Below, piece after piece: positions 1 through 64,000 of a DNA stretch of 64,000 nt (the first letter of the stretch is position 1; every line of letters begins with the position of its first letter). The stretch is from Mesostigma viride. Taxonomy: Eukaryota; Streptophyta; Mesostigmatophyceae; Mesostigmatales; Mesostigmataceae. The notes under the pieces are model-generated. The model did no database searches. It worked only from the letters and a program-made list of their open reading frames with translations, and was not told the origin of the DNA. A program made the position numbers and the translations under genes. The stretch is taken from the NCBI GenBank assembly GCA_009746045.1, contig RPFO01000389.1, positions 2,377,638 to 2,441,637 on the forward strand, in the 5' to 3' direction.

Positions 1-717
1 TGTGGGGACAGTGGCTGATAGGTTCTCAGGCTGGTCCAAGCTCCAAAACAAGAAAGGGTTGGAGTTAGCATATTGGGGCACCAATGTGCTAGATGGATGC
101 AGGTTGAGGAGACCTTTCCAACGCCGTGTCAACCGCCTAGAACAGACAAGGGACTAGAAAGTTATCAAGTCCCGAAGTACTGCCGACCGGTGGGCGAGGG
201 CGGGGCACGCTCAGGGCATAGTGGACAGGACACGTGGCAGGCCGTGCCTGCACAGGCTTAGCCTGTACACTCACGTGACTGGGACACAGTGTACTGAGGG
301 CACAACGGTACTGTGGCTAGTAGAAGCAAGTAACCAGCCAGCAGGTCTGCAAGGATGTAAGTCCTTGCAGGACTGTGGCAGGTCCTGTGCTGTCCTAGAC
401 ACAGGATAGCCAGAGATTCCTGTATGCTGCCTGCAACAAGGATGCAGGGCAGCGATACGAGGCTCTGGCAATGTAGCGTTGCCCAGCGTTGCTCATGACC
501 GAGGAACAAGGATGGAACGAGGTTGCATATAGCTCGAGGCTCAACGAGGCAACGAGCGTCTTCACACACGAACCTTGGTCGTCACGACGAGTGGCGAGCC
601 TATCGAGGGTCGTAGGCCTGGTGTGAGGATAAAGGTTGCTAGCCAGCAGCCTAGGGTCATTCCAGCCGGCAAGGACCAGGAGCTCACATGCTCTGCTGAC
701 GAGTTGCTGCGCAAATC
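1..717 (+). repeat. Terminal-repeat/leader block of A1 (partial LTR)
   Basis: These 717 bases recur at 26072-26788 (plus), at 15677-16390 (minus) and, diverged, at 29138-29815 and 45205-45634. At 26788 the copy downstream of A3 loses similarity exactly where A1 continues towards ORF1. This suggests that the repeat ends near base 717 and that the block is the 3' part of a long terminal repeat. No long coding potential is supported. The left boundary of the LTR is outside the window for this copy. Confidence 0.6.
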
Positions 718-741
718 GTACTATTGCTTCCAAGCGCTTTC

Positions 742-1878
742 ATGTCTGGTTCATCGTCAAGCAGCCACGGTGCTGGTGAGGCGAACGAGCAGAGAGACGC
801 GCAAGCGTTTTTCCCCTACCGTAACCAAGCAAACGCTCCAACATTCGTGCAAGCGGCCTACGTAGCGAGGCACTTGGCAGAAGAGGGGTGGGTGGCGGTG
901 AGTGGGGGAGGCAGCAGGCCAGCGGCGGCGGACCCGATTATTCAACGGGCTCGCGTCGTGATTTCTCCAGGTGAGACGGGGCGAGTGGCGGTGGAAGAGT
1001 TGGTGCGTATTCGGGACGCGCTAGCTGAAACTGCTAATCGTGTGGAGGTCGCTTATCAGGGCGCCCATATCACGCTAGCCGGTCTCGACCTAGCCAGGGA
1101 GGCGCTTAGCCAGATTGTGGCAACAGCGCTCGGCAGCACCCGACTGTTTAACCACTGGGTGGCTACAGCAGTGCTAGGAGAGGGGGTACCAGACGCCGAC
1201 ATCATCCGGAACGCGCGTGCTCGGGAGGCGGTGAATCCTTGGAGCACGGCGGAGGTATTTGCCCAAACCATTGAGAATCTTGTTGCTGTCCTTTTGCAAG
1301 AGTCGAGAGGGTACGCAGACAGGTTCTATATTACTACGCAGCCTTTCGGAGTGTACTCCAGGCTTGATACACCGAGGCCGGAAAACACCACTGCGTGGGG
1401 TCCGGAGGTGGAGATTGTCACGGGGGTCGAGAAGACGCCTGAAGACGTCCATTTTGAGTGGACTGACAAGCCAGAGGGCTCCGTCAAGCGCTCAGCCCAG
1501 CAGATAAACGAGGGCGACGGCACTACCGAGACCTACGAGGCAAGGCAGAGAGCTGATCTGCATATCCCTCGTGAGGTGACTCACGAGTACGATCGTTACG
1601 GCCGAGGCGAGCAGAACGAGCTTGTCGGCGGCGGTAAGCGGTGGGTACGCGATCTTGCTTGGCATCGCAACCCAGGTGAGACACAACATCCAGTCGAACG
1701 CAAGGCAGACGGGCGACCTGTGACCTGCGTGCTGGGAGAGTTCAACCCAGACCTCCAGATTGTCGCAGAGGCAGCAGCAGCCATACCGGTTGCTGAGGGT
1801 GTTGAGCAGCGTCAAGACCGTGAGGAGGGGCAGGCGAGTGCAAGCCACGAGGCGGCCTCGTCTGGAGTAAGTGCGTGA
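742..1878 (+). CDS. Retrotransposon ORF1 protein, family of unknown function
   Basis: About 378 residues, starting at the ATG at 742 and preceding gag in the same orientation. The N-terminus is Ser-rich; residues of roughly 65-200 look helical and alanine-rich; then comes a conserved block with the words YADRFYITTQPF and RLDTPRP, and near the C-terminus a KRWVRDLAWHRNPG block. No zinc knuckle, membrane segment or signal peptide is visible. I do not recognise a domain. A clear homologue lies at 27449-28414 (ADRVFITLNPF, RWIRDY) and a decayed one at 29818-30964; element C has a different protein in the same position. It may be a second structural protein or a nucleic-acid-binding accessory; that is inference. 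The last codons overlap a GTAAGT motif that resembles a splice donor. Confidence 0.7.
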   Translation: MSGSSSSSHGAGEANEQRDAQAFFPYRNQANAPTFVQAAYVARHLAEEGWVAVSGGGSRPAAADPIIQRARVVISPGETGRVAVEELVRIRDALAETANRVEVAYQGAHITLAGLDLAREALSQIVATALGSTRLFNHWVATAVLGEGVPDADIIRNARAREAVNPWSTAEVFAQTIENLVAVLLQESRGYADRFYITTQPFGVYSRLDTPRPENTTAWGPEVEIVTGVEKTPEDVHFEWTDKPEGSVKRSAQQINEGDGTTETYEARQRADLHIPREVTHEYDRYGRGEQNELVGGGKRWVRDLAWHRNPGETQHPVERKADGRPVTCVLGEFNPDLQIVAEAAAAIPVAEGVEQRQDREEGQASASHEAASSGVSA

Positions 1879-1932
1879 GCCTGAGTGGGTTCCAGCAACC
1901 GTATCTGCGTGTGTTGTCTGTGGTATTTTATA

Positions 1933-3282
1933 ATGCTTCGTAACACGCGCGGGAGCGGCAGCGGGAGCGGGGCGGGAGCGGGGGATGGCGGTGGTGAGGC
2001 AAGGGCAGACACAGGAGGCCCCGCCAACGTCGTGCCAGAGGGACAGGCGATCCCAACGGCAGAGGGCGTCAATGGCAGGAGGGCATCCAACCGGAAGAGG
2101 AAAGAGGTGGCACAAGGGGAGGAGCGTGCAGGGTGGCCAACCGACGGCGTGGTGCTGACGGGGGAGGGCCAGAATGATGCTGAACGTCAAGCACCTGGTA
2201 AGAGACCATGTGTGCCTGCGTCTGGTGTTCCTGCAGCTAGTGTTCCTGCGCCATTAGCACCTGTAGGAGCTGCTGTCATTGGCAGTGACCCTCGTGCTTT
2301 GCCTGGGACTAGACCTCATATGAGTGCTGTGGCTGTGATGAATGGCCAGAAGCCTCTCAAGCCTCCTGTGGGACAGGAAGAGCTAGACAAGTGGTTGGAG
2401 GATATGGAGCTAGTTTCATGCTCTGTAGATCCCACTGTCAACCTTGTGCAGGTATTCCACACATCCACGACTAATAGGGATTCCAGTGAGCGTGTGAGGG
2501 ACAAGGCTAGGCAAGCTGTCAAGGACAAGCTGACTTGGTCTCAGTTCCTAGAGGGCCTACGTCAGGAGTTCTCTGATAAGGTACTCAACCTCACTAATCA
2601 CTATAAGCTCAGCTATGATACCTTTGAGATCAAGGGCACAATAGCTGAGGAGCTGCAGCGGCTCACACGCATCAGGGAGAAGGGGGCCAAGCATGGCTTC
2701 AATCTGACTGACAGAGCAGTGGCAGATTACTTCCTGGATCGCATGGGGCTGAGTGTGGATGGGAGAAATGCAGCTAGGATGTTTGCTGATCAGACAGATG
2801 GGACGTGGCCAGCCTTGCAAAAGGTTATATTTAATATCCGTCCATCTGACAATGCTGCTTGCAAGGCAATCCAGGTGACTGGTGCCCCTTCAGCCTCCGC
2901 TCATCAGGTCCATGGTGACGCCCCTGGGCAGGGTGCTCAGGGAGAAACCAGACCTAGTAGGCGTCAGAGGGCTAACAGGCGCAGGCAGAATGGTAACCAG
3001 GGTGGCAAGGGCCAGCAGCAGGGATCCAAAGGCAAGGGTCAGCAGCAGGCTGGTGGTCGCCAGGGTGGTCAGCAGAACAAGGGTGGCCAAGGGCAAGGCA
3101 AGAGCCAGGGCCAGGGCACCCAGGCCAGTCAGAGCAGCCAGAACCAGGGTGGCCTGAAGAAGACTGCTGCTGGGAAGGATGACAAATGCTTTGGATGTGG
3201 CAGGACGGGTCATTGGCGACGTGACTGCCCAGACCAGGCCAAGTCTGCTGGAGCAGGCTCTGGCCAGGTGGGTAAGCCATGA
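1933..3282 (+). CDS. gag: Gag (capsid-nucleocapsid) of A1
   Basis: 449 residues from the ATG at 1933 (context ataATGc, shared by gag of A2, A3 and B). The N-terminal 100 residues are Gly/Ser/Glu-rich and disordered. Residues of about 130-320 form a helical capsid-like region (GTRPHMSAVAVMNGQ, then WLEDMELV and YFLDRMGLS). Then follows a Gln/Gly/Lys-rich linker and one CCHC zinc knuckle, CFGCGRTGHWRRDC, at residues 419-432. The product would package element RNA. The frame ends at TGA 3280-3282, but pol continues in the same frame seven bases later. In element B the same position reads TGG (Trp). The intact frame suggests that the progenitor was functional. Confidence 0.85.
   Translation: MLRNTRGSGSGSGAGAGDGGGEARADTGGPANVVPEGQAIPTAEGVNGRRASNRKRKEVAQGEERAGWPTDGVVLTGEGQNDAERQAPGKRPCVPASGVPAASVPAPLAPVGAAVIGSDPRALPGTRPHMSAVAVMNGQKPLKPPVGQEELDKWLEDMELVSCSVDPTVNLVQVFHTSTTNRDSSERVRDKARQAVKDKLTWSQFLEGLRQEFSDKVLNLTNHYKLSYDTFEIKGTIAEELQRLTRIREKGAKHGFNLTDRAVADYFLDRMGLSVDGRNAARMFADQTDGTWPALQKVIFNIRPSDNAACKAIQVTGAPSASAHQVHGDAPGQGAQGETRPSRRQRANRRRQNGNQGGKGQQQGSKGKGQQQAGGRQGGQQNKGGQGQGKSQGQGTQASQSSQNQGGLKKTAAGKDDKCFGCGRTGHWRRDCPDQAKSAGAGSGQVGKP
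3280..3282 (+). other. In-frame TGA between gag and pol (candidate readthrough stop)
   Basis: Gag (from 1933) and pol (from 3289) are in the same reading frame and are separated only by TGA followed by CTT. All A copies that cover the site carry the same TGA (minus strand near 13123 in A2; 21603-21605 in A3). Element B reads through this position as Trp but has its own in-frame stop, TAA, at 35606-35608. A single stop separating gag and pol is a known way to set Gag:Pol ratio in some retroviruses; applying that here is inference. Confidence 0.45.
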
Positions 3283-3288
3283 CTTGAG

Positions 3289-6200
3289 ATGTTGTCCCCT
3301 GTAAATAGTCAATCACCCCTAGTGGGACGAACAGTTGTACATAGTAACGGGGGTGTCCCTCTTGTGCAGCAGCAAGGGGTTGGGAATGATGAGGTGCTTC
3401 CACTCAATGATTGCAATAACGCTGCTGCAGCAGTGGAATTCCCTGTGCCTGTGGCAGGTGCAGGGTCTCCAGTTGTTGGGGTTGGCTCTGGGAGTCAAGC
3501 CGCCAGACTGGAAGGACCTGCAGCTTCTGTGGGAACCGGAGCTGGCTCTGGGAGCCGAGCTACCTTGGAGGAGGTCCCTGGAGCAAGAGAACAGCAGGTG
3601 GGTCGTGCTATCCCAAGCACACAGTCTTTGTCACGTTCCTCTCTGTGCAGCCAGGCTGACAGGGGGTTGAGCTATGCTCAGGCTGGAAACACTCTACACC
3701 ATATCTTTGGCCATTCTAAGCAGGCAGAGATGTTTGCTTGGAAGATTGGCAAGGAGCCTTTACTAGCTCGTCGTCTGTCCCAACTCAGTCCTCACAGGAG
3801 GACTGAGTTGACAATTTTCAACCGCGTGTAGCGACTAGGTGGGGGGTCCATCCCAAATGTTTTGATGTGGATCGGGGGTGTACTAGATGTCATTTTGTTG
3901 GCAAAAATACTGCATATGTGAAAACTTGACCCGAACACATGAAAATTACACGGACGTTGGGCACCCCCTCGCGAATTTGCATTTTTCGGGATAAGAACGA
4001 GTGGGAAAAATTCAATCAAATCCTGGTGCATGAAGAAAAAATATAGGCATGTAAACAATATAGTTCTTGAAACGTGGCAAAAAACTGGGCTCGATTTGGC
4101 CACTGCAACTGCCTGAAACAATTAAAAAACTCTCAGTCCTCAGGATAGGAATGGGGCTTTTGCTAACTTTGCTAGCATGTAAGTGCGGTCATACTACACA
4201 TCACCGTGGCCACCAACCATCCCAATCAACTCATTTCCCTTCAAGCATTACAGGACAACACACTTGCATCATCATACTTCAGGTATATCATACCTTATCA
4301 TGCAGTGAGAGCCTATGCATCCATGTAGGGAATGGGCTTGGATACCTACCAACAAAGGGTTATGTTATAAGTGTCAACCACCAATATAATGGGTAGGTTA
4401 AGCATATTTCCACTGTTTCTAACAACAATAGATATGGCTATAACTGTTTTTCCTTGCCATGATGTGGCCAACATAGTTGCTGGCACATGATGGCAGTGGT
4501 TTGTCACCAAGACTTTTCACTCACCCGTAAAAGCTTGAATGCACCCTTGACGCAGCCCGTGGCCACACAATCATGCAGTATGAACGTAGCAAAAGAATAA
4601 CTAACATCTATGAAGGTGTTGAAACCTGCACAGCTCCTAAAACCCTGCACAACTACACTGGGTTAAGGCAAATGCCTGCTAACATCATCTGAAAAGGGGG
4701 TTTTAGAGAGGGGCAGGCAACGGTCAAGAAAGAGCATCAAGACTTGAACCTGACAACGCCTCGCAAGCTTAAACTCATGTACGAACATCAAGAAACGAAG
4801 AGGCAACGATTATCCGGCTTTACCTGGCACGGCTGGCGTTACCTTGGCCCAGGCGGTGCCCGCAAAAGTGGCACTTTGCGGCACATAGACCATGACGTGA
4901 CAGAATGGTCGAAATCATCAAATCTATACTGTCACTCAATTTATTCTAATACAATGCATGTTAAAATGTAGAAAGAAACCTATCAGCCATTGAAATTGCG
5001 CCGGAAAGCAAGCGCAGTCATCAATTCCGTCAACCTGCCTTATCGCAGTTTTTTCCAGCAAGAACAGTGCCGACACCGGGTAAATCGCACCCCCGCGAGC
5101 TATAAATTGACTTTTATCATCTTTAGAGCATGTTAAATCTATTTCCTGAGTTTGGACAGCTAACTCGTCCGCAAACGTAAACTGCATGCATGGGCGCGAG
5201 CCGCCATGGCTAGGTCGTGCATTTCCGGAACTCGCGTTTCACGTGGAAAAGTACCCTTACCACCTGTACTTTGACCGTACATTTAGCCGCTCATACCAAA
5301 TCCAAAAAAATCCCAAAAATATGTCCAAGAAAGATCTTTTCACGTAGTATTTGAATAAATTTTGAGAGAATTTTTTTGTCAAACATTCTGACCGGGGCGA
5401 ATTTTCTACGAAACCCAAAAACTCGGTCCTCTAGAGAGGACTGAGTTCAACTCAGTCCTCCGTAGAGGACCAGAGACAGACGACGAGCTAGAGGCCTGCA
5501 GTGCAGCTGCTCAGAATTGTGTCTGTCAGGAGAATGCTGTTCGCCTCCCACAGTCCCATGCCAGAGAACCTGCTAGAGAGCGGGGGATATCCAGGTGGAC
5601 ATCCAACACATCAGGGGCATGTATCTGTTGGTGGGGGTGGATAGGTTTAGCAGATATAGGTTGCTGACCATTCTTCCTGGAATGCAGGAGCATCAGCTGT
5701 TGATGGGTCTCCAGTCTTTGTTGCCAGGCTTTGGGGTGTACACCAAGGTGCAAGCTGACTTGCAGTTTGACTGCTTGATCAAGCTGGCTGACCAGCTTCC
5801 TTGTAAGTTGGTAGTGGTCCCTAGGGAATCCCATGGGCAGCAGGGAGCTGTAGAGAGATCTATACGTGAAGTTAAAACAGTGGTGCTAGCAGCTAAGAGT
5901 GTGCCTGTTGTGGCATCAGCTCTAGAGAAAGCAGCTTGGTGTAAGGGGATTGAGGAGCAGCTTAACCACAGGGTAACCTATTACTATGATGGTGTGGCAG
6001 TCTCTCCCCTGGCATTGCAGTTTGGTATGCTATCACAGGACGTGGTGGCAGCCTGCCTGAAGAAGGCAGACAGGGTGTTTTCCAGATTGAGGCGTAAGGA
6101 CAAGGGTTGGAAAATGCTGAGGCCCCAGGTGGGACTGAGGGTCAGGATGTGGAAGGAACCATCATTACCAGGCAAGCGTGGCAAGTGGCAAGATGGGCAG

Positions 6201-8600
6201 GTTACCCATGTTGAAGAAACTAACCATTCTTGTCTGGTGGCTTTGGAGAGTAATCCCAAGCACGTGTACAGGCTATCCTGGGCTCACGTCAAGGAGAGAA
6301 GGCCAACTGCAATCTGGCCTGAAGACGGCCCTGATCCTCCCTTGGAGGGAGATGAGCAGGATGAGAGCCAGGCAGCAGATGCTAACCCACCATGCTTGGA
6401 TTATGGTCTGTCCTGGATGGATGAGGGTGAGCAGGAGTCTGCTGAGACGTCTGTCACAAGGCCAGAGGTGGCCAGGGCTGCACCACAGTCCAGGGGGCTG
6501 CTTATGGCGGACATCATTCGAGCTCTGCAGAACAGCAAGCGTGATCCCAAGGTATCTAAGCTCACGGGATGGGGGTCATGTGGGGCACCAGCACTAGAAG
6601 TGGATACCAACTCGCAGGTGTCCATTCTAAGGGTAGAGGATGCTGCAGGCTTGCAGTGGTCATCCCCTAGCTGCCTAGCTGTGTCTGATTTCTCTGGGAA
6701 TGTGTCCATGAAGATCTTGGGAGAAGTGAGTGTGCCTATCCTGGGGGTACCCACCACGTTCAGTGTGATTGAAGGGTATCAGGGGCCTGCCATTCTAGGT
6801 CAGAACTTCTTGTGCTTACCAGGGGTGAGGATATCCTCTGAGGAGCTAGCATTAGAAGGGCAGGGCCGCCTTCCCTTGCAGAGATATCGCTACTCCCAGG
6901 GTCTTAGTGTGGCTGTAAGGGCTGTGAGGGGTCTAGAGGCAGAGGGTCCTGATACAAAGGAGCCCATTGCTGGGGACCTGCTGATCCTCCCTACTACGTT
7001 TGACCCACGTGAGTTGGGTGTGCAGAGGTACCAGATCCCAGGAACGAGTCCTGTACCTTGGCGCAAGCTAGTGGAGATGATGCAAAGCCCCAAGATGGCT
7101 AAGGCATGGACTCTTGGCTTTGTTGCTTCTGGGCATGAGTGGATAGTTGCCAACTGTGCAGAGCCTGTGGATGTCCTCCCTGAGGATCACCAGCTGCTCA
7201 GGTTGATGTTTGTCCTCAAGCTCAAGGAGGTAGATGGCGTGCAGGTGCCACATGTTAGACCAGTTGTGACTGAGTACCATGGCACTGGACAGTTAGCAGA
7301 TGAGGAGCTTTACACACCAGGGATGCTGCATGATACATGGAGGATTTTGTTGTGCATTTATTTGTCTTTTCTGCAGAAGGGGATACCCTATAGCTCTGTG
7401 TTGGTAGATTTCAAGAGGGCTTTTCTTAAGGGTGATCAGCAGGAAGCACAGGATACTTGGCGCACAATACCCCCTTTCTTTGTTAAGGTGCCTGCAGTGT
7501 GGAGGGCAGAGCTGAAGACGAGGTATTTGAGGATTCTCAAAGGCGTGGAAGGCCTTAGATCGAGTCCCATCATCTGGAGGAAGAGCTTGGAGAAGTACCT
7601 CAGGTCTGTCTGTGGTCTCTCAGTCTCTCCAGTTGATCCTTGTCTGTTTCAGGGTAGCTATGAGGGGCTGCCAGCGTTTGCCTCCCTGCATGGTGATGAT
7701 CTGCATCTCCTGGGCCATCCCACTTGGCAAGAGTTGACTCTGGCCAAGATCCAGCAACGGTTTGAACTGGGTAAGATCCAGTACATGGTTGAGAATGAGC
7801 CCATGGTGTTTTGTGGAATGCAGGCGACCTTGGTCCATCAGCAGGGTACATGGTCCATCCAGCTGGAGGGTGGTAAGGATTATCCTCAGCAGATCATAGA
7901 TGCCTTGCAGGAGCCCCTCACCCAGGCCAGATGTGCAACAATACGAGGTATGTTGGCATGGCTGGCCAGCATTTGTGCTCCTGACCTGTTGGTCCTGAGT
8001 CGGTTGACCGATTCCCAACTGGTTGAGGTGGGTGCTGAGAGAGTGGTAGAGGCTGTTCGCATGTCTCCCCCTCTCATGCTGGGTCCTTTGGATTTGTACA
8101 GGCCTTTTGACATGATGCTCTATGTGGACAGTTCTATGGATAGTAGAAAGGTCACAGAGGTCAGGGGCCGTGCAGCAGCATTAATATCCCTGGTGCAGGA
8201 ACAGTCCTCTCTGGTCTGCTGGTACAGTCGGTTGCAAAACAGGGTAACTCCCAGCAGTGACATTGCTGAGTGCAGGGCAATCTGTGAAGGGCTTCATACT
8301 GCTCTTTACTTGAGGGAGCTATTTTACCAGCTATGTCAAGTGGCTTCCTGTCGGTTGCAGATGCACACACTGGTAAGAACTGACAGCATGGGCATGGTGC
8401 AGTTTGTGCACAGGCAGCTGGCCAGGAGCAGGGACCTTGATTATTTGTTGCTCAAGGAAATGTCTTGCTTAGCTAACATTGAACATGTGGCTGGCGTGGA
8501 CAACCCTGCAGATGCTCTCACCAAGCTGGAGGAGAAGGCTGAGCTGCAATACCCTTTGCTTCGTGGGCTCATGGCCTCCAAGGGGGGAGGGCCAGAGTAG
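3289..8600 (+). pseudogene. pol: Pol of A1 (INT-PR-RT-RNase H), interrupted
   Basis: Domains in order: a Pro/Gly-rich linker; an integrase zinc-binding region (LHHIFGH, then a Cys pair lying beyond the insertion); integrase core with VDIQHIRG, QADLQFD and GAVERSIREVK as likely D, D, E; an integrase C-terminal region near 6100-6300; a retropepsin-like domain with DTNS at 6603-6614 and ILGQNFL at about 6792-6812; RT with VDFKRAFLKGD at about 7408 and HGDD at 7689-7700; copia-type RNase H with YVDSS, IAECRAI, RTDSMGM and ADALTK; stop TAG at 8598-8600. It is broken by the insertion at 3767-5487 and by loss of one G in the run near 5582. From 5595 onward the frame is open for about 1,000 codons. 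Confidence 0.85.
3767..5487. mobile_element. 1.7-kb non-autonomous TIR DNA element inside A1 pol
   Basis: Copies A2 and A3 lack this segment, so it is an insertion. It starts CTCGTCGTCTGTC at 3767 and ends with the exact reverse complement at 5475-5487. CTAG flanks both sides (3763-3766 and 5488-5491). Because CTAG is palindromic, the ends can also be read as a TA duplication with a 14-base inverted repeat beginning GCTCGTC. Just inside, both ends carry further inverted copies of a GAGGACTGAGTT hairpin motif (about 3785-3815 and 5425-5465). No convincing coding region is seen; 3832-5420 is AT-rich filler. TA duplication would suggest the Tc1/mariner superfamily, but no transposase is present to test this. 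Confidence 0.8.
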
Positions 8601-9052
8601 ACCAAACAGCCTTGCTCTAGGTGGGAGGCATCCCAGTGGGCTGGGCAGCCACGTGGTGGCTGGCAGCAGGTCCTTCAGAGTTCAGACACACTCTGCTGGA
8701 CAGGGGTCAGGGTGGAGTCACTCCCCTGGCTGAGAATTTCGCCTGGCTCTGTCATGGAGCTGCAGAAGAGTCTTAAGGACTATGTAATGGGCCTTGGGTC
8801 TTCATGGAATGGACCCTGCAAGGGCAGCCCAAGTGTTGGCTCTCACAGGTTGCTGTACATTTGTATATATTCTCTGTAACCAACCTGTTGCATGCTAATA
8901 AAATCCCTGGTTGTGTGACCATGTTGGACGTGGTTGCCAGGGGCCTCACTATGGGTTATACTCCTTTATAATAAAACCTAATCTTGTTATTGTCATGTCT
9001 TGTTGTTTGTGATGCTCAGTTCCAGGAGCTGATCCAAACCTGGAGGAGATGA
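8601..9052 (+). other. 3' untranslated region of A1
   Basis: This stretch follows the pol stop. It contains AATAAA at 8897-8902 and a second AATAAA-like signal near 8970. It ends in a purine-rich stretch (cctggaggagatg, 9040-9052) that resembles a polypurine tract for plus-strand priming. In A3 and B the same purine stretch is followed by a tRNA T-arm-like motif and the terminal-repeat block; in A1 the sequence flips into A2 instead. Confidence 0.6.
8897..8902 (+). terminator. Polyadenylation signal AATAAA in A1 3' UTR
   Basis: The hexamer lies in a 3' UTR about 300 bases after the pol stop and is followed by a GT-rich stretch (ggttgtgtgacc). The same signal is conserved in A2, A2', A3 (25493-25498) and B (about 44619). 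A similar AATAAA context is found in the 3' UTR of C near 49762 on the minus strand. Confidence 0.55.
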
Positions 9053-9530
9053 GGTCAGCTGGGGAATCGAACCCCACCCCATCTCCTCCAGGTTTGGATC
9101 AGCTCCTGGAACTGAGCATCACAAACAACAAGACATGACAATAACAAGATTATGTTTTATTATAAAGGAGTATAACCCATAGTGAGGCCCCTGGCAACCA
9201 CGTCCAACATGGTCACACAACCAGGGATTTTATTAGCATGCAACAGGTTGGTTACAGAGAATATATACAAATGTACAGCAACCTGTTAGAGCCAACACTT
9301 GGGCTGCCCTTGCAGGGTCCATTCCATGAAGACCCAAGGCCCATTACAAAGTCCTTAAGACTCTTCTGCAGCTCCATGACAGAGCCAGGCGAAATTCTCA
9401 GCCAGGGGAGTGACTCCACCCTGACCCCTGTCCAGCAGAGTGTGTCTGAACTCTGAAGGACCTGCTGTCAGCCACCACGTGGCTGCCCAGCCCACTGGGA
9501 TGCCTCCCACCTAGAGCAAGGCTGTTTGGT

Positions 9531-12500
9531 CTACTCTGGCCCTCCCCCCTTGGAGGCCATGAGCCCACGAAGCAAAGGGTATTGCAGCTCAGCCTTCTCC
9601 TCCAGCTTGGTGAGAGCATCTGCAGGGTTGTCCACGCCAGCCACATGTTCAATGTTAGCTAAGCAAGACATTTCCTTGAGCAACAAATAATCAAGGTCCC
9701 TGCTCCTGGCCAGCTGCCTGTGCACAAACTGCACCATGCCCATGCTGTCAGTTCTTACCAGTGTGTGCATCTGCAACCGACAGGAAGCCACTTGACATAG
9801 CTGGTAAAATAGCTCCCTCAAGTAAAGAGCAGTATGAAGCCCTTCACAGATTGCCCTGCACTCAGCAATGTCACTGCTGGGAGTTACCCTGTTTTGCAAC
9901 CGACTGTACCAGCAGACCAGAGAGGACTGTTCCTGCACCAGGGATATTAATGCTGCTGCACGGCCCCTGACCTCTGTGACCTTCCTACTATCCATAGAAC
10001 TGTCCACATAGAGCATCATGTCAAAAGGCCTGTACAAATCCAAAGGACCCAGCATGAGAGGGGGAGACATGCGAACAGCCTCTACCACTCTCTCAGCACC
10101 CACCTCAACCAGTTGGGAATCGGTCAACCGACTCAGTACCAACAGGTCAGGAGCACAAATGCTGGCCAGCCATGCCAACATACCTCGTATTGTTGCACAT
10201 CTGGCCTGGGTGATGGGCTCCTGCAAGGCATCTATGATCTGCTGAGGATAATCCTTACCACCCTCCAGCTGGATGGACCATGTACCCTGCTGATGGACCA
10301 AGGTCGCCTGCATTCCACAAAACACCATGGGCTCATTCTCAACCATGTACTGGATCTTACCCAGTTCAAACCGTTTCTGGATCCTGGCCAGAGTCAACTC
10401 TTGCCAAGTGGGATGGCCCAGGAGATGCAGATCATCACCATGCAGGGAGGCAAACGCTGGCAGCCCCTCATAGCTACCCTGAAACAGACAAGGATCAACT
10501 GGAGAGACTGAGAGACCACAGACAGACCTGAGGTACTTCTCCAAGCTCTTCCTCCAGATGATGGGACTCGATCTAAGGCCTTCCACGCCTTTGAGAATCC
10601 TCAAATACCTCGTCTTCAGCTCTGCCCTCCACACTGCAGGCACCTTAACAAAGAAAGGGGGTATTGTGCGCCAAGTATCCTGTGCTTCCTGCTGATCACC
10701 CTTAAGAAAAGCCCTCTTGAAATCTACCAACACAGAGCTATAGGGTATCCCCTTCTGCAGAAAAGACAAATAAATGCACAACAAAATCCTCCATGTATCA
10801 TGCAGCATCCCTGGTGTGTAAAGCTCCTCATCTGCTAACTGTCCAGTGCCATGGTACTCAGTCACAACTGGTCTAACATGTGGCACCTGCACGCCATCTA
10901 CCTCCTTGAGCTTGAGGACAAACATCAACCTGAGCAGCTGGTGATCCTCAGGGAGGACATCCACAGGCTCTGCACAGTTGGCAACTATCCACTCATGCCC
11001 AGAAGCAACAAAGCCAAGAGTCCATGCCTTAGCCATCTTGGGGCTTTGCATCATCTCCACTAGCTTGCGCCAAGGTACAGGACTCGTTCCTGGGATCTGG
11101 TACCTCTGCACACCCAACTCACGTGGGTCAAACGTAGTAGGGAGGATCAGCAGGTCCCCAGCAATGGGCTCCTTTGTATCAGGACCCTCTGCCTCTAGAC
11201 CCCTCACAGCCCTTACAGCCACACTAAGACCCTGGGAGTAGCGATATCTCTGCAAGGGAAGGCGGCCCTGCCCTTCTAATGCTAGCTCCTCAGAGGATAT
11301 CCTCACCCCTGGTAAGCACAAGAAGTTCTGACCTAGAATGGCAGGCCCCTGATACCCTTCAACCACACTGAACGTGGTGGGCACCCCCAGGATAGGCACA
11401 CTCACTTCTCCCAAGATCTTCATGGACACATTCCCAGAGAAATCAGACACAGCTAGGCAGCTAGGGGATGACCACTGCAAGCCTGCAGCATCCTCTACCC
11501 TTAGAATGGACACCTGTGAGTTGGTATCCACTTCTAGTGCTGGTGCCCCACATGACCCCCATCCCGTGAGCTTAGATACCTTGGGATCACGCTTGCTGTT
11601 CTGCAGAGCTCGAATGATGTCCGCCATAAGCAGCCCCCTGGACTGTGGTGCAGCCCTGGCCACCTCTGGCCTTGTGACAGACGTCTCAGCAGACTCCTGC
11701 TCACCCTCATCCATCCAGGACAGACCATAATCCAAGCATGGTGGGTTAGCATCTGCTGCCTGGCTCTCATCCTGCTCATCTCCCTCCAAGGGAGGATCAG
11801 GGCCGTCTTCAGGCCAGATTGCAGTTGGCCTTCTCTCCTTGACGTGAGCCCAGGATAGCCTGTACACGTGCTTGGGATTACTCTCCAAAGCCACCAGACA
11901 AGAATGGTTAGCTTCTCAACATGGGTTACCTGCCCATCTTGCCACTTGCCACGCTTGCCTGGTAATGACGGTTCCTTCCACATCCTGACCCTCAGTCCCA
12001 CCTGGGGCCTCAGCATTTTCCAACCCTTGTCCTTACGCCTCAATCTGGAAAACACCCTGTCTGCCTTCTTCAGGCAGGCTGCCACCACGTCCTGTGATAG
12101 CATACCAAACTGCAATGCCAGGGGAGAGACTGCCACACCATCATAGTAATAGGTTACCCTGTGGTTAAGCTGCTCCTCAATCCCCTTACACCAAGCTGCT
12201 TTCTCTAGAGCTGATGCCACAACAGGCACACTCCTAGCTGCTAGCACCACTGTTTTTACTTCACGTATAGATCTCTCTACAGCTCCCTGCTGCCCATGGA
12301 TTCCCTAGGGACCACTACCAACTTACAAGGAAGCTGGTCAGCCAGCTTGATCAAGCAGTCAAACTGCAAGTCAGCTTGCACCTTGGTGTACACCCCAAAG
12401 CCTGGCAACAAAGACTGGAGACCCATCAACAGCTGATGCTCCTGCATTCCAGGAAGAATGGTCAGCAACCTATATCTGCTAAACCTATCCACCCCCACCA

Positions 12501-13116
12501 ACAGATACATGCCCCTGATGTGTTGGATGTCCACCTGGATATCCCCCCGCTCTCTAGCAGGTTCTCTGGCATGGGACTGTGGGAGGCGAACAGCATTCTC
12601 CTGACAGACACAATTCTGAGCAGCTGCACTGCAGGCCTCTAGCAAAGGCTCCTTGCCAATCTTCCAAGCAAACATCTCTGCCTGCTTAGAGTGGCCAAAG
12701 ATATGGTGTAGAGTGTTTCCAGCCTGAGCATAGCTCAACCCCCTGTCAGCCTGGCTGCACAGAGAGGAACGTGACAAAGACTGTGTGCTTGGGATAGCAC
12801 GACCCACCTGCTGTTCTCTTGCTCCAGGGACCTCCTCCAAGGTAGCTCGGCTCCCAGAGCCAGCCCCGGTTCCCACAGAAGCTGCAGGTCCTTCCAGTCT
12901 GGCGGCTTGACTCCCAGAGTCAACCCCAACAACTGGAGACCCTGCACCTGCCACAGGCACAGGGAATTCCACTGCTGCAGCAGCGTTATTGCAATCATTG
13001 AGTGGAAGCACCTCATCATTCCCAACCCCTTGCTGCTGCACAAGAGGGACACCCCCATTACTATGTACAACTGTTCGTCCCACTAGGGGTGATTGACTAT
13101 TTACAGGGGACAACAT
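9531..13116 (-). pseudogene. pol: Pol of A2, two frameshifts in the integrase half
   Basis: Same domain order as A1. The uninterrupted join LLEACSAAAQNCVCQE shows the integrase zinc-binding Cys residues that A1 has split; the pair is C-V-C here and C-C-V-C in B. Frameshifts occur near 12300 (loss of a C before the ATGGGCAG motif) and near 11920. The distal 787 codons (11894-9531), covering protease (DTNSQVS), RT (HGDD) and RNase H (ADALTK), are open. The stop is TAG. Because A3 shares both frameshifts, they predate the duplication or come from a shared assembly source. Confidence 0.82.
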
Positions 13117-13122
13117 CTCAAG

Positions 13123-14467
13123 TCATGGCTTACCCACCTGGCCAGAGCCTGCTCCAGCAGACTTGGCCTGGTCTGGGCAGTCACGTCGCCAATGACCCGT
13201 CCTGCCACATCCAAAGCATTTGTCATCCTTCCCAGCAGCAGCCTTCTTCAGGCCACCCTGGTTCTGGCTGCTCTGACTGGCCTGGGTGCCCTGGCCCTGG
13301 CTCTTGCCTTGCCCTTGGCCACCCTTGTTCTGCTGACCACCCTGGTGACCACCAGCCTGCTGCTGACCCTTGCCTTTGGATCCCTGCTGCTGGCCCTTGC
13401 CACCCTGGTTACCATTCTGCCTGCGCCTGTTAGCCCTCTGACGCCTACTAGGTCTGGTTTCTCCCTGAGCACCCTGCCCAGGGGCGTCACCATGGACCTG
13501 ATGAGCGGAGGCTGAAGGGGCACCAGTCACCTGGATTGCCTTGCAAGCAGCATTGTCAGATGGACGGATATTGAAAATAACCTTTTGCAAGGCTGGCCAC
13601 GTCCCATCTGTCTGATCAGCAAACATCCTAGCTGCATTTCTCCCATCCACACTCAGCCCCATGCGATCCAGGAAGTAATCTGCCACTGCTCTGTCAGTCA
13701 GATTGAAGCCATGCTTGGCCCCCTTCTCCCTGATGCGTGTGAGCCGCTGCAGCTCCTCAGCTATTGTGCCCTTGATCTCAAAGGTATCATAGCTGAGCTT
13801 ATAGTGATTAGTGAGGTTGAGTACCTTATCAGAAACTCCTGACGTAGGCCCTCTAGGAACTGAGACCAAGTCAGCTTGTCCTTGACAGCTTGCCTAGCCT
13901 TGTCCCTCACACGCTCACTGAATCCCTATTAGTCGTGGATGTGTGGAATACCTGCACAAGGTTGACAGTGGGATCTACAGAGCATGAAACTAGCTCCATA
14001 TCCTCCAACCACTTGTCTAGCTCTTCCTGTCCCACAGGAGGCTTGAGAGGCTTCTGGCCATTCATCACAGCCACAGCACTCATATGAGGTCTAGTCCCAG
14101 GCAAAGCACGAGGGTCACTGCCAATGACAGCAGCTCCTACAGGTGCTAATGGCGCAGGAACATAGCTGCAGGAACACCAGACGCAGGCACACATGGTCTC
14201 TTACCAGGTGCTTGACGTTCAGCATCATTCTGGCCCTCCCCCGTCAGCACCACGCCGTCGGTTGGCCACCCTGCACGCTCCTCCCCTTGTGCCACCTCTT
14301 TCCTCTTCCGGTTGGATGCCCTCCTGCCATTGACGCCCTCTGCCGTTGGGATCGCCTGTCCCTCTGGCACGACGTTGGCGGGGCCTCCCGTGTCTGCCCT
14401 TGCCTCACCCCGCCATCCCCCGCTCCCGCCCCGCTCCCGCTGCCGCCCCGCGCGTGTTACGAAGCAT
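13123..14467 (-). pseudogene. gag: Gag of A2, frameshifted
   Basis: Homologous to the A1 gag from the ATG at 14467 to the TGA at 13123-13125. Single-base deletions near 14165, 13920 and 13845 split it into at least three frames. The C-terminal capsid part, Q/G-rich linker and CCHC knuckle remain in one open frame (13869-13123). A3 carries the same three deletions. Confidence 0.8.
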
Positions 14468-14519
14468 TATAAATACCACAGAAACACACGCAGATATGGC
14501 TGCTGGAACCCACTCAGGC

Positions 14520-15654
14520 TCACGCACTTACTCCAGACGAGGCCGCCTCCTGGCTTGCACTCGCCTGCCCCTCCTCACGGTCTGGACGCTGCTCAACACC
14601 CTCAGCAACCGGTATGGCTGCTGCTGCCTCTGCGACAATCTGGAGGTCTGGGTTAAACTCTCCCAGCACGCAGGTCACAGGTCGCCCGTCTCCTTGCGTT
14701 CGACTGGATGTTGTGTCTCACCTGGGTTGCGATGCCAAGCAAGATCGCGTACCCACCGCTTACCGCCGCCGACAAGCTCGTTCTGCTCGCCTCGGCCGTA
14801 ACGATCGTACTCGTGAGTCACCTCACGAGGGATATGCAGATCAGCTCTCTGCCTTCCTCGTAGGTCTCGGTAGTGCCGTCGCCCTCGTTTATCTGCTGGG
14901 CTGAGCGCTTGACGGAGCCCTCTGGCTTGTCAGTCCACTCAAAATGGACGTCTTCAGGCGTCTTCTCGACCCCCGTGACAATCTCCACCTCCGGACCCCA
15001 CGCAGTGGTGGTTTCCGGCCTCGGTGTATCAAGCCTGGAGTACACTCCGAAAGGCTGCGTGGTAATATAGAACCTGTCTGCGTACCCTCTCGACTCTTGC
15101 AAAAGGACAGCAACAAGATTCTCAATGGTTTGGGCAAATACCTCCGCCGTGCTCCAAGGATTCACCGCCTCCCGAGCACGCGCGTTCCGGATGATGTCGG
15201 CGTCTGGTACCCCCTCTCCTAGCACTGCTGTCGCCACCCAGTGGTTAAACAGTCGGGTGCTGCCGAGCGCTGTTGCCACAATCTGGCTAAGCGCCTCCCT
15301 GGCTAGGTCGAGACCGGCTAGCGTGATATGGGCGCCCTGATAAGCGACCTCCACACGATTAGCAGTTTCAGCTAGCGCGTCACGAATGCGCACCAACTCT
15401 TCCACCGCCACTCGCCCCGTCTCACCTGGAGAAATCACGACGCGAGCCCGTTGTATAATCGGGTCCGCCGCCGCTGGCCTGCTGCCTCCCCCACTCACCG
15501 CCACCCACCCCTCTTCTGCCAAGTGCCTCGCTACGTAGGCCGCTTGCACGAATGTTGGAGCGTTTGCTTGGTTACGGTAGGGGAAAAACGCTTGCGCGTC
15601 TCTCTGCTCGTTCGCCTCACCAGCACCGTGGCTGCTTGACGATGAACCAGACAT
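14520..15654 (-). pseudogene. ORF1 of A2, frameshifted
   Basis: Begins at the ATG at 15654 and matches A1 ORF1 closely for about 275 codons. A one-base deletion near 14857 (AGGCAAGG in A1, AGGAAGG here) then shifts the frame. The remaining C-terminal block (KRWVRDLAW onward) is present in another frame, and the original TGA is at 14520-14522. This is the same unrecognised family as A1 ORF1. Confidence 0.72.
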
Positions 15655-15676
15655 GAAAGCGTGGAAGCAATAGTAC

Positions 15677-16811
15677 GATTTGCGCAGCAACTCGTCAGCA
15701 GAGCTTGTGAGCTCCTGGTCCTTGCCGGCTGGAATGACCCTAGGCTGCTGGCTAGCAACCTTTATCCTCACACCAGGCCTACGACCCTCGATAGGCTCGC
15801 CACTCGTCGTGACGACCAAGGTTCGTGTGTGAAGACGCTCGTTGCCTCGTTGAGCCTCGAGCTATATGCAACCTCGTTCCATCCTTGTTCCTCGGTCATG
15901 AGCAACGCTGGGCAACGCTACATTGCCAGAGCCTCGTATCGCTGCCTGCATCCTCGTTGCAGGCAGCATACAGGAATCTCTGGCTATCCTGTGTCTAGGA
16001 CAGCACAGGACCTGCCACAGTCCTGCAAGGACTTACATCCTTGCAGACCTGCTGGCTGGTTACTGGCTTCTACTAGCCACAGTACCGTTGAGCCCTCAGT
16101 ACACTGTGTCCCAGTCACGTGAGAGTCAGGCTAAGCCTGTGCAGGCACGGCCTGCCACGTGTCCTGTCCACTATGCCCTGAGTGTGCCCGCCCTCGCCCA
16201 CCGGTCGGCAGTACTTCGGGACTTGATAACTTTCTAGTCCCTTGTCTGTTCTAGGCGGTTGACACGGCGTTGGAAAGGTCTCCTCAACCTGCATCCATCT
16301 AGCACATTGGTGCCCCAATATGCTAACTCCAACCCTTTCTTGTTTTGGAGCTTGGACCAGCCTGAGAACCTATCAGCCACTGTCCCCACAAGCCTTCAGA
16401 CATCTGATCCCTCCCAGAGACCAGACCTGCCTTTTCTTTTGGAACCTGAGGTGCCTCCAAATATTAGCTAGGCCTGCTCATTGGTTCAAAGGTTGCCCTC
16501 TGACCCACATGACATCCCAACCCTTTCTTTGGGAACCTGGTGTAGATTAAAGTTAGGTCTTCACTTAGTCAGAGGAGTTTGGATAGAGGAGTCCATGAAC
16601 GTACTATTGTGAGTTCCTGGTCATCCAGTTATCACAGGCGCCCGTTCATATGGCGCCCGCCACGGAGCCTCCTTTATCTTTTAAATCCTTCCAAAGACTG
16701 AGAGAGCCCTGACAAATGTTAGCCAACACATGGGGAGCCCATGTCCTCACTGAGGGATAAACTCAGGATTCATACATGCCAGGCTGAGGTCAGCTGGGGA
16801 ATCGAACCCCA
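15677..16811 (-). repeat. Terminal-repeat block (putative LTR) between A2' and A2
   Basis: This block of about 1.13 kb is the reverse complement of 25651-26788. It begins with the tRNA T-arm-like motif and ends at the position where the 26788 copy diverges. It holds a TATA-like TTTAAAA stretch but no coding potential. Because the 3' UTR of A2' joins directly to it and ORF1 of A2 follows it, it behaves as a single LTR shared by two tandem elements. The exact 5' boundary is not resolved. Confidence 0.6.
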
Positions 16812-19107
16812 CCCCATCTCCTCCAGGTTTGGATCAGCTCCTGGAACTGAGCATCACAAACAACAAGACATGACAATAACAAGATTATGTTTTATTATAA
16901 AGGAGTATAACCCATAGTGAGGCCCCTGGCAACCACGTCCAACATGGTCACACAACCAGGGATTTTATTAGCATGCAACAGGTTGGTTACAGAGAATATA
17001 TACAAATGTACAGCAACCTGTTAGAGCCAACACTTGGGCTGCCCTTGCAGGGTCCATTCCATGAAGACCCAAGGCCCATTACAAAGTCCTTAAGACTCTT
17101 CTGCAGCTCCATGACAGAGCCAGGCGAAATTCTCAGCCAGGGGAGTGACTCCACCCTGACCCCTGTCCAGCAGAGTGTGTCTGAACTCTGAAGGACCTGC
17201 TGTCAGCCACCACGTGGCTGCCCAGCCCACTGGGATGCCTCCCACCTAGAGCAAGGCTGTTTGGTCTACTCTGGCCCTCCCCCCTTGGAGGCCATGAGCC
17301 CACGAAGCAAAGGGTATTGCAGCTCAGCCTTCTCCTCCAGCTTGGTGAGAGCATCTGCAGGGTTGTCCACGCCAGCCACATGTTCAATGTTAGCTAAGCA
17401 AGACATTTCCTTGAGCAACAAATAATCAAGGTCCCTGCTCCTGGCCAGCTGCCTGTGCACAAACTGCACCATGCCCATGCTGTCAGTTCTTACCAGTGTG
17501 TGCATCTGCAACCGACAGGAAGCCACTTGACATAGCTGGTAAAATAGCTCCCTCAAGTAAAGAGCAGTATGAAGCCCTTCACAGATTGCCCTGCACTCAG
17601 CAATGTCACTGCTGGGAGTTACCCTGTTTTGCAACCGACTGTACCAGCAGACCAGAGAGGACTGTTCCTGCACCAGGGATATTAATGCTGCTGCACGGCC
17701 CCTGACCTCTGTGACCTTCCTACTATCCATAGAACTGTCCACATAGAGCATCATGTCAAAAGGCCTGTACAAATCCAAAGGACCCAGCATGAGAGGGGGA
17801 GACATGCGAACAGCCTCTACCACTCTCTCAGCACCCACCTCAACCAGTTGGGAATCGGTCAACCGACTCAGTACCAACAGGTCAGGAGCACAAATGCTGG
17901 CCAGCCATGCCAACATACCTCGTATTGTTGCACATCTGGCCTGGGTGATGGGCTCCTGCAAGGCATCTATGATCTGCTGAGGATAATCCTTACCACCCTC
18001 CAGCTGGATGGACCATGTACCCTGCTGATGGACCAAGGTCGCCTGCATTCCACAAAACACCATGGGCTCATTCTCAACCATGTACTGGATCTTACCCAGT
18101 TCAAACCGTTTCTGGATCCTGGCCAGAGTCAACTCTTGCCAAGTGGGATGGCCCAGGAGATGCAGATCATCACCATGCAGGGAGGCAAACGCTGGCAGCC
18201 CCTCATAGCTACCCTGAAACAGACAAGGATCAACTGGAGAGACTGAGAGACCACAGACAGACCTGAGGTACTTCTCCAAGCTCTTCCTCCAGATGATGGG
18301 ACTCGATCTAAGGCCTTCCACGCCTTTGAGAATCCTCAAATACCTCGTCTTCAGCTCTGCCCTCCACACTGCAGGCACCTTAACAAAGAAAGGGGGTATT
18401 GTGCGCCAAGTATCCTGTGCTTCCTGCTGATCACCCTTAAGAAAAGCCCTCTTGAAATCTACCAACACAGAGCTATAGGGTATCCCCTTCTGCAGAAAAG
18501 ACAAATAAATGCACAACAAAATCCTCCATGTATCATGCAGCATCCCTGGTGTGTAAAGCTCCTCATCTGCTAACTGTCCAGTGCCATGGTACTCAGTCAC
18601 AACTGGTCTAACATGTGGCACCTGCACGCCATCTACCTCCTTGAGCTTGAGGACAAACATCAACTGAGCAGCTGGTGATCCTCAGGGAGGACATCCACAG
18701 GCTCTGCACAGTTGGCAACTATCCACTCATGCCCAGAAGCAACAAAGCCAAGAGTCCATGCCTTAGCCATCTTGGGGCTTTGCATCATCTCCACTAGCTT
18801 GCGCCAAGGTACAGGACTCGTTCCTGGGATCTGGTACCTCTGCACACCCAACTCACGTGGGTCAAACGTAGTAGGGAGGATCAGCAGGTCCCCAGCAATG
18901 GGCTCCTTTGTATCAGGACCCTCTGCCTCTAGACCCCTCACAGCCCTTACAGCCACACTAAGACCCTGGGATAGCGATATCTCTGCAAGGGAAGGCGGCC
19001 CTGCCCTTCTAATGCTAGCTCCTCAGAGGATATCCTCACCCCTGGTAAGCACAAGAAGTTCTGCAAATCCTAGAATGGCAGGCCCCTGATACCCTTCAAC
19101 CACACTG
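16812..19107 (-). mobile_element. Truncated retrotransposon copy A2' (3' half)
   Basis: The 3' half of a minus-strand A copy: 3' UTR, RNase H, RT and part of the protease. It ends at about 19107 inside the protease coding region (middle of TTFSVVEGYQG). There the sequence switches to plus-strand ORF1 of A3 with a 2-3-base overlap (GTG). It is nearly identical to A2 and A3. Confidence 0.8.
17266..19107 (-). pseudogene. pol: Pol fragment of A2' (protease part, RT, RNase H)
   Basis: Contains the RT block with HGDD and the complete RNase H (YVDSS, AECRAI, RTDSMG, ADALTK) in an open frame from about 18657 to 17266. One base is lost near 18662 (CAACTGAGC for CAACCTGAGC), and further small indels lie near 18968 and 19063 close to the broken end. 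The integrase and Gag regions are absent. Confidence 0.78.
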
Positions 19108-20209
19108 TGCTGGTGAGGCGAACGAGCAGAGAGACGCGCAAGCGTTTTTCCCCTACCGTAACCAAGCAAACGCTCCAACATTCGTGCAAGCGGCCACGTA
19201 GCGAGGCACTTGGCAGAAGAGGGGTGGTGGCGGTGCAGTGGGGGAGGCAGCAGGCCAGCCGGCGGACCCGATTATACAACGGGCTCGCGCGTGATTTCTC
19301 CAGGTGAGACGGGGCGAGTGGCGGTGGAAGAGTTGGTGCGTATTCGGGACGCGCTAGCTGAAACTGCTAATCGTGTGGAGGTCGCTTATCAGGGCGCCCA
19401 TATCACGCTAGCCGGTCTCGACCTAGCCAGGGAGGCGCTTAGCCAGATTGTGGCAACAGCGCTCGGCAGCACCCGACTGTTTAACCACTGGGTGGCGACA
19501 GCAGTGCTAGGAGAGGGGGTACCAGACGCCGACATCATCCGGAACGCGCGTGCTCGGGAGACGGTGAATCCTTGGAGCACGGCGGAGGTATTTGCCCAAA
19601 CCATTGAGAATCTTGTTGCTGTCCTTTTGCAAGAGTCGAGAGGGTACGCAGACAGGTTCTATATTACTACGCAGCCTTTCGGAGTGTACTCCAGGCTTGA
19701 TACACCGAGGCCGGAAAACCACTGCGTGGGGTCCGGAGGTGGAGATTGTCACGGGGGTCGAGAAGACGCCTGAAGACGTCCATTTTGAGTGGACTGACAA
19801 GCCAGAGGGCTCCGTCAAGCGCTCAGCCCAGCAGATAAACGAGGGCGACGGCACTACCGAGACCTACGAGGCAAGGCAGAGAGCTGATCTGCATATCCCT
19901 CGTGAGGTGACTCACGAGTACGATCGTTACGGCCGAGGCGAGCAGAACGAGCTTGTCGGCGGCGGTAAGCGGTGGGTACGCGATCTTGCTTGGCATCGCA
20001 ACCCAGGTGAGACACAACATCCAGTCGAACGCAAGGCAGACGGGCGACCTGTGACCTGCGTGCTGGGAGAGTTTAACCCAGACCTCCAGATTGTCGCAGA
20101 GGCAGCAGCAGCCATACCGGTTGCTGAGGGTGTTGAGCAGCGTCCAGACCGTGAGGAGGGGCAGGCGAGTGCAAGCCAGGAGGCGGCCTCGTCTGGAGTA
20201 AGTGCGTGA
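19108..20209 (+). pseudogene. ORF1 of A3, 5'-truncated and frameshifted
   Basis: The start codon is missing. The first about 200 bases contain several single-base indels relative to A1 (near 19195, 19228, 19258 and 19290), a density much higher than in the rest of the copy. Another shift near 19720 separates the two long frames. The C-terminal block with KRWVRDLAWHRNPG is intact to the TGA at 20207-20209. Confidence 0.72.
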
Positions 20210-20260
20210 GCCTGAGTGGGTTCCAGCAACCATATCTGCGTGTGTCTGTGGTATTCTATA

Positions 20261-21605
20261 ATGCTTCGTAACACGCGCGGGGCGGCAGCGGGAGCGGGGC
20301 GGGAGCGGGGGATGGCGGGGTGAGGCAAGGGCAGACACGGGAGGCCCCGCCAACGTCGTGCCAGAGGGACAGGCGATCCCAACGGCAGAGGGCGTCAATG
20401 GCAGGAGGGCATCCAACCGGAAGAGGAAAGAGGTGGCACAAGGGGAGGAGCGTGCAGGGTGGCCAACCGACGGCGTGGTGCTGACGGGGGAGGGCCAGAA
20501 TGATGCTGAACGTCAAGCACCTGGTAAGAGACCATGTGTGCCTGCGTCTGGTGTTCCTGCAGCTATGTTCCTGCGCCATTAGCACCTGTAGGAGCTGCTG
20601 TCATTGGCAGTGACCCTCGTGCTTTGCCTGGGACTAGACCTCATATGAGTGCTGTGGCTGTGATGAATGGCCAGAAGCCTCTCAAGCCTCCTGTGGGACA
20701 GGAAGAGCTAGACAAGTGGTTGGAGGATATGGAGCTAGTTTCATGCTCTGTAGATCCCACTGTCAACCTTGTGCAGGTATTCCACACATCCACGACTAAT
20801 AGGGATTCAGTGAGCGTGTGAGGGACAAGGCTAGGCAAGCTGTCAAGGACAAGCTGACTTGGTCTCAGTTCCTAGAGGGCCTACGTCAGGAGTTTCTGAT
20901 AAGGTACTCAACCTCACTAATCACTATAAGCTCAGCTATGATACCTTTGAGATCAAGGGCACAATAGCTGAGGAGCTGCAGCGGCTCACACGCATCAGGG
21001 AGAAGGGGGCCAAGCATGGCTTCAATCTGACTGACAGAGCAGTGGCAGATTACTTCCTGGATCGCATGGGGCTGAGTGTGGATGGGAGAAATGCAGCTAG
21101 GATGTTTGCTGATCAGACAGATGGGACGTGGCCAGCCTTGCAAAAGGTTATTTTCAATATCCGTCCATCTGACAATGCTGCTTGCAAGGCAATCCAGGTG
21201 ACTGGTGCCCCTTCAGCCTCCGCTCATCAGGTCCATGGTGACGCCCCTGGGCAGGGTGCTCAGGGAGAAACCAGACCTAGTAGGCGTCAGAGGGCTAACA
21301 GGCGCAGGCAGAATGGTAACCAGGGTGGCAAGGGCCAGCAGCAGGGATCCAAAGGCAAGGGTCAGCAGCAGGCTGGTGGTCACCAGGGTGGTCAGCAGAA
21401 CAAGGGTGGCCAAGGGCAAGGCAAGAGCCAGGGCCAGGGCACCCAGGCCAGTCAGAGCAGCCAGAACCAGGGTGGCCTGAAGAAGGCTGCTGCTGGGAAG
21501 GATGACAAATGCTTTGGATGTGGCAGGACGGGTCATTGGCGACGTGACTGCCCAGACCAGGCCAAGTCTGCTGGAGCAGGCTCTGGCCAGGTGGGTAAGC
21601 CATGA
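20261..21605 (+). pseudogene. gag: Gag of A3, frameshifted
   Basis: Mirror copy of the A2 gag, with the same losses near 20566, 20809 and 20894. The open C-terminal part includes the Q/G-rich linker and the CCHC knuckle CFGCGRTGHWRRDC, ending at TGA 21603-21605. Pol starts seven bases later in the same frame. Confidence 0.8.
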
Positions 21606-21611
21606 CTTGAG

Positions 21612-24600
21612 ATGTTGTCCCCTGTAAATAGTCAATCACCCCTAGTGGGACGAACAGTTGTACATAGTAATGGGGGTGTCCCTCTTGTGCAGCAGCAAGG
21701 GGTTGGGAATGATGAGGTGCTTCCACTCAATGATTGCAATAACGCTGCTGCAGCAGTGGAATTCCCTGTGCCTGTGGCAGGTGCAGGGTCTCCAGTTGTT
21801 GGGGTTGACTCTGGGAGTCAAGCCGCCAGACTGGAAGGACCTGCAGCTTCTGTGGGAACCGGGGCTGGCTCTGGGAGCCGAGCTACCTTGGAGGAGGTCC
21901 CTGGAGCAAGAGAACAGCAGGTGGGTCGTGCTATCCCAAGCACACAGTCTTTGTCACGTTCCTCTCTGTGCAGCCAGGCTGACAGGGGGTTGAGCTATGC
22001 TCAGGCTGGAAACACTCTACACCATATCTTTGGCCACTCTAAGCAGGCAGAGATGTTTGCTTGGAAGATTGGCAAGGAGCCTTTGCTAGAGGCCTGCAGT
22101 GCAGCTGCTCAGAATTGTGTCTGTCAGGAGAATGCTGTTCGCCTCCCACAGTCCCATGCCAGAGAACCTGCTAGAGAGCGGGGGGATATCCAGGTGGACA
22201 TCCAACACATCAGGGGCATGTATCTGTTGGTGGGGGTGGATAGGTTTAGCAGATATAGGTTGCTGACCATTCTTCCTGGAATGCAGGAGCATCAGCTGTT
22301 GATGGGTCTCCAGTCTTTGTTGCCAGGCTTTGGGGTGTACACCAAGGTGCAAGCTGACTTGCAGTTTGACTGCTTGATCAAGCTGGCTGACCAGCTTCCT
22401 TGTAAGTTGGTAGTGGTCCCTAGGGAATCCATGGGCAGCAGGGAGCTGTAGAGAGATCTATACGTGAAGTAAAAACAGTGGTGCTAGCAGCTAGAGTGTG
22501 CCTGTTGTGGCATCAGCTCTAGAGAAAGCAGCTTGGTGTAAGGGGATTGAGGAGCAGCTTAACCACAGGGTAACCTATTACTATGATGGTGTGGCAGTCT
22601 CTCCCCTGGCATTGCAGTTTGGTATGCTATCACAGGACGTGGTGGCAGCCTGCCTGAAGAAGGCAGACAGGGTGTTTTCCAGATTGAGGCGTAAGGACAA
22701 GGGTTGGAAAATGCTGAGGCCCCAGGTGGGACTGAGGGTCAGGATGTGGAAGGAACCGTCATTACCAGGCAAGCGTGGCAAGTGGCAAGATGGGCAGGTA
22801 ACCCATGTTGAGAAGCTAACCATTCTTGTCTGGTGGCTTTGGAGAGTAATCCCAAGCACGTGTACAGGCTATCCTGGGCTCACGTCAAGGAGAGAAGGCC
22901 AACTGCAATCTGGCCTGAAGACGGCCCTGATCCTCCCTTGGAGGGAGATGAGCAGGATGAGAGCCAGGCAGCAGATGCTAACCCACCATGCTTGGATTAT
23001 GGTCTGTCCTGGATGGATGAGGGTGAGCAGGAGTCTGCTGAGACGTCTGTCACAAGGCCAGAGGTGGCCAGGGCTGCACCACAGTCCAGGGGGCTGCTTA
23101 TGGCGGACATCATTCGAGCTCTGCAGAACAGCAAGCGTGATCCCAAGGTATCTAAGCTCACGGGATGGGGGTCATGTGGGGCACCAGCACTAGAAGTGGA
23201 TACCAACTCGCAGGTGTCCATTCTAAGGGTAGAGGATGCTGCAGGCTTGCAGTGGTCATCCCCTAGCTGCCTAGCTGTGTCTGATTTCTCTGGGAATGTG
23301 TCCATGAAGATCTTGGGAGAAGTGAGTGTGCCTATCCTGGGGGTGCCCACCACGTTCAGTGTGGTTGAAGGGTATCAGGGGCCTGCCATTCTAGGTCAGA
23401 ACTTCTTGTGCTTACCAGGGGTGAGGATATCCTCTGAGGAGCTAGCATTAGAAGGGCAGGGCCGCCTTCCCTTGCAGAGATATCGCTACTCCCAGGGTCT
23501 TAGTGTGGCTGTAAGGGCTGTGAGGGGTCTAGAGGCAGAGGGTCCTGATACAAAGGAGCCCATTGCTGGGGACCTGCTGATCCTCCCTACTACGTTTGAC
23601 CCACGTGAGTTGGGTGTGCAGAGGTACCAGATCCCAGGAACGAGTCCTGTACCTTGGCGCAAGCTAGTGGAGATGATGCAAAGCCCCAAGATGGCTAAGG
23701 CATGGACTCTTGGCTTTGTTGCTTCTGGGCATGAGTGGATAGTTGCCAACTGTGCAGAGCCTGTGGATGTCCTCCCTGAGGATCACCAGCTGCTCAGGTT
23801 GATGTTTGTCCTCAAGCTCAAGGAGGTAGATGGCGTGCAGGTGCCACATGTTAGACCAGTTGTGACTGAGTACCATGGCACTGGACAGTTAGCAGATGAG
23901 GAGCTTTACACACCAGGGATGCTGCATGATACATGGAGGATTTTGTTGTGCATTTATTTGTCTTTTCTGCAGAAGGGGATACCCTATAGCTCTGTGTTGG
24001 TAGATTTCAAGAGGGCTTTTCTTAAGGGTGATCAGCAGGAAGCACAGGATACTTGGCGCACAATACCCCCTTTCTTTGTTAAGGTGCCTGCAGTGTGGAG
24101 GGCAGAGCTGAAGACGAGGTATTTGAGGATTCTCAAAGGCGTGGAAGGCCTTAGATCGAGTCCCATCATCTGGAGGAAGAGCTTGGAGAAGTACCTCAGG
24201 TCTGTCTGTGGTCTCTCAGTCTCTCCAGTTGATCCTTGTCTGTTTCAGGGTAGCTATGAGGGGCTGCCAGCGTTTGCCTCCCTGCATGGTGATGATCTGC
24301 ATCTCCTGGGCCATCCCACTTGGCAAGAGTTGACTCTGGCCAGGATCCAGAAACGGTTTGAACTGGGTAAGATCCAGTACATGGTTGAGAATGAGCCCAT
24401 GGTGTTTTGTGGAATGCAGGCGACCTTGGTCCATCAGCAGGGTACATGGTCCATCCAGCTGGAGGGTGGTAAGGATTATCCTCAGCAGATCATAGATGCC
24501 TTGCAGGAGCCCATCACCCAGGCCAGATGTGCAACAATACGAGGTATGTTGGCATGGCTGGCCAGCATTTGTGCTCCTGACCTGTTGGTACTGAGTCGGT

Positions 24601-25196
24601 TGACCGATTCCCAACTGGTTGAGGTGGGTGCTGAGAGAGTGGTAGAGGCTGTTCGCATGTCTCCCCCTCTCATGCTGGGTCCTTTGGATTTGTACAGGCC
24701 TTTTGACATGATGCTCTATGTGGACAGTTCTATGGATAGTAGGAAGGTCACAGAGGTCAGGGGCCGTGCAGCAGCATTAATATCCCTGGTGCAGGAACAG
24801 TCCTCTCTGGTCTGCTGGTACAGTCGGTTGCAAAACAGGGTAACTCCCAGCAGTGACATTGCTGAGTGCAGGGCAATCTGTGAAGGGCTTCATACTGCTC
24901 TTTACTTGAGGGAGCTATTTTACCAGCTATGTCAAGTGGCTTCCTGTCGGTTGCAGATGCACACACTGGTAAGAACTGACAGCATGGGCATGGTGCAGTT
25001 TGTGCACAGGCAGCTGGCCAGGAGCAGGGACCTTGATTATTTGTTGCTCAAGGAAATGTCTTGCTTAGCTAACATTGAACATGTGGCTGGCGTGGACAAC
25101 CCTGCAGATGCTCTCACCAAGCTGGAGGAGAAGGCTGAGCTGCAATACCCTTTGCTTCGTGGGCTCATGGCCTCCAAGGGGGGAGGGCCAGAGTAG
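21612..25196 (+). pseudogene. pol: Pol of A3 (INT-PR-RT-RNase H), frameshifted
   Basis: Domain order as in A1 without the insertion, so it shows the undisturbed path from linker through the integrase zinc region (LHHIFGH, then CVC) into the D, D, E core. Frameshifts occur near 22430, 22490 and 22815. The segment 22833-25196 is open and encodes the integrase tail, protease (DTNSQVS at about 23199), RT (HGDD at about 24285) and RNase H. The stop is TAG at 25194-25196. The protease-after-integrase order is unambiguous here because nothing interrupts the gene. Confidence 0.85.
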
Positions 25197-25650
25197 ACCA
25201 AACAGCCTTGCTCTAGGTGGGAGGCATCCCAGTGGGCTGGGCAGCCACGTGGTGGCTGACAGCAGGTCCTTCAGAGTTCAGACACACTCTGCTGGACAGG
25301 GGTCAGGGTGGAGTCACTCCCCTGGCTGAGAATTTCGCCTGGCTCTGTCATGGAGCTGCAGAAGAGTCTTAAGGACTTTGTAATGGGCCTTGGGTCTTCA
25401 TGGAATGGACCCTGCAAGGGCAGCCCAAGTGTTGGCTCTAACAGGTTGCTGTACATTTGTATATATTCTCTGTAACCAACCTGTTGCATGCTAATAAAAT
25501 CCCTGGTTGTGTGACCATGTTGGACGTGGTTGCCAGGGGCCTCACTATGGGTTATACTCCTTTATAATAAAACATAATCTTGTTATTGTCATGTCTTGTT
25601 GTTTGTGATGCTCAGTTCCAGGAGCTGATCCAAACCTGGAGGAGATGGGG

Positions 25651-26788
25651 TGGGGTTCGATTCCCCAGCTGACCTCAGCCTGGCATGTATGAATCCTGAG
25701 TTTATCCCTCAGTGAGGACATGGGCTCCCCATGTGTTGGCTAACATTTGTCAGGGCTCTCTCAGTCTTTGGAAGGATTTAAAAGATAAAGGAGGCTCCGT
25801 GGCGGGCGCCATATGAACGGGCGCCTGTGATAACTGGATGACCAGGAACTCACAATAGTACGTTCATGGACTCCTCTATCCAAACTCCTCTGACTAAGTG
25901 AAGACCTAACTTTAATCTACACCAGGTTCCCAAAGAAAGGGTTGGGATGTCATGTGGGTCAGAGGGCAACCTTTGAACCAATGAGCAGGCCTAGCTAATA
26001 TTTGGAGGCACCTCAGGTTCCAAAAGAAAAGGCAGGTCTGGTCTCTGGGAGGGATCAGATGTCTGAAGGCTTGTGGGGACAGTGGCTGATAGGTTCTCAG
26101 GCTGGTCCAAGCTCCAAAACAAGAAAGGGTTGGAGTTAGCATATTGGGGCACCAATGTGCTAGATGGATGCAGGTTGAGGAGACCTTTCCAACGCCGTGT
26201 CAACCGCCTAGAACAGACAAGGGACTAGAAAGTTATCAAGTCCCGAAGTACTGCCGACCGGTGGGCGAGGGCGGGGCACACTCAGGGCATAGTGGACAGG
26301 ACACGTGGCAGGCCGTGCCTGCACAGGCTTAGCCTGTACTCTCACGTGACTGGGACACAGTGTACTGAGGGCTCAACGGTACTGTGGCTAGTAGAAGCCA
26401 GTAACCAGCCAGCAGGTCTGCAAGGATGTAAGTCCTTGCAGGACTGTGGCAGGTCCTGTGCTGTCCTAGACACAGGATAGCCAGAGATTCCTGTATGCTG
26501 CCTGCAACAAGGATGCAGGGCAGCGATACGAGGCTCTGGCAATGTAGCGTTGCCCAGCGTTGCTCATGACCGAGGAACAAGGATGGAACGAGGTTGCATA
26601 TAGCTCGAGGCTCAACGAGGCAACGAGCGTCTTCACACACGAACCTTGGTCGTCACGACGAGTGGCGAGCCTATCGAGGGTCGTAGGCCTGGTGTGAGGA
26701 TAAAGGTTGCTAGCCAGCAGCCTAGGGTCATTCCAGCCGGCAAGGACCAGGAGCTCACATGCTCTGCTGACGAGTTGCTGCGCAAATC
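25651..26788 (+). repeat. Terminal-repeat block (putative 3' LTR) of A3
   Basis: Follows the purine-rich end of the 3' UTR. It opens with a perfect tRNA T-arm look-alike (TGGGG TTCGATT CCCCA, 25651-25667) and contains a TTTAAAAG TATA-like box near 25779. Its last 717 bases are identical in layout to window bases 1-717. Similarity stops at 26788, where element B' begins, which fixes the 3' end of the repeat at or close to this base. Confidence 0.62.
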
Positions 26789-27448
26789 ATATTGGTGATG
26801 CAATATGCTAAGCATATCATACCTGAAGTGGCCTTTCCAACGCCGTGCTAAACGCCTCATTTGGACAAGGAACTTGAGAGTTATCAAGTCCCGAAGTAAT
26901 GCCGCCGGACGCTACAGCAGTACCAGGACTAAGGACACGTGAGGGACAGGGCACGTGGCAGTGTTGGGTGAACCATCACACGTTACGTGTCACAGGACCG
27001 ACTGTCACTAGGAGGTACTGTGGTCAATATTGGTTGATGGTACCAAGAATGTCACAGGACTTCAGGACTGGCAGTCCTGCAGGCCTGGGATGGACGGGTA
27101 CTTGTCATGACGGATAAATCCAGAGCGTTACTGTCATTCATGGAAGGACAGACGTCCTGGATTGATGCAACCAAGGAAATTGACAGTGGCGGACCTGCCA
27201 AGGCGTGCAAGGCCTGGCAGCAATGGTGAGACCTAGAAAGGCTCGGACACAGCAGTGGCCAAGCGTCTTTCCCAACACCGTCCGTGGGTGCTGCCGCCTC
27301 AGGCTAGTGACCACAGGGTAGTGAGGCAACTGTGGTAAAGGTTAAAAGCCGCTGGTTGAAACCATGGCTCCATTCATCACATCTTGGGAAGACCAGAAAC
27401 TCACTGATCCGCGTTCATCTAAATCGTATTACAGTCTGGTCGACGGAT

Positions 27449-28414
27449 ATGTCGAATTCGGACTCTGAAGCTAGGACAAACACCTTTGCGCGTGCGGCAA
27501 CGGTAGCGGCGTCCAGTCCAGTACCCGCAGGAGGGCACGAGGACTCGGAGGAAGTGCGCCGGAATATTAGAGCGGTGTCGGCGCCGGGCGAGTACGTCCG
27601 AGGAGCGGCCGAGCAGCTGCTGAGATTTCGCGAGGACCTCGCGGAAATCATCAGAAGGCTGCCAGCGTCTTGGCGGGCTGGCCACACAAACGCATTCGCG
27701 TTTGAGCAGGTGGTCACTCTGCTTTTGCAGATAATTGCCATAAGCCTCGGGGGTGCCCGAGAGATAAACGACCTTGTCGCCAATCTCCGCCTTGGAGACG
27801 ACTACACCGGCGTGCCAAACGTGGTGCAGGTCGCCCGAGACAGGCGGGAGGCCATCGTTCGTGGCAGTACGCAGGCGTTGGTGGCAGAGTGCCAGAATCT
27901 GGCGCACTCTGTCTTAGAGTTGACCAGAGGCGCTGCGGATCGTGTCTTCATTACTCTTAATCCCTTCTCCATCTACACCAGTCGGGATACTCCACATTCT
28001 CGCCGAGAGTTAAACCAGCTAAGTTTGACTGTCGACGTGGTTGGCGGTCGAGAGGTCTCAGCCGACGACGCCTTCTACGACTTCGTAGATCAGCCGGAAG
28101 GGGCGGTAGTACAGCCGGCCCAGAGGCGTCACGAGGGCGACGGCTCTCAGGAGGGCCGTGAGCAGGCGCAGCGGGACGAGCTTAATCGTTACCACATTGA
28201 CGACAACGTTGGTTTAGGTGAGGCTCATTTGCTGAGGTGGGGGCGTTCTCGCTGGATACGTGATTACGCGTATGGTTTGAGGCTTCCGGTGGTTATTAGG
28301 CCTGTGCCTACTCACGACGACCAGGGGCAACCATTGAATCCGGTGGAGGGACCGTTCCACGAGCCAGCACCTGCACCGGTTGCAGGAGAAGCTTCGTCTG
28401 AAAACGAGGTTTGA
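27449..28414 (+). CDS. ORF1 protein of B' (intact)
   Basis: 321 residues from the ATG at 27449 (tatATGtcg). It aligns with A1 ORF1 along most of its length: a helical Ala/Arg/Glu-rich N-terminal half, then ADRVFITLNPFSIY with RDTP (A1: ADRFYITTQPFGVY with LDTP), a DQPEGAV block (A1: DKPEGSV), EGDG, and RWIRDYAYGLR (A1: RWVRDLAWHRN). Conservation of these blocks despite strong divergence elsewhere indicates selection on the protein in a past active element. No known domain is recognised. The stop TGA at 28412-28414 is followed by gag after 68 bases. Confidence 0.75.
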   Translation: MSNSDSEARTNTFARAATVAASSPVPAGGHEDSEEVRRNIRAVSAPGEYVRGAAEQLLRFREDLAEIIRRLPASWRAGHTNAFAFEQVVTLLLQIIAISLGGAREINDLVANLRLGDDYTGVPNVVQVARDRREAIVRGSTQALVAECQNLAHSVLELTRGAADRVFITLNPFSIYTSRDTPHSRRELNQLSLTVDVVGGREVSADDAFYDFVDQPEGAVVQPAQRRHEGDGSQEGREQAQRDELNRYHIDDNVGLGEAHLLRWGRSRWIRDYAYGLRLPVVIRPVPTHDDQGQPLNPVEGPFHEPAPAPVAGEASSENEV

Positions 28415-28482
28415 AGGGGTGGAGGATAGGTGGAGAGTTTGCTGTTTTCTTGTTGCAAAGTTGGTCGCAGCCATTGTATATA

Positions 28483-29110
28483 ATGCCTAGGAGGGCAAGC
28501 CGGGGTGCGGCGACATTCGAGGAGCAACGGGAGCGAACGGCAGAGGAGGACATCGCCAGAGAGGAAGGGGAGGCGATGGAGGAGAGGGGCGTGGAGGCGC
28601 CAGCTGGGCAACCTATCCCAGAGATGGACCCCAGGGCCGGGAGAACACACAAGCGGTGGCGTGATGGGCAAGCTGAGGCGGAGAAAGTCAAGCGTGCCAG
28701 GCGACCTACGGATGCAGTGGTGCTCACAACGCCTGGTGAGGAGGACGCCATCGTCACCCCAGGTGTGCGTGCTGCAAAGCAAGCTGCTGTTCATGATAGG
28801 GTGTCTGGTATGTTGCCCGAGCGTTTGGAGGCTAGGATTGACCCTCCCCAGGCACCACCAGTGCGTGTGGGGAGTGTGTTGCCTGGCACCCGTCCATTTT
28901 CTGATGCTGTGACAGTCATGAATGGGCAGAAAGCGCTCAACCCTCCACTGAAGCAAGACAACCTGGATAAGTGGCTTGATGACATGAAGCTAGTTGTGGG
29001 CTCTGTCGCAGCAGGTGTGGATATTGTCAGGGTGTTTCACTCTTCCACCGCAAACAAGGGATCGTCTGAAAGGGTCAATGACATGGCTAGGCATGCTCTG
29101 AAGGATCGAG
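28483..29110 (+). pseudogene. gag: Gag of B', 3'-truncated
   Basis: Starts at ATG 28483 (tataATGcc, the same context as other gag starts). A charged N-terminal tail is followed by the capsid-like block VLPGTRPFSDAVTVMNGQK (A1: ALPGTRPHMSAVAVMNGQK) and LDKWLDDMKLVVGSV. Similarity to A1 gag ends at about 29110 (HALKD), so the second half of the capsid and the zinc knuckle are missing. The frame runs on into unrelated leader sequence. Confidence 0.75.
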
Positions 29111-29817
29111 GGATCGAGCGGTGCCTTCTTCCACTACAGTTAGCATATTGGGGCACCATTGTGCTAGATGGATGCAGGTTGAGGAGACCTTTCCAACGCC
29201 GTGTCAACCGCCTAGAACAGACGAGGGACTAGAGAGATATCAGGTCCCGAAGTACTGCCGACCGGTGGGCGGGGGCGGTGCACTCTCAGGGCATAGTGGA
29301 CAGGACACGTGGCAGGCAGTGCCTGCACAGGCTTAGCCTGAACCATCACGTGACTGGGACACAGTGTACTGAGGACGCAACGGTCCTGTGGCTAGTAGAA
29401 GCCAGTAGCCAGCCAGCAGGTCTGCAAGGATGTAAGTCCATGCAGAACTGTGGCAGGTCCTGTGCTGTCCTAGACACAGGATTAAGCCAGAGATTCCTGT
29501 ATGCGGCCTGCAACAAGGATGCAAGGCAGCGATACGAAGCCCTGGCAAAGTAGCGTTGCACAGCGTTGCTCATGACCGAGGAACAAGGATGGAACGAGGT
29601 TGCATATAACTCGAGGCTCAACGAGGCAACGAGCGTCTTCACACACGAACCTTGGTCGTCACGACGAGTGGCGAGCCTATCGAGGTTCGTAGGCCTGGTG
29701 TGAGGATAAAGGTTGCTAGCCAGCAGCCTAGGGTCATTCCAGCCAGCAAGACCAGGAGCTCACAAGCTCTGCTGACGAGTTGCTGTGCAAATCGTACTAT
29801 TGCTTCCAAGCGTTTTC

Positions 29818-30964
29818 ATGTCTGGTTCATCGTCAAGCAGCCACGGTGCTGGTGTCAGAGGCGAGTGAGCAGCGGGATTCGCAAGCGTTTTACCCATACC
29901 GTAACCAAGCGAACGCCCCGACGTTCGTGCAAGCGGCCTACGTAGCGAGGCACTTGGCAGAAGAGGGGTGGGTGGCGGTTTGTGGGGGAGGCAACAGGCC
30001 AGCGGCGGCGGACCCAATTGTTCAACGGGCTCGCATCGTGATTTCCCCGGGTGAGACAGGGCGGGTGGCGGTGGAGGAGTTGGTGCGTATTCGAGACGCG
30101 CTAGCTGAAACTGCCAACAACGTAGAGGTAGCCTATCAGGGCGGCCATATAACGTTAGCCGGTCTCGACCTAGCCAGGGAGGCGCTTAGCCAGGTTGTGG
30201 CGACAGCGCTGGGTAGCACAAGGCTGTTCAACCACTGGGTGGCGACAGCTGTGCTGGGGGAAGGGGTACCGGACGCCGACATAATCCGGAACGCCAGAGC
30301 TCGCGAGGTGGTGAACCCGTGGAGCACGGCAGAGGTATTTGCTCAAACAATTGAGAATCTGCATGGTTTCGGTTCTTTTGCAGGAGTCAAGAGGTTATGC
30401 GGACCGATTCTATATTACCACACAGCCTTTCGGGGTGTACTCCCGGCTCGACACGCCAAGGCCGGAAACCACCACAGCGTGGGGTCCGGAGGTGGAAATA
30501 GTCACTGGTGTCGAGAAGACGCCTAAGGACGTACGAGTGGACCGACAAGCCGGAGGGCTCCGTGAAGCGCTCAGCCCAGCAGATCAACGAGGGCGACGGC
30601 ACAACCGCAACCTACGAGGAGAGGCAGCGAGCAGATCTGCACGTCCCTCGTGAGGTAACTCACGAATACGATCGTTACGGCCGCGGCGAGCAGAACAAGC
30701 TTGCTGGGGGCGGTAAGCGGTGGGTTCGCAACCTCGCCTGGTATCGCAATCCAGGTGAAGAGCAGCACCCGGTCGAACGCAAGGAAGACGGCCGGGCGAC
30801 CAGTTACCTGCGTCTTGGGAGAGTTCAACCCGGACCTCAAGATAGTCGCAGCAGCAGCCACACCGGTTGCTGAGGGTGTTGTGGTGCGTGAGGAACTTGA
30901 GGAGTCACAGGCGAGTGCAGGCCAGGAGGCGGCCTCGTCTGGGGTAGGTGGTGCGTCGGCCTGA
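29818..30964 (+). pseudogene. ORF1 of B, multiple frameshifts
   Basis: The ATG at 29818 and the Ser-rich start match A1. A shift follows within 20 codons (GTGTCAGAGGCGAG for GTGAGGCGAACG). More shifts lie near 30360 (before VLLQESRGYADRFYITTQ), near 30530 (FEWTDKPEG) and near 30800 (RPVTCVLGEFNPD). The stop TGA is at 30962-30964. The element is diverged from A by both substitutions and indels. The hAT transposon lies immediately after the stop. Confidence 0.75.
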
Positions 30965-31242
30965 GTCCAGGTTGTGAAATACGTGCGTATTCTCAAAATA
31001 AATACGGCAATACGCGTTTTTTGGGCCCCGACGTATTATACGCGTATTTGGTCCCGAATACGTGATTTGGACTTAGAAATTTTCGAGGTTCGAGCCGGGG
31101 CAGTGCTTGGCGCGAGGCCAGCCGGAACGTGGCGCGGCGCGTACCTCCCCCAAGATCTTCTACTATGCAAACTAGGCTCGATTACTACGAACTGGGCTTT
31201 TCGTCAGTCCTGAGTCCAGTCACTACGGTAATGACTTGGCAG

Positions 31243-31394
31243 TTGCCGCCTGAGGCAAATCGGTCTGTAACACTATTTTGCCCGGAATAACCACTTCCGA
31301 GCACCCAAGTTAATTCGGCCGAATTAACTTGGGTGCTCGGAAGTGGTTATTCCGGGCAAAATAGTGTTACGGACCGATTTGCCTCAGGCGGCAA
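31243..31394. repeat. 152-bp perfect hairpin upstream of hAT transposase
   Basis: Two 76-base arms (31243-31318 and 31319-31394) are reverse complements with one mismatch and no loop; the centre is TTAATTCGG/CCGAATTAA. It lies between the left end of the transposon and the transposase start. It could be a cruciform, a small fold-back insertion, or a source of small RNA. Confidence 0.85.
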
Positions 31395-31599
31395 AAGGTT
31401 CCGGCACTATTTAACGTAACTGCAAGCTAACTGAAATTTCCATACACGGAGAGAGTGCCAGCACGATGAAAATGCTAGCTGTGTAAGCGGAACCGCAGAC
31501 AAAATGCCAGCTGTGTTGGGAACGTAGCCTGTATGATTAATATTGCATGGCGGTGTGCCATCGGATTTTGTGCTAGTTGTCAAACGTGTTTTTGCAGCC

Positions 31600-33750
31600 A
31601 TGCCTGACAAAGGGCCAGAGCATAAATTTGTAGCAAAAAAGACTGTCACTGTTAAGGATGCTCTGGGGAATACGGTTTCGCAGGTCAAGTTCAGCTGCTC
31701 ATTTTGCGGCCACAATTTTACCAGTGGCGATGGCAGGCAGATCAGTGCGACCAGGATGCGCGCACATTTTGCTGGCATCGCAGGGCAGGGCATAGAGGCC
31801 TGCCCTGACGCAAAGATTGGGAAACGGAAGCTAGAATTCCAGGAGTTGTGGGCCAAGAAGGCCGGGCAGAAGGCGAAGAAGCAGCAGCACCTGAGCTTCA
31901 GGGCAGTGGCGGAGAGCGGCCAGGGCCTTGCTTCGGGGTCGGCCACTGCAGGTGATCCTCGCCAGCAAACTATGACGAGGTTTGTGAACCCCTGCAACGA
32001 AGAGGAGTGCCAGCTCCTGGTGGCCAACTTCTTTGTTGAGAATGCAATTTCCTTTCACGCGGCGCAGAGCCGGTCTTTCAAGGCAATGATTTCCGGCCTG
32101 AGTCAGTACAAAGGGCTGATCACTGCTCCCAGTCGGTGGCTGCTGGCAGGCAAACTTCTTCAGAAGCAAAAGGCAAGGCTGCAGGAGAAGGTGGGGCGCC
32201 TCAGGGAGCAGCAAGATGTCCGCATGTGGACCCTCGCCAGCGATGGGTACACAAGCTGAGCCTGCGGGAAGCCGATTGTGAACTTCATCAGCGTCTCCAA
32301 TGGCGTTGCCATTTTCGAGGGCGGCGTGGACGCCTCAGGGGAGGAGAAGAGCGGAGACTGGCTGCAAGGCCTCAGCGAGGATGTCTTGCAGAGGCATGGG
32401 GAGGAGAAGTACCTCCAGATTGTGATGGACGGTGCCCAGGCGTGCCAGAATGCCTGCAAGCAGGTGTCGGAGAACTTCCCCCACATCACGCCCGCGTGGT
32501 GCGCTGCCCATGTCGTGAACCTGGCATTCAAGGACGTGGGCGACCTGCCATGGGCAGCGGAGCCGTTGGCGGCATGCCGCCGGATCACCAAGCACTTCCG
32601 CGCACACGATTCCACACGGTCCATGCTGCGCAAGAAGGAGGTGGGCGAGATGAAGCTACCACCGGACACAAGGTTTGCCCAAAACTACCTTTGTGCCAAG
32701 AAGTGCCACGAGATCAGGGAGGCACTGGCCAACATCGTGGTCTCGGACGAGTGGAAGAAGGCGCACCATGGCAAGCAATGGGCACAACAGGAGGGCAGGG
32801 AGGTGCGGGAGCTGATCCTGGATGACAGCCTGTGGGAGGAGGTTGCCCAGGTCCTGAAGATCTTTGCGCTGTTCCACAAGGTCCTGCGCCAGGTGGACGG
32901 CAGGCAGCCCAGCATGCCATGGATCTACGGGGCCTTCCTGGACACGGAGACGGCACTCAACAATTCCAACCCCAGGGAGGGCGAGGTCATCATCCCCAGC
33001 AAGCGTCGCAGGGCCGAGGTCCACAACATCTGGCGGGCGCGCTGGGAGGACGTGGTCAATGACCTCCAGCGGCTGGGCTTCGCCATCAACCCGCAGAACG
33101 TGGTGAGAACTGTCAAGCTGCCGAACGGCACCGAGGAGGTGCGGGGCCGTCCAGGCATCGAGGACAACTCCGAGGTCATGGCAGGGATGGCCAAGGCTCT
33201 GGAGAGGATCCATGGCTGCGGCGGGAAGGCTGCAGCTGCTATGCTGCAATGGAGGGCCTTCCGCGGCCTCGAGGGCGGGTTCGGCTCCGAGATGGCCCGT
33301 CACTTGATGGAGACAGCGACACCCCTCGTTTACTGGGAGACAGTGGGGCCCGTGGCAGGCGCCGTCGAGCTGAGAAACGCGGCCGTGCCTGTGTGTGCTG
33401 CGCCGACAACGTCCAGTGCATGCGAGGGCAACTGGAGCCAGTACAAGCTCATCCACTCCAAGATCAGGAATCGCATGAAGGTGCCCAAGGCGGTGGACCT
33501 GGTCTACATGTACCACAACATCAGGGCGGTGCACAAGACGGAGGATGCCCAGTATGCTGAGCAATTCCTCAGGATGGACGGCTATGTCACGGAGGACGAG
33601 GCCAGCGGGGACGAGGTAGAGAGGGATGAGGATGAGGATGAGGAGGAGGAGGAGGAGGGGGGGGGGGGGGGGGATGAGGAGGAGGGGGCCCACGCGAGCC
33701 GCCCGGAGCCGCTAGAGTGGTGGGAGGGCTGGCAGTATCACAGTGACTAA
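31600..33750 (+). pseudogene. hAT-family transposase with one in-frame TGA
   Basis: From the ATG at 31600, 716 residues with a single internal stop (TGA 32257-32259). The N-terminus has a BED-type zinc finger (CSFC, then RMRAHF and a later Cys). The DUF659-like part has SDGY (first catalytic Asp), GKPIVNFISVS, DASGEEK and VMDGAQACQNA (second Asp). The CxxH module WCAAHVVNLAFKDV follows. The C-terminal dimerisation region has SSACEGNWSQY (catalytic Glu) and IHSKIRNRM. The C-terminus is a very acidic run, with a homopolymer of G near 33660. All catalytic residues are present. The stop could be a mutation, a readthrough site or a sequencing error. Confidence 0.88.
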
Positions 33751-34228
33751 AGGGTTATGCCGTACTAGTACATGCAGTACGATTGTACGGGGCAGTGTTA
33801 TGCCATATTGTCATGGTCCCCACAAGTGTAGGTCTGATGGAATGCCTGCCAACAGTGGAGCTGTTAGGTGGTTGTTCAATTAATTATTCATTCATGACCC
33901 ATTTTGATATAGGATGATCAGATTTGATAGCTCGTTGTCTCATTCATGCATGGTAATGGTTGTCATTGTTCTGACTTGACTGCACCTTGCCATGAGTGGT
34001 GACCATGCATAACTAAACCCTAAAGCCTTAAACCCAAAAGGCCCTTTCATAACCATGCTCTAAAGGCCCAATTGCACAGTGGCGTATTTTGCCGACGTAT
34101 TCTGCCGGGGTCCACGTATATACTCGTATTTTGGAGGCCGACGTATTTGACGTACCGACGTATTTCACAACCTGGGCCTGAGTGGTTCCAGCAGCCATAT
34201 CTGCGTGTGTTGTCTTCAGTGTTCTATA

Positions 34229-35608
34229 ATGCTTCGTAACACGCGCGGGAGCGGCAGCGGGAGCGGGGCGGGGGATGGCGGTGGTGAAGCAAGGGCGGAT
34301 ACTGGAGGCCCCGCCAGCGTCGTGCCAGAGGGACAGCCAATCCCAACGGCAGAGGGCGCAAATGGCAGGGGGGCATCCAACCGGAAACGGAAGGAGGTGG
34401 CACAAGGGGAGGAGCGTGCAGGGTGGCCAACCGACGGCGTGGTGCTGACGGGGGTGGGCCAGGAGGAGCCAGAACGTCAAGGCCCGGGTAAGAGACCACG
34501 TGTGACTGACTCTGTTGTCCCTCCACCTGCATCTAATGTTTCTGGGCCTTCAGCAGCGGTAGGGGTTCCTGCCATTGGTAGTGACCCTCGTGCTTTGCCT
34601 GGGACTAGACCTCACATGAGTGCTGTGGCTGTGATGAATGGCCAGAAGCCTCTCAAGCCTCCTGTGGGACAGGAAGAGCTAGACAAGTGGTTGGAGGATA
34701 TGGAGCTGGTAGCATGCTCTGTAGATCCCACTGTCAACCTTGTGCAGGTATTCCACACATCCACGACTAATAGGGATTCCAGTGAGCGTGTGAGGGACAA
34801 GGCTAGGCAAGCTGTCAAGGACAAGCTGACCTGGACTCAGTTCCTAGAGGGCCTACGTCAGGAGTTCTCTGATAAGGTGCTCAACCTCACTAATCACTAT
34901 AAGCTCAGCTATGATACCTTTGAGATCAAGGGCACAGTAGCTGAGGAGCTGCAACGGCTCACACGCATCAGGGAGAAGGGGGCCAAGCATGGCTTCTTGC
35001 TGACTGACAGAGCAGTGGCAGACTACTTCCTGGATCGCATGGGGCTGAGTGTGGATGGGAGAAATGCAGCTAGGATGTTTTCTGATCAGACAGATGGGAC
35101 ATGGACAGCCTTGCAAAGGGTTATTTTCAATATCCGTCCATCTACTGATGCTGCTTGCAAGGCAATCAAGGTCGCAGGTGCCTCTTCAGCCTCCGCTAAC
35201 CAGGTCCATGGTGACGCTCCTGGGCAAGGGGCCCGGGCAGATCCCAGGCCTAGTAGGCGTCAGAGGGCTAACAGGCGCAGGCAGAATGGTAACCAGGGTG
35301 GCAAGGGCCAGCAGCAGGGATCCAAAGGCAAGGGTCAGCAGCAGGCTGGGGGTCACCAAGGTGGTCAGCAGAACAAGGGTGGCCAAGGGCAAGGCAAGAG
35401 CCAGGGCCAGGGCACCCAGGCCAGTCAGAGCAGCCAGAACCAGGGTGGTCTGAAGCAGACTACTGCTGGGAAGGATGACAAGTGCTTTGGCTGTGGCAGG
35501 ACGGGTCATTGGCGACGTGACTGCCCAGACCAGGCCAAGTCTGCTGGAGCAGGCTCTGGCCAGGGGGGTAAGCCATGGCTTGAGGTGTTGTCCCCTGTAA
35601 ATAGTTAA
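34229..35608 (+). CDS. gag: Gag of B (intact)
   Basis: 459 residues from ATG 34229. The Gly/Ser-rich and acidic N-terminus, capsid-like region (LPGTRPHMSAVAVMNGQ, WLEDMELVACSV, YFLDRMGLS), Gln/Gly/Lys linker and CCHC knuckle CFGCGRTGHWRRDC are all present. The frame passes the point where A has TGA (here TGG) and ends at TAA 35606-35608 after VNS. Pol then continues in the same frame at 35618. The intact gag contrasts with the broken ORF1 upstream and the deleted pol downstream. Confidence 0.85.
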   Translation: MLRNTRGSGSGSGAGDGGGEARADTGGPASVVPEGQPIPTAEGANGRGASNRKRKEVAQGEERAGWPTDGVVLTGVGQEEPERQGPGKRPRVTDSVVPPPASNVSGPSAAVGVPAIGSDPRALPGTRPHMSAVAVMNGQKPLKPPVGQEELDKWLEDMELVACSVDPTVNLVQVFHTSTTNRDSSERVRDKARQAVKDKLTWTQFLEGLRQEFSDKVLNLTNHYKLSYDTFEIKGTVAEELQRLTRIREKGAKHGFLLTDRAVADYFLDRMGLSVDGRNAARMFSDQTDGTWTALQRVIFNIRPSTDAACKAIKVAGASSASANQVHGDAPGQGARADPRPSRRQRANRRRQNGNQGGKGQQQGSKGKGQQQAGGHQGGQQNKGGQGQGKSQGQGTQASQSSQNQGGLKQTTAGKDDKCFGCGRTGHWRRDCPDQAKSAGAGSGQGGKPWLEVLSPVNS

Positions 35609-35617
35609 ACACCCCAA

Positions 35618-36113
35618 GTGGGACAGACATCAGTTGTACACAGTAATGGGGGTGTCCCTCTTGTGCAGCAGCAAGGGGTTGGGAATGATGAAATGCTTCC
35701 ACTCAATGATTGCAATAACGCTGCTGCAGCAGTGGAATTCCCTGTGCCTGTGGCAGGTGCAGGGTCTCCAGTTGATGGGGTTGGCTCTGGGAGTCAAGCC
35801 GCCAGACTGGAAGGACCTGCTGCTCCCGTGGGAACCGGGGCTGGCTCTGGGAGCCGAGCTTACTTGGAGGAGGTCCCTGGAGCAAGAGATAAGCAGGTGG
35901 GTCGTGCTGTCCCAAGCACACAGTCTTTGTCACGTTCCTCATTGAGCAGCCAGGCTGACAGGGGGTTGAGCTATGCTCAGGCTGGAAACACTCTACACCA
36001 TATCTTTTGCCATTCTAAGCAGGCAGAGATATTTGCTTGGAAGATTGGCAGGGAGCCTTTGCTTGAGGCCTGCAGTGCAGCTGCTCAGAGTTGTTGTGTC
36101 TGTCAGGAGAATG
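35618..36113 (+). pseudogene. pol: Pol of B, N-terminal piece
   Basis: Begins in the same frame as gag after a TAA. Carries the Pro/Gly-rich linker and the integrase zinc region LHHIFCHSKQ followed by SCCVCQEN, with a C-x2-C pair that A has reduced to C-x-C. It is cut at 36113 by the pogo-like insertion; the open frame runs briefly into the insertion. Integrase resumes at 44113. Confidence 0.8.
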
Positions 36114-37444
36114 TACAGGGTCAGCTCACTTCCTTAGTGATTTCGGCACCTCAATTAGTGACAATTTTCGGTTCATTAGTACGGTTTACCCGAGAAATCT
36201 GGTCGGATACTGATTAGTGACAATTCGTACCCGACCAAATCCGATCCGAAAGCACTAACGACGCGAATAATTAGTACATGCAACTCACTTCATTAGTATG
36301 ATGGCGAGGTCGTCAGCTCGTGGAGCTATGGAGACGGCATTTCCCATTCTTGCTGCGAAAACAATCGTTTCAGAAAGAAATCTGTGAAAAATCTCGTGCT
36401 TATGTGTATAATTGCTACATTTCTCAGTCTGCATCGCTCCACGCTGAGGTTGGAGTCATGCATATAGCGACCGATTGCGATGATCAAAGAATGAAAAACT
36501 GAGCTATCCGGAATCGTGTGAATCGTGTGCCTACAGCTGCCTACGTGACGCGATCACTTCAAAAAGGCGTCGAATGCGGGATACATCCATGGGCTCCATC
36601 GTACAGCATTTTTGGGGCGGACCGAGGTAGCTGCCGGTGGGAATGCTGTGAGAATACTGCGGAAACGTGCGTAAGTGAAAACTGGATGCTGCTTGACCTC
36701 CGGAGCATCTGGTGAGCCGCAGTTCTGGTTTAGGGTGATAGGGTGGTTGAAAATGGAGGTCTAGTCAGGGTTTCTTATTGTTTGTTGCGTTTCTTGCTGG
36801 AATTTTATTTTCCGGTGCTGTCGGTGGCCGCTGAAGAAATTCTTTGCGGGACCTAGGATGTGTGCTGTCCTTCCGTCTGGCACCGCTGCCGTGGATTCGA
36901 CGGCCGCAAACACCTGCATTGATAAATTGCCGCACCTGACTGCGTCAATGTTATGGATGCTCAGGGTATTATGGCGCCTTGAGTGTCATGTTGTCCATAC
37001 GTCTTGCATATGGCATTCATCTATGTAACCTTTTGCCTCTTGCTGTTGGTTGCTTTGCTTTTATGCGCTTTATTTCATTTCCTTGGTGGGATTAGCCTGT
37101 GGAAGGCGGCCTCCCTCCTGCATCCTGTGTCGGCAGACATACTGACAGGCAGGATGAAGTGCATGCAGGCAGAGGGGCAGGCGAACAGCCGTTTATATTT
37201 GCACACATGCTTGCCGCTGGTACGCTAGTTTGCGTGTATCTTTGCATGGTCATGTTTTGGCAGGCCTGGACAGATATGTTCAAATATGGTCGCATGCGTG
37301 CATGCACGCATGCATGAATGGGTTTACGCATGTTGCCAGCCACATAGGTAGGCACGTGGGAACGCTCGCAAGCTGACAACACTACCAGGTCAGGCTGGTC
37401 TGGACCTGGAAGACACACAGGAGGCAGGCAGCCTTGGATGGTGT

Positions 37445-38477
37445 GGGAGGGAGGGAGGGAGGGAGGGAGGGAGGGAGGGAGGGAGGGGGAGGGAGGAGGG
37501 AGGGAGGGAGGGAGGGGGAGGGAGGGAGGGAGGGAGGGAGGGAGGGAGGGAGGGAGGAGGGAGGGAGGGAGGGAGGGAGGGAGGGAGGAGGGAGGGAGGG
37601 AGGGAGGGAGGGAGGGAGGGAGGGAGGGAGGGAGGGAGGGAGGAGGGAGGGAGGAGGAGGGAGGGAGGGAGGGAGGGAGGGAGGGAGGGAGGGAGGGGAG
37701 GAGGAGGGAGGAGGGAGGGAGGAGGAGGGAGGGAGGGAGGAGGGAGGGAGGGAGGGAGGAGGGGGAGGGAGGGAGGGAGGGAGGGAGGGAGGGAGGGAGG
37801 GAGGGAGGGAGGGAGGGAGGGAGGGAGGGAGGGAGGGAGGAGGGAGGGAGGGAGGGAGGGAGGGAGGGAGGGAGGGAGGGAGGGAGGGAGGGAGGGAGGG
37901 AGGGAGGGAGGGAGGGAGGGAGGGAGGGAGGGAGGAGGGAGGGAGGGAGGGAGGGAGGGAGGGAGGGAGGGAGGGAGGGAGGGAGGGAGGGAGGGAGGGA
38001 GGGAGGGAGGGAGGGAGGGAGGGAGGGAGGAGGGAGGGAGGGAGGAGGGAGGGAGGGAGGGAGGGAGGGAGGGAGGGGAGGGAGGGAGGGAGGGAGGAGG
38101 GAGGGAGGGAGGGAGGGAGGGAGGGAGGAGGGAGGGAGGGAGGGAGGGAGGGAGGGAGGGAGGGAGGGAGGGAGGAGGGAGGGAGGGAGGGAGGGAGGGA
38201 GAGGGAGGGAGGGAGGGAGGGAGGGAGGGAGGGAGGGAGGGAGGGAGGGAGGAGGGAGGGAGGGAGGGAGGGAGGGAGGGAGGGAGGGAGGGAGGGAGGG
38301 AGGGAGGGAGGGAGGAGGGAGGGAGGGAGGGAGGGAGGGAGGGAGGGAGGGAGGGGAGGAGGGATGGATGGAGGGAGGGAGGGACTCAGGGAGGGAGGGA
38401 GGGAGGGAGGGAGGGAGGGAGGAGGGAGGGAGGGAGGGAGGGAGGGAGGGAGGAAGGGAGGGAGGAAGGGAGGGCAT
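37445..38477 (+). repeat. (GGGA)n satellite, about 1 kb
   Basis: Nearly pure GGGA/GGAG tetranucleotide with occasional one-base losses that shift the phase (GAGGAGGG). One strand is all purine, so it could form triplex (H-DNA) or G-quadruplex structures. It is open in several frames purely because of its composition; it is not a gene. Confidence 0.98.
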
Positions 38478-38479
38478 GA

Positions 38480-38512
38480 CTGCGTGCGTGCGTGCGTGCG
38501 TGCGTGCGTGTG

Positions 38513-38608
<96 letters not shown>

Positions 38609-38652
38609 TGTGTGCGTGCGTGCGTGCGTGTGTGCGTGCGTGCGTGCGTGTA
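38480..38652 (+). repeat. (TGCG)n microsatellite
   Basis: About 42 tandem TGCG units with sporadic TGTG variants, directly abutting the GGGA array. Alternating purine-pyrimidine sequence of this type can adopt Z-DNA. Confidence 0.97.
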
Positions 38653-38736
38653 TGCCTGGGTGGGTGGGCACGTGTTCGGGTGGGTGTGGGTATAATACCT
38701 AATACCTAATGCACCAATTTGGTGCATTGTGTGTGG

Positions 38737-38932
38737 TTGTATGGGTGGGTGGGTGGGTGGGGGTGGGTGGGTGGGTGGGTGGGTGGGTGGGTGGGTGGGT
38801 GGGTGGATAAGGTGTGCTATTTATTATCATTAGCCAAACACCATTCCTGTTAACAAAATAAGGTGTGCTATTTATTATCATTAGCCAAACACCATTCCTG
38901 CCAAACACCATTAGCCAAACACCATGCCAAAC
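38737..38932 (+). repeat. (GGGT)n tract and 54-bp tandem duplication
   Basis: A GGGT run (about 38740-38805) is followed by two copies of a unit of about 54 bases starting AAGGTGTGCTATTTATTATC (about 38809 and 38862), and then by shorter copies of CCAAACACCATTAG. Nothing coding is seen. Confidence 0.85.
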
Positions 38933-38974
38933 TAAGTCAATTTTGAGGACCTAGGCATGGATCCCCACTTTGGT

Positions 38975-39240
38975 ACCATTAATTAATTAATTAATTAGAC
39001 TCGTGCTCCCGTTGGGGAGTCACGGAGCATTAACCCCGATGGATGGATGGATGGATGGACGCATTGTCTAGCGCGCTTCCCGCATGTTTGCAAACGCGGG
39101 CGCTTCCCCACGGGAGGGGGTTCGTTGTCCTCTATGACCTGGGCCCACTTGGCCTTGTCCATCATCTTGTTCCAAATCACGGAGAGTCCTACTAGGCCCC
39201 CCATGTCCTCTACTAGCTGTTCTTTGAAGGTACTATTGAA
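38975..39240 (-). mobile_element. LINE 3'-end remnant
   Basis: Read on the minus strand this matches the 3' end of the LINE at 46620-47475. It contains the MMDKAKWAQVIEDNE peptide, a few GGAT units, the GCTCCGTGACTCCCCAACGG terminal element and a TTAA-repeat tail at 38978-38997. The tail is not next to telomere-like repeats here. It is a short, dead-on-arrival insertion within the pogo-like element. Confidence 0.78.
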
Positions 39241-39337
39241 GACACCTTCAAGCCCGTGGGCCGTGATTCATGTCAAACACCATTCTGAAATCCGTTGGAC
39301 GCATGACTACCGCCGGTTGATAAATAGCTACGTTTCA

Positions 39338-41615
39338 TTAACTAATTCATGTAGGGGTCCGGACGGACCGGAATTATTTCGCGCCAAAAAATTCGCGCCG
39401 GTACCCCGGCGGCACGTGAAATTGTGGTGCACGATGCGCGTAACCCTTGCGCCAAGTTGGCCATGGCGACGTGTGTTAGGTAATAAATGCAGTAATATGG
39501 CAATAAGACCGCAGAAAATTATGCAGATGCGTCAAATCAAAGTTTCATCATGATCTTGCGTAGCCGAAGATGCATTATTGACGAGATCGATGCCATTTTT
39601 CATCCGCGTTTGCGAGGCGGTCTGGCGCGGAAATCTTGCCGCAACGAATAAGCAGCAATACATGCCTACAGCGATAATTACAAAGGTTCTTAGTCCCTAG
39701 CGATGCAGAAAGCAACGTTCATAACGGGGAGATCGAAAATGTTAAAGAACCTTTTATTTTATTACTTTTCCTCGTCATTTTCGGAAAGAAAACGCCAGGT
39801 CCTGCTTTATGCGCTGTCAACCCGTCCATGGGTGGCTGGCATTTCTTGCGCGCCTTGTCAGGAAAGATAGCATGCCATTGTACGTCTATTATCCAGTGGT
39901 TACCCCCGAAGTCTATTGCGTTTAGAAATCCCTTTATTCTAAGCTTTCAGCACGGTTTCCTGGAAGGGTGCGTTGTTTTGTTCGCCGCTTGCTGCATGCA
40001 CGTCTCTAGTTTTCCGGCAGCTTTCAACCGATTCGCTTACGTTATGCGTGGCAAGCTCTGAAATCCTGTCTAGGATTGGGTAATATCAAGGTAAGCTGCT
40101 ACGTTAATGTAATGATATATGGAAGGATTTGGATGGCAGAGTGCTTATATTGCATATTCAACACGTACCCCGGCATGCCTCGAGGGCGGCATGCAACAAG
40201 CTGGCGAGCATATGAACCGTGCGTCTCAACGTGCTGGGAAACAAGGTGGCTATACTTCTCTTGCTGGCCATGCTTTGTATATGTGTAAGCTATGCTTACG
40301 TGTGTGTCCTCTTTAGATTTGTGGATCACAGCCACTATGCTTCACAATCAATGTGCTCTCAAGGATGCTAGCCATGCTTATGAGGATGGCTGCAAGCCAT
40401 TTCTCTTATGGCTTTGCTGTATTTCGTGTTTGCGCTTACAGTTCTGTTTTGTTGGTTGGTTTTTGAACGGGGTGATGTGAACCTGCAGGGTTAGAACATT
40501 GTGTTATTATTGCTGGTTGATTGAGGCATCATCCTCTACTCTAAGTCAGCATAGCACGTGTAGATGAGCATGCTGTTTATGCACCTTATTGTTGAGCATG
40601 GTTTACAACCATGGTGAGGTGTGGGGTGTGGCTAGCATGTACGAGTCACCCATCTAATCCCACATGTTTCTGTTGCTATTGAACGTTGCTTGGGCCTCTA
40701 AACATTTCTGTTATTACCAATGAAGATTGCCAACTATGCTACCATAGTGTGGTGCTGCATGCTATGAATGACCTCTCTAGTACTCAAGGCTCATGCTCAG
40801 CTTGATCCTGCATTTGGTGGCTGTTTGTATAACTCAATTGGCAGCCGTCTATGTTAGGATTCTGATGATTTGTGGTGGGCAGGTGATGAAAAGGGTTATG
40901 TTTGAGCTCATGCCAGTCTATACTAGGGTTGAGGGGTGGCAGTTGAGGACACTAGTTTATGCCATCAGTCTAGCTCAGAATGACCTGAATTTTGATTCCA
41001 AGATAGTTTGCATGATAAATAACTTGCTGGCACCTTGTTTGCCCCACTTGGTGGTGGGCAAGGTTGTGATTGGTGCAGCCATTTGGAATAAAACCGTATT
41101 TTCGTGCATTTTTTTTTTCATACGAAAGAACATAACTGTTCACATACGTGGTCAGAATGAGCTGAAAATTGGTCCCATTGATATTCCCACCCTGTGGAAG
41201 TTATTTTTATCTCCCTGGGCCCAACCCATGCGTATTTGATTTGATTTTTTTTTTTAGTCACAAAAAAGACGTATTTTTCGGTAAACTGCATAAGTATGCC
41301 CAGACGTGCGATTTTGGTGCTGCAAATTAGCTCCATTCTTTGGTCTGGGTGGGGATTTGACAAAAATATGGTGTTTGGTACACAAGTGTGGGGGGGTTGT
41401 CCTAGGCAATCCGTGCTTTTAGGGGGTGTGCGCGCCAAAAAAAGCTCCGTGCACATGTATTGTGATGGGCCTTGAACTCAACAAGTAGCCAGATGCATGC
41501 CCAAGGGTCATATTTATGGTCCCCCATCATAATTTGCATTGCCAGAATGGGTATTGAGTGCAAAACATGTGTATTCAATTTGGGGGGGGGCAGGTCCGTC
41601 CGGACCCCTTAACTA
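39338..41615. mobile_element. Candidate 2.2-kb TIR element (weak)
   Basis: GGGGTCCGGACGGACC at 39354-39369 recurs as its reverse complement at 41593-41608. TTAACTA lies just outside at 39338-39344 and 41609-41615. The left copy of TTAACTA is nine bases away from the inverted repeat, so the boundaries are not clean. The interior (39370-41590) has no coding region I can support; it contains long A and T runs. Confidence 0.35.
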
Positions 41616-41911
41616 GGTAGGTAGATGGTTTTCTCCTTGACAAATTAATTAATACAAGTAATATGGTTTTCTCTTTGATATACAAATAGCCTGCGCTGGT
41701 TGTCTCCTTGATACAAATAGTGGCCATGGTAATGGCACTGTGGCAATGGTAAATTAAAAAATGTATATAAGCATGCTGCCGTTGGGAAGACATTGAGCAC
41801 AGTAAGCATCGTGGTTTGTATCCCTATCTTACGCCGTTGCACAAAGAGAATAAGGGGCAGGGACGCCTTGTGTGGCAATCGATAAGAATGTTACACTTTG
41901 ATCTCATGTGG

Positions 41912-42905
41912 GGGGTGGCTGGCATGCATGCGTGCGTGTGTGGGGGGCTGGCATGCGTGCGTGAGTGTGTGGGGTGGCTGGCATGCGTGTGGGTTTTTTG
42001 GGGTGGCTGGCATGCATGCATGCATGCATGTGGGGGGGCTTGCATGCATGCGTTGGTTTGTGGGGGGCTGCCATGCGTGAGTGGGTGTGGGGGGGCTGCC
42101 ATGCGTGCGTGGGTGTGTGGGGGGCTGGCATGCGTGCGTGGGTGTGGGGGGGGGGCTGGCATCCGTGCGTGGTGTGGGAGGGGCTGGCATGCGTGCGTGT
42201 GTGTGTGGGGGGGGCTGGCATGCGTGCGTGGCCGTGGGGGGGAGCTGGCAGCCATGCATGCATGTGGGGCAGGGCGGGCTGCCATGCATGCGTGGGTGTG
42301 GCGGGTGGCTGGCATGCATGCGTGTGTGGGGGGGGGCTGGCATGCGTGCGTGGCCGTGGGGGGAGCTGCCATGCATGCATGTGGGGCGGGGCGGGCTGCC
42401 ATGCATGCGTGGGTGTGGGGTGTGGCTGGCACGCATGCGTGGGTTTGTGGGGGGCTGGCATGCATGCGTGGGTGTGGGGGTGGCTGGCATGCGTGCGTGG
42501 GTTTGTGGAGGGGCTGGCATGCCTCCGTGTGGGTGTGTGGAGGGGCTGGCATGCATGCGGGGGGAGGGGGGGAGCTGCCATGCATGCGTGCGTTTAGGGT
42601 GGGCTGGCATGCGCGTGCGTGGGTTCGTGGGGTGGCTGGCATGCATGCGTGCATGTGGGGGATGGCTGGCATGCATGCGTGCGTGTGGGGGGGGCTGGCA
42701 TGCGTGGGTGAGTGTGTGGGGTGGCTGGCATGCGTGCGTGGTTTTTTGGGGTGGCTGGCATGCATGCATGTGGGGGGGGGCTTGCATGCGTGCGTTGGTT
42801 TGTGGGGGGGCTGCCATGCGTGCGTGGGTGTGTGGGGGGGCTGCCATGCGTGCGTGGGTGTGTGTGGGGGCTGGCATGCGTGCGTGGGTGTGGGGGGGGG
42901 CAGGC
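41912..42905 (+). repeat. CATGCATGCGTG-type minisatellite, about 1 kb
   Basis: About 30 degenerate copies of a roughly 30-35-base unit of the form GGGGTGGCTGGCATGCATGCGTGGGTGTG, varying in the number of CATG and GTG steps. Open frames across it are compositional. It contains many palindromic CATG/GCATGC steps (SphI-like). Confidence 0.93.
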
Positions 42906-43149
42906 ATAGACACATTCACATTGGCATGGATAGGCATGAATGCTTTGGTTTAGTAGACCATACGTTAACTGCTGTATGCATGCATCGGGCAAACGAGTGA
43001 GAAACAAATCAGAACGCTGCTAACCAAGTGCTAACCAACTGGCCAGATATGCTTCGAATGCTTCACATCCTTCGTTTGGACAGAAACACCTAATTTTGAC
43101 AGACACAGGTGCAGAACTAAATGGCAACACACATATGTATACACTAGAC

Positions 43150-43638
43150 TTACTGGGCTGTCTTGCCCTCCACCATCCTGGGCACCGCCTTTGCCGTCTT
43201 CTTGCCCGTCTTCATCTGTTGCACCCTGGCGGGATTCTTCAGCCACCCCCTGACGGTGTTGGGGTGAACGTCCTTCTCTGCGCACCACTTCGTCAAAAAT
43301 CCGCGCTCCTGCATGCTGTCCTTGACCGCTACAAAGTCATCCACCAGTTTCACCTTCTCATCATTAGAGCGAAAGATGTGCTTCGTTCGCTTGCGCTTCA
43401 TCGGGGAGGGGAGAGGCTCGTGCAGCGTGAACGCCTCCTTTCCGGCCTGCGCAGCGGCGTTCGCGTCTGCAGTGGCAATGGCAGCTGCAGGCACGGCTGG
43501 CTCCGGCTCAGCACTGCCGGCAGCTGCCATTGCCGCCTGCAGAATGTCAGCATGCTTACCAGGGGATACCTGTCCCAGAAAACCTTTGACCCCCTTTACG
43601 ATATTGGCATATTTTTCCCTCCACCCGACGTCGGACAT
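43150..43638 (-). CDS. Psq/CENP-B-like helix-turn-helix protein
   Basis: 162 residues from the ATG at 43638. The N-terminus reads MSDVGWREKYANIVKGVKGF, the middle is an Ala/Glu/Pro-rich linker, and then KRKRTKHIF leads into SNDEKVKLVDDFV with CAEKDVHPNTVRGWLKN. That last part is a helix-turn-helix resembling the N-terminal domain of pogo/Tigger transposases and CENP-B. The C-terminus is Lys-rich. There is no DDE catalytic domain. It would bind DNA, plausibly the ends of its own element. It lies about 450 bases inside the right end of the 8-kb element. It may be the first exon of a longer gene or a stand-alone DNA-binding protein. Confidence 0.6.
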   Translation of the reverse strand: MSDVGWREKYANIVKGVKGFLGQVSPGKHADILQAAMAAAGSAEPEPAVPAAAIATADANAAAQAGKEAFTLHEPLPSPMKRKRTKHIFRSNDEKVKLVDDFVAVKDSMQERGFLTKWCAEKDVHPNTVRGWLKNPARVQQMKTGKKTAKAVPRMVEGKTAQ

Positions 43639-44112
43639 TATTATGTTGCCGACAGTGCCCAAATTAATTGCAACCACACTCTTGATTATTGTTTATCAGC
43701 CACAAAAAAACGTCTACTCGCTTGCGGTGGCCATCGCTGCACGCAACACAGAAGGACGCACAATATGTAACAGGCTGGCATCAGTGACGCTGGAGTTCGC
43801 TTCGTTAGTGCCAGAATCGCTTCGTTAGTGCCAGAATCGCTTCTATAGTGTGAATTCGCTTCATTAGTACAATGAATTCGGCTCGTTAGTCTGACATCAT
43901 TCAATTTGCTAATAATCATGCGAATGGTTAGTACGTTACTTCCACTAATGACTCGGGTCTGACTGAAGACACTGAAGTCGAAACCCCCCAAATTCGACAG
44001 ATTAGTACGAGTATCCGATCGGACCCGGGATCGCAATCTCGAATCGTTAGTACAATCGAATTACTAATCTACCGAATTAGTGAAATCACTAAGGAAGTGA
44101 GCTGACCCTGTA

Positions 44113-44604
44113 ATTCGCCTCCCACAGTCCCATGCCAGAGAACCTGCTAGAGAGCGAGGCGATATCCAGGTGGGCATCCAGCATATCAGGGGCATGTATC
44201 TGTTGGTGGGGGTGGATAGGTTTAGCAGATATAGGTTGCTGACCATTCTACCTGGAATGCAAGAGCATCAGCTGTTGATGGGTCTCCAGTCTTTGTTGCC
44301 TGGCTTTGGGGTGTACACCAAGGTGCAAGCTGACTTGCAGTTTGACTGCTTGCTCAAGCTGGCTGACCAGCTTCCTTGTAAGTTGGTAGTGGTCCCTAGG
44401 GAATCCCATGGGCAGCAGGGAGCTGTAGAGAGATCTATACGTGAAGTAAAATCAGTGGTGCTAGCAGCTAGGAGTGCGCCTGTTGTGGCATCAGCTCTTA
44501 AGGACTTTGTAATGGGCCTTGGGTCTTCATGGAATGGACCCTGGAAGGGCAGCCCAAGTGTTGGCTCTAACAGGTTGCTGTACATTTGTATATATTCTCT
44601 GTAA
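44113..44604 (+). pseudogene. pol: Pol of B, integrase piece joined to 3' UTR by deletion
   Basis: Resumes integrase after the pogo-like insertion (RLPQSHAREPARE, then IQHIRGMYLLVGVD, QADLQFD and GAVERSIREVK). At about 44500 (VVASAL) it jumps directly to the 3' UTR (TTAAGGACTTTGTAATGG). Relative to A1 this removes the interval from about 5928 to 8771, that is, the integrase tail, protease, RT and RNase H. A short CTCT/CTTA similarity at the breakpoints suggests microhomology. Confidence 0.82.
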
Positions 44605-44781
44605 CCAACCTGTTGCATGCTAATAAAATCCCTGGTTGTGTGACCATGTTGGACGTGGTTGCCAGGGGCCTCACTATGGGTTATACTTCTTTATCTAATA
44701 AAACATAATCATGTCACTGTCATGTTCTGTTGTTTGTAATGTTCAGTTCCAGGATCTGATCCAAACCTGGAGGATATGGGG

Positions 44782-45634
44782 TGGGGTTCGATTCCCCAGC
44801 TGACCTCAGCCTGGCATGTGTGAATCCTGAGTTTATCCCTCAGTGAGGACATGGGCTCCCCATGTGTTGGCTAACATTTGTCAGGGCTCTCTCAGTCTTT
44901 GGAAGGATTTAAAAGATAAGGGAGGCTCCGTGGCGGGCGCCATATGAACGGGCGCCTGTGATAACTGGATGACCAGCAGGAACTCACAATAGTACGTTCA
45001 TGGACTCCTCTATCTCCTCTGACTAAGTGAAGACCTAACTTTAATCTACACCAGGTTCCCAAAGAAAAAAGGGTTGGGATGTCATGTGGGTCAGAGGGCA
45101 ACCTTTGAACCAATGAGCATGCAGGCCTAGCTAATATTTGGAGGCACCTCAGATTCCAAAAGAAAAGGCAGGTCTGGTCTCTGGGAGGGATCAGATGTCT
45201 GAAGGCTTGTGGGGACAGTGGCTGATAGGTTCTCAGGCTGGTCCAAGCTCCAAAACAAGAAAGGGTTGGAGTTAGCATATTGGGGCACCAATGTGCTAGA
45301 TGGATGCAGGTTGAGGAGACCTTTCCAACGCCGTGTCAACCGCCTAGAACAGACGAGGGACTAGAGAGATATCAGGTCCCGAAGTACTGCCGACCGGCGG
45401 GCGGGGGCGGTGCACTCTCAGGGCATAGTGGACAGGACACGTGGCAGGCAGTGCCTGCACAGGCTTAGCCTGAACCATCACGTGACTGGGACACAGTGTA
45501 CTGAGGGCTCAACGGTACTGTGGCTAGTAGAAGCCAGTAGCCAGCCAGCAGGTCTGCAAGGATGTAAGTCCATGCAGAACTGTGGCAGGTCCTGTGCTGT
45601 CCTAGACACAGGATAGCCAGAGACTCCTATATGC
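44782..45634 (+). repeat. Terminal-repeat block of B, truncated
   Basis: Starts with the same T-arm-like motif (44782-44798) and follows the A block with scattered differences, then stops at 45634 (AGACTCCTATATGC), where AAGGGT repeats begin. About 290 bases of the expected 3' end of the block are missing. Confidence 0.7.
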
Positions 45635-45701
45635 AAGGGTAAGGGTTAGGGTAAGGGTAAGGGTAAGGGTAAGAATAAGGGTAAGGGTAAGGGTAAGGGT
45701 A
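45635..45701 (+). repeat. Short telomere-like (TAAGGG)n tract, left side
   Basis: About eleven units of TAAGGG with one TTAGGG and one TAAGAA variant. It lies between the broken terminal repeat of B and the start of the LINE. It is the same repeat as the long array at 47476-48289, which suggests that both are parts of one array split by the LINE. Confidence 0.9.
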
Positions 45702-45749
45702 TGAGGGGTCCATCACTTCGGTGCGCACTTCTTAGGGGACCACGCCTCC

Positions 45750-46477
45750 ATGCCCTTTACAGAAGGGTGTGTGGAAGGGCTGCGTGCTATATCGCCCTAC
45801 CTGTTCATAATCGTGGTCGAATACGTAATGATTCAGGCGCGCAAGCGATTTGCCCGCATCGTGGGTAGGGAACCAGGGGTGCAGGTTGCCAACCACTTTG
45901 GCATGGCGGAGCGGAAACGGAGATTCAGCTGGCGGACATCATCTACGCAGACAACACCACCCTCTTCGAGGACACTGGGCACGTGCAGACATGGCTTGAC
46001 TGCCTGGCTATCGAGGCCCGTGCAGTGGGGCTTGAGGTCAGCAAGAAGACAGAGGCCCTGGCGATTGGACTCACCCACCCACCGCCACCCCTCTATCTCC
46101 TTGACAGCTCTCGAGTCCTTTACCGGGACCGCGTCAAGCTGCTGGGCAGCCTGCTTCCCAGCTGCGAGGCTGCTGTGGACCACCGCATCTCCCTCGCCTG
46201 GCACGCGTTACGTCATTACCGGGCCCTGTGGCGCAAGCCCCTTGGCAAGATCGAGAAACAGGACCTGTTTAAGGTCCTCGTCCTTCCTGTTCTCACGTAT
46301 GGGGCCGAGACGTGGACCCTCACTGCCGACCTGGCCCGCAAGCTGGACGGCGCGGTCACCAACATGCTGCGATCCATTTTCAGAGTAGGATCTGCTGCTC
46401 ATGTCCGCAATGAGGACCTTTACCTTGGCATGCCATATATCACTAGCAGCGGCGCATGCAGCTCGTCGGGCACCTAG
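45750..46477 (+). pseudogene. LINE reverse transcriptase, C-terminal fragment
   Basis: Two overlapping frames together give SPYLFIIVVEYVM, DIIYADNTTLF (the catalytic box is YADN where active enzymes have YADD), VSKKTEALAIG, VKLLGSLL and LPVLTYGAETWTLT, a typical order for the palm and thumb of non-LTR RT. Frameshifts occur near 45775 and 45940. The endonuclease domain and the N-terminal half are missing. It is inactive. Confidence 0.8.
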
Positions 46478-46881
46478 CTCGCACCAACCAGGTAGACACC
46501 TCACGTGGCCCCCCCGCGGGACTGCGACCAGCTCAGCTTGGCCGGCACCTCCTGATGTGGGCCGGGCCCCGTGATGTTAGACGCCGCAAGGCCCGCACCT
46601 TCAAAATAGTCAGCTAGTAGAGGACATGGGGGGCCTAGGCCTCAGACTCCGTGATTTGGAAGAAGATGATGGACAAGGCCAAGTGGGCCCAGGTCATAGA
46701 GGACAACGAGCCCCCCCGTGGGGAAGCACCCGCGTGTGCAAACCTGCGGGAGGCACGCCAGCTAGACAGCTCCCCTATAGGGTAGCGTGTTGTTTAGATA
46801 GATGTTGTAGTTAGTGATGTTGTTTAGATAGATGTTGTAGGTAGATGATGTAGATAGATTAAACCGGTAGGACTGTTTGCA

Positions 46882-47423
46882 CCCATCCATCCATCCATCC
46901 ATCCATCCATCCATCCATCCATCCATCCATCCATCCATCCATCCATCCATCCATCCATCCATCCATCCATCCATCCATCCATCCATCCATCCATCCATCC
47001 ATCCATCCATCCATCCATCCATCCATCCATCCATCCATCCATCCATCCATCCATCCATCCATCCATCCATCCATCCATCCATCCATCCATCCATCCATCC
47101 ATCCATCCATCCATCCATCCATCCATCCATCCATCCATCCATCCATCCATCCATCCATCCATCCATCCATCCATCCATCCATCCATCCATCCATCCATCC
47201 ATCCATCCATCCATCCATCCATCCATCCATCCATCCATCCATCCATCCATCCATCCATCCATCCATCCATCCATCCATCCATCCATCCATCCATCCATCC
47301 ATCCATCCATCCATCCATCCATCCATCCATCCATCCATCCATCCATCCATCCATCCATCCATCCATCCATCCATCCATCCATCCATCCATCCATCCATCC
47401 ATCCATCCATCCATCCATCCATC
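46882..47423 (+). repeat. (ATCC)n microsatellite, about 540 bp
   Basis: About 135 uninterrupted ATCC units in the LINE 3' UTR. The shorter LINE copy at 39 kb has only a handful of the complementary GGAT units at the same place, so the array expanded after insertion or in a source element. Frames across it (SIHP and DGWM repeats) are not genes. Confidence 0.98.
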
Positions 47424-47475
47424 GGGGTTCATGCTCCGTGACTCCCCAACGGGAGCACGAGTCTAATTAATTAAT

Positions 47476-48289
47476 TAAGGGTAAGGGTAAGGGTAAGGGT
47501 AAGGGTAAGGGTAAGGGTAAGGGTAAGGGTAAGGGTAAGGGTAAGGGTAAGGGTAAGGGTAAGGGTAAGGGTAAGGGTAAGGGTAAGGGTAAGGGTAAGG
47601 GTAAGGGTTAGGGTAAGGGTAAGGGTAAGGGTAAGGGTAAGGGTAAGGGTAAGGGTAAGGGTAAGGGTAAGGGTAAGGGTAAGGGTAAGGGTAAGGGTAA
47701 GGGTAAGGGTAAGCTAGGTAAGGGTAAGGGTAAGGGTAAGGTAGGTAAGGGTAAGGGCAAGGGTAAGGGTAAGGGTAAGGGTAAGGGTAAGGGTAAGGGT
47801 AAGGGTAAGGGTAAGGGTAAGGGTAAGGGTAAGGGTAAGGGTAAGGGTAAGGGTAAGGGTAAGGGTAAGGGTAAGGGTAAGGGTAAGGGTAAGGGTAAGG
47901 GTAAGGGTAAGGGTAAGGGTAAGGGTAAGGGTAAGGGTAAGGGTAAGGGTAAGGGTAAGGGTAAGGGTAAGGGTAAGGGTAAGGGTAAGGGTAAGGGTAA
48001 GCCGGTAAGGGTAAGGGTAAGGGTAAGGGTAAGGGTAAGGGTAAGGGTAAGGGTAAGGGTAAGGGTAAGGGTAAGGGTAAGGGTAAGGGTAAGGGTAAGG
48101 GTAAGGGTAAGCCGGTAAGGGTAAGGGTAAGGGTAAGGGTAAGGGTAAGGGTAAGGGTAAGGGTAAGGGTAAGGGTAAGGGTAAGGGTAAGGGTAAGGGT
48201 AAGGGTAAGGGTAAGGGTAAGGGTAAGGGTAAGGGTAAGGGTAAGGGTAAGGGTAAGGGTAAGGGTAAGGGTAAGGGTAATTAGGGTAA
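47476..48289 (+). repeat. Telomere-like (TAAGGG)n array, about 0.8 kb
   Basis: About 135 copies of TAAGGG (equivalently GGGTAA), with rare variants: one GGGTTA unit near 47605 and shortened units AAGCTAGG, AAGGTAGG and two AAGCCGG. It differs from the common plant (TTTAGGG), Chlamydomonas (TTTTAGGG) and animal (TTAGGG) telomere units. 48290-48378 is degenerate A/T-rich sequence with TAATGGT motifs and nothing coding. Confidence 0.95.
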
Positions 48290-48378
48290 TATATTGGTAA
48301 ATATTGGACATGATCATAATACTAAGAATGGTAACGCTAATAATAATGGTCATAGTAATGGTAATGCCATGGCGATGG

Positions 48379-48838
48379 AGTTGGAATGCGTCTAGAGACG
48401 AAGGACAACTGTCGAAAGCTGGAAATGAGAATGACGATTGTATTAGCAATAATACAAGGAATGTGGTGAAAGCTTGAGGGCTCAGAATGGAACGTCTGGG
48501 CAAACTCGGGTGCTGCGGCACTCCCCAGTGCTACGCCTATATGCCTATGGCAGTGCTCACTGCAGCACCTGCCAGTGGACAACTGTACACTGCAATGCCA
48601 TGCGACCACGTCACTAGCAACCAGCTAGCACTCGGCCCGTCAGACCCGGCTACACCGGATCTGGCGGGTCGAGCTAGCGCCTAGGAACAGTCTGGCACTA
48701 ACTGCACGTCAGTCCACATGACGCCTCAGTACCGTACGCCCTGCCGTACAGTACTGATGTGTCCCGCTCAGCCGCGGTAGGCAATACGCGGCGCGCAGGC
48801 CGGAAATCCGTGTGTCAGCCTAAGCATCGCATCTAACT
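48379..48838 (-). repeat. 3' LTR of C
   Basis: 460 bp, identical to 58178-58637 as far as I can read except for one A/G difference near 48590. The ends are short inverted repeats (AGTT...AACT), not the usual TG...CA. Confidence 0.92.
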
Positions 48839-48857
48839 CCCATTATGTTTTCCTTTC
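48839..48857 (-). promoter_or_regulatory. Polypurine tract of C
   Basis: On the element's sense strand the bases immediately before the 3' LTR read GAAAGGAAAACATAATGGG, mostly purine and directly abutting the LTR. This is where a plus-strand primer is expected. Confidence 0.55.
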
Positions 48858-49948
48858 AGGTTGAAGGCTAGCGACTTCAAGCCTGATCCTGCCCAGCTAG
48901 GAGACGGACTCCAAGCTGACTGAGGTGCTGAGCAACTGACACCCATACTGCAACATCTGGACTGAAAAAAAGATGGGCCCCAGAACTCGTGCAATACTTG
49001 TGATGGCATCACGTTTAGCTCAACATGCCCGGGGAGTTCCTCCTCCTCGCGAGCTCACAAGGGAGATAGCTATGCCTGTCTGCCTATCCAGGGAGTGCAT
49101 CACCAGCCAAGAGAGCCATTGTAAAAATGCCAAGGTAACCGTTTAAGAGGTTCCATGTTGTTCCATCATCATCGCCCACTCAGAGAAAAAATACCCAGCC
49201 AGGCTGGGTCAACTGAGCTCAGGTTACCTGCAACCTGAGGAGTGACAGAGGACAGGTTTATTGCACCCTGCACTGTCCATGTTGTACCTGCACAACATGT
49301 GAGGACCAGCCACCCCTGCCCTGCACAGGGGGCTGAAGTCCTAGTGACAGGTGACAGGACTATGACATCCTGGACCTGTCCACGTTGCACCTGCACAACG
49401 TGTGGGACCAGCCACCCCTGCCCTGCACAGTGGTGGCTGAAGTCCTGGTGACAGGTGACAGGAATATTCATCCTGCACCTGGCTGAGCACGTTGTACTAG
49501 ACAACATGACAGCACCCATGCCTTTACTGCCACTGAACAGTGAGGCCAGGTGGCCCAGGAGATCCACAGTGAACTGGGGTCCTGGGTAACCACCTGTCAA
49601 GGGAGCTTTGACCCTCCACTTGAATGGGAGGCACCTGAGCCACTGAGCTCAAGGCCAATCCACCAAGGCATACAACCCTAGTGGAGAAAGAGTGTGAGAT
49701 ACATCCCTGCCCACCTATGAAGGTGGCAACGAAATTCCATGGTGTTGAAAAAATCAAAACAGATTTTATTGGCATAGGGCACGCAGATGCATGAAAACAG
49801 ACTCCAACCAACCCCCCTTGCTGGAAGCCACAACCTACCCCTTGGACCTGCCCAAGGGGTACTGGGTTACCTAGGCGGCCCTGGTGAACAGGACCCTGCT
49901 AGGCGTCCCCCCTATGGGGCAGGGTTGCCTGCTTGCCATAGGGGTTCA
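48858..49948 (-). other. 3' UTR of C with tandem duplication
   Basis: About 1.1 kb between the pol stop and the purine tract. An AATAAA signal lies on the sense strand near 49762. Two tandem copies of a roughly 118-base unit lie at about 49247-49362 and 49363-49480; each contains GACCAGCCACCCCTGCCCTG and a short inverted pair (gttgtacctgcacaac). No gene is supported here. Confidence 0.65.
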
Positions 49949-52589
49949 TCAAGTGGTACAACAGCTGATATTGTCAGCTGCCTGCTGAGGCACTTTAGTG
50001 AGTGCATCAGCAGCGTTGTGTTTGTCCTCCACGTGACGGGTGGACTCCCAGTAGGTGGACTCCTGTTTACCACCCAGTCAAGATCAGTGTGCACAGCATA
50101 GGGTTAGCAAGGAAACTGAGGACTGACTGACTGTCAGTGAGCAAGTGTGCCACCACCCCAGCATTGCTGCCTGCTTGCATCTGCAACCAAACCAGCACAT
50201 GATTCAAGTACCTGGCATGAAGCACTGCTGACACCACTGCCCTGCACTCAGCAGCATTGCTGCTGACAGCCTTGCGTCTATGCAACCGGCTGTACCATGA
50301 AATGAGAGACAAGGGTGCATCATCATTCTGCACAAAATACAAGCCTGACTCCCTTGCCTGCAACTTGGTAATCTGCCTGGACTCCATGGAACTATCCATC
50401 ATAGCTTGGATGTGAATGGTTTTGTGGAGATCCAAGGAGTGCAAGATAAGGGGAGGGCCTTCCTGGAGAGTTTTGGTGATGGCTTTGTGACCTACTTGCA
50501 TCAAGACATCATCATCAACTCTGCTAACCACAGCCAGGTGAGGTGCACACGTTGAGCACAACCACCCCAGCTTGCCTCTAATGGTAGGACAGGCTCCAGG
50601 TTTGATTTTTGTTTGCAAAACCTCCAAGCAGCTGTGCATGTAATCATTGGGAGAGTAAAGTGCACACACCCACTGGTTTTGATGCTGCTGGAGTTGTAAC
50701 ATTGTGCCACAAAATTTTATGGCAGTGGTGCCCAGCTCTACTTGCTTGCCAATCTCAAAATGCTGTGACACTTGTTGAATAAAATCATCACAGCACGCCT
50801 TGGCCCAGCAATCAGCTGATCATCCCCATGCCACACAAAGGTGAGTATGCCATGAGGGTGTGGGACCACAAAGAAGCAAGGGTCTATGTCATCATATCTA
50901 GCCCCTAGCTTTTCAAACACAGCCTGAGCTGACATCCTGAAAATGCGAGGAGCTGATTGCAGCCCTTCAACACCTATGTTAGCTTTCAGGTACTGCTGAG
51001 GGATGTGTTTTGCCCAAACTCTGGGAGTGGAGACTACATACACCTGACCATGCCACACTTGTTGTGCTATCTCAGGTGAGCCTTTCAAGAAAGCCCTTTT
51101 AATGTCTGTAGCCTTACATACATAGTCATCCCCATCATTGAGATGACCCACAAAGACAGACAGCAATATTTTAAGGAGGTTTGCTGAATGCCTGGCGTGT
51201 ACAACTCTGCCTCTGTCAGATCAGTGGTGCCCTTGAACTCTGTCACACAAGGTCTAGCATGGAAAGATGACTGACCCATCTGCTGCTGGCTTATGTTTAC
51301 ACACAAACTTCAGGCGCAAGTGCTTGCACCCTGCAGGCTTTTTGTCAATAGGTGTGACAGGTGGAGTGTGAGAGGGCTAAGAGGATCTGGCACTACCCAT
51401 TCTTCCCTGGCCTTGTTGAAGGCCTCCACCCATTTTAGGAAACCTATGTGTGTGCGACAGTCTTGCTCTATCTGTTCATAAGAAAGAGGAGACATTTTAG
51501 CCACATCATGCTTGCCCAATCCAAAGGAGGTGGGATGAAGTTTTTGGTTATGAACCAAGTCTGCCACACAAGGTTCTTGCCCTGGGGCATACTTGGGGTA
51601 GCAAATTTTACAGAAGCAATGTTGGTGTTAAGAAGTTTTTGAAGAGAAATTTTGAAATGATTCAGATCAACACCACCCAGGTCCTGGATGGATAGTCTAT
51701 CACTGGAGATAATGACACCAGGGTAACAGAGAAAAGGATCCCCCAACAAGCATTCCCTTTATAACCTTCCAATACCTGAAAAGGGTGGGGATACCAAGTA
51801 TAGTCAACATGACCTGACCTTGTACCTTGAGGGATGACTGCCCTGAGAAATCAGCCACATGGTGCCAGGGTGAAGGTTCCAAAGGCATATAGGGCACATG
51901 CAGCCAGGGCACTGATAATGCTGACCTGGGCTTGTGTGTCCACTGCAACCATAAATGGGTTATTGTCATTCTGCCCAACCTTCCCCACCTTAGCTGATCC
52001 TGCAGCAGTTTGAGCTTTAGCTCTATGAGCTGATTGTAAAATGCGAACAGCTTCTGCTAGGCTGCGTTTGGAAGGTGCAGCTAGTGGCTGAGCTATGTTC
52101 ACAATTGAAGAGGTGAGAGGTTGCTGATCACCTGTTTTGCCTATGTAACCCTCTGCTGCAGGGGGCCAAGCCTGCCGTGACTGCCTACAATCATCAAGGG
52201 TGACCTGGGTGTCACAGTGGGTGTGGCTCTCACACTCACCAGTGGGTGTTCCAAACAACCACTCACTGGGCAACGCTGGGATGCCAGGCAATTGTACAGG
52301 GCTGTCGGCCAACAGCTCTTCCTCCTCTGCCACGTCTGACACAGTTGGAAAATACAATTTCATCCTGTGAGGTGAACACCTGTGAATCTTACCCGTGTCA
52401 TTGTGTTTAATCAGCACTGTCCTGCCAGTGGTGTTAAACTTTAGGATGGTGGCTGGCCCATGCCAGTTACCCACCTTGCCTAGTCCCGACTCCTTGTAGA
52501 ATAGGACCTGATCCCCTTCTCTGAAGGTGGGACGTGGATGCTTTGCATCCTTGACAGCTAACCTGCTAGTGTCCCAATGTCCAGGAAAA
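49949..52589 (-). pseudogene. pol: Pol of C: INT tail, protease, RT, RNase H (decayed)
   Basis: In sense order: an integrase C-terminal region (GDQVLFYKESG, GPATILKF), a protease with DTQA at 51929-51940 followed by QVSII, a partial ILG-like motif, the ELYTPG block, RT with DIKRAFLKG and HGDD at 50819-50830, and RNase H with MDSSMES, AAECRAV, LTDSQSV and ADALTK. The stop TGA is at 49949-49951. At least four frameshifts occur (near 51840, 51300, 51160 and 50070). The order of domains is the same as in A, and protease and RT motifs carry the same unusual residues. Confidence 0.82.
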
Positions 52590-54331
52590 GGCCTCAATTG
52601 AGGCCTTTTTTATATTGGGTGTTGCATGCAGCCAAACAACTTTTTTCCAAATATGAGCATAGGCCATGCATTATTATGATTGTTTTGGGGTTGCCAGCAC
52701 TTAACATCAGTCATATAGCCCCAATACCTATTTAATTATGATTTAACAAAACAGGGTGTCGCTGCGGTGGCACCATTTACACAGCATGACCATAGATGCA
52801 AGCAGAAAAAAGGCGGTAGTACTTAGTTCCCTCTGCCTCTTAGGTGTCTTTTGGACCTTTCGAGGTTTCCCCACAACACGGTAAGCATGGCATGACATGG
52901 CATGCTCCCCAAGGGACGCCTCATACACAATTGCACGGCCGGGGCTGTCGCGCAGCACTGCAGGCAGCAACAGCCTGCCATGGGTATTGCACGTAACCAT
53001 GAGGAATCCAAAGCCTCTATTACAAACACGCACAAGGATCATGCATTATAATGATAGGTGTGACCTTCCAAGCGCTTAGCTTCACTCACATAGCCCCAAT
53101 ATCTACGTTGTTACGGTATATTCTGACAGGGGTTTGCTGCCGCGGCAGCAGATGAACAGCACATGGCAAGATATACAAGCATAACTGGACACCATTTGCA
53201 CTGTCTTCTAGACCTCTAGCTTGATTTTAAGCTTTGCAAGGGTTGCCTGAGACATGGCCAGCATGGCAGGAACTGCCATGCTTCTCATGGAAAGCAGACA
53301 CGTCTACACGGCGGGGGCCAGCCGCAGAGCACTGCACGAAGTACTATAACCTGCATTACGTCACAACGGCACTAGGCGCCGATAGGCAGCTAAAAACTGA
53401 CGATATCACAAGCAAATCGATGACATTACCTTTCTACCACCAGGACGCACTTACAGTTCACACCCCTCACACCCGGGATCACTAAGCACGCATATGCGCT
53501 GGCGCTGAACGTGGCTGCATCAGAAAAGCTGTTCAAGCTCGGCGTTTTCAAGTTGTCCGGAAGCGATGCAGCCCGCAAATCTGGCCGGACAGACGCTCCA
53601 TGCGTCGTCCATTGACGTATGAAAGCGGCTGCAGCGGCCTCACCAGCGCTGTTCGCATAATGGCGCTCCCATAGCTGGGGCGCGCGCGCGTTTATTGTCC
53701 GCATCCCAGTTTTTCCTAGCTAAAAACACCCCTTCCTCTACCTACGGATGCACGCCAAAAGGCTCGAAAATAGCCAGCGCCCCTTTAGTCACAGCTGCCC
53801 CAACATCCCCCCCCGCCGTCCCGCTAGTCTCCTTCCCAGCATATCGAAGCACCGGCCTGCTGGCAAGCGCACTATCAACGCCGATTACGCCCCATCTGAA
53901 TTTCACTAACCTGGCATTCAGCACACAAATAACGACCCCACGAATTTATAAATCGACTTTTGACACATTTAGCGGTCGGGCTAGCTTCAAGGATAATTTA
54001 TCTGCCCAACGCGCTCCATACTGCTCGAAATGATGCACGAACGTGGCCATACGGTCCATTTTACTCGAGGCCGCCATGGTCGTGCATTCGTGAAAATTCC
54101 TCGTCCCGTTGCACGAAAGTGGCCAAAATAGGTACTTTTCCACCTCACGTATTTTTCAGTAACCGTCGACCCCTGTCGACCCCAACGGGTCAGGACGCTC
54201 AGCACATGTACCAGATTCGCGCCACTGGGGCCGGACGACCCATAGGACCGGTCCTTCCCGCCAAAATACCGTACTTTGTGAGATCTTGGTAAAAAAGGCC
54301 TCAATTGAGCCAAAAGGCCTCAATTGAGGCC
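52590..54331. mobile_element. 1.7-kb TIR element with palindromic ends inside C pol
   Basis: Splits the C integrase coding region (VYLSR on one side, PFPGHWDTSR on the other). Both ends carry GGCCTCAATTGAGGCCTTTT in inverted orientation (52590-52609 and 54312-54331), itself a palindrome, and the right end has an additional partial copy (54288-54311). No target duplication can be fixed with confidence. The interior has two diverged tandem copies of a unit of about 370 bases (about 52665-53035 and 53036-53400) and no credible ORF. Short patches resemble the element at 3767-5487 (TATAAAT, GACTTTT; GCCGCCATGG). Confidence 0.72.
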
Positions 54332-56134
54332 TCTGGACAAATAGACACTAGCTGTATGTGCTCGCTGTGCATTGTATAGGGCTAGTACCTCAGGTGGATA
54401 AATGCCTGCATGCAATCCATCTGGTGTAATGATCACCCCTTGTGGGGTTTTCATGAGTGGCCTCCTGTTGAGGACTTGGCACAGCCTGGTGGACCACAGA
54501 GCTCTGTCAGCATAGGACCCACTGTCAGCCAGCAGATTACCATCTTCCTTGGCTACAAGGGTTTTCATGGACCTGATAGCCCTTTCAATGATGCCTTGCC
54601 TCTCATGATCTTCTAGCCCTGCCAGATCAATAGCCTCACACCCTGGTTCATTGGCAAGACACGTGAACTGTTGATGCAGTAACAATGCCTCCACAGGGTA
54701 GTACCTGGCCTGAGCAATCAAGAGAGCCCTGAGCAACTGTGTCTTGTCCATGCCAGGTAATGGTTCAATGGTTGTGTACCTTGACCATGCATCTTTAAGT
54801 GCCAAGTAAGATTGTCCTTTTATATGAAAGACATCTCCTACCACCCTGCCCTTGCACTTAGGTGGGGTAGCTACATGCCACTTAGGGGGTTTGGGTGCAT
54901 TGAACTGACAATGCTGGCAGTGGGATCTGACCACCTGGCAAGCACGTCTGAGTGCTGCCCCCCCTATTGCTGCTGCCACCACCTCTGCACTCACTTCATG
55001 CCCATAAAGGAAGTGCAACTGCAAAGCAAGCTCCTGAATACTGATATGAGCATCCTCTGAGGGGGACACTCTACACACCTTGGGAACCATAGATGTGAAG
55101 GTTGGTTTAGAGACATAATCTTCTGAAACCAGCTGTAGCACCTTTCCAGAACTGCTCACTGCTCTGACAGTGGGGCACGCAGATGAAAGAGGTGAAGCAG
55201 GCACACTCAAGCCAGCATGAGAGGGAGACTCACACTTCTTGCCGTAAGGAGGCCGCTTGCAGTCCTTGGGGTCGCCGTGGGGCGGCCCATGGCACTTGTG
55301 GCACAGGACGTCGTGGTCCTTCAGCTCGGGCATGTTCTTGTGGCATGTGTCCCGAAGATGGTACTTCATGCCACAGCGGGTGCACCGCTGAGAAGACTTG
55401 TCCTCCTTGTCCTGCTTGTTGTTGTTATTGTTTTTGTTGTTATTGTTGTTGTTGTTGTTGGTGTTGTTGTTGCTGGAGCTGCCCCCCTTGGAGGGGGACT
55501 GCCCCTTACCCTTGCCCTTGCCCCAGCCCCTGCCCTTGCCCTTGCCCTTGCCCTTGCCCTTGCCCTTGCCCTTGCCGTTAAACATCTGTCCCAGCAGGGA
55601 CTTCACCTCTGCCATGGTGACAGGCCTCTTGCTCCTATCCTCCCTCTCCCTATCCTCCTCCTCCTGGCCCTCCCCCCTGACCCTCTTTACAGAGGTGCCC
55701 ATGGCCCCCTGGCTGAGGGGGGCCAGGGCCAGCTTGATATAATCCAATGCCTCCTTCATGTCCTCCCAGTACTTTGCCATTCCTGTTGCAAGCATAGCGT
55801 AGGTGTTTTTGTCAAGTTTTAGTTTCTCCAGGAATGCATGCAGCAAGAACTTGTGATCTAGCTGCTGGACATCAGGACGGGCTTTGATGGCTAGCTCATA
55901 TTTCTTGGTCTCAGCCACATAGTCTACGGAGGTGACCCTGTATTCCTCTACCCACCTGAATGCCCCATACATATCCACAGATGAGGGGGTGGAGAGGAGG
56001 TCAGTTAGCTCCTCCATGAAGCCCTCCCAGACTGCCCTAGCCTGTGTGTCCTGCCACCTGGGATACCTACGCTGGAAGACAAGGATGAGATTCTGAATCT
56101 GAGAGGAAGACTGATGGTAAAAATCCCCCTGCAT
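54320..56134 (-). CDS. gag-pol: Gag-integrase fusion of C (N-terminal part of Gag-Pol)
   Basis: From the ATG at 56134, about 600 residues before the insertion; the last four codons are insertion sequence. An N-terminal capsid-like helical region (WEGFMEELTDLLS, MYGAFRWVEEYRV) is followed by a coiled acidic/basic stretch, GKGKGK and poly-Asn linkers, and two zinc knuckles (CTRCGMKYHLRDTC; then CHKCHGPPHGDPKDC). Integrase follows without any stop: LHFLYGH and CQHC form the HHCC finger, VGDVFHIKG is the first catalytic Asp, and GIIERAIRSMK is the Glu. The second catalytic Asp position reads His (54674-54676). Gag and Pol are thus one frame in C. Confidence 0.83.
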   Translation of the reverse strand: MQGDFYHQSSSQIQNLILVFQRRYPRWQDTQARAVWEGFMEELTDLLSTPSSVDMYGAFRWVEEYRVTSVDYVAETKKYELAIKARPDVQQLDHKFLLHAFLEKLKLDKNTYAMLATGMAKYWEDMKEALDYIKLALAPLSQGAMGTSVKRVRGEGQEEEDREREDRSKRPVTMAEVKSLLGQMFNGKGKGKGKGKGKGKGRGWGKGKGKGQSPSKGGSSSNNNTNNNNNNNNKNNNNNKQDKEDKSSQRCTRCGMKYHLRDTCHKNMPELKDHDVLCHKCHGPPHGDPKDCKRPPYGKKCESPSHAGLSVPASPLSSACPTVRAVSSSGKVLQLVSEDYVSKPTFTSMVPKVCRVSPSEDAHISIQELALQLHFLYGHEVSAEVVAAAIGGAALRRACQVVRSHCQHCQFNAPKPPKWHVATPPKCKGRVVGDVFHIKGQSYLALKDAWSRYTTIEPLPGMDKTQLLRALLIAQARYYPVEALLLHQQFTCLANEPGCEAIDLAGLEDHERQGIIERAIRSMKTLVAKEDGNLLADSGSYADRALWSTRLCQVLNRRPLMKTPQGVIITPDGLHAGIYPPEVLALYNAQRAHTASVYLSRGLN

Positions 56135-56172
56135 GAGAGACCCAAACCAGTTCTTGACATTCAGTTCCTCCC

Positions 56173-57897
56173 TTAAGCCAGCTGGAGAGAGAGAAGTACA
56201 TGATTCCCCTGCTCCCTAGTATGTCCTTCAGGCAACCCCCTGACATTGATCCTATCCACAGGACGGTTTTCATTGTATGTGGGCCACCTGGAGGGGGATG
56301 CAGGGGGAGAGGGAGAAGATGGGGTTGCTGCTGCAGCATTCACAGGAGAGACATGCTGAGAGAGAGATGCTACTTGAGTGAGCTGAGCAGGAGGGGCAAG
56401 CATGGGCTGCGTAGGATGGGTAGGCAACATAGGGGTGGGCTGGGTGGGGGTGTGAGTATGTGTGACTTCCCGCCTCCTGCTGCGGGCCTCCTCCCAGTCA
56501 TGGAAGGTGGGAGAGAGTGACACGTCATCGTCAGTAGGGTTAGTAAAATCATGATGCAGCCAGGTAGGCAACCACCTACCCGCCCCGGTCATGATGGCAT
56601 TGTGCAGGAGCTCCAGGCGTCGCACCAGGCGAAGCCTGTCACCCTGCACCCTCCTCCCTGAGAGGAGGGCCTGCAGGGCAGGCAGCAAGGCGTCACACAC
56701 CCTACGTGTGTCCTCGTGGAGGTTGGGCAAGCCCAGTAAGTGCGTGATAATCGCACACACCAGACTGCCCGCCTCCGCGATGTGCAGCTGCTGACTCCTG
56801 TCAGCCAGCCCGCGGAAGGAGGCTGTGGCAGCCTGAATGGCCCGCCACACAGGCGCATCCCCCAAGGTGATGAAGTCCCGGCCTTCCAGATCACCTTCCA
56901 GCCTTGCCGGCTGCTGCTCCGCCAGGGTGGGACCCTCGAGTCCCCCCGGCCCTGCCAAGGCCTTGTCCCTGCGGCGTCTGGAGGTGGTCTGCCCCCCAGA
57001 GCCGCTGGAGGTGCCAGTGACACCCTCCATGGGAGTTTCCTCCCCCGCTGGCGCCGGAGGCGCCGGCGGCGCTGCCGGGGTCCCTGCGACCCCGGGAGCT
57101 GTCGTCGCCGCCGGGGTCCCTGCAACCCCGGTGGCCTCCTCAGCCACCTGGCCCCCCACGCTGGGCGGGGGAGCCGGCTGCTGAGGCTGGACCCTCTGCC
57201 CTGCCAGAGGGTCCTGGGTGGTTACACCACCCATTGGTGTGGTAGGGGCGACTGCCGCCCCGCGCTCCGTCGCAGGCGGCATCGCAGCCGCCTCGCACCC
57301 CGCATCCCCCCAGCCAACTGGCGTGACTTGGGGCCACGCAGGCAGCGGGGTCAGCGCGATCTCCTGCTTGGCCACCACGCGCAGCGCATCTCTCTGACGC
57401 TGCCTGGATGCCCACTGATCCACTGTGCCCGGATTGTGCCTCGGCCTGTTGGCAAAGCACCACATCCAGACCGCCACCTGGATCAGATTGAACTGCATCC
57501 GTAAACGACGCTCGATCATTGATTGAACCCGATGAACATCGATCGCGTGCGTCGGCTTGTCAACAGTCAACTGAAACCGCTGACGAATGATCCAGCCATT
57601 CACTGAGATGAACGCTGGAATATCATCTTCCCCGAGGGGGAGACGATGTGGCAGAAGCCCGAAATCTACGGGCAACGGAACATGCGCACCATATCGATCA
57701 ATGTCCAGGATGGCCATTTGGCGGCCCACCGAGAGGTTACCAGACGTCGCCGGCGTCTGGGAAGAAAGCTCTGTCGAGGTCCGCGGCCTCGTGGGCGGCA
57801 CCTCCCCGTCCTCTTCCGAGGAATCGCTTCGTTCACGACCCCCATCACCTGCGATGGGGGTGTCACGTGCCCGGGGGCCCTGCCCCCCGGGTGCCAT
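56173..57897 (-). CDS. ORF1 protein of C, unknown family
   Basis: 574 residues from the first in-frame ATG at 57897; the frame is open much further upstream, through the leader into the LTR, without an ATG. The N-terminus is Ser/Arg/Pro-rich. A compact region GRQMAILDIDRYGAHVPLPV to QVAVWMWCFANRP (about residues 85-190) looks folded. A Pro/Ala/Gly-rich linker follows, then a helical segment (RGLADRSQQLHIAEAG, RRLELLHNAIMTG) and a Thr/Pro-rich tail. It occupies the place of ORF1 in A, B and B'. I cannot show sequence homology by eye beyond a similar helical Ala/Leu-rich pattern. No known domain is recognised. It ends 38 bases before gag. Confidence 0.65.
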   Translation of the reverse strand: MAPGGQGPRARDTPIAGDGGRERSDSSEEDGEVPPTRPRTSTELSSQTPATSGNLSVGRQMAILDIDRYGAHVPLPVDFGLLPHRLPLGEDDIPAFISVNGWIIRQRFQLTVDKPTHAIDVHRVQSMIERRLRMQFNLIQVAVWMWCFANRPRHNPGTVDQWASRQRQRDALRVVAKQEIALTPLPAWPQVTPVGWGDAGCEAAAMPPATERGAAVAPTTPMGGVTTQDPLAGQRVQPQQPAPPPSVGGQVAEEATGVAGTPAATTAPGVAGTPAAPPAPPAPAGEETPMEGVTGTSSGSGGQTTSRRRRDKALAGPGGLEGPTLAEQQPARLEGDLEGRDFITLGDAPVWRAIQAATASFRGLADRSQQLHIAEAGSLVCAIITHLLGLPNLHEDTRRVCDALLPALQALLSGRRVQGDRLRLVRRLELLHNAIMTGAGRWLPTWLHHDFTNPTDDDVSLSPTFHDWEEARSRRREVTHTHTPTQPTPMLPTHPTQPMLAPPAQLTQVASLSQHVSPVNAAAATPSSPSPPASPSRWPTYNENRPVDRINVRGLPEGHTREQGNHVLLSLQLA

Positions 57898-58163
57898 AGC
57901 GGACGAGCCGCCAGTGGCAAACGGGCGTCCTCTCGCCAGCCCCCGGGCGCCGGCCCCCACCTGCGGGGTCCGACGCCGTGGGTGATCGGCGACCACCGTG
58001 CGGAAGGTGACGTTGGGCGTCACCCTCGGTGCCTCGGTGGCGGAGGGCGAGCCCTCCGGCGAGAGGCGGGGGGATGTGCGCCTGGTAGGCGCCTTCCCCT
58101 TGTTGTTGTTGTCCTTTCCGTTGTCGTTGGAAGCCTTTTTTTTTTTGTTGTAGAAAAAAAAAT

Positions 58164-58177
58164 CTTTTTTCAGTCCA
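58164..58177 (-). promoter_or_regulatory. Putative primer-binding site of C
   Basis: On the sense strand TGGACTGAAAAAAG starts immediately after the 5' LTR. PBS sequences normally begin TGG because they pair with the CCA end of a tRNA. The matching tRNA is not identified. Confidence 0.45.
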
Positions 58178-58637
58178 AGTTGGAATGCGTCTAGAGACGA
58201 AGGACAACTGTCGAAAGCTGGAAATGAGAATGACGATTGTATTAGCAATAATACAAGGAATGTGGTGAAAGCTTGAGGGCTCAGAATGGAACGTCTGGGC
58301 AAACTCGGGTGCTGCGGCACTCCCCAGTGCTACGCCTATATGCCTATGGCAGTGCTCACTGCAGCACCTGCCAGTGGGCAACTGTACACTGCAATGCCAT
58401 GCGACCACGTCACTAGCAACCAGCTAGCACTCGGCCCGTCAGACCCGGCTACACCGGATCTGGCGGGTCGAGCTAGCGCCTAGGAACAGTCTGGCACTAA
58501 CTGCACGTCAGTCCACATGACGCCTCAGTACCGTACGCCCTGCCGTACAGTACTGATGTGTCCCGCTCAGCCGCGGTAGGCAATACGCGGCGCGCAGGCC
58601 GGAAATCCGTGTGTCAGCCTAAGCATCGCATCTAACT
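58178..58637 (-). repeat. 5' LTR of C
   Basis: The same 460-bp sequence as 48379-48838. Near-identity of the two LTRs indicates a recent insertion. The LTR overlaps open frames that lack ATG starts; they are not counted as genes. Confidence 0.92.
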
Positions 58638-58886
58638 AATGGTGATGATAGAGAGTAATGGTAACGACAATGCACGAAAAATTTACCAGCATGGCAACTT
58701 GTCTCCTTCGTCGAATTGTCAGTCGAAAAGGTGGCCTTCACGTCAGTGCTGCCGTATATGGAGAAGGTCTCAAGGCGCGTTTGCCACTTGGTGTAACTCC
58801 GAGCCTTGAAAGTCTTGGAGAAAGCACCCGGGCAGTTCACGGTGCGTAAAGTCATGGCAGGTGGGCGGATAGAGGCCGTGAGCTCT

Positions 58887-59916
58887 TCAGGCCTGGTCCA
58901 CGGGCGCCTCCGCCCAAGGGCGCTGGGAGTCGTACGTAGCCATCGAAGGAGATGCGCTGCCGACAGCTTGGAATACACTACGGGTCGTTGCAGTGGACGC
59001 CCCGGCAAAAGTCTGAAACGAAAAAAGATGACAAGATATAAAATCATCCATACTAATAACTAAGTAAGCAACCATTCCGTCTAAAGCGAAACAATTTATC
59101 ACATCATAAGTAGAGGCCAGCTGGCAGCAAAACAATCTAAGAATAATTCTCATGACGACCAATTCCCCAATGACCGTGACTTCAGATAAGAAACAGAATA
59201 AATTGTTTTGGGTATCTTATAAGAGCAATAATTGCACGCCCTCAACGTAAACTATGTCCATGCCCGCCACTCACGTACTGATATCACGTATATCAATATA
59301 ACTAATGTGGAAGCTATAGCCGTTTGTAGCTCAGCAATAATTGAAGTCCGGAATTCGAGACGTATAGTACGCATAAATGTTAACCCATGGTCCGCCAGCA
59401 CTTTTTTTGGTTTTTTGACCCCTGAAAATGAAAAAAATCATAACTCCTAGACCACAACTCCAAATACCCTCAACCCCGGTACTAGGAATATCTACACTTC
59501 AAGGGCTTTCAGAATATGCAATAATACCATTGGTATATCGGCGGACCATGGGGGTATAATTCTAGAACGGAGGGATAACTTGCCTGCGATGCCGTGGCCC
59601 TGGAGAAGAAGGACTCTAGCTTGGTCTGCTTGGCCGTGGGCTTCGCAGCCTTCTCCCGCTCCCACGTTAGCATGTTTCGAGTGTGACATGCGTCCGATAA
59701 ATGCTGTCGCAACGCACCGATGCGGTAGGGTTTCCTCATCGTCACTCTCTTCTTCTCGTCATGCCTGCAGGCTCGGCACTCAGCCCACATCCCGTCCTTA
59801 TCTAGCTCCAAGAAAGCGTAGTCTTCAGTAACTCTCCGCTCGTCACCATTCCATATCTCATCTGGCCAGCCGGCTACATCGGCCTCGCCCTCTTCTTCCA
59901 CGTTTGAGGTCGACAT
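58887..59916 (-). CDS. BED-type zinc-finger protein, two exons (predicted)
   Basis: Exon 1 runs from ATG 59916 to 59584 (111 codons): an acidic N-terminus, then WAECRACRHDEKKR and LRQHLSDACHTRN, a Cx2C...HxxxxC BED-like finger, then KQTKLESFFSRATA, a phrase common in transposase-derived BED proteins. The exon ends CAG followed by GCAAGT, which fits a GC-AG intron. A strong acceptor (TTTTTTCGTTTCAG) precedes 59012; splicing in phase 0 adds 41 codons (TFAGASTATTRSV to APVDQA) and a TGA at 58887-58889. The result is about 152 residues with no transposase core. It could be a domesticated or truncated transposase gene. The second exon is less certain than the first. Confidence 0.48.
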
Positions 59917-61277
59917 AGCTTAGTTATCCGACATAGCGAGTGGCCGAGTTCCCGCGTGCACAACTCCGCCGCCCTAGCAATTTGTCTTGGTTGCTGCGTT
60001 TGCCTTCTTCCATATAGCGCGTTGGGGGGGGGCATATGGGGGCCGGCAGTCGGCGCACCGGTGGCGGCGCCCCAGGGGGGCGCTAGCATACTGGGGGCCA
60101 GCACGTTTCATTCCGGCGGTTGGCATCGGACCCTGAGTTCAATATGGGGGCCGGACATTTCGACCTGGCGGTGGCGGTACTGGGCCCCCAAATAGCATGG
60201 CTGTATGTCACTAGTCCTGATGCATACAGTACCGTAGTTTCCCCCTGGTTTCCCCATGTTTTGTTTCCCCCATCCATGGTTTTGGTTTTCCCACTCTACA
60301 GGTAGTTTTCCCGCCACTAGTTGCCTAACTGCCAGCGCATGTCCACAGCGTGGGACAAGTGCACACTAGAAACTTCGTAACCGACCCCCTCGCGCGTGTG
60401 TTCAAAGTTGTATGATTGTGCGTGAGAGGGGTGAGTGTGTGTGGGGGAGTGGGGGGGAGTTTGTTCAAAGTGTGTGAGGTGTGGGTTGTCAGCATAAGGC
60501 CCGATGCGGGTGCCCTCAGCAGCCATTCCCGAGCAGGGAACGTGATAGACTTCTCCTTAAAAAGCAAGACTTCTCCTTCAAAGTCCTCGGCCAACCATCA
60601 GAGCCTCTCATAGCCTCCCAGGGACTGCCCAGGGACCCGGCCGGACGCGCCAGGGCTTCCCGGGGCCTACGGGGCGGGCCACCAGCGCCCGGCCGGTTGC
60701 CAACGGCTCGACACGTGGCGCTCTCCGCTTGGGGTGCAGCCGGCGACTGGCGCGGTCTGTCAAAGCGGGGCCGCGGGGGTCACTCACGTAGTTTCTAGCA
60801 GCCAAATTCCCTGCGATCACTGTGATTCCTTTTTGCCTGGTACCACTCGCAGATTTGACCGTCAGATATTCGGCCCGTCAGTCTGAACCGTCGGATCTCA
60901 GGTTCGAAATAAAAGTATGACACTTTTGAAATGTTTGTGGTTTTTGGGAAACTACTGTACGGAAAAGGTGGCGCCCTGGCGCGGTCGTATGCGTGCTCGG
61001 GCCATGCGGCCCTCGTGACTACAAGTCGGCCCTCGTGACCACAAAGCGCTGGTCCCACTCGTGTCCAGTGACACAAGCTACACCTGCCCAACGCAGAAAT
61101 GCTTACACGTGCGCAGAAATGCTGGGCAATCACGCTGCCACTTGGGACGATGCGGAAGGCGATGAATGTAGGAAAGGACGAGCTGGCGCCTGGCGGGCAT
61201 AGGATTCAGAACGATGGAATAAATAAAGGACCGAGATGACCAAATTCTTGACCGCTCCCTTCCTGCCAACTAGCGAG
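59917..61277. other. Intergenic region / putative upstream region of the dehydrogenase
   Basis: Contains a GC-rich stretch with GGGGGCC motifs (60020-60190), GT/GGGGA-rich tracts (60420-60490) and GC-rich sequence to 60790. An AT-rich GAATAAATAAAGG lies near 61219, about 55 bases before the chosen start of the dehydrogenase, and could be a TATA-like element. Several short open frames exist on both strands, but none shows recognisable motifs. Confidence 0.5.
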
Positions 61278-63514
<2,237 letters not shown>

Positions 63515-64000
63515 GTGAGTGGGCGGTGGTGGCATTGAGAGGAGGTTGTCAGCTGCGACAGTTACTAGAACTACAGTCACTGGCAGGTCCTGTGTGTGCT
63601 CTCAGTGCAATGTCCTGTTCGTGGCTCCGTGAGGAGATCATCAGCAGTGACGGTTGCTAGCGGTGGCAATTGCGGTATATCCGGCTGTACGGCAACTTGT
63701 TGCGGAAACACTTGCAGAAACACTTGCGAACACACCGTGTTATATACCAGCAGCGGATGCATCTGTTTTATCGTCTATGCTAGCATCGTCACTGCACACC
63801 TTGCCATCGGTCGTCCTATCCGCTGGCACTGTCACCCGTGGCCTTATGCCTTGCTTCCGCTCGTGCAGACTCTTTCCACCGCATGGACCCCTCTGCTGTA
63901 GCTGGCTATTATTTGCTTCTGTAGCTGGCTATTATTTGCTTCTGTACCTGGTTATTATTTGCTTCTGTGTGTGGCTATTATTTGCGTCTGTATGTGGCTA
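63515..64000 (+). other. Start of intron 2 with a 24-bp tandem repeat at the window edge
   Basis: Begins GTGAGTGGG. No continuation of the SDR reading frame is seen downstream, so the next exon is outside the window. From about 63897 to the end there are four to five copies of a unit of about 24 bases of the form GTAGCTGGCTATTATTTGCTTCT, with small variations. Confidence 0.7.

What the first reader, a model, noticed from the sequence alone, without database searches (positions are those of the whole stretch)
21612..25196. Copia-related Pol with protease between integrase and RT
In the uninterrupted A3 pol (and A1, A2) the order is integrase (HHCC-like finger, D-D-E core, C-terminal region), then a retropepsin-like domain (DTNSQVS, later ILGQNFL), then RT and RNase H. 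Ty1/copia is PR-INT-RT-RNH and Ty3/gypsy is PR-RT-RNH-INT. The region between the Gag knuckle and integrase holds only a low-complexity linker without a D-S/T-G motif. Element C shows the same order in a very different sequence, so this is not a local rearrangement. It may define a distinct clade of algal or protist LTR elements.
Basis: partly seen in the sequence, partly recalled or inferred. Interest (0 to 1): 0.88.

Follow-up and report, generated by a model that had tools for sequence, protein, structure and literature searches.

The report
Copia-like retrotransposons with displaced protease
Several families of jumping genes in one eukaryotic (probably algal) genome carry their protein-cutting enzyme after the DNA-inserting enzyme instead of before it, and in a different style, an arrangement not found in the descriptions of known families that could be searched here.

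Summary
The order Gag knuckle - integrase (IN) - retropepsin-like domain (PR) - Copia-type RT - RNase H is real. Copy A1 has IN core to RNase H in one 1001-aa open frame (5595-8600). The order stands in 8 of 8 clade loci that span it, from four families: A and C of the window, E and F from the 200 kb around it. Four canonical Copia loci of the same genome have PR before IN. The displaced PR is not visibly the Copia PR moved: it is of the ILG type, and a four-family profile finds only retropepsins in the PDB (6 of 6 hits, two kinds of protein, E 0.31-0.46; reversed control 0 of 1). The catalytic triplet is DT[NQ], not D[ST]G, in all four families. IN is not Copia-like by profile either. Activity and spread beyond this genome are untested.

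The parts
5595..8600 (+). A1 pol open frame (1001 aa): IN core from D1, IN C-terminal region, PR, RT, RNase H; the HH part of the finger lies upstream of a 1.7-kb insert
3187..3228 (+). A1 Gag CCHC zinc knuckle
   Evidence: Pfam zf-CCHC 3.1e-5 in ORF 1885-3282; motif CFGCGRTGHWRRDC
3289..3693 (+). A1 linker between Gag knuckle and HHCC, no detectable protease
   Evidence: A1; HMM tests on the A3 counterpart
3694..3714 (+). A1 HH of the HHCC-like finger (LHHIFGH); the Cys part lies beyond the insert 3767-5486
6549..6902 (+). A1 retropepsin-like domain; catalytic motif VDTNSQVSI 6600-6626, DFSG 6687-6698, AILGQNF 6789-6809
7161..7905 (+). A1 reverse transcriptase (DFKRAFL 7407, HGDD 7689)
   Evidence: Pfam RVT_2 20.2 bits, below its cut-off of 31.6; host Copia RT-RNase H HMM 32.0 bits on the A1 frame against at most 2.1 in 500 shuffles
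8121..8597 (+). A1 RNase H (YVDSSMD, AECRAI, ADALTK)
21612..22451 (+). A3 linker (with VDSGSQ, D codon at 21807), HH 22017 and IN core up to a frame break
22498..23193 (+). A3 middle of IN in another frame
22833..25196 (+). A3 end of IN, PR (VDTNSQVSI 23196, AILGQNF 23385), RT (24003, 24285), RNase H (ADALTK 25104)
9531..11894 (-). A2 end of IN, PR, RT, RNase H (inverted near-identical copy of A3)
12277..13116 (-). A2 linker, HHCC-like finger and IN core
26134..26788 (+). A3 3' LTR, begins AGTTAGCATATTGG
48379..48838 (-). C 3' LTR (99.8% identical to the 5' LTR)
58178..58637 (-). C 5' LTR; a TGGACTGAAAA primer-binding-like stretch follows directly
54320..56134 (-). C Gag knuckles, linker, HHCC (55018) and IN core (D1 54835)
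51851..52597 (-). C IN C-terminal region, linker and start of PR (VDTQAQVSI at 51943)
51672..51885 (-). C rest of PR in other frames (DFSG 51852; LLGDPFLCYPGV)
50738..51166 (-). C reverse transcriptase (DIKRAFL, HGDD)
50067..50771 (-). C end of RT and RNase H

Best explanation
These are LTR retrotransposons of an old lineage whose RT-RNase H is of Copia kin. Their Gag-Pol is laid out Gag(CCHC)-IN-PR-RT-RNase H. The protease is a retropepsin of the ILG type (gypsy/retrovirus/ASPRV1-like), not the LLS-type protease of Copia, and it sits directly before RT. Shown: the domain order in four families, the conservation of the PR-like domain, and the absence of a detectable second protease. Inferred: that the PR dimerises and cuts the polyprotein, freeing Gag and IN upstream and RT-RNase H downstream, using an active site D-T-[NQ] in which the usual glycine is replaced; and that a Copia-like ancestor lost its PR before IN and gained or kept a clan AA protease between IN and RT.
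For: Order in 8 of 8 clade loci that span it, four families, two of them in long open frames: A1 1001 aa and F 1321 aa from knuckle to the end of RT. Host Copia PR before IN in 4 of 4 canonical loci read (the same four trained the HMM). PR profile of four families: 6 of 6 PDB hits are retropepsins (four ASPRV1 chains, aligned DTQAQVS to DSGAQVS and LLGENF to IIGTDVL; two 'protease, tethered dimer' chains), E 0.31-0.46; reversed control: one hit, not a protease. Pfam's only match is gag-asp_proteas in the C copy: E 0.058 in 1 of 5 alignment members and 0.1 in the whole ORF over model positions 6-89 of 92. Catalytic D to ILG G is 65 residues in A, C and F (positions). Between A and C of L014, PR is the best-kept domain: 50% identity over 76 aa against 33-37% in IN, RT and RNase H. 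IN profile: the 7 best of 20 PDB hits are chains named Integrase or Pol protein, E 0.021-0.8. RVT_2 passes its cut-off in C copy L014 (40 bits against 31.6). Constraint: pN/pS 0.06 (C RT, 5 silent and 1 replacement change) and 0.09 (C IN, 10 and 3); A-E PR 0.42, much like RT 0.43, silent sites near saturation.
Against: No single E-value for PR reaches 0.05; the case rests on the pattern of hits and the spacing. In one search no stretch of the two tethered dimers passes on its own, and four of the six hits are one protein. A1 PR alone matched no protease in Pfam and only one of four PDB hits was a protease (E 1.5); the F frame matched no Pfam family at all. AlphaFold on A plus C pieces gave pLDDT 36.5. 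The missing glycine of the triplet could mean an inactive enzyme. A-copy linkers hold DSG in 3 of 5 copies seen, E has DSG and F has DTG, which could be remnants of an N-terminal PR. RVT_2 is below its cut-off in A (20.2 bits) and E (25.0). Constraint on the C stretch that holds the start of PR is weaker: pN/pS 0.36 (6 silent, 7 replacement).
Confidence: 0.82

Rival explanations
1. Ordinary Copia elements whose protease lies before IN but is too diverged to see (the DSG/DTG tetrads of the linkers); the DT[NQ] domain is something else.
For: VDSGS in A2, A3 and the L020 copy, LDTGAV in F, GDSGSE in E; the F linker is 201 aa, long enough for a PR.
Against: G replaces D in A1 and A4, and C has no tetrad. 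The A linker leaves only about 70 residues from the tetrad to HHCC. No Pfam match to a protease in 4 linkers, no PDB protease hit in the 2 linkers searched. Host Copia PR HMM: none of 7 A and C ORFs among the matches at E<=10, while 26 shuffles were, and no clade ORF at E<=0.5.
Confidence: 0.08
2. The DT[NQ]..ILG domain has a retropepsin fold but is catalytically dead (a structural or dimerisation module), and Gag-Pol is cut by another protease or not at all.
For: The glycine of the catalytic triplet, nearly invariant in clan AA (recalled), is N or Q in 4 of 4 families.
Against: D and T are kept in 4 of 4 families, together with the ILG motif, and the D-G spacing in the three families with PR in one frame. 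Canonical Copia PRs of this genome also vary at this position (DSAA in 3 of 4 loci), in families that have many near-identical RT rows.
Confidence: 0.2
3. The order arose by rearrangement, nested insertion or misassembly in one copy that was then amplified here.
For: The window is full of inverted and interrupted copies, with palindromic joints at 9050-9055 and 19103-19119.
Against: Four families, mostly 30-60% identical by domain, share the order with similar spacing, and the F frame is open across it.
Confidence: 0.03

Closest known systems
Ty1/Copia (Pseudoviridae), including four canonical loci of this same genome
   Same: RT-RNase H of the RVT_2 type, CCHC knuckle, LTRs, finger and D-D-E integrase before RT
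   Different: PR after IN, PR of the ILG type instead of LLS, IN spacing D-x29-31-[ED] instead of D-x35-E, HGDD in RT, LTRs of A and C beginning AGTTAG; RT parted from host Copia by a branch of 2.7 substitutions per site
Ty3/Gypsy (Metaviridae)
   Same: ILG-type PR placed directly before RT
   Different: IN lies before PR and not after RNase H; RT is RVT_2-like with no RVT_1 match in the Pfam scans of A, C of L014, E and F
Gmr1-like Gypsy elements
   Same: IN moved to before RT (PMC2774666, passage)
   Different: PR still precedes IN there, and RT is of Gypsy type
Retropepsins such as ASPRV1 and retroviral proteases
   Same: motif spacing and profile similarity
   Different: DT[NQ] in place of D[ST]G

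Membership tests
Ty1/Copia | RT of the RVT_2 type | tested here: met
   C copy L014 40 bits over cut-off 31.6; A 20.2 and E 25.0 below it; F none; host Copia RT-RNase H HMM 32.0 bits on A1 against at most 2.1 in 500 shuffles
Ty1/Copia | domain order PR-IN-RT-RNase H | tested here: not met
   IN-PR-RT-RNase H in 8 of 8 loci that span it
Ty1/Copia | PR with LLS/ILS motif | tested here: not met
   AILG in A, ALLG in C, E and F; the motif rule is from passages of PMC2774666 and PMC2642776; host Copia PRs have LLS
Ty1/Copia | IN catalytic spacing D-x35-E (rule recalled) | tested here: not met
   x29-31 in A, C, E, F against 35 in 4 of 4 host Copia loci
Ty1/Copia | flanked by LTRs | tested here: met
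   C LTR pair 99.8% identical; A LTRs; E and F not examined
Ty3/Gypsy | order PR-RT-RNase H-IN | tested here: not met
Ty3/Gypsy | RT of the RVT_1 type | tested here: not met
   no RVT_1 match in Pfam scans of A, C of L014, E, F
Ty3/Gypsy | ILG-type PR | tested here: met
Clan AA retropepsin | catalytic D-[ST]-G | tested here: not met
   DT[NQ] in 4 of 4 families
Clan AA retropepsin | fold or profile similarity over the whole domain | tested here: inconclusive
   6 of 6 PDB profile hits are retropepsins but E 0.31-0.46; AlphaFold uninformative
Clan AA retropepsin | proteolytic activity | not testable with these tools
   needs expression

The most novel reading that the evidence does not exclude
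The clade is a separate superfamily of LTR retroelements: Copia-like only in RT-RNase H, with an integrase and an ILG-type retropepsin of other origin in the order IN-PR-RT-RNase H, a modified DT[NQ] protease active site and AGTTAG LTR starts. It would be a mosaic of the main lineages, or a remnant of an order older than the Copia/Gypsy split.
Probability: 0.35. Interest if true: 0.85.

Novelty: new variant of a known kind. Interest (0 to 1): 0.68.

Why it matters
Pol domain order is one of the traits used to define LTR retroelement superfamilies. A 2009 census of integrase positions lists five states (downstream of PR; downstream of RNase H; truncated and reversed; lost; and upstream of gag in one caulimovirus) and says IN is downstream of PR in all known Copia elements (PMC2774666, passages). 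IN-PR-RT-RNase H would be a further state, conserved over deep divergence, with a protease and integrase that do not group with Copia. It bears on whether LTR retroelements evolved by swapping modules, and on how a polyprotein is processed when the protease does not separate Gag from integrase. The DT[NQ] triplet asks whether retropepsins tolerate loss of the active-site glycine.

Tried and rejected
Structure prediction of PR (A1, A3 and three C pieces): pLDDT 36.5, pTM 0.30, not used for any fold search. Single-sequence searches of A1: the PDB gave no protease for the whole frame (3 hits) and one protease among 4 hits for PR alone (E 1.5); Pfam gave none for PR. NCBIfam gave nothing relevant. 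Relatives elsewhere: three scans of viral contigs and two of bacterial/archaeal genome contigs found none; these collections are a poor place for eukaryotic elements. Idea that the A linker holds the Copia PR: rejected as above. Idea that IN is Copia-like: host Copia IN HMM no better than shuffles, hhalign probability 0.6% though the first aspartates are aligned. In one search the host IN HMM also gave weak hits on window:28486-28217 (E 0.032), L022:5927-6283 (0.11, overlapping F RNase H in another frame), L013 (0.15) and L011 (0.39), and the host PR HMM on other frames of L007 and L010 (0.43); not followed. The host PR test ran, but that script then stopped with an error at its IN step, redone; one of eight comparisons (A1 against A3) failed through a wrong frame and was dropped. 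Left out of the count of 8 loci because they do not span IN to RNase H: A4, the minus-strand 17266-18663 stretch, the second A stretch of L020, and the fragments L017 and L018. Ten paper searches (PMC open-licence papers only) showed no description of this order in their listings; those aimed at it were 12, 30, 72, 104, 112 and 129. Listings were partial (25 of 47; 10 of 17,398; 20 of 61; 15 of 16; 15 of 242, all for 'joint-protective' and the like). Papers seen in passages only: PMC2774666, PMC2642776, PMC2806351, PMC3587641, PMC12477816, PMC5963040, PMC11673190, PMC4700185; of PMC12440569 the abstract and two sections.
Full report
Setting. The window is G000:C1491:2377638-2441637 of a 440-Mb assembly in 2243 contigs. 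A short-chain dehydrogenase ORF at the right end (adh_short) looks to me like a light-dependent protochlorophyllide reductase; that is recalled, not tested, and is the only hint of an alga. Self-comparison shows four copies of an LTR element A (A1 + 1-9055, A2 - 16390-9050, A3 + 19103-26788, A4 + 29138-45634 with large inserts) and one element C (- 58637-48379) with LTRs 99.8% identical over 460 bases.

The observation. A1 carries a 1001-aa open frame, 5595-8600. In it stand the first IN aspartate, the second aspartate, the glutamate, an IN C-terminal region, VDTNSQVSI, DFSG, AILGQNF, the RT motifs DFKRAFL and HGDD, and RNase H ending ADALTK. The finger lies upstream, split by a 1.7-kb insert. 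C shows the same order in broken frames. A and C of the window are 34-36% identical in IN, 31-34% in RT and RNase H, and 26-29% around the broken PR.

More families. The genome search answered only once, so I read 200 kb around the window. tblastn with A and C pieces found another C copy (L014), a family E 43-62% identical to A by domain (L019), a family F 31-40% identical to A (L022), two A stretches (L020) and fragments (L017, L018). F has a 1321-aa open frame from the zinc knuckle to the end of RT; in the L014 copy PR is read in one frame up to its end region. There A and C share 50% of 76 PR residues. Across eight loci that span the region (A1, A2, A3, A of L020, C of the window, C of L014, E, F) the order is the same in 8 of 8. 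Single motifs were missed in two: HH in L020; the second D and ILG in the window's C. A2 and A3 are near-identical inverted copies, so the independent evidence is the four families.

Within-genome control. RVT_2 lists 150 strong Copia RTs in this genome (178 to 148 bits, the scored best of 1981 candidates). Four such loci were read (L006-L009): PR (DSAASSHM or DTGATYHM, then LLS) comes before the finger and IN in 4 of 4. The canonical order therefore exists beside the new one.

RT and RNase H are of Copia kin. RVT_2 scores 40 bits in C of L014 (over the cut-off), 25 in E, 20 in A; F matched no family. An HMM of the four host Copia RT-RNase H segments gives A1 32.0 bits against at most 2.1 in 500 shuffles; the window's C pieces get 10.7 and 2.0 bits. 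In an RT tree of eight sequences the new clade and host Copia are split with support 100 by a branch of 2.7 substitutions per site; C and F group with support 80, A and E stand apart from the rest with 84. The tree has no outside reference.

Integrase. A four-family alignment keeps D, D and E (D in F) with 29-31 residues between the last two, against 35 in 4 of 4 host Copia loci. The last residue is assigned by its motif G[AIM][VI][ED]R, which the broken A3 row does not reach in frame. A profile finds, as the 7 best of 20 PDB hits, chains named Integrase or Pol protein (retroviral, as I recall the entries; E 0.021-0.8), then 8 chains of PHD finger proteins 1 and 19 on the C-terminal region (their Tudor domains, recalled). 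Pfam rve is weak (E 0.0074 in C of L014, 0.013 in E, 0.024 in A3, 0.078 in an A1 piece, 0.17 in the window's C, none in F). A host Copia IN HMM does not see it (A3 1.1 bits, below many shuffles), and hhalign gives 0.6%. So it is most likely an integrase, but not recognisably a Copia one.

Protease. The alignment of the region shows VDT[NQ][SA][QS]VSI, DF[SA]G and A[IL]LG[QDE][NP]F (A: AILG; C, E, F: ALLG), with 65 residues from the catalytic D to the ILG glycine in A, C and F (E enters as two pieces). As a profile it finds six PDB sequences, all retropepsins: four of ASPRV1 over most of the domain and two 'protease, tethered dimer' chains (retroviral, recalled), E 0.31-0.46. Controls: the reversed alignment finds one unrelated enzyme; the host Copia PR profile finds nothing, so such a profile need not find retropepsins. 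Pfam's only match is gag-asp_proteas in the C copy, E 0.058 in 1 of 5 alignment members and 0.1 in the whole ORF. hhalign against host Copia PR finds no relation. ILG is described as typical of PRs other than Copia's (PMC2774666 and PMC2642776, passages). Each value alone is weak; together with the spacing they make a retropepsin the best reading. The triplet lacks its glycine in all four families; host Copias have A there in 3 of 4 loci, so this position is not fixed in this genome's proteases. AlphaFold on the window's pieces failed (pLDDT 36.5).

Upstream of IN. In A1 the linker is 135 aa from the start of ORF 3289, or 155 codons from the knuckle; it is 80 aa in C, 104 in E (open part) and 201 in F. 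A2, A3 and the L020 copy hold VDSGSQ there, A1 and A4 VGSGSQ; E has GDSGSE, F has LDTGAV. No protease match appears in Pfam for four linkers or in the PDB for the two searched, and neither PR HMM matches there. A remnant of an older N-terminal PR in A or F cannot be excluded.

How it probably works (inferred). Gag-Pol is made as one or a few frames. The PR, placed like a Gypsy or retroviral PR directly before RT, dimerises and cuts the polyprotein, including the Gag-IN border, which no longer has PR within it. Between the two C copies, changes are few: RT 5 silent and 1 replacement (pN/pS 0.06), IN 10 and 3 (0.09), RNase H 2 and 2 (0.28), the stretch from IN C-terminal region to the start of PR 6 and 7 (0.36). 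Between A and E, PR and RT are about equally constrained (0.42 and 0.43, silent sites near saturation); C-F RT 0.50. Activity itself is not shown.

Novelty. A 2009 census of integrase positions has no such state. Ten searches of open PMC papers showed none in their listings, some of which were partial; subscription papers, preprints and Repbase were not searchable. Diatom Copias are described as PR, IN, RT, RH (PMC2806351, passage), and Troyka as Gypsy order (PMC12440569, sections read). I call it a new variant of a known kind; a separate superfamily is the bold reading.

Noticed in passing
window 9050-9055 and 19103-19119: A1, A2 and A3 meet at palindromic joints, with an LTR shared in the middle of the minus-strand stretch (15677-16390); autointegration-like product or assembly artefact.
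   Followed up: no
window 26134, 29138, 48838: LTRs of A and C both begin AGTTAG instead of TG; C is followed by a TGG primer-binding-like stretch, A is not.
   Followed up: partly
L006, L007, L009 (PR region): Canonical Copia proteases of this genome read DSAA instead of DSGA in 3 of 4 loci.
   Followed up: partly
window 1876-1878, 3280-3282, 35606-35608: A Gag and Pol ORFs share one frame and are parted by single stops; the stop after Gag in A1 is W in A4, which has its own stop a few codons on.
   Followed up: no
window 3767-5486 and about 52600-54340: Inserts of about 1.7 kb inside IN of A1 and inside IN of C; L014 lacks the latter.
   Followed up: no
window 32278-33750: hAT-like transposase ORF (DUF659, 7e-14) within the A4 region.
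   Followed up: no
window 37359-38713, 41905-42907, 46756-48000, 62528-62842: Long simple and short tandem repeats.
   Followed up: no
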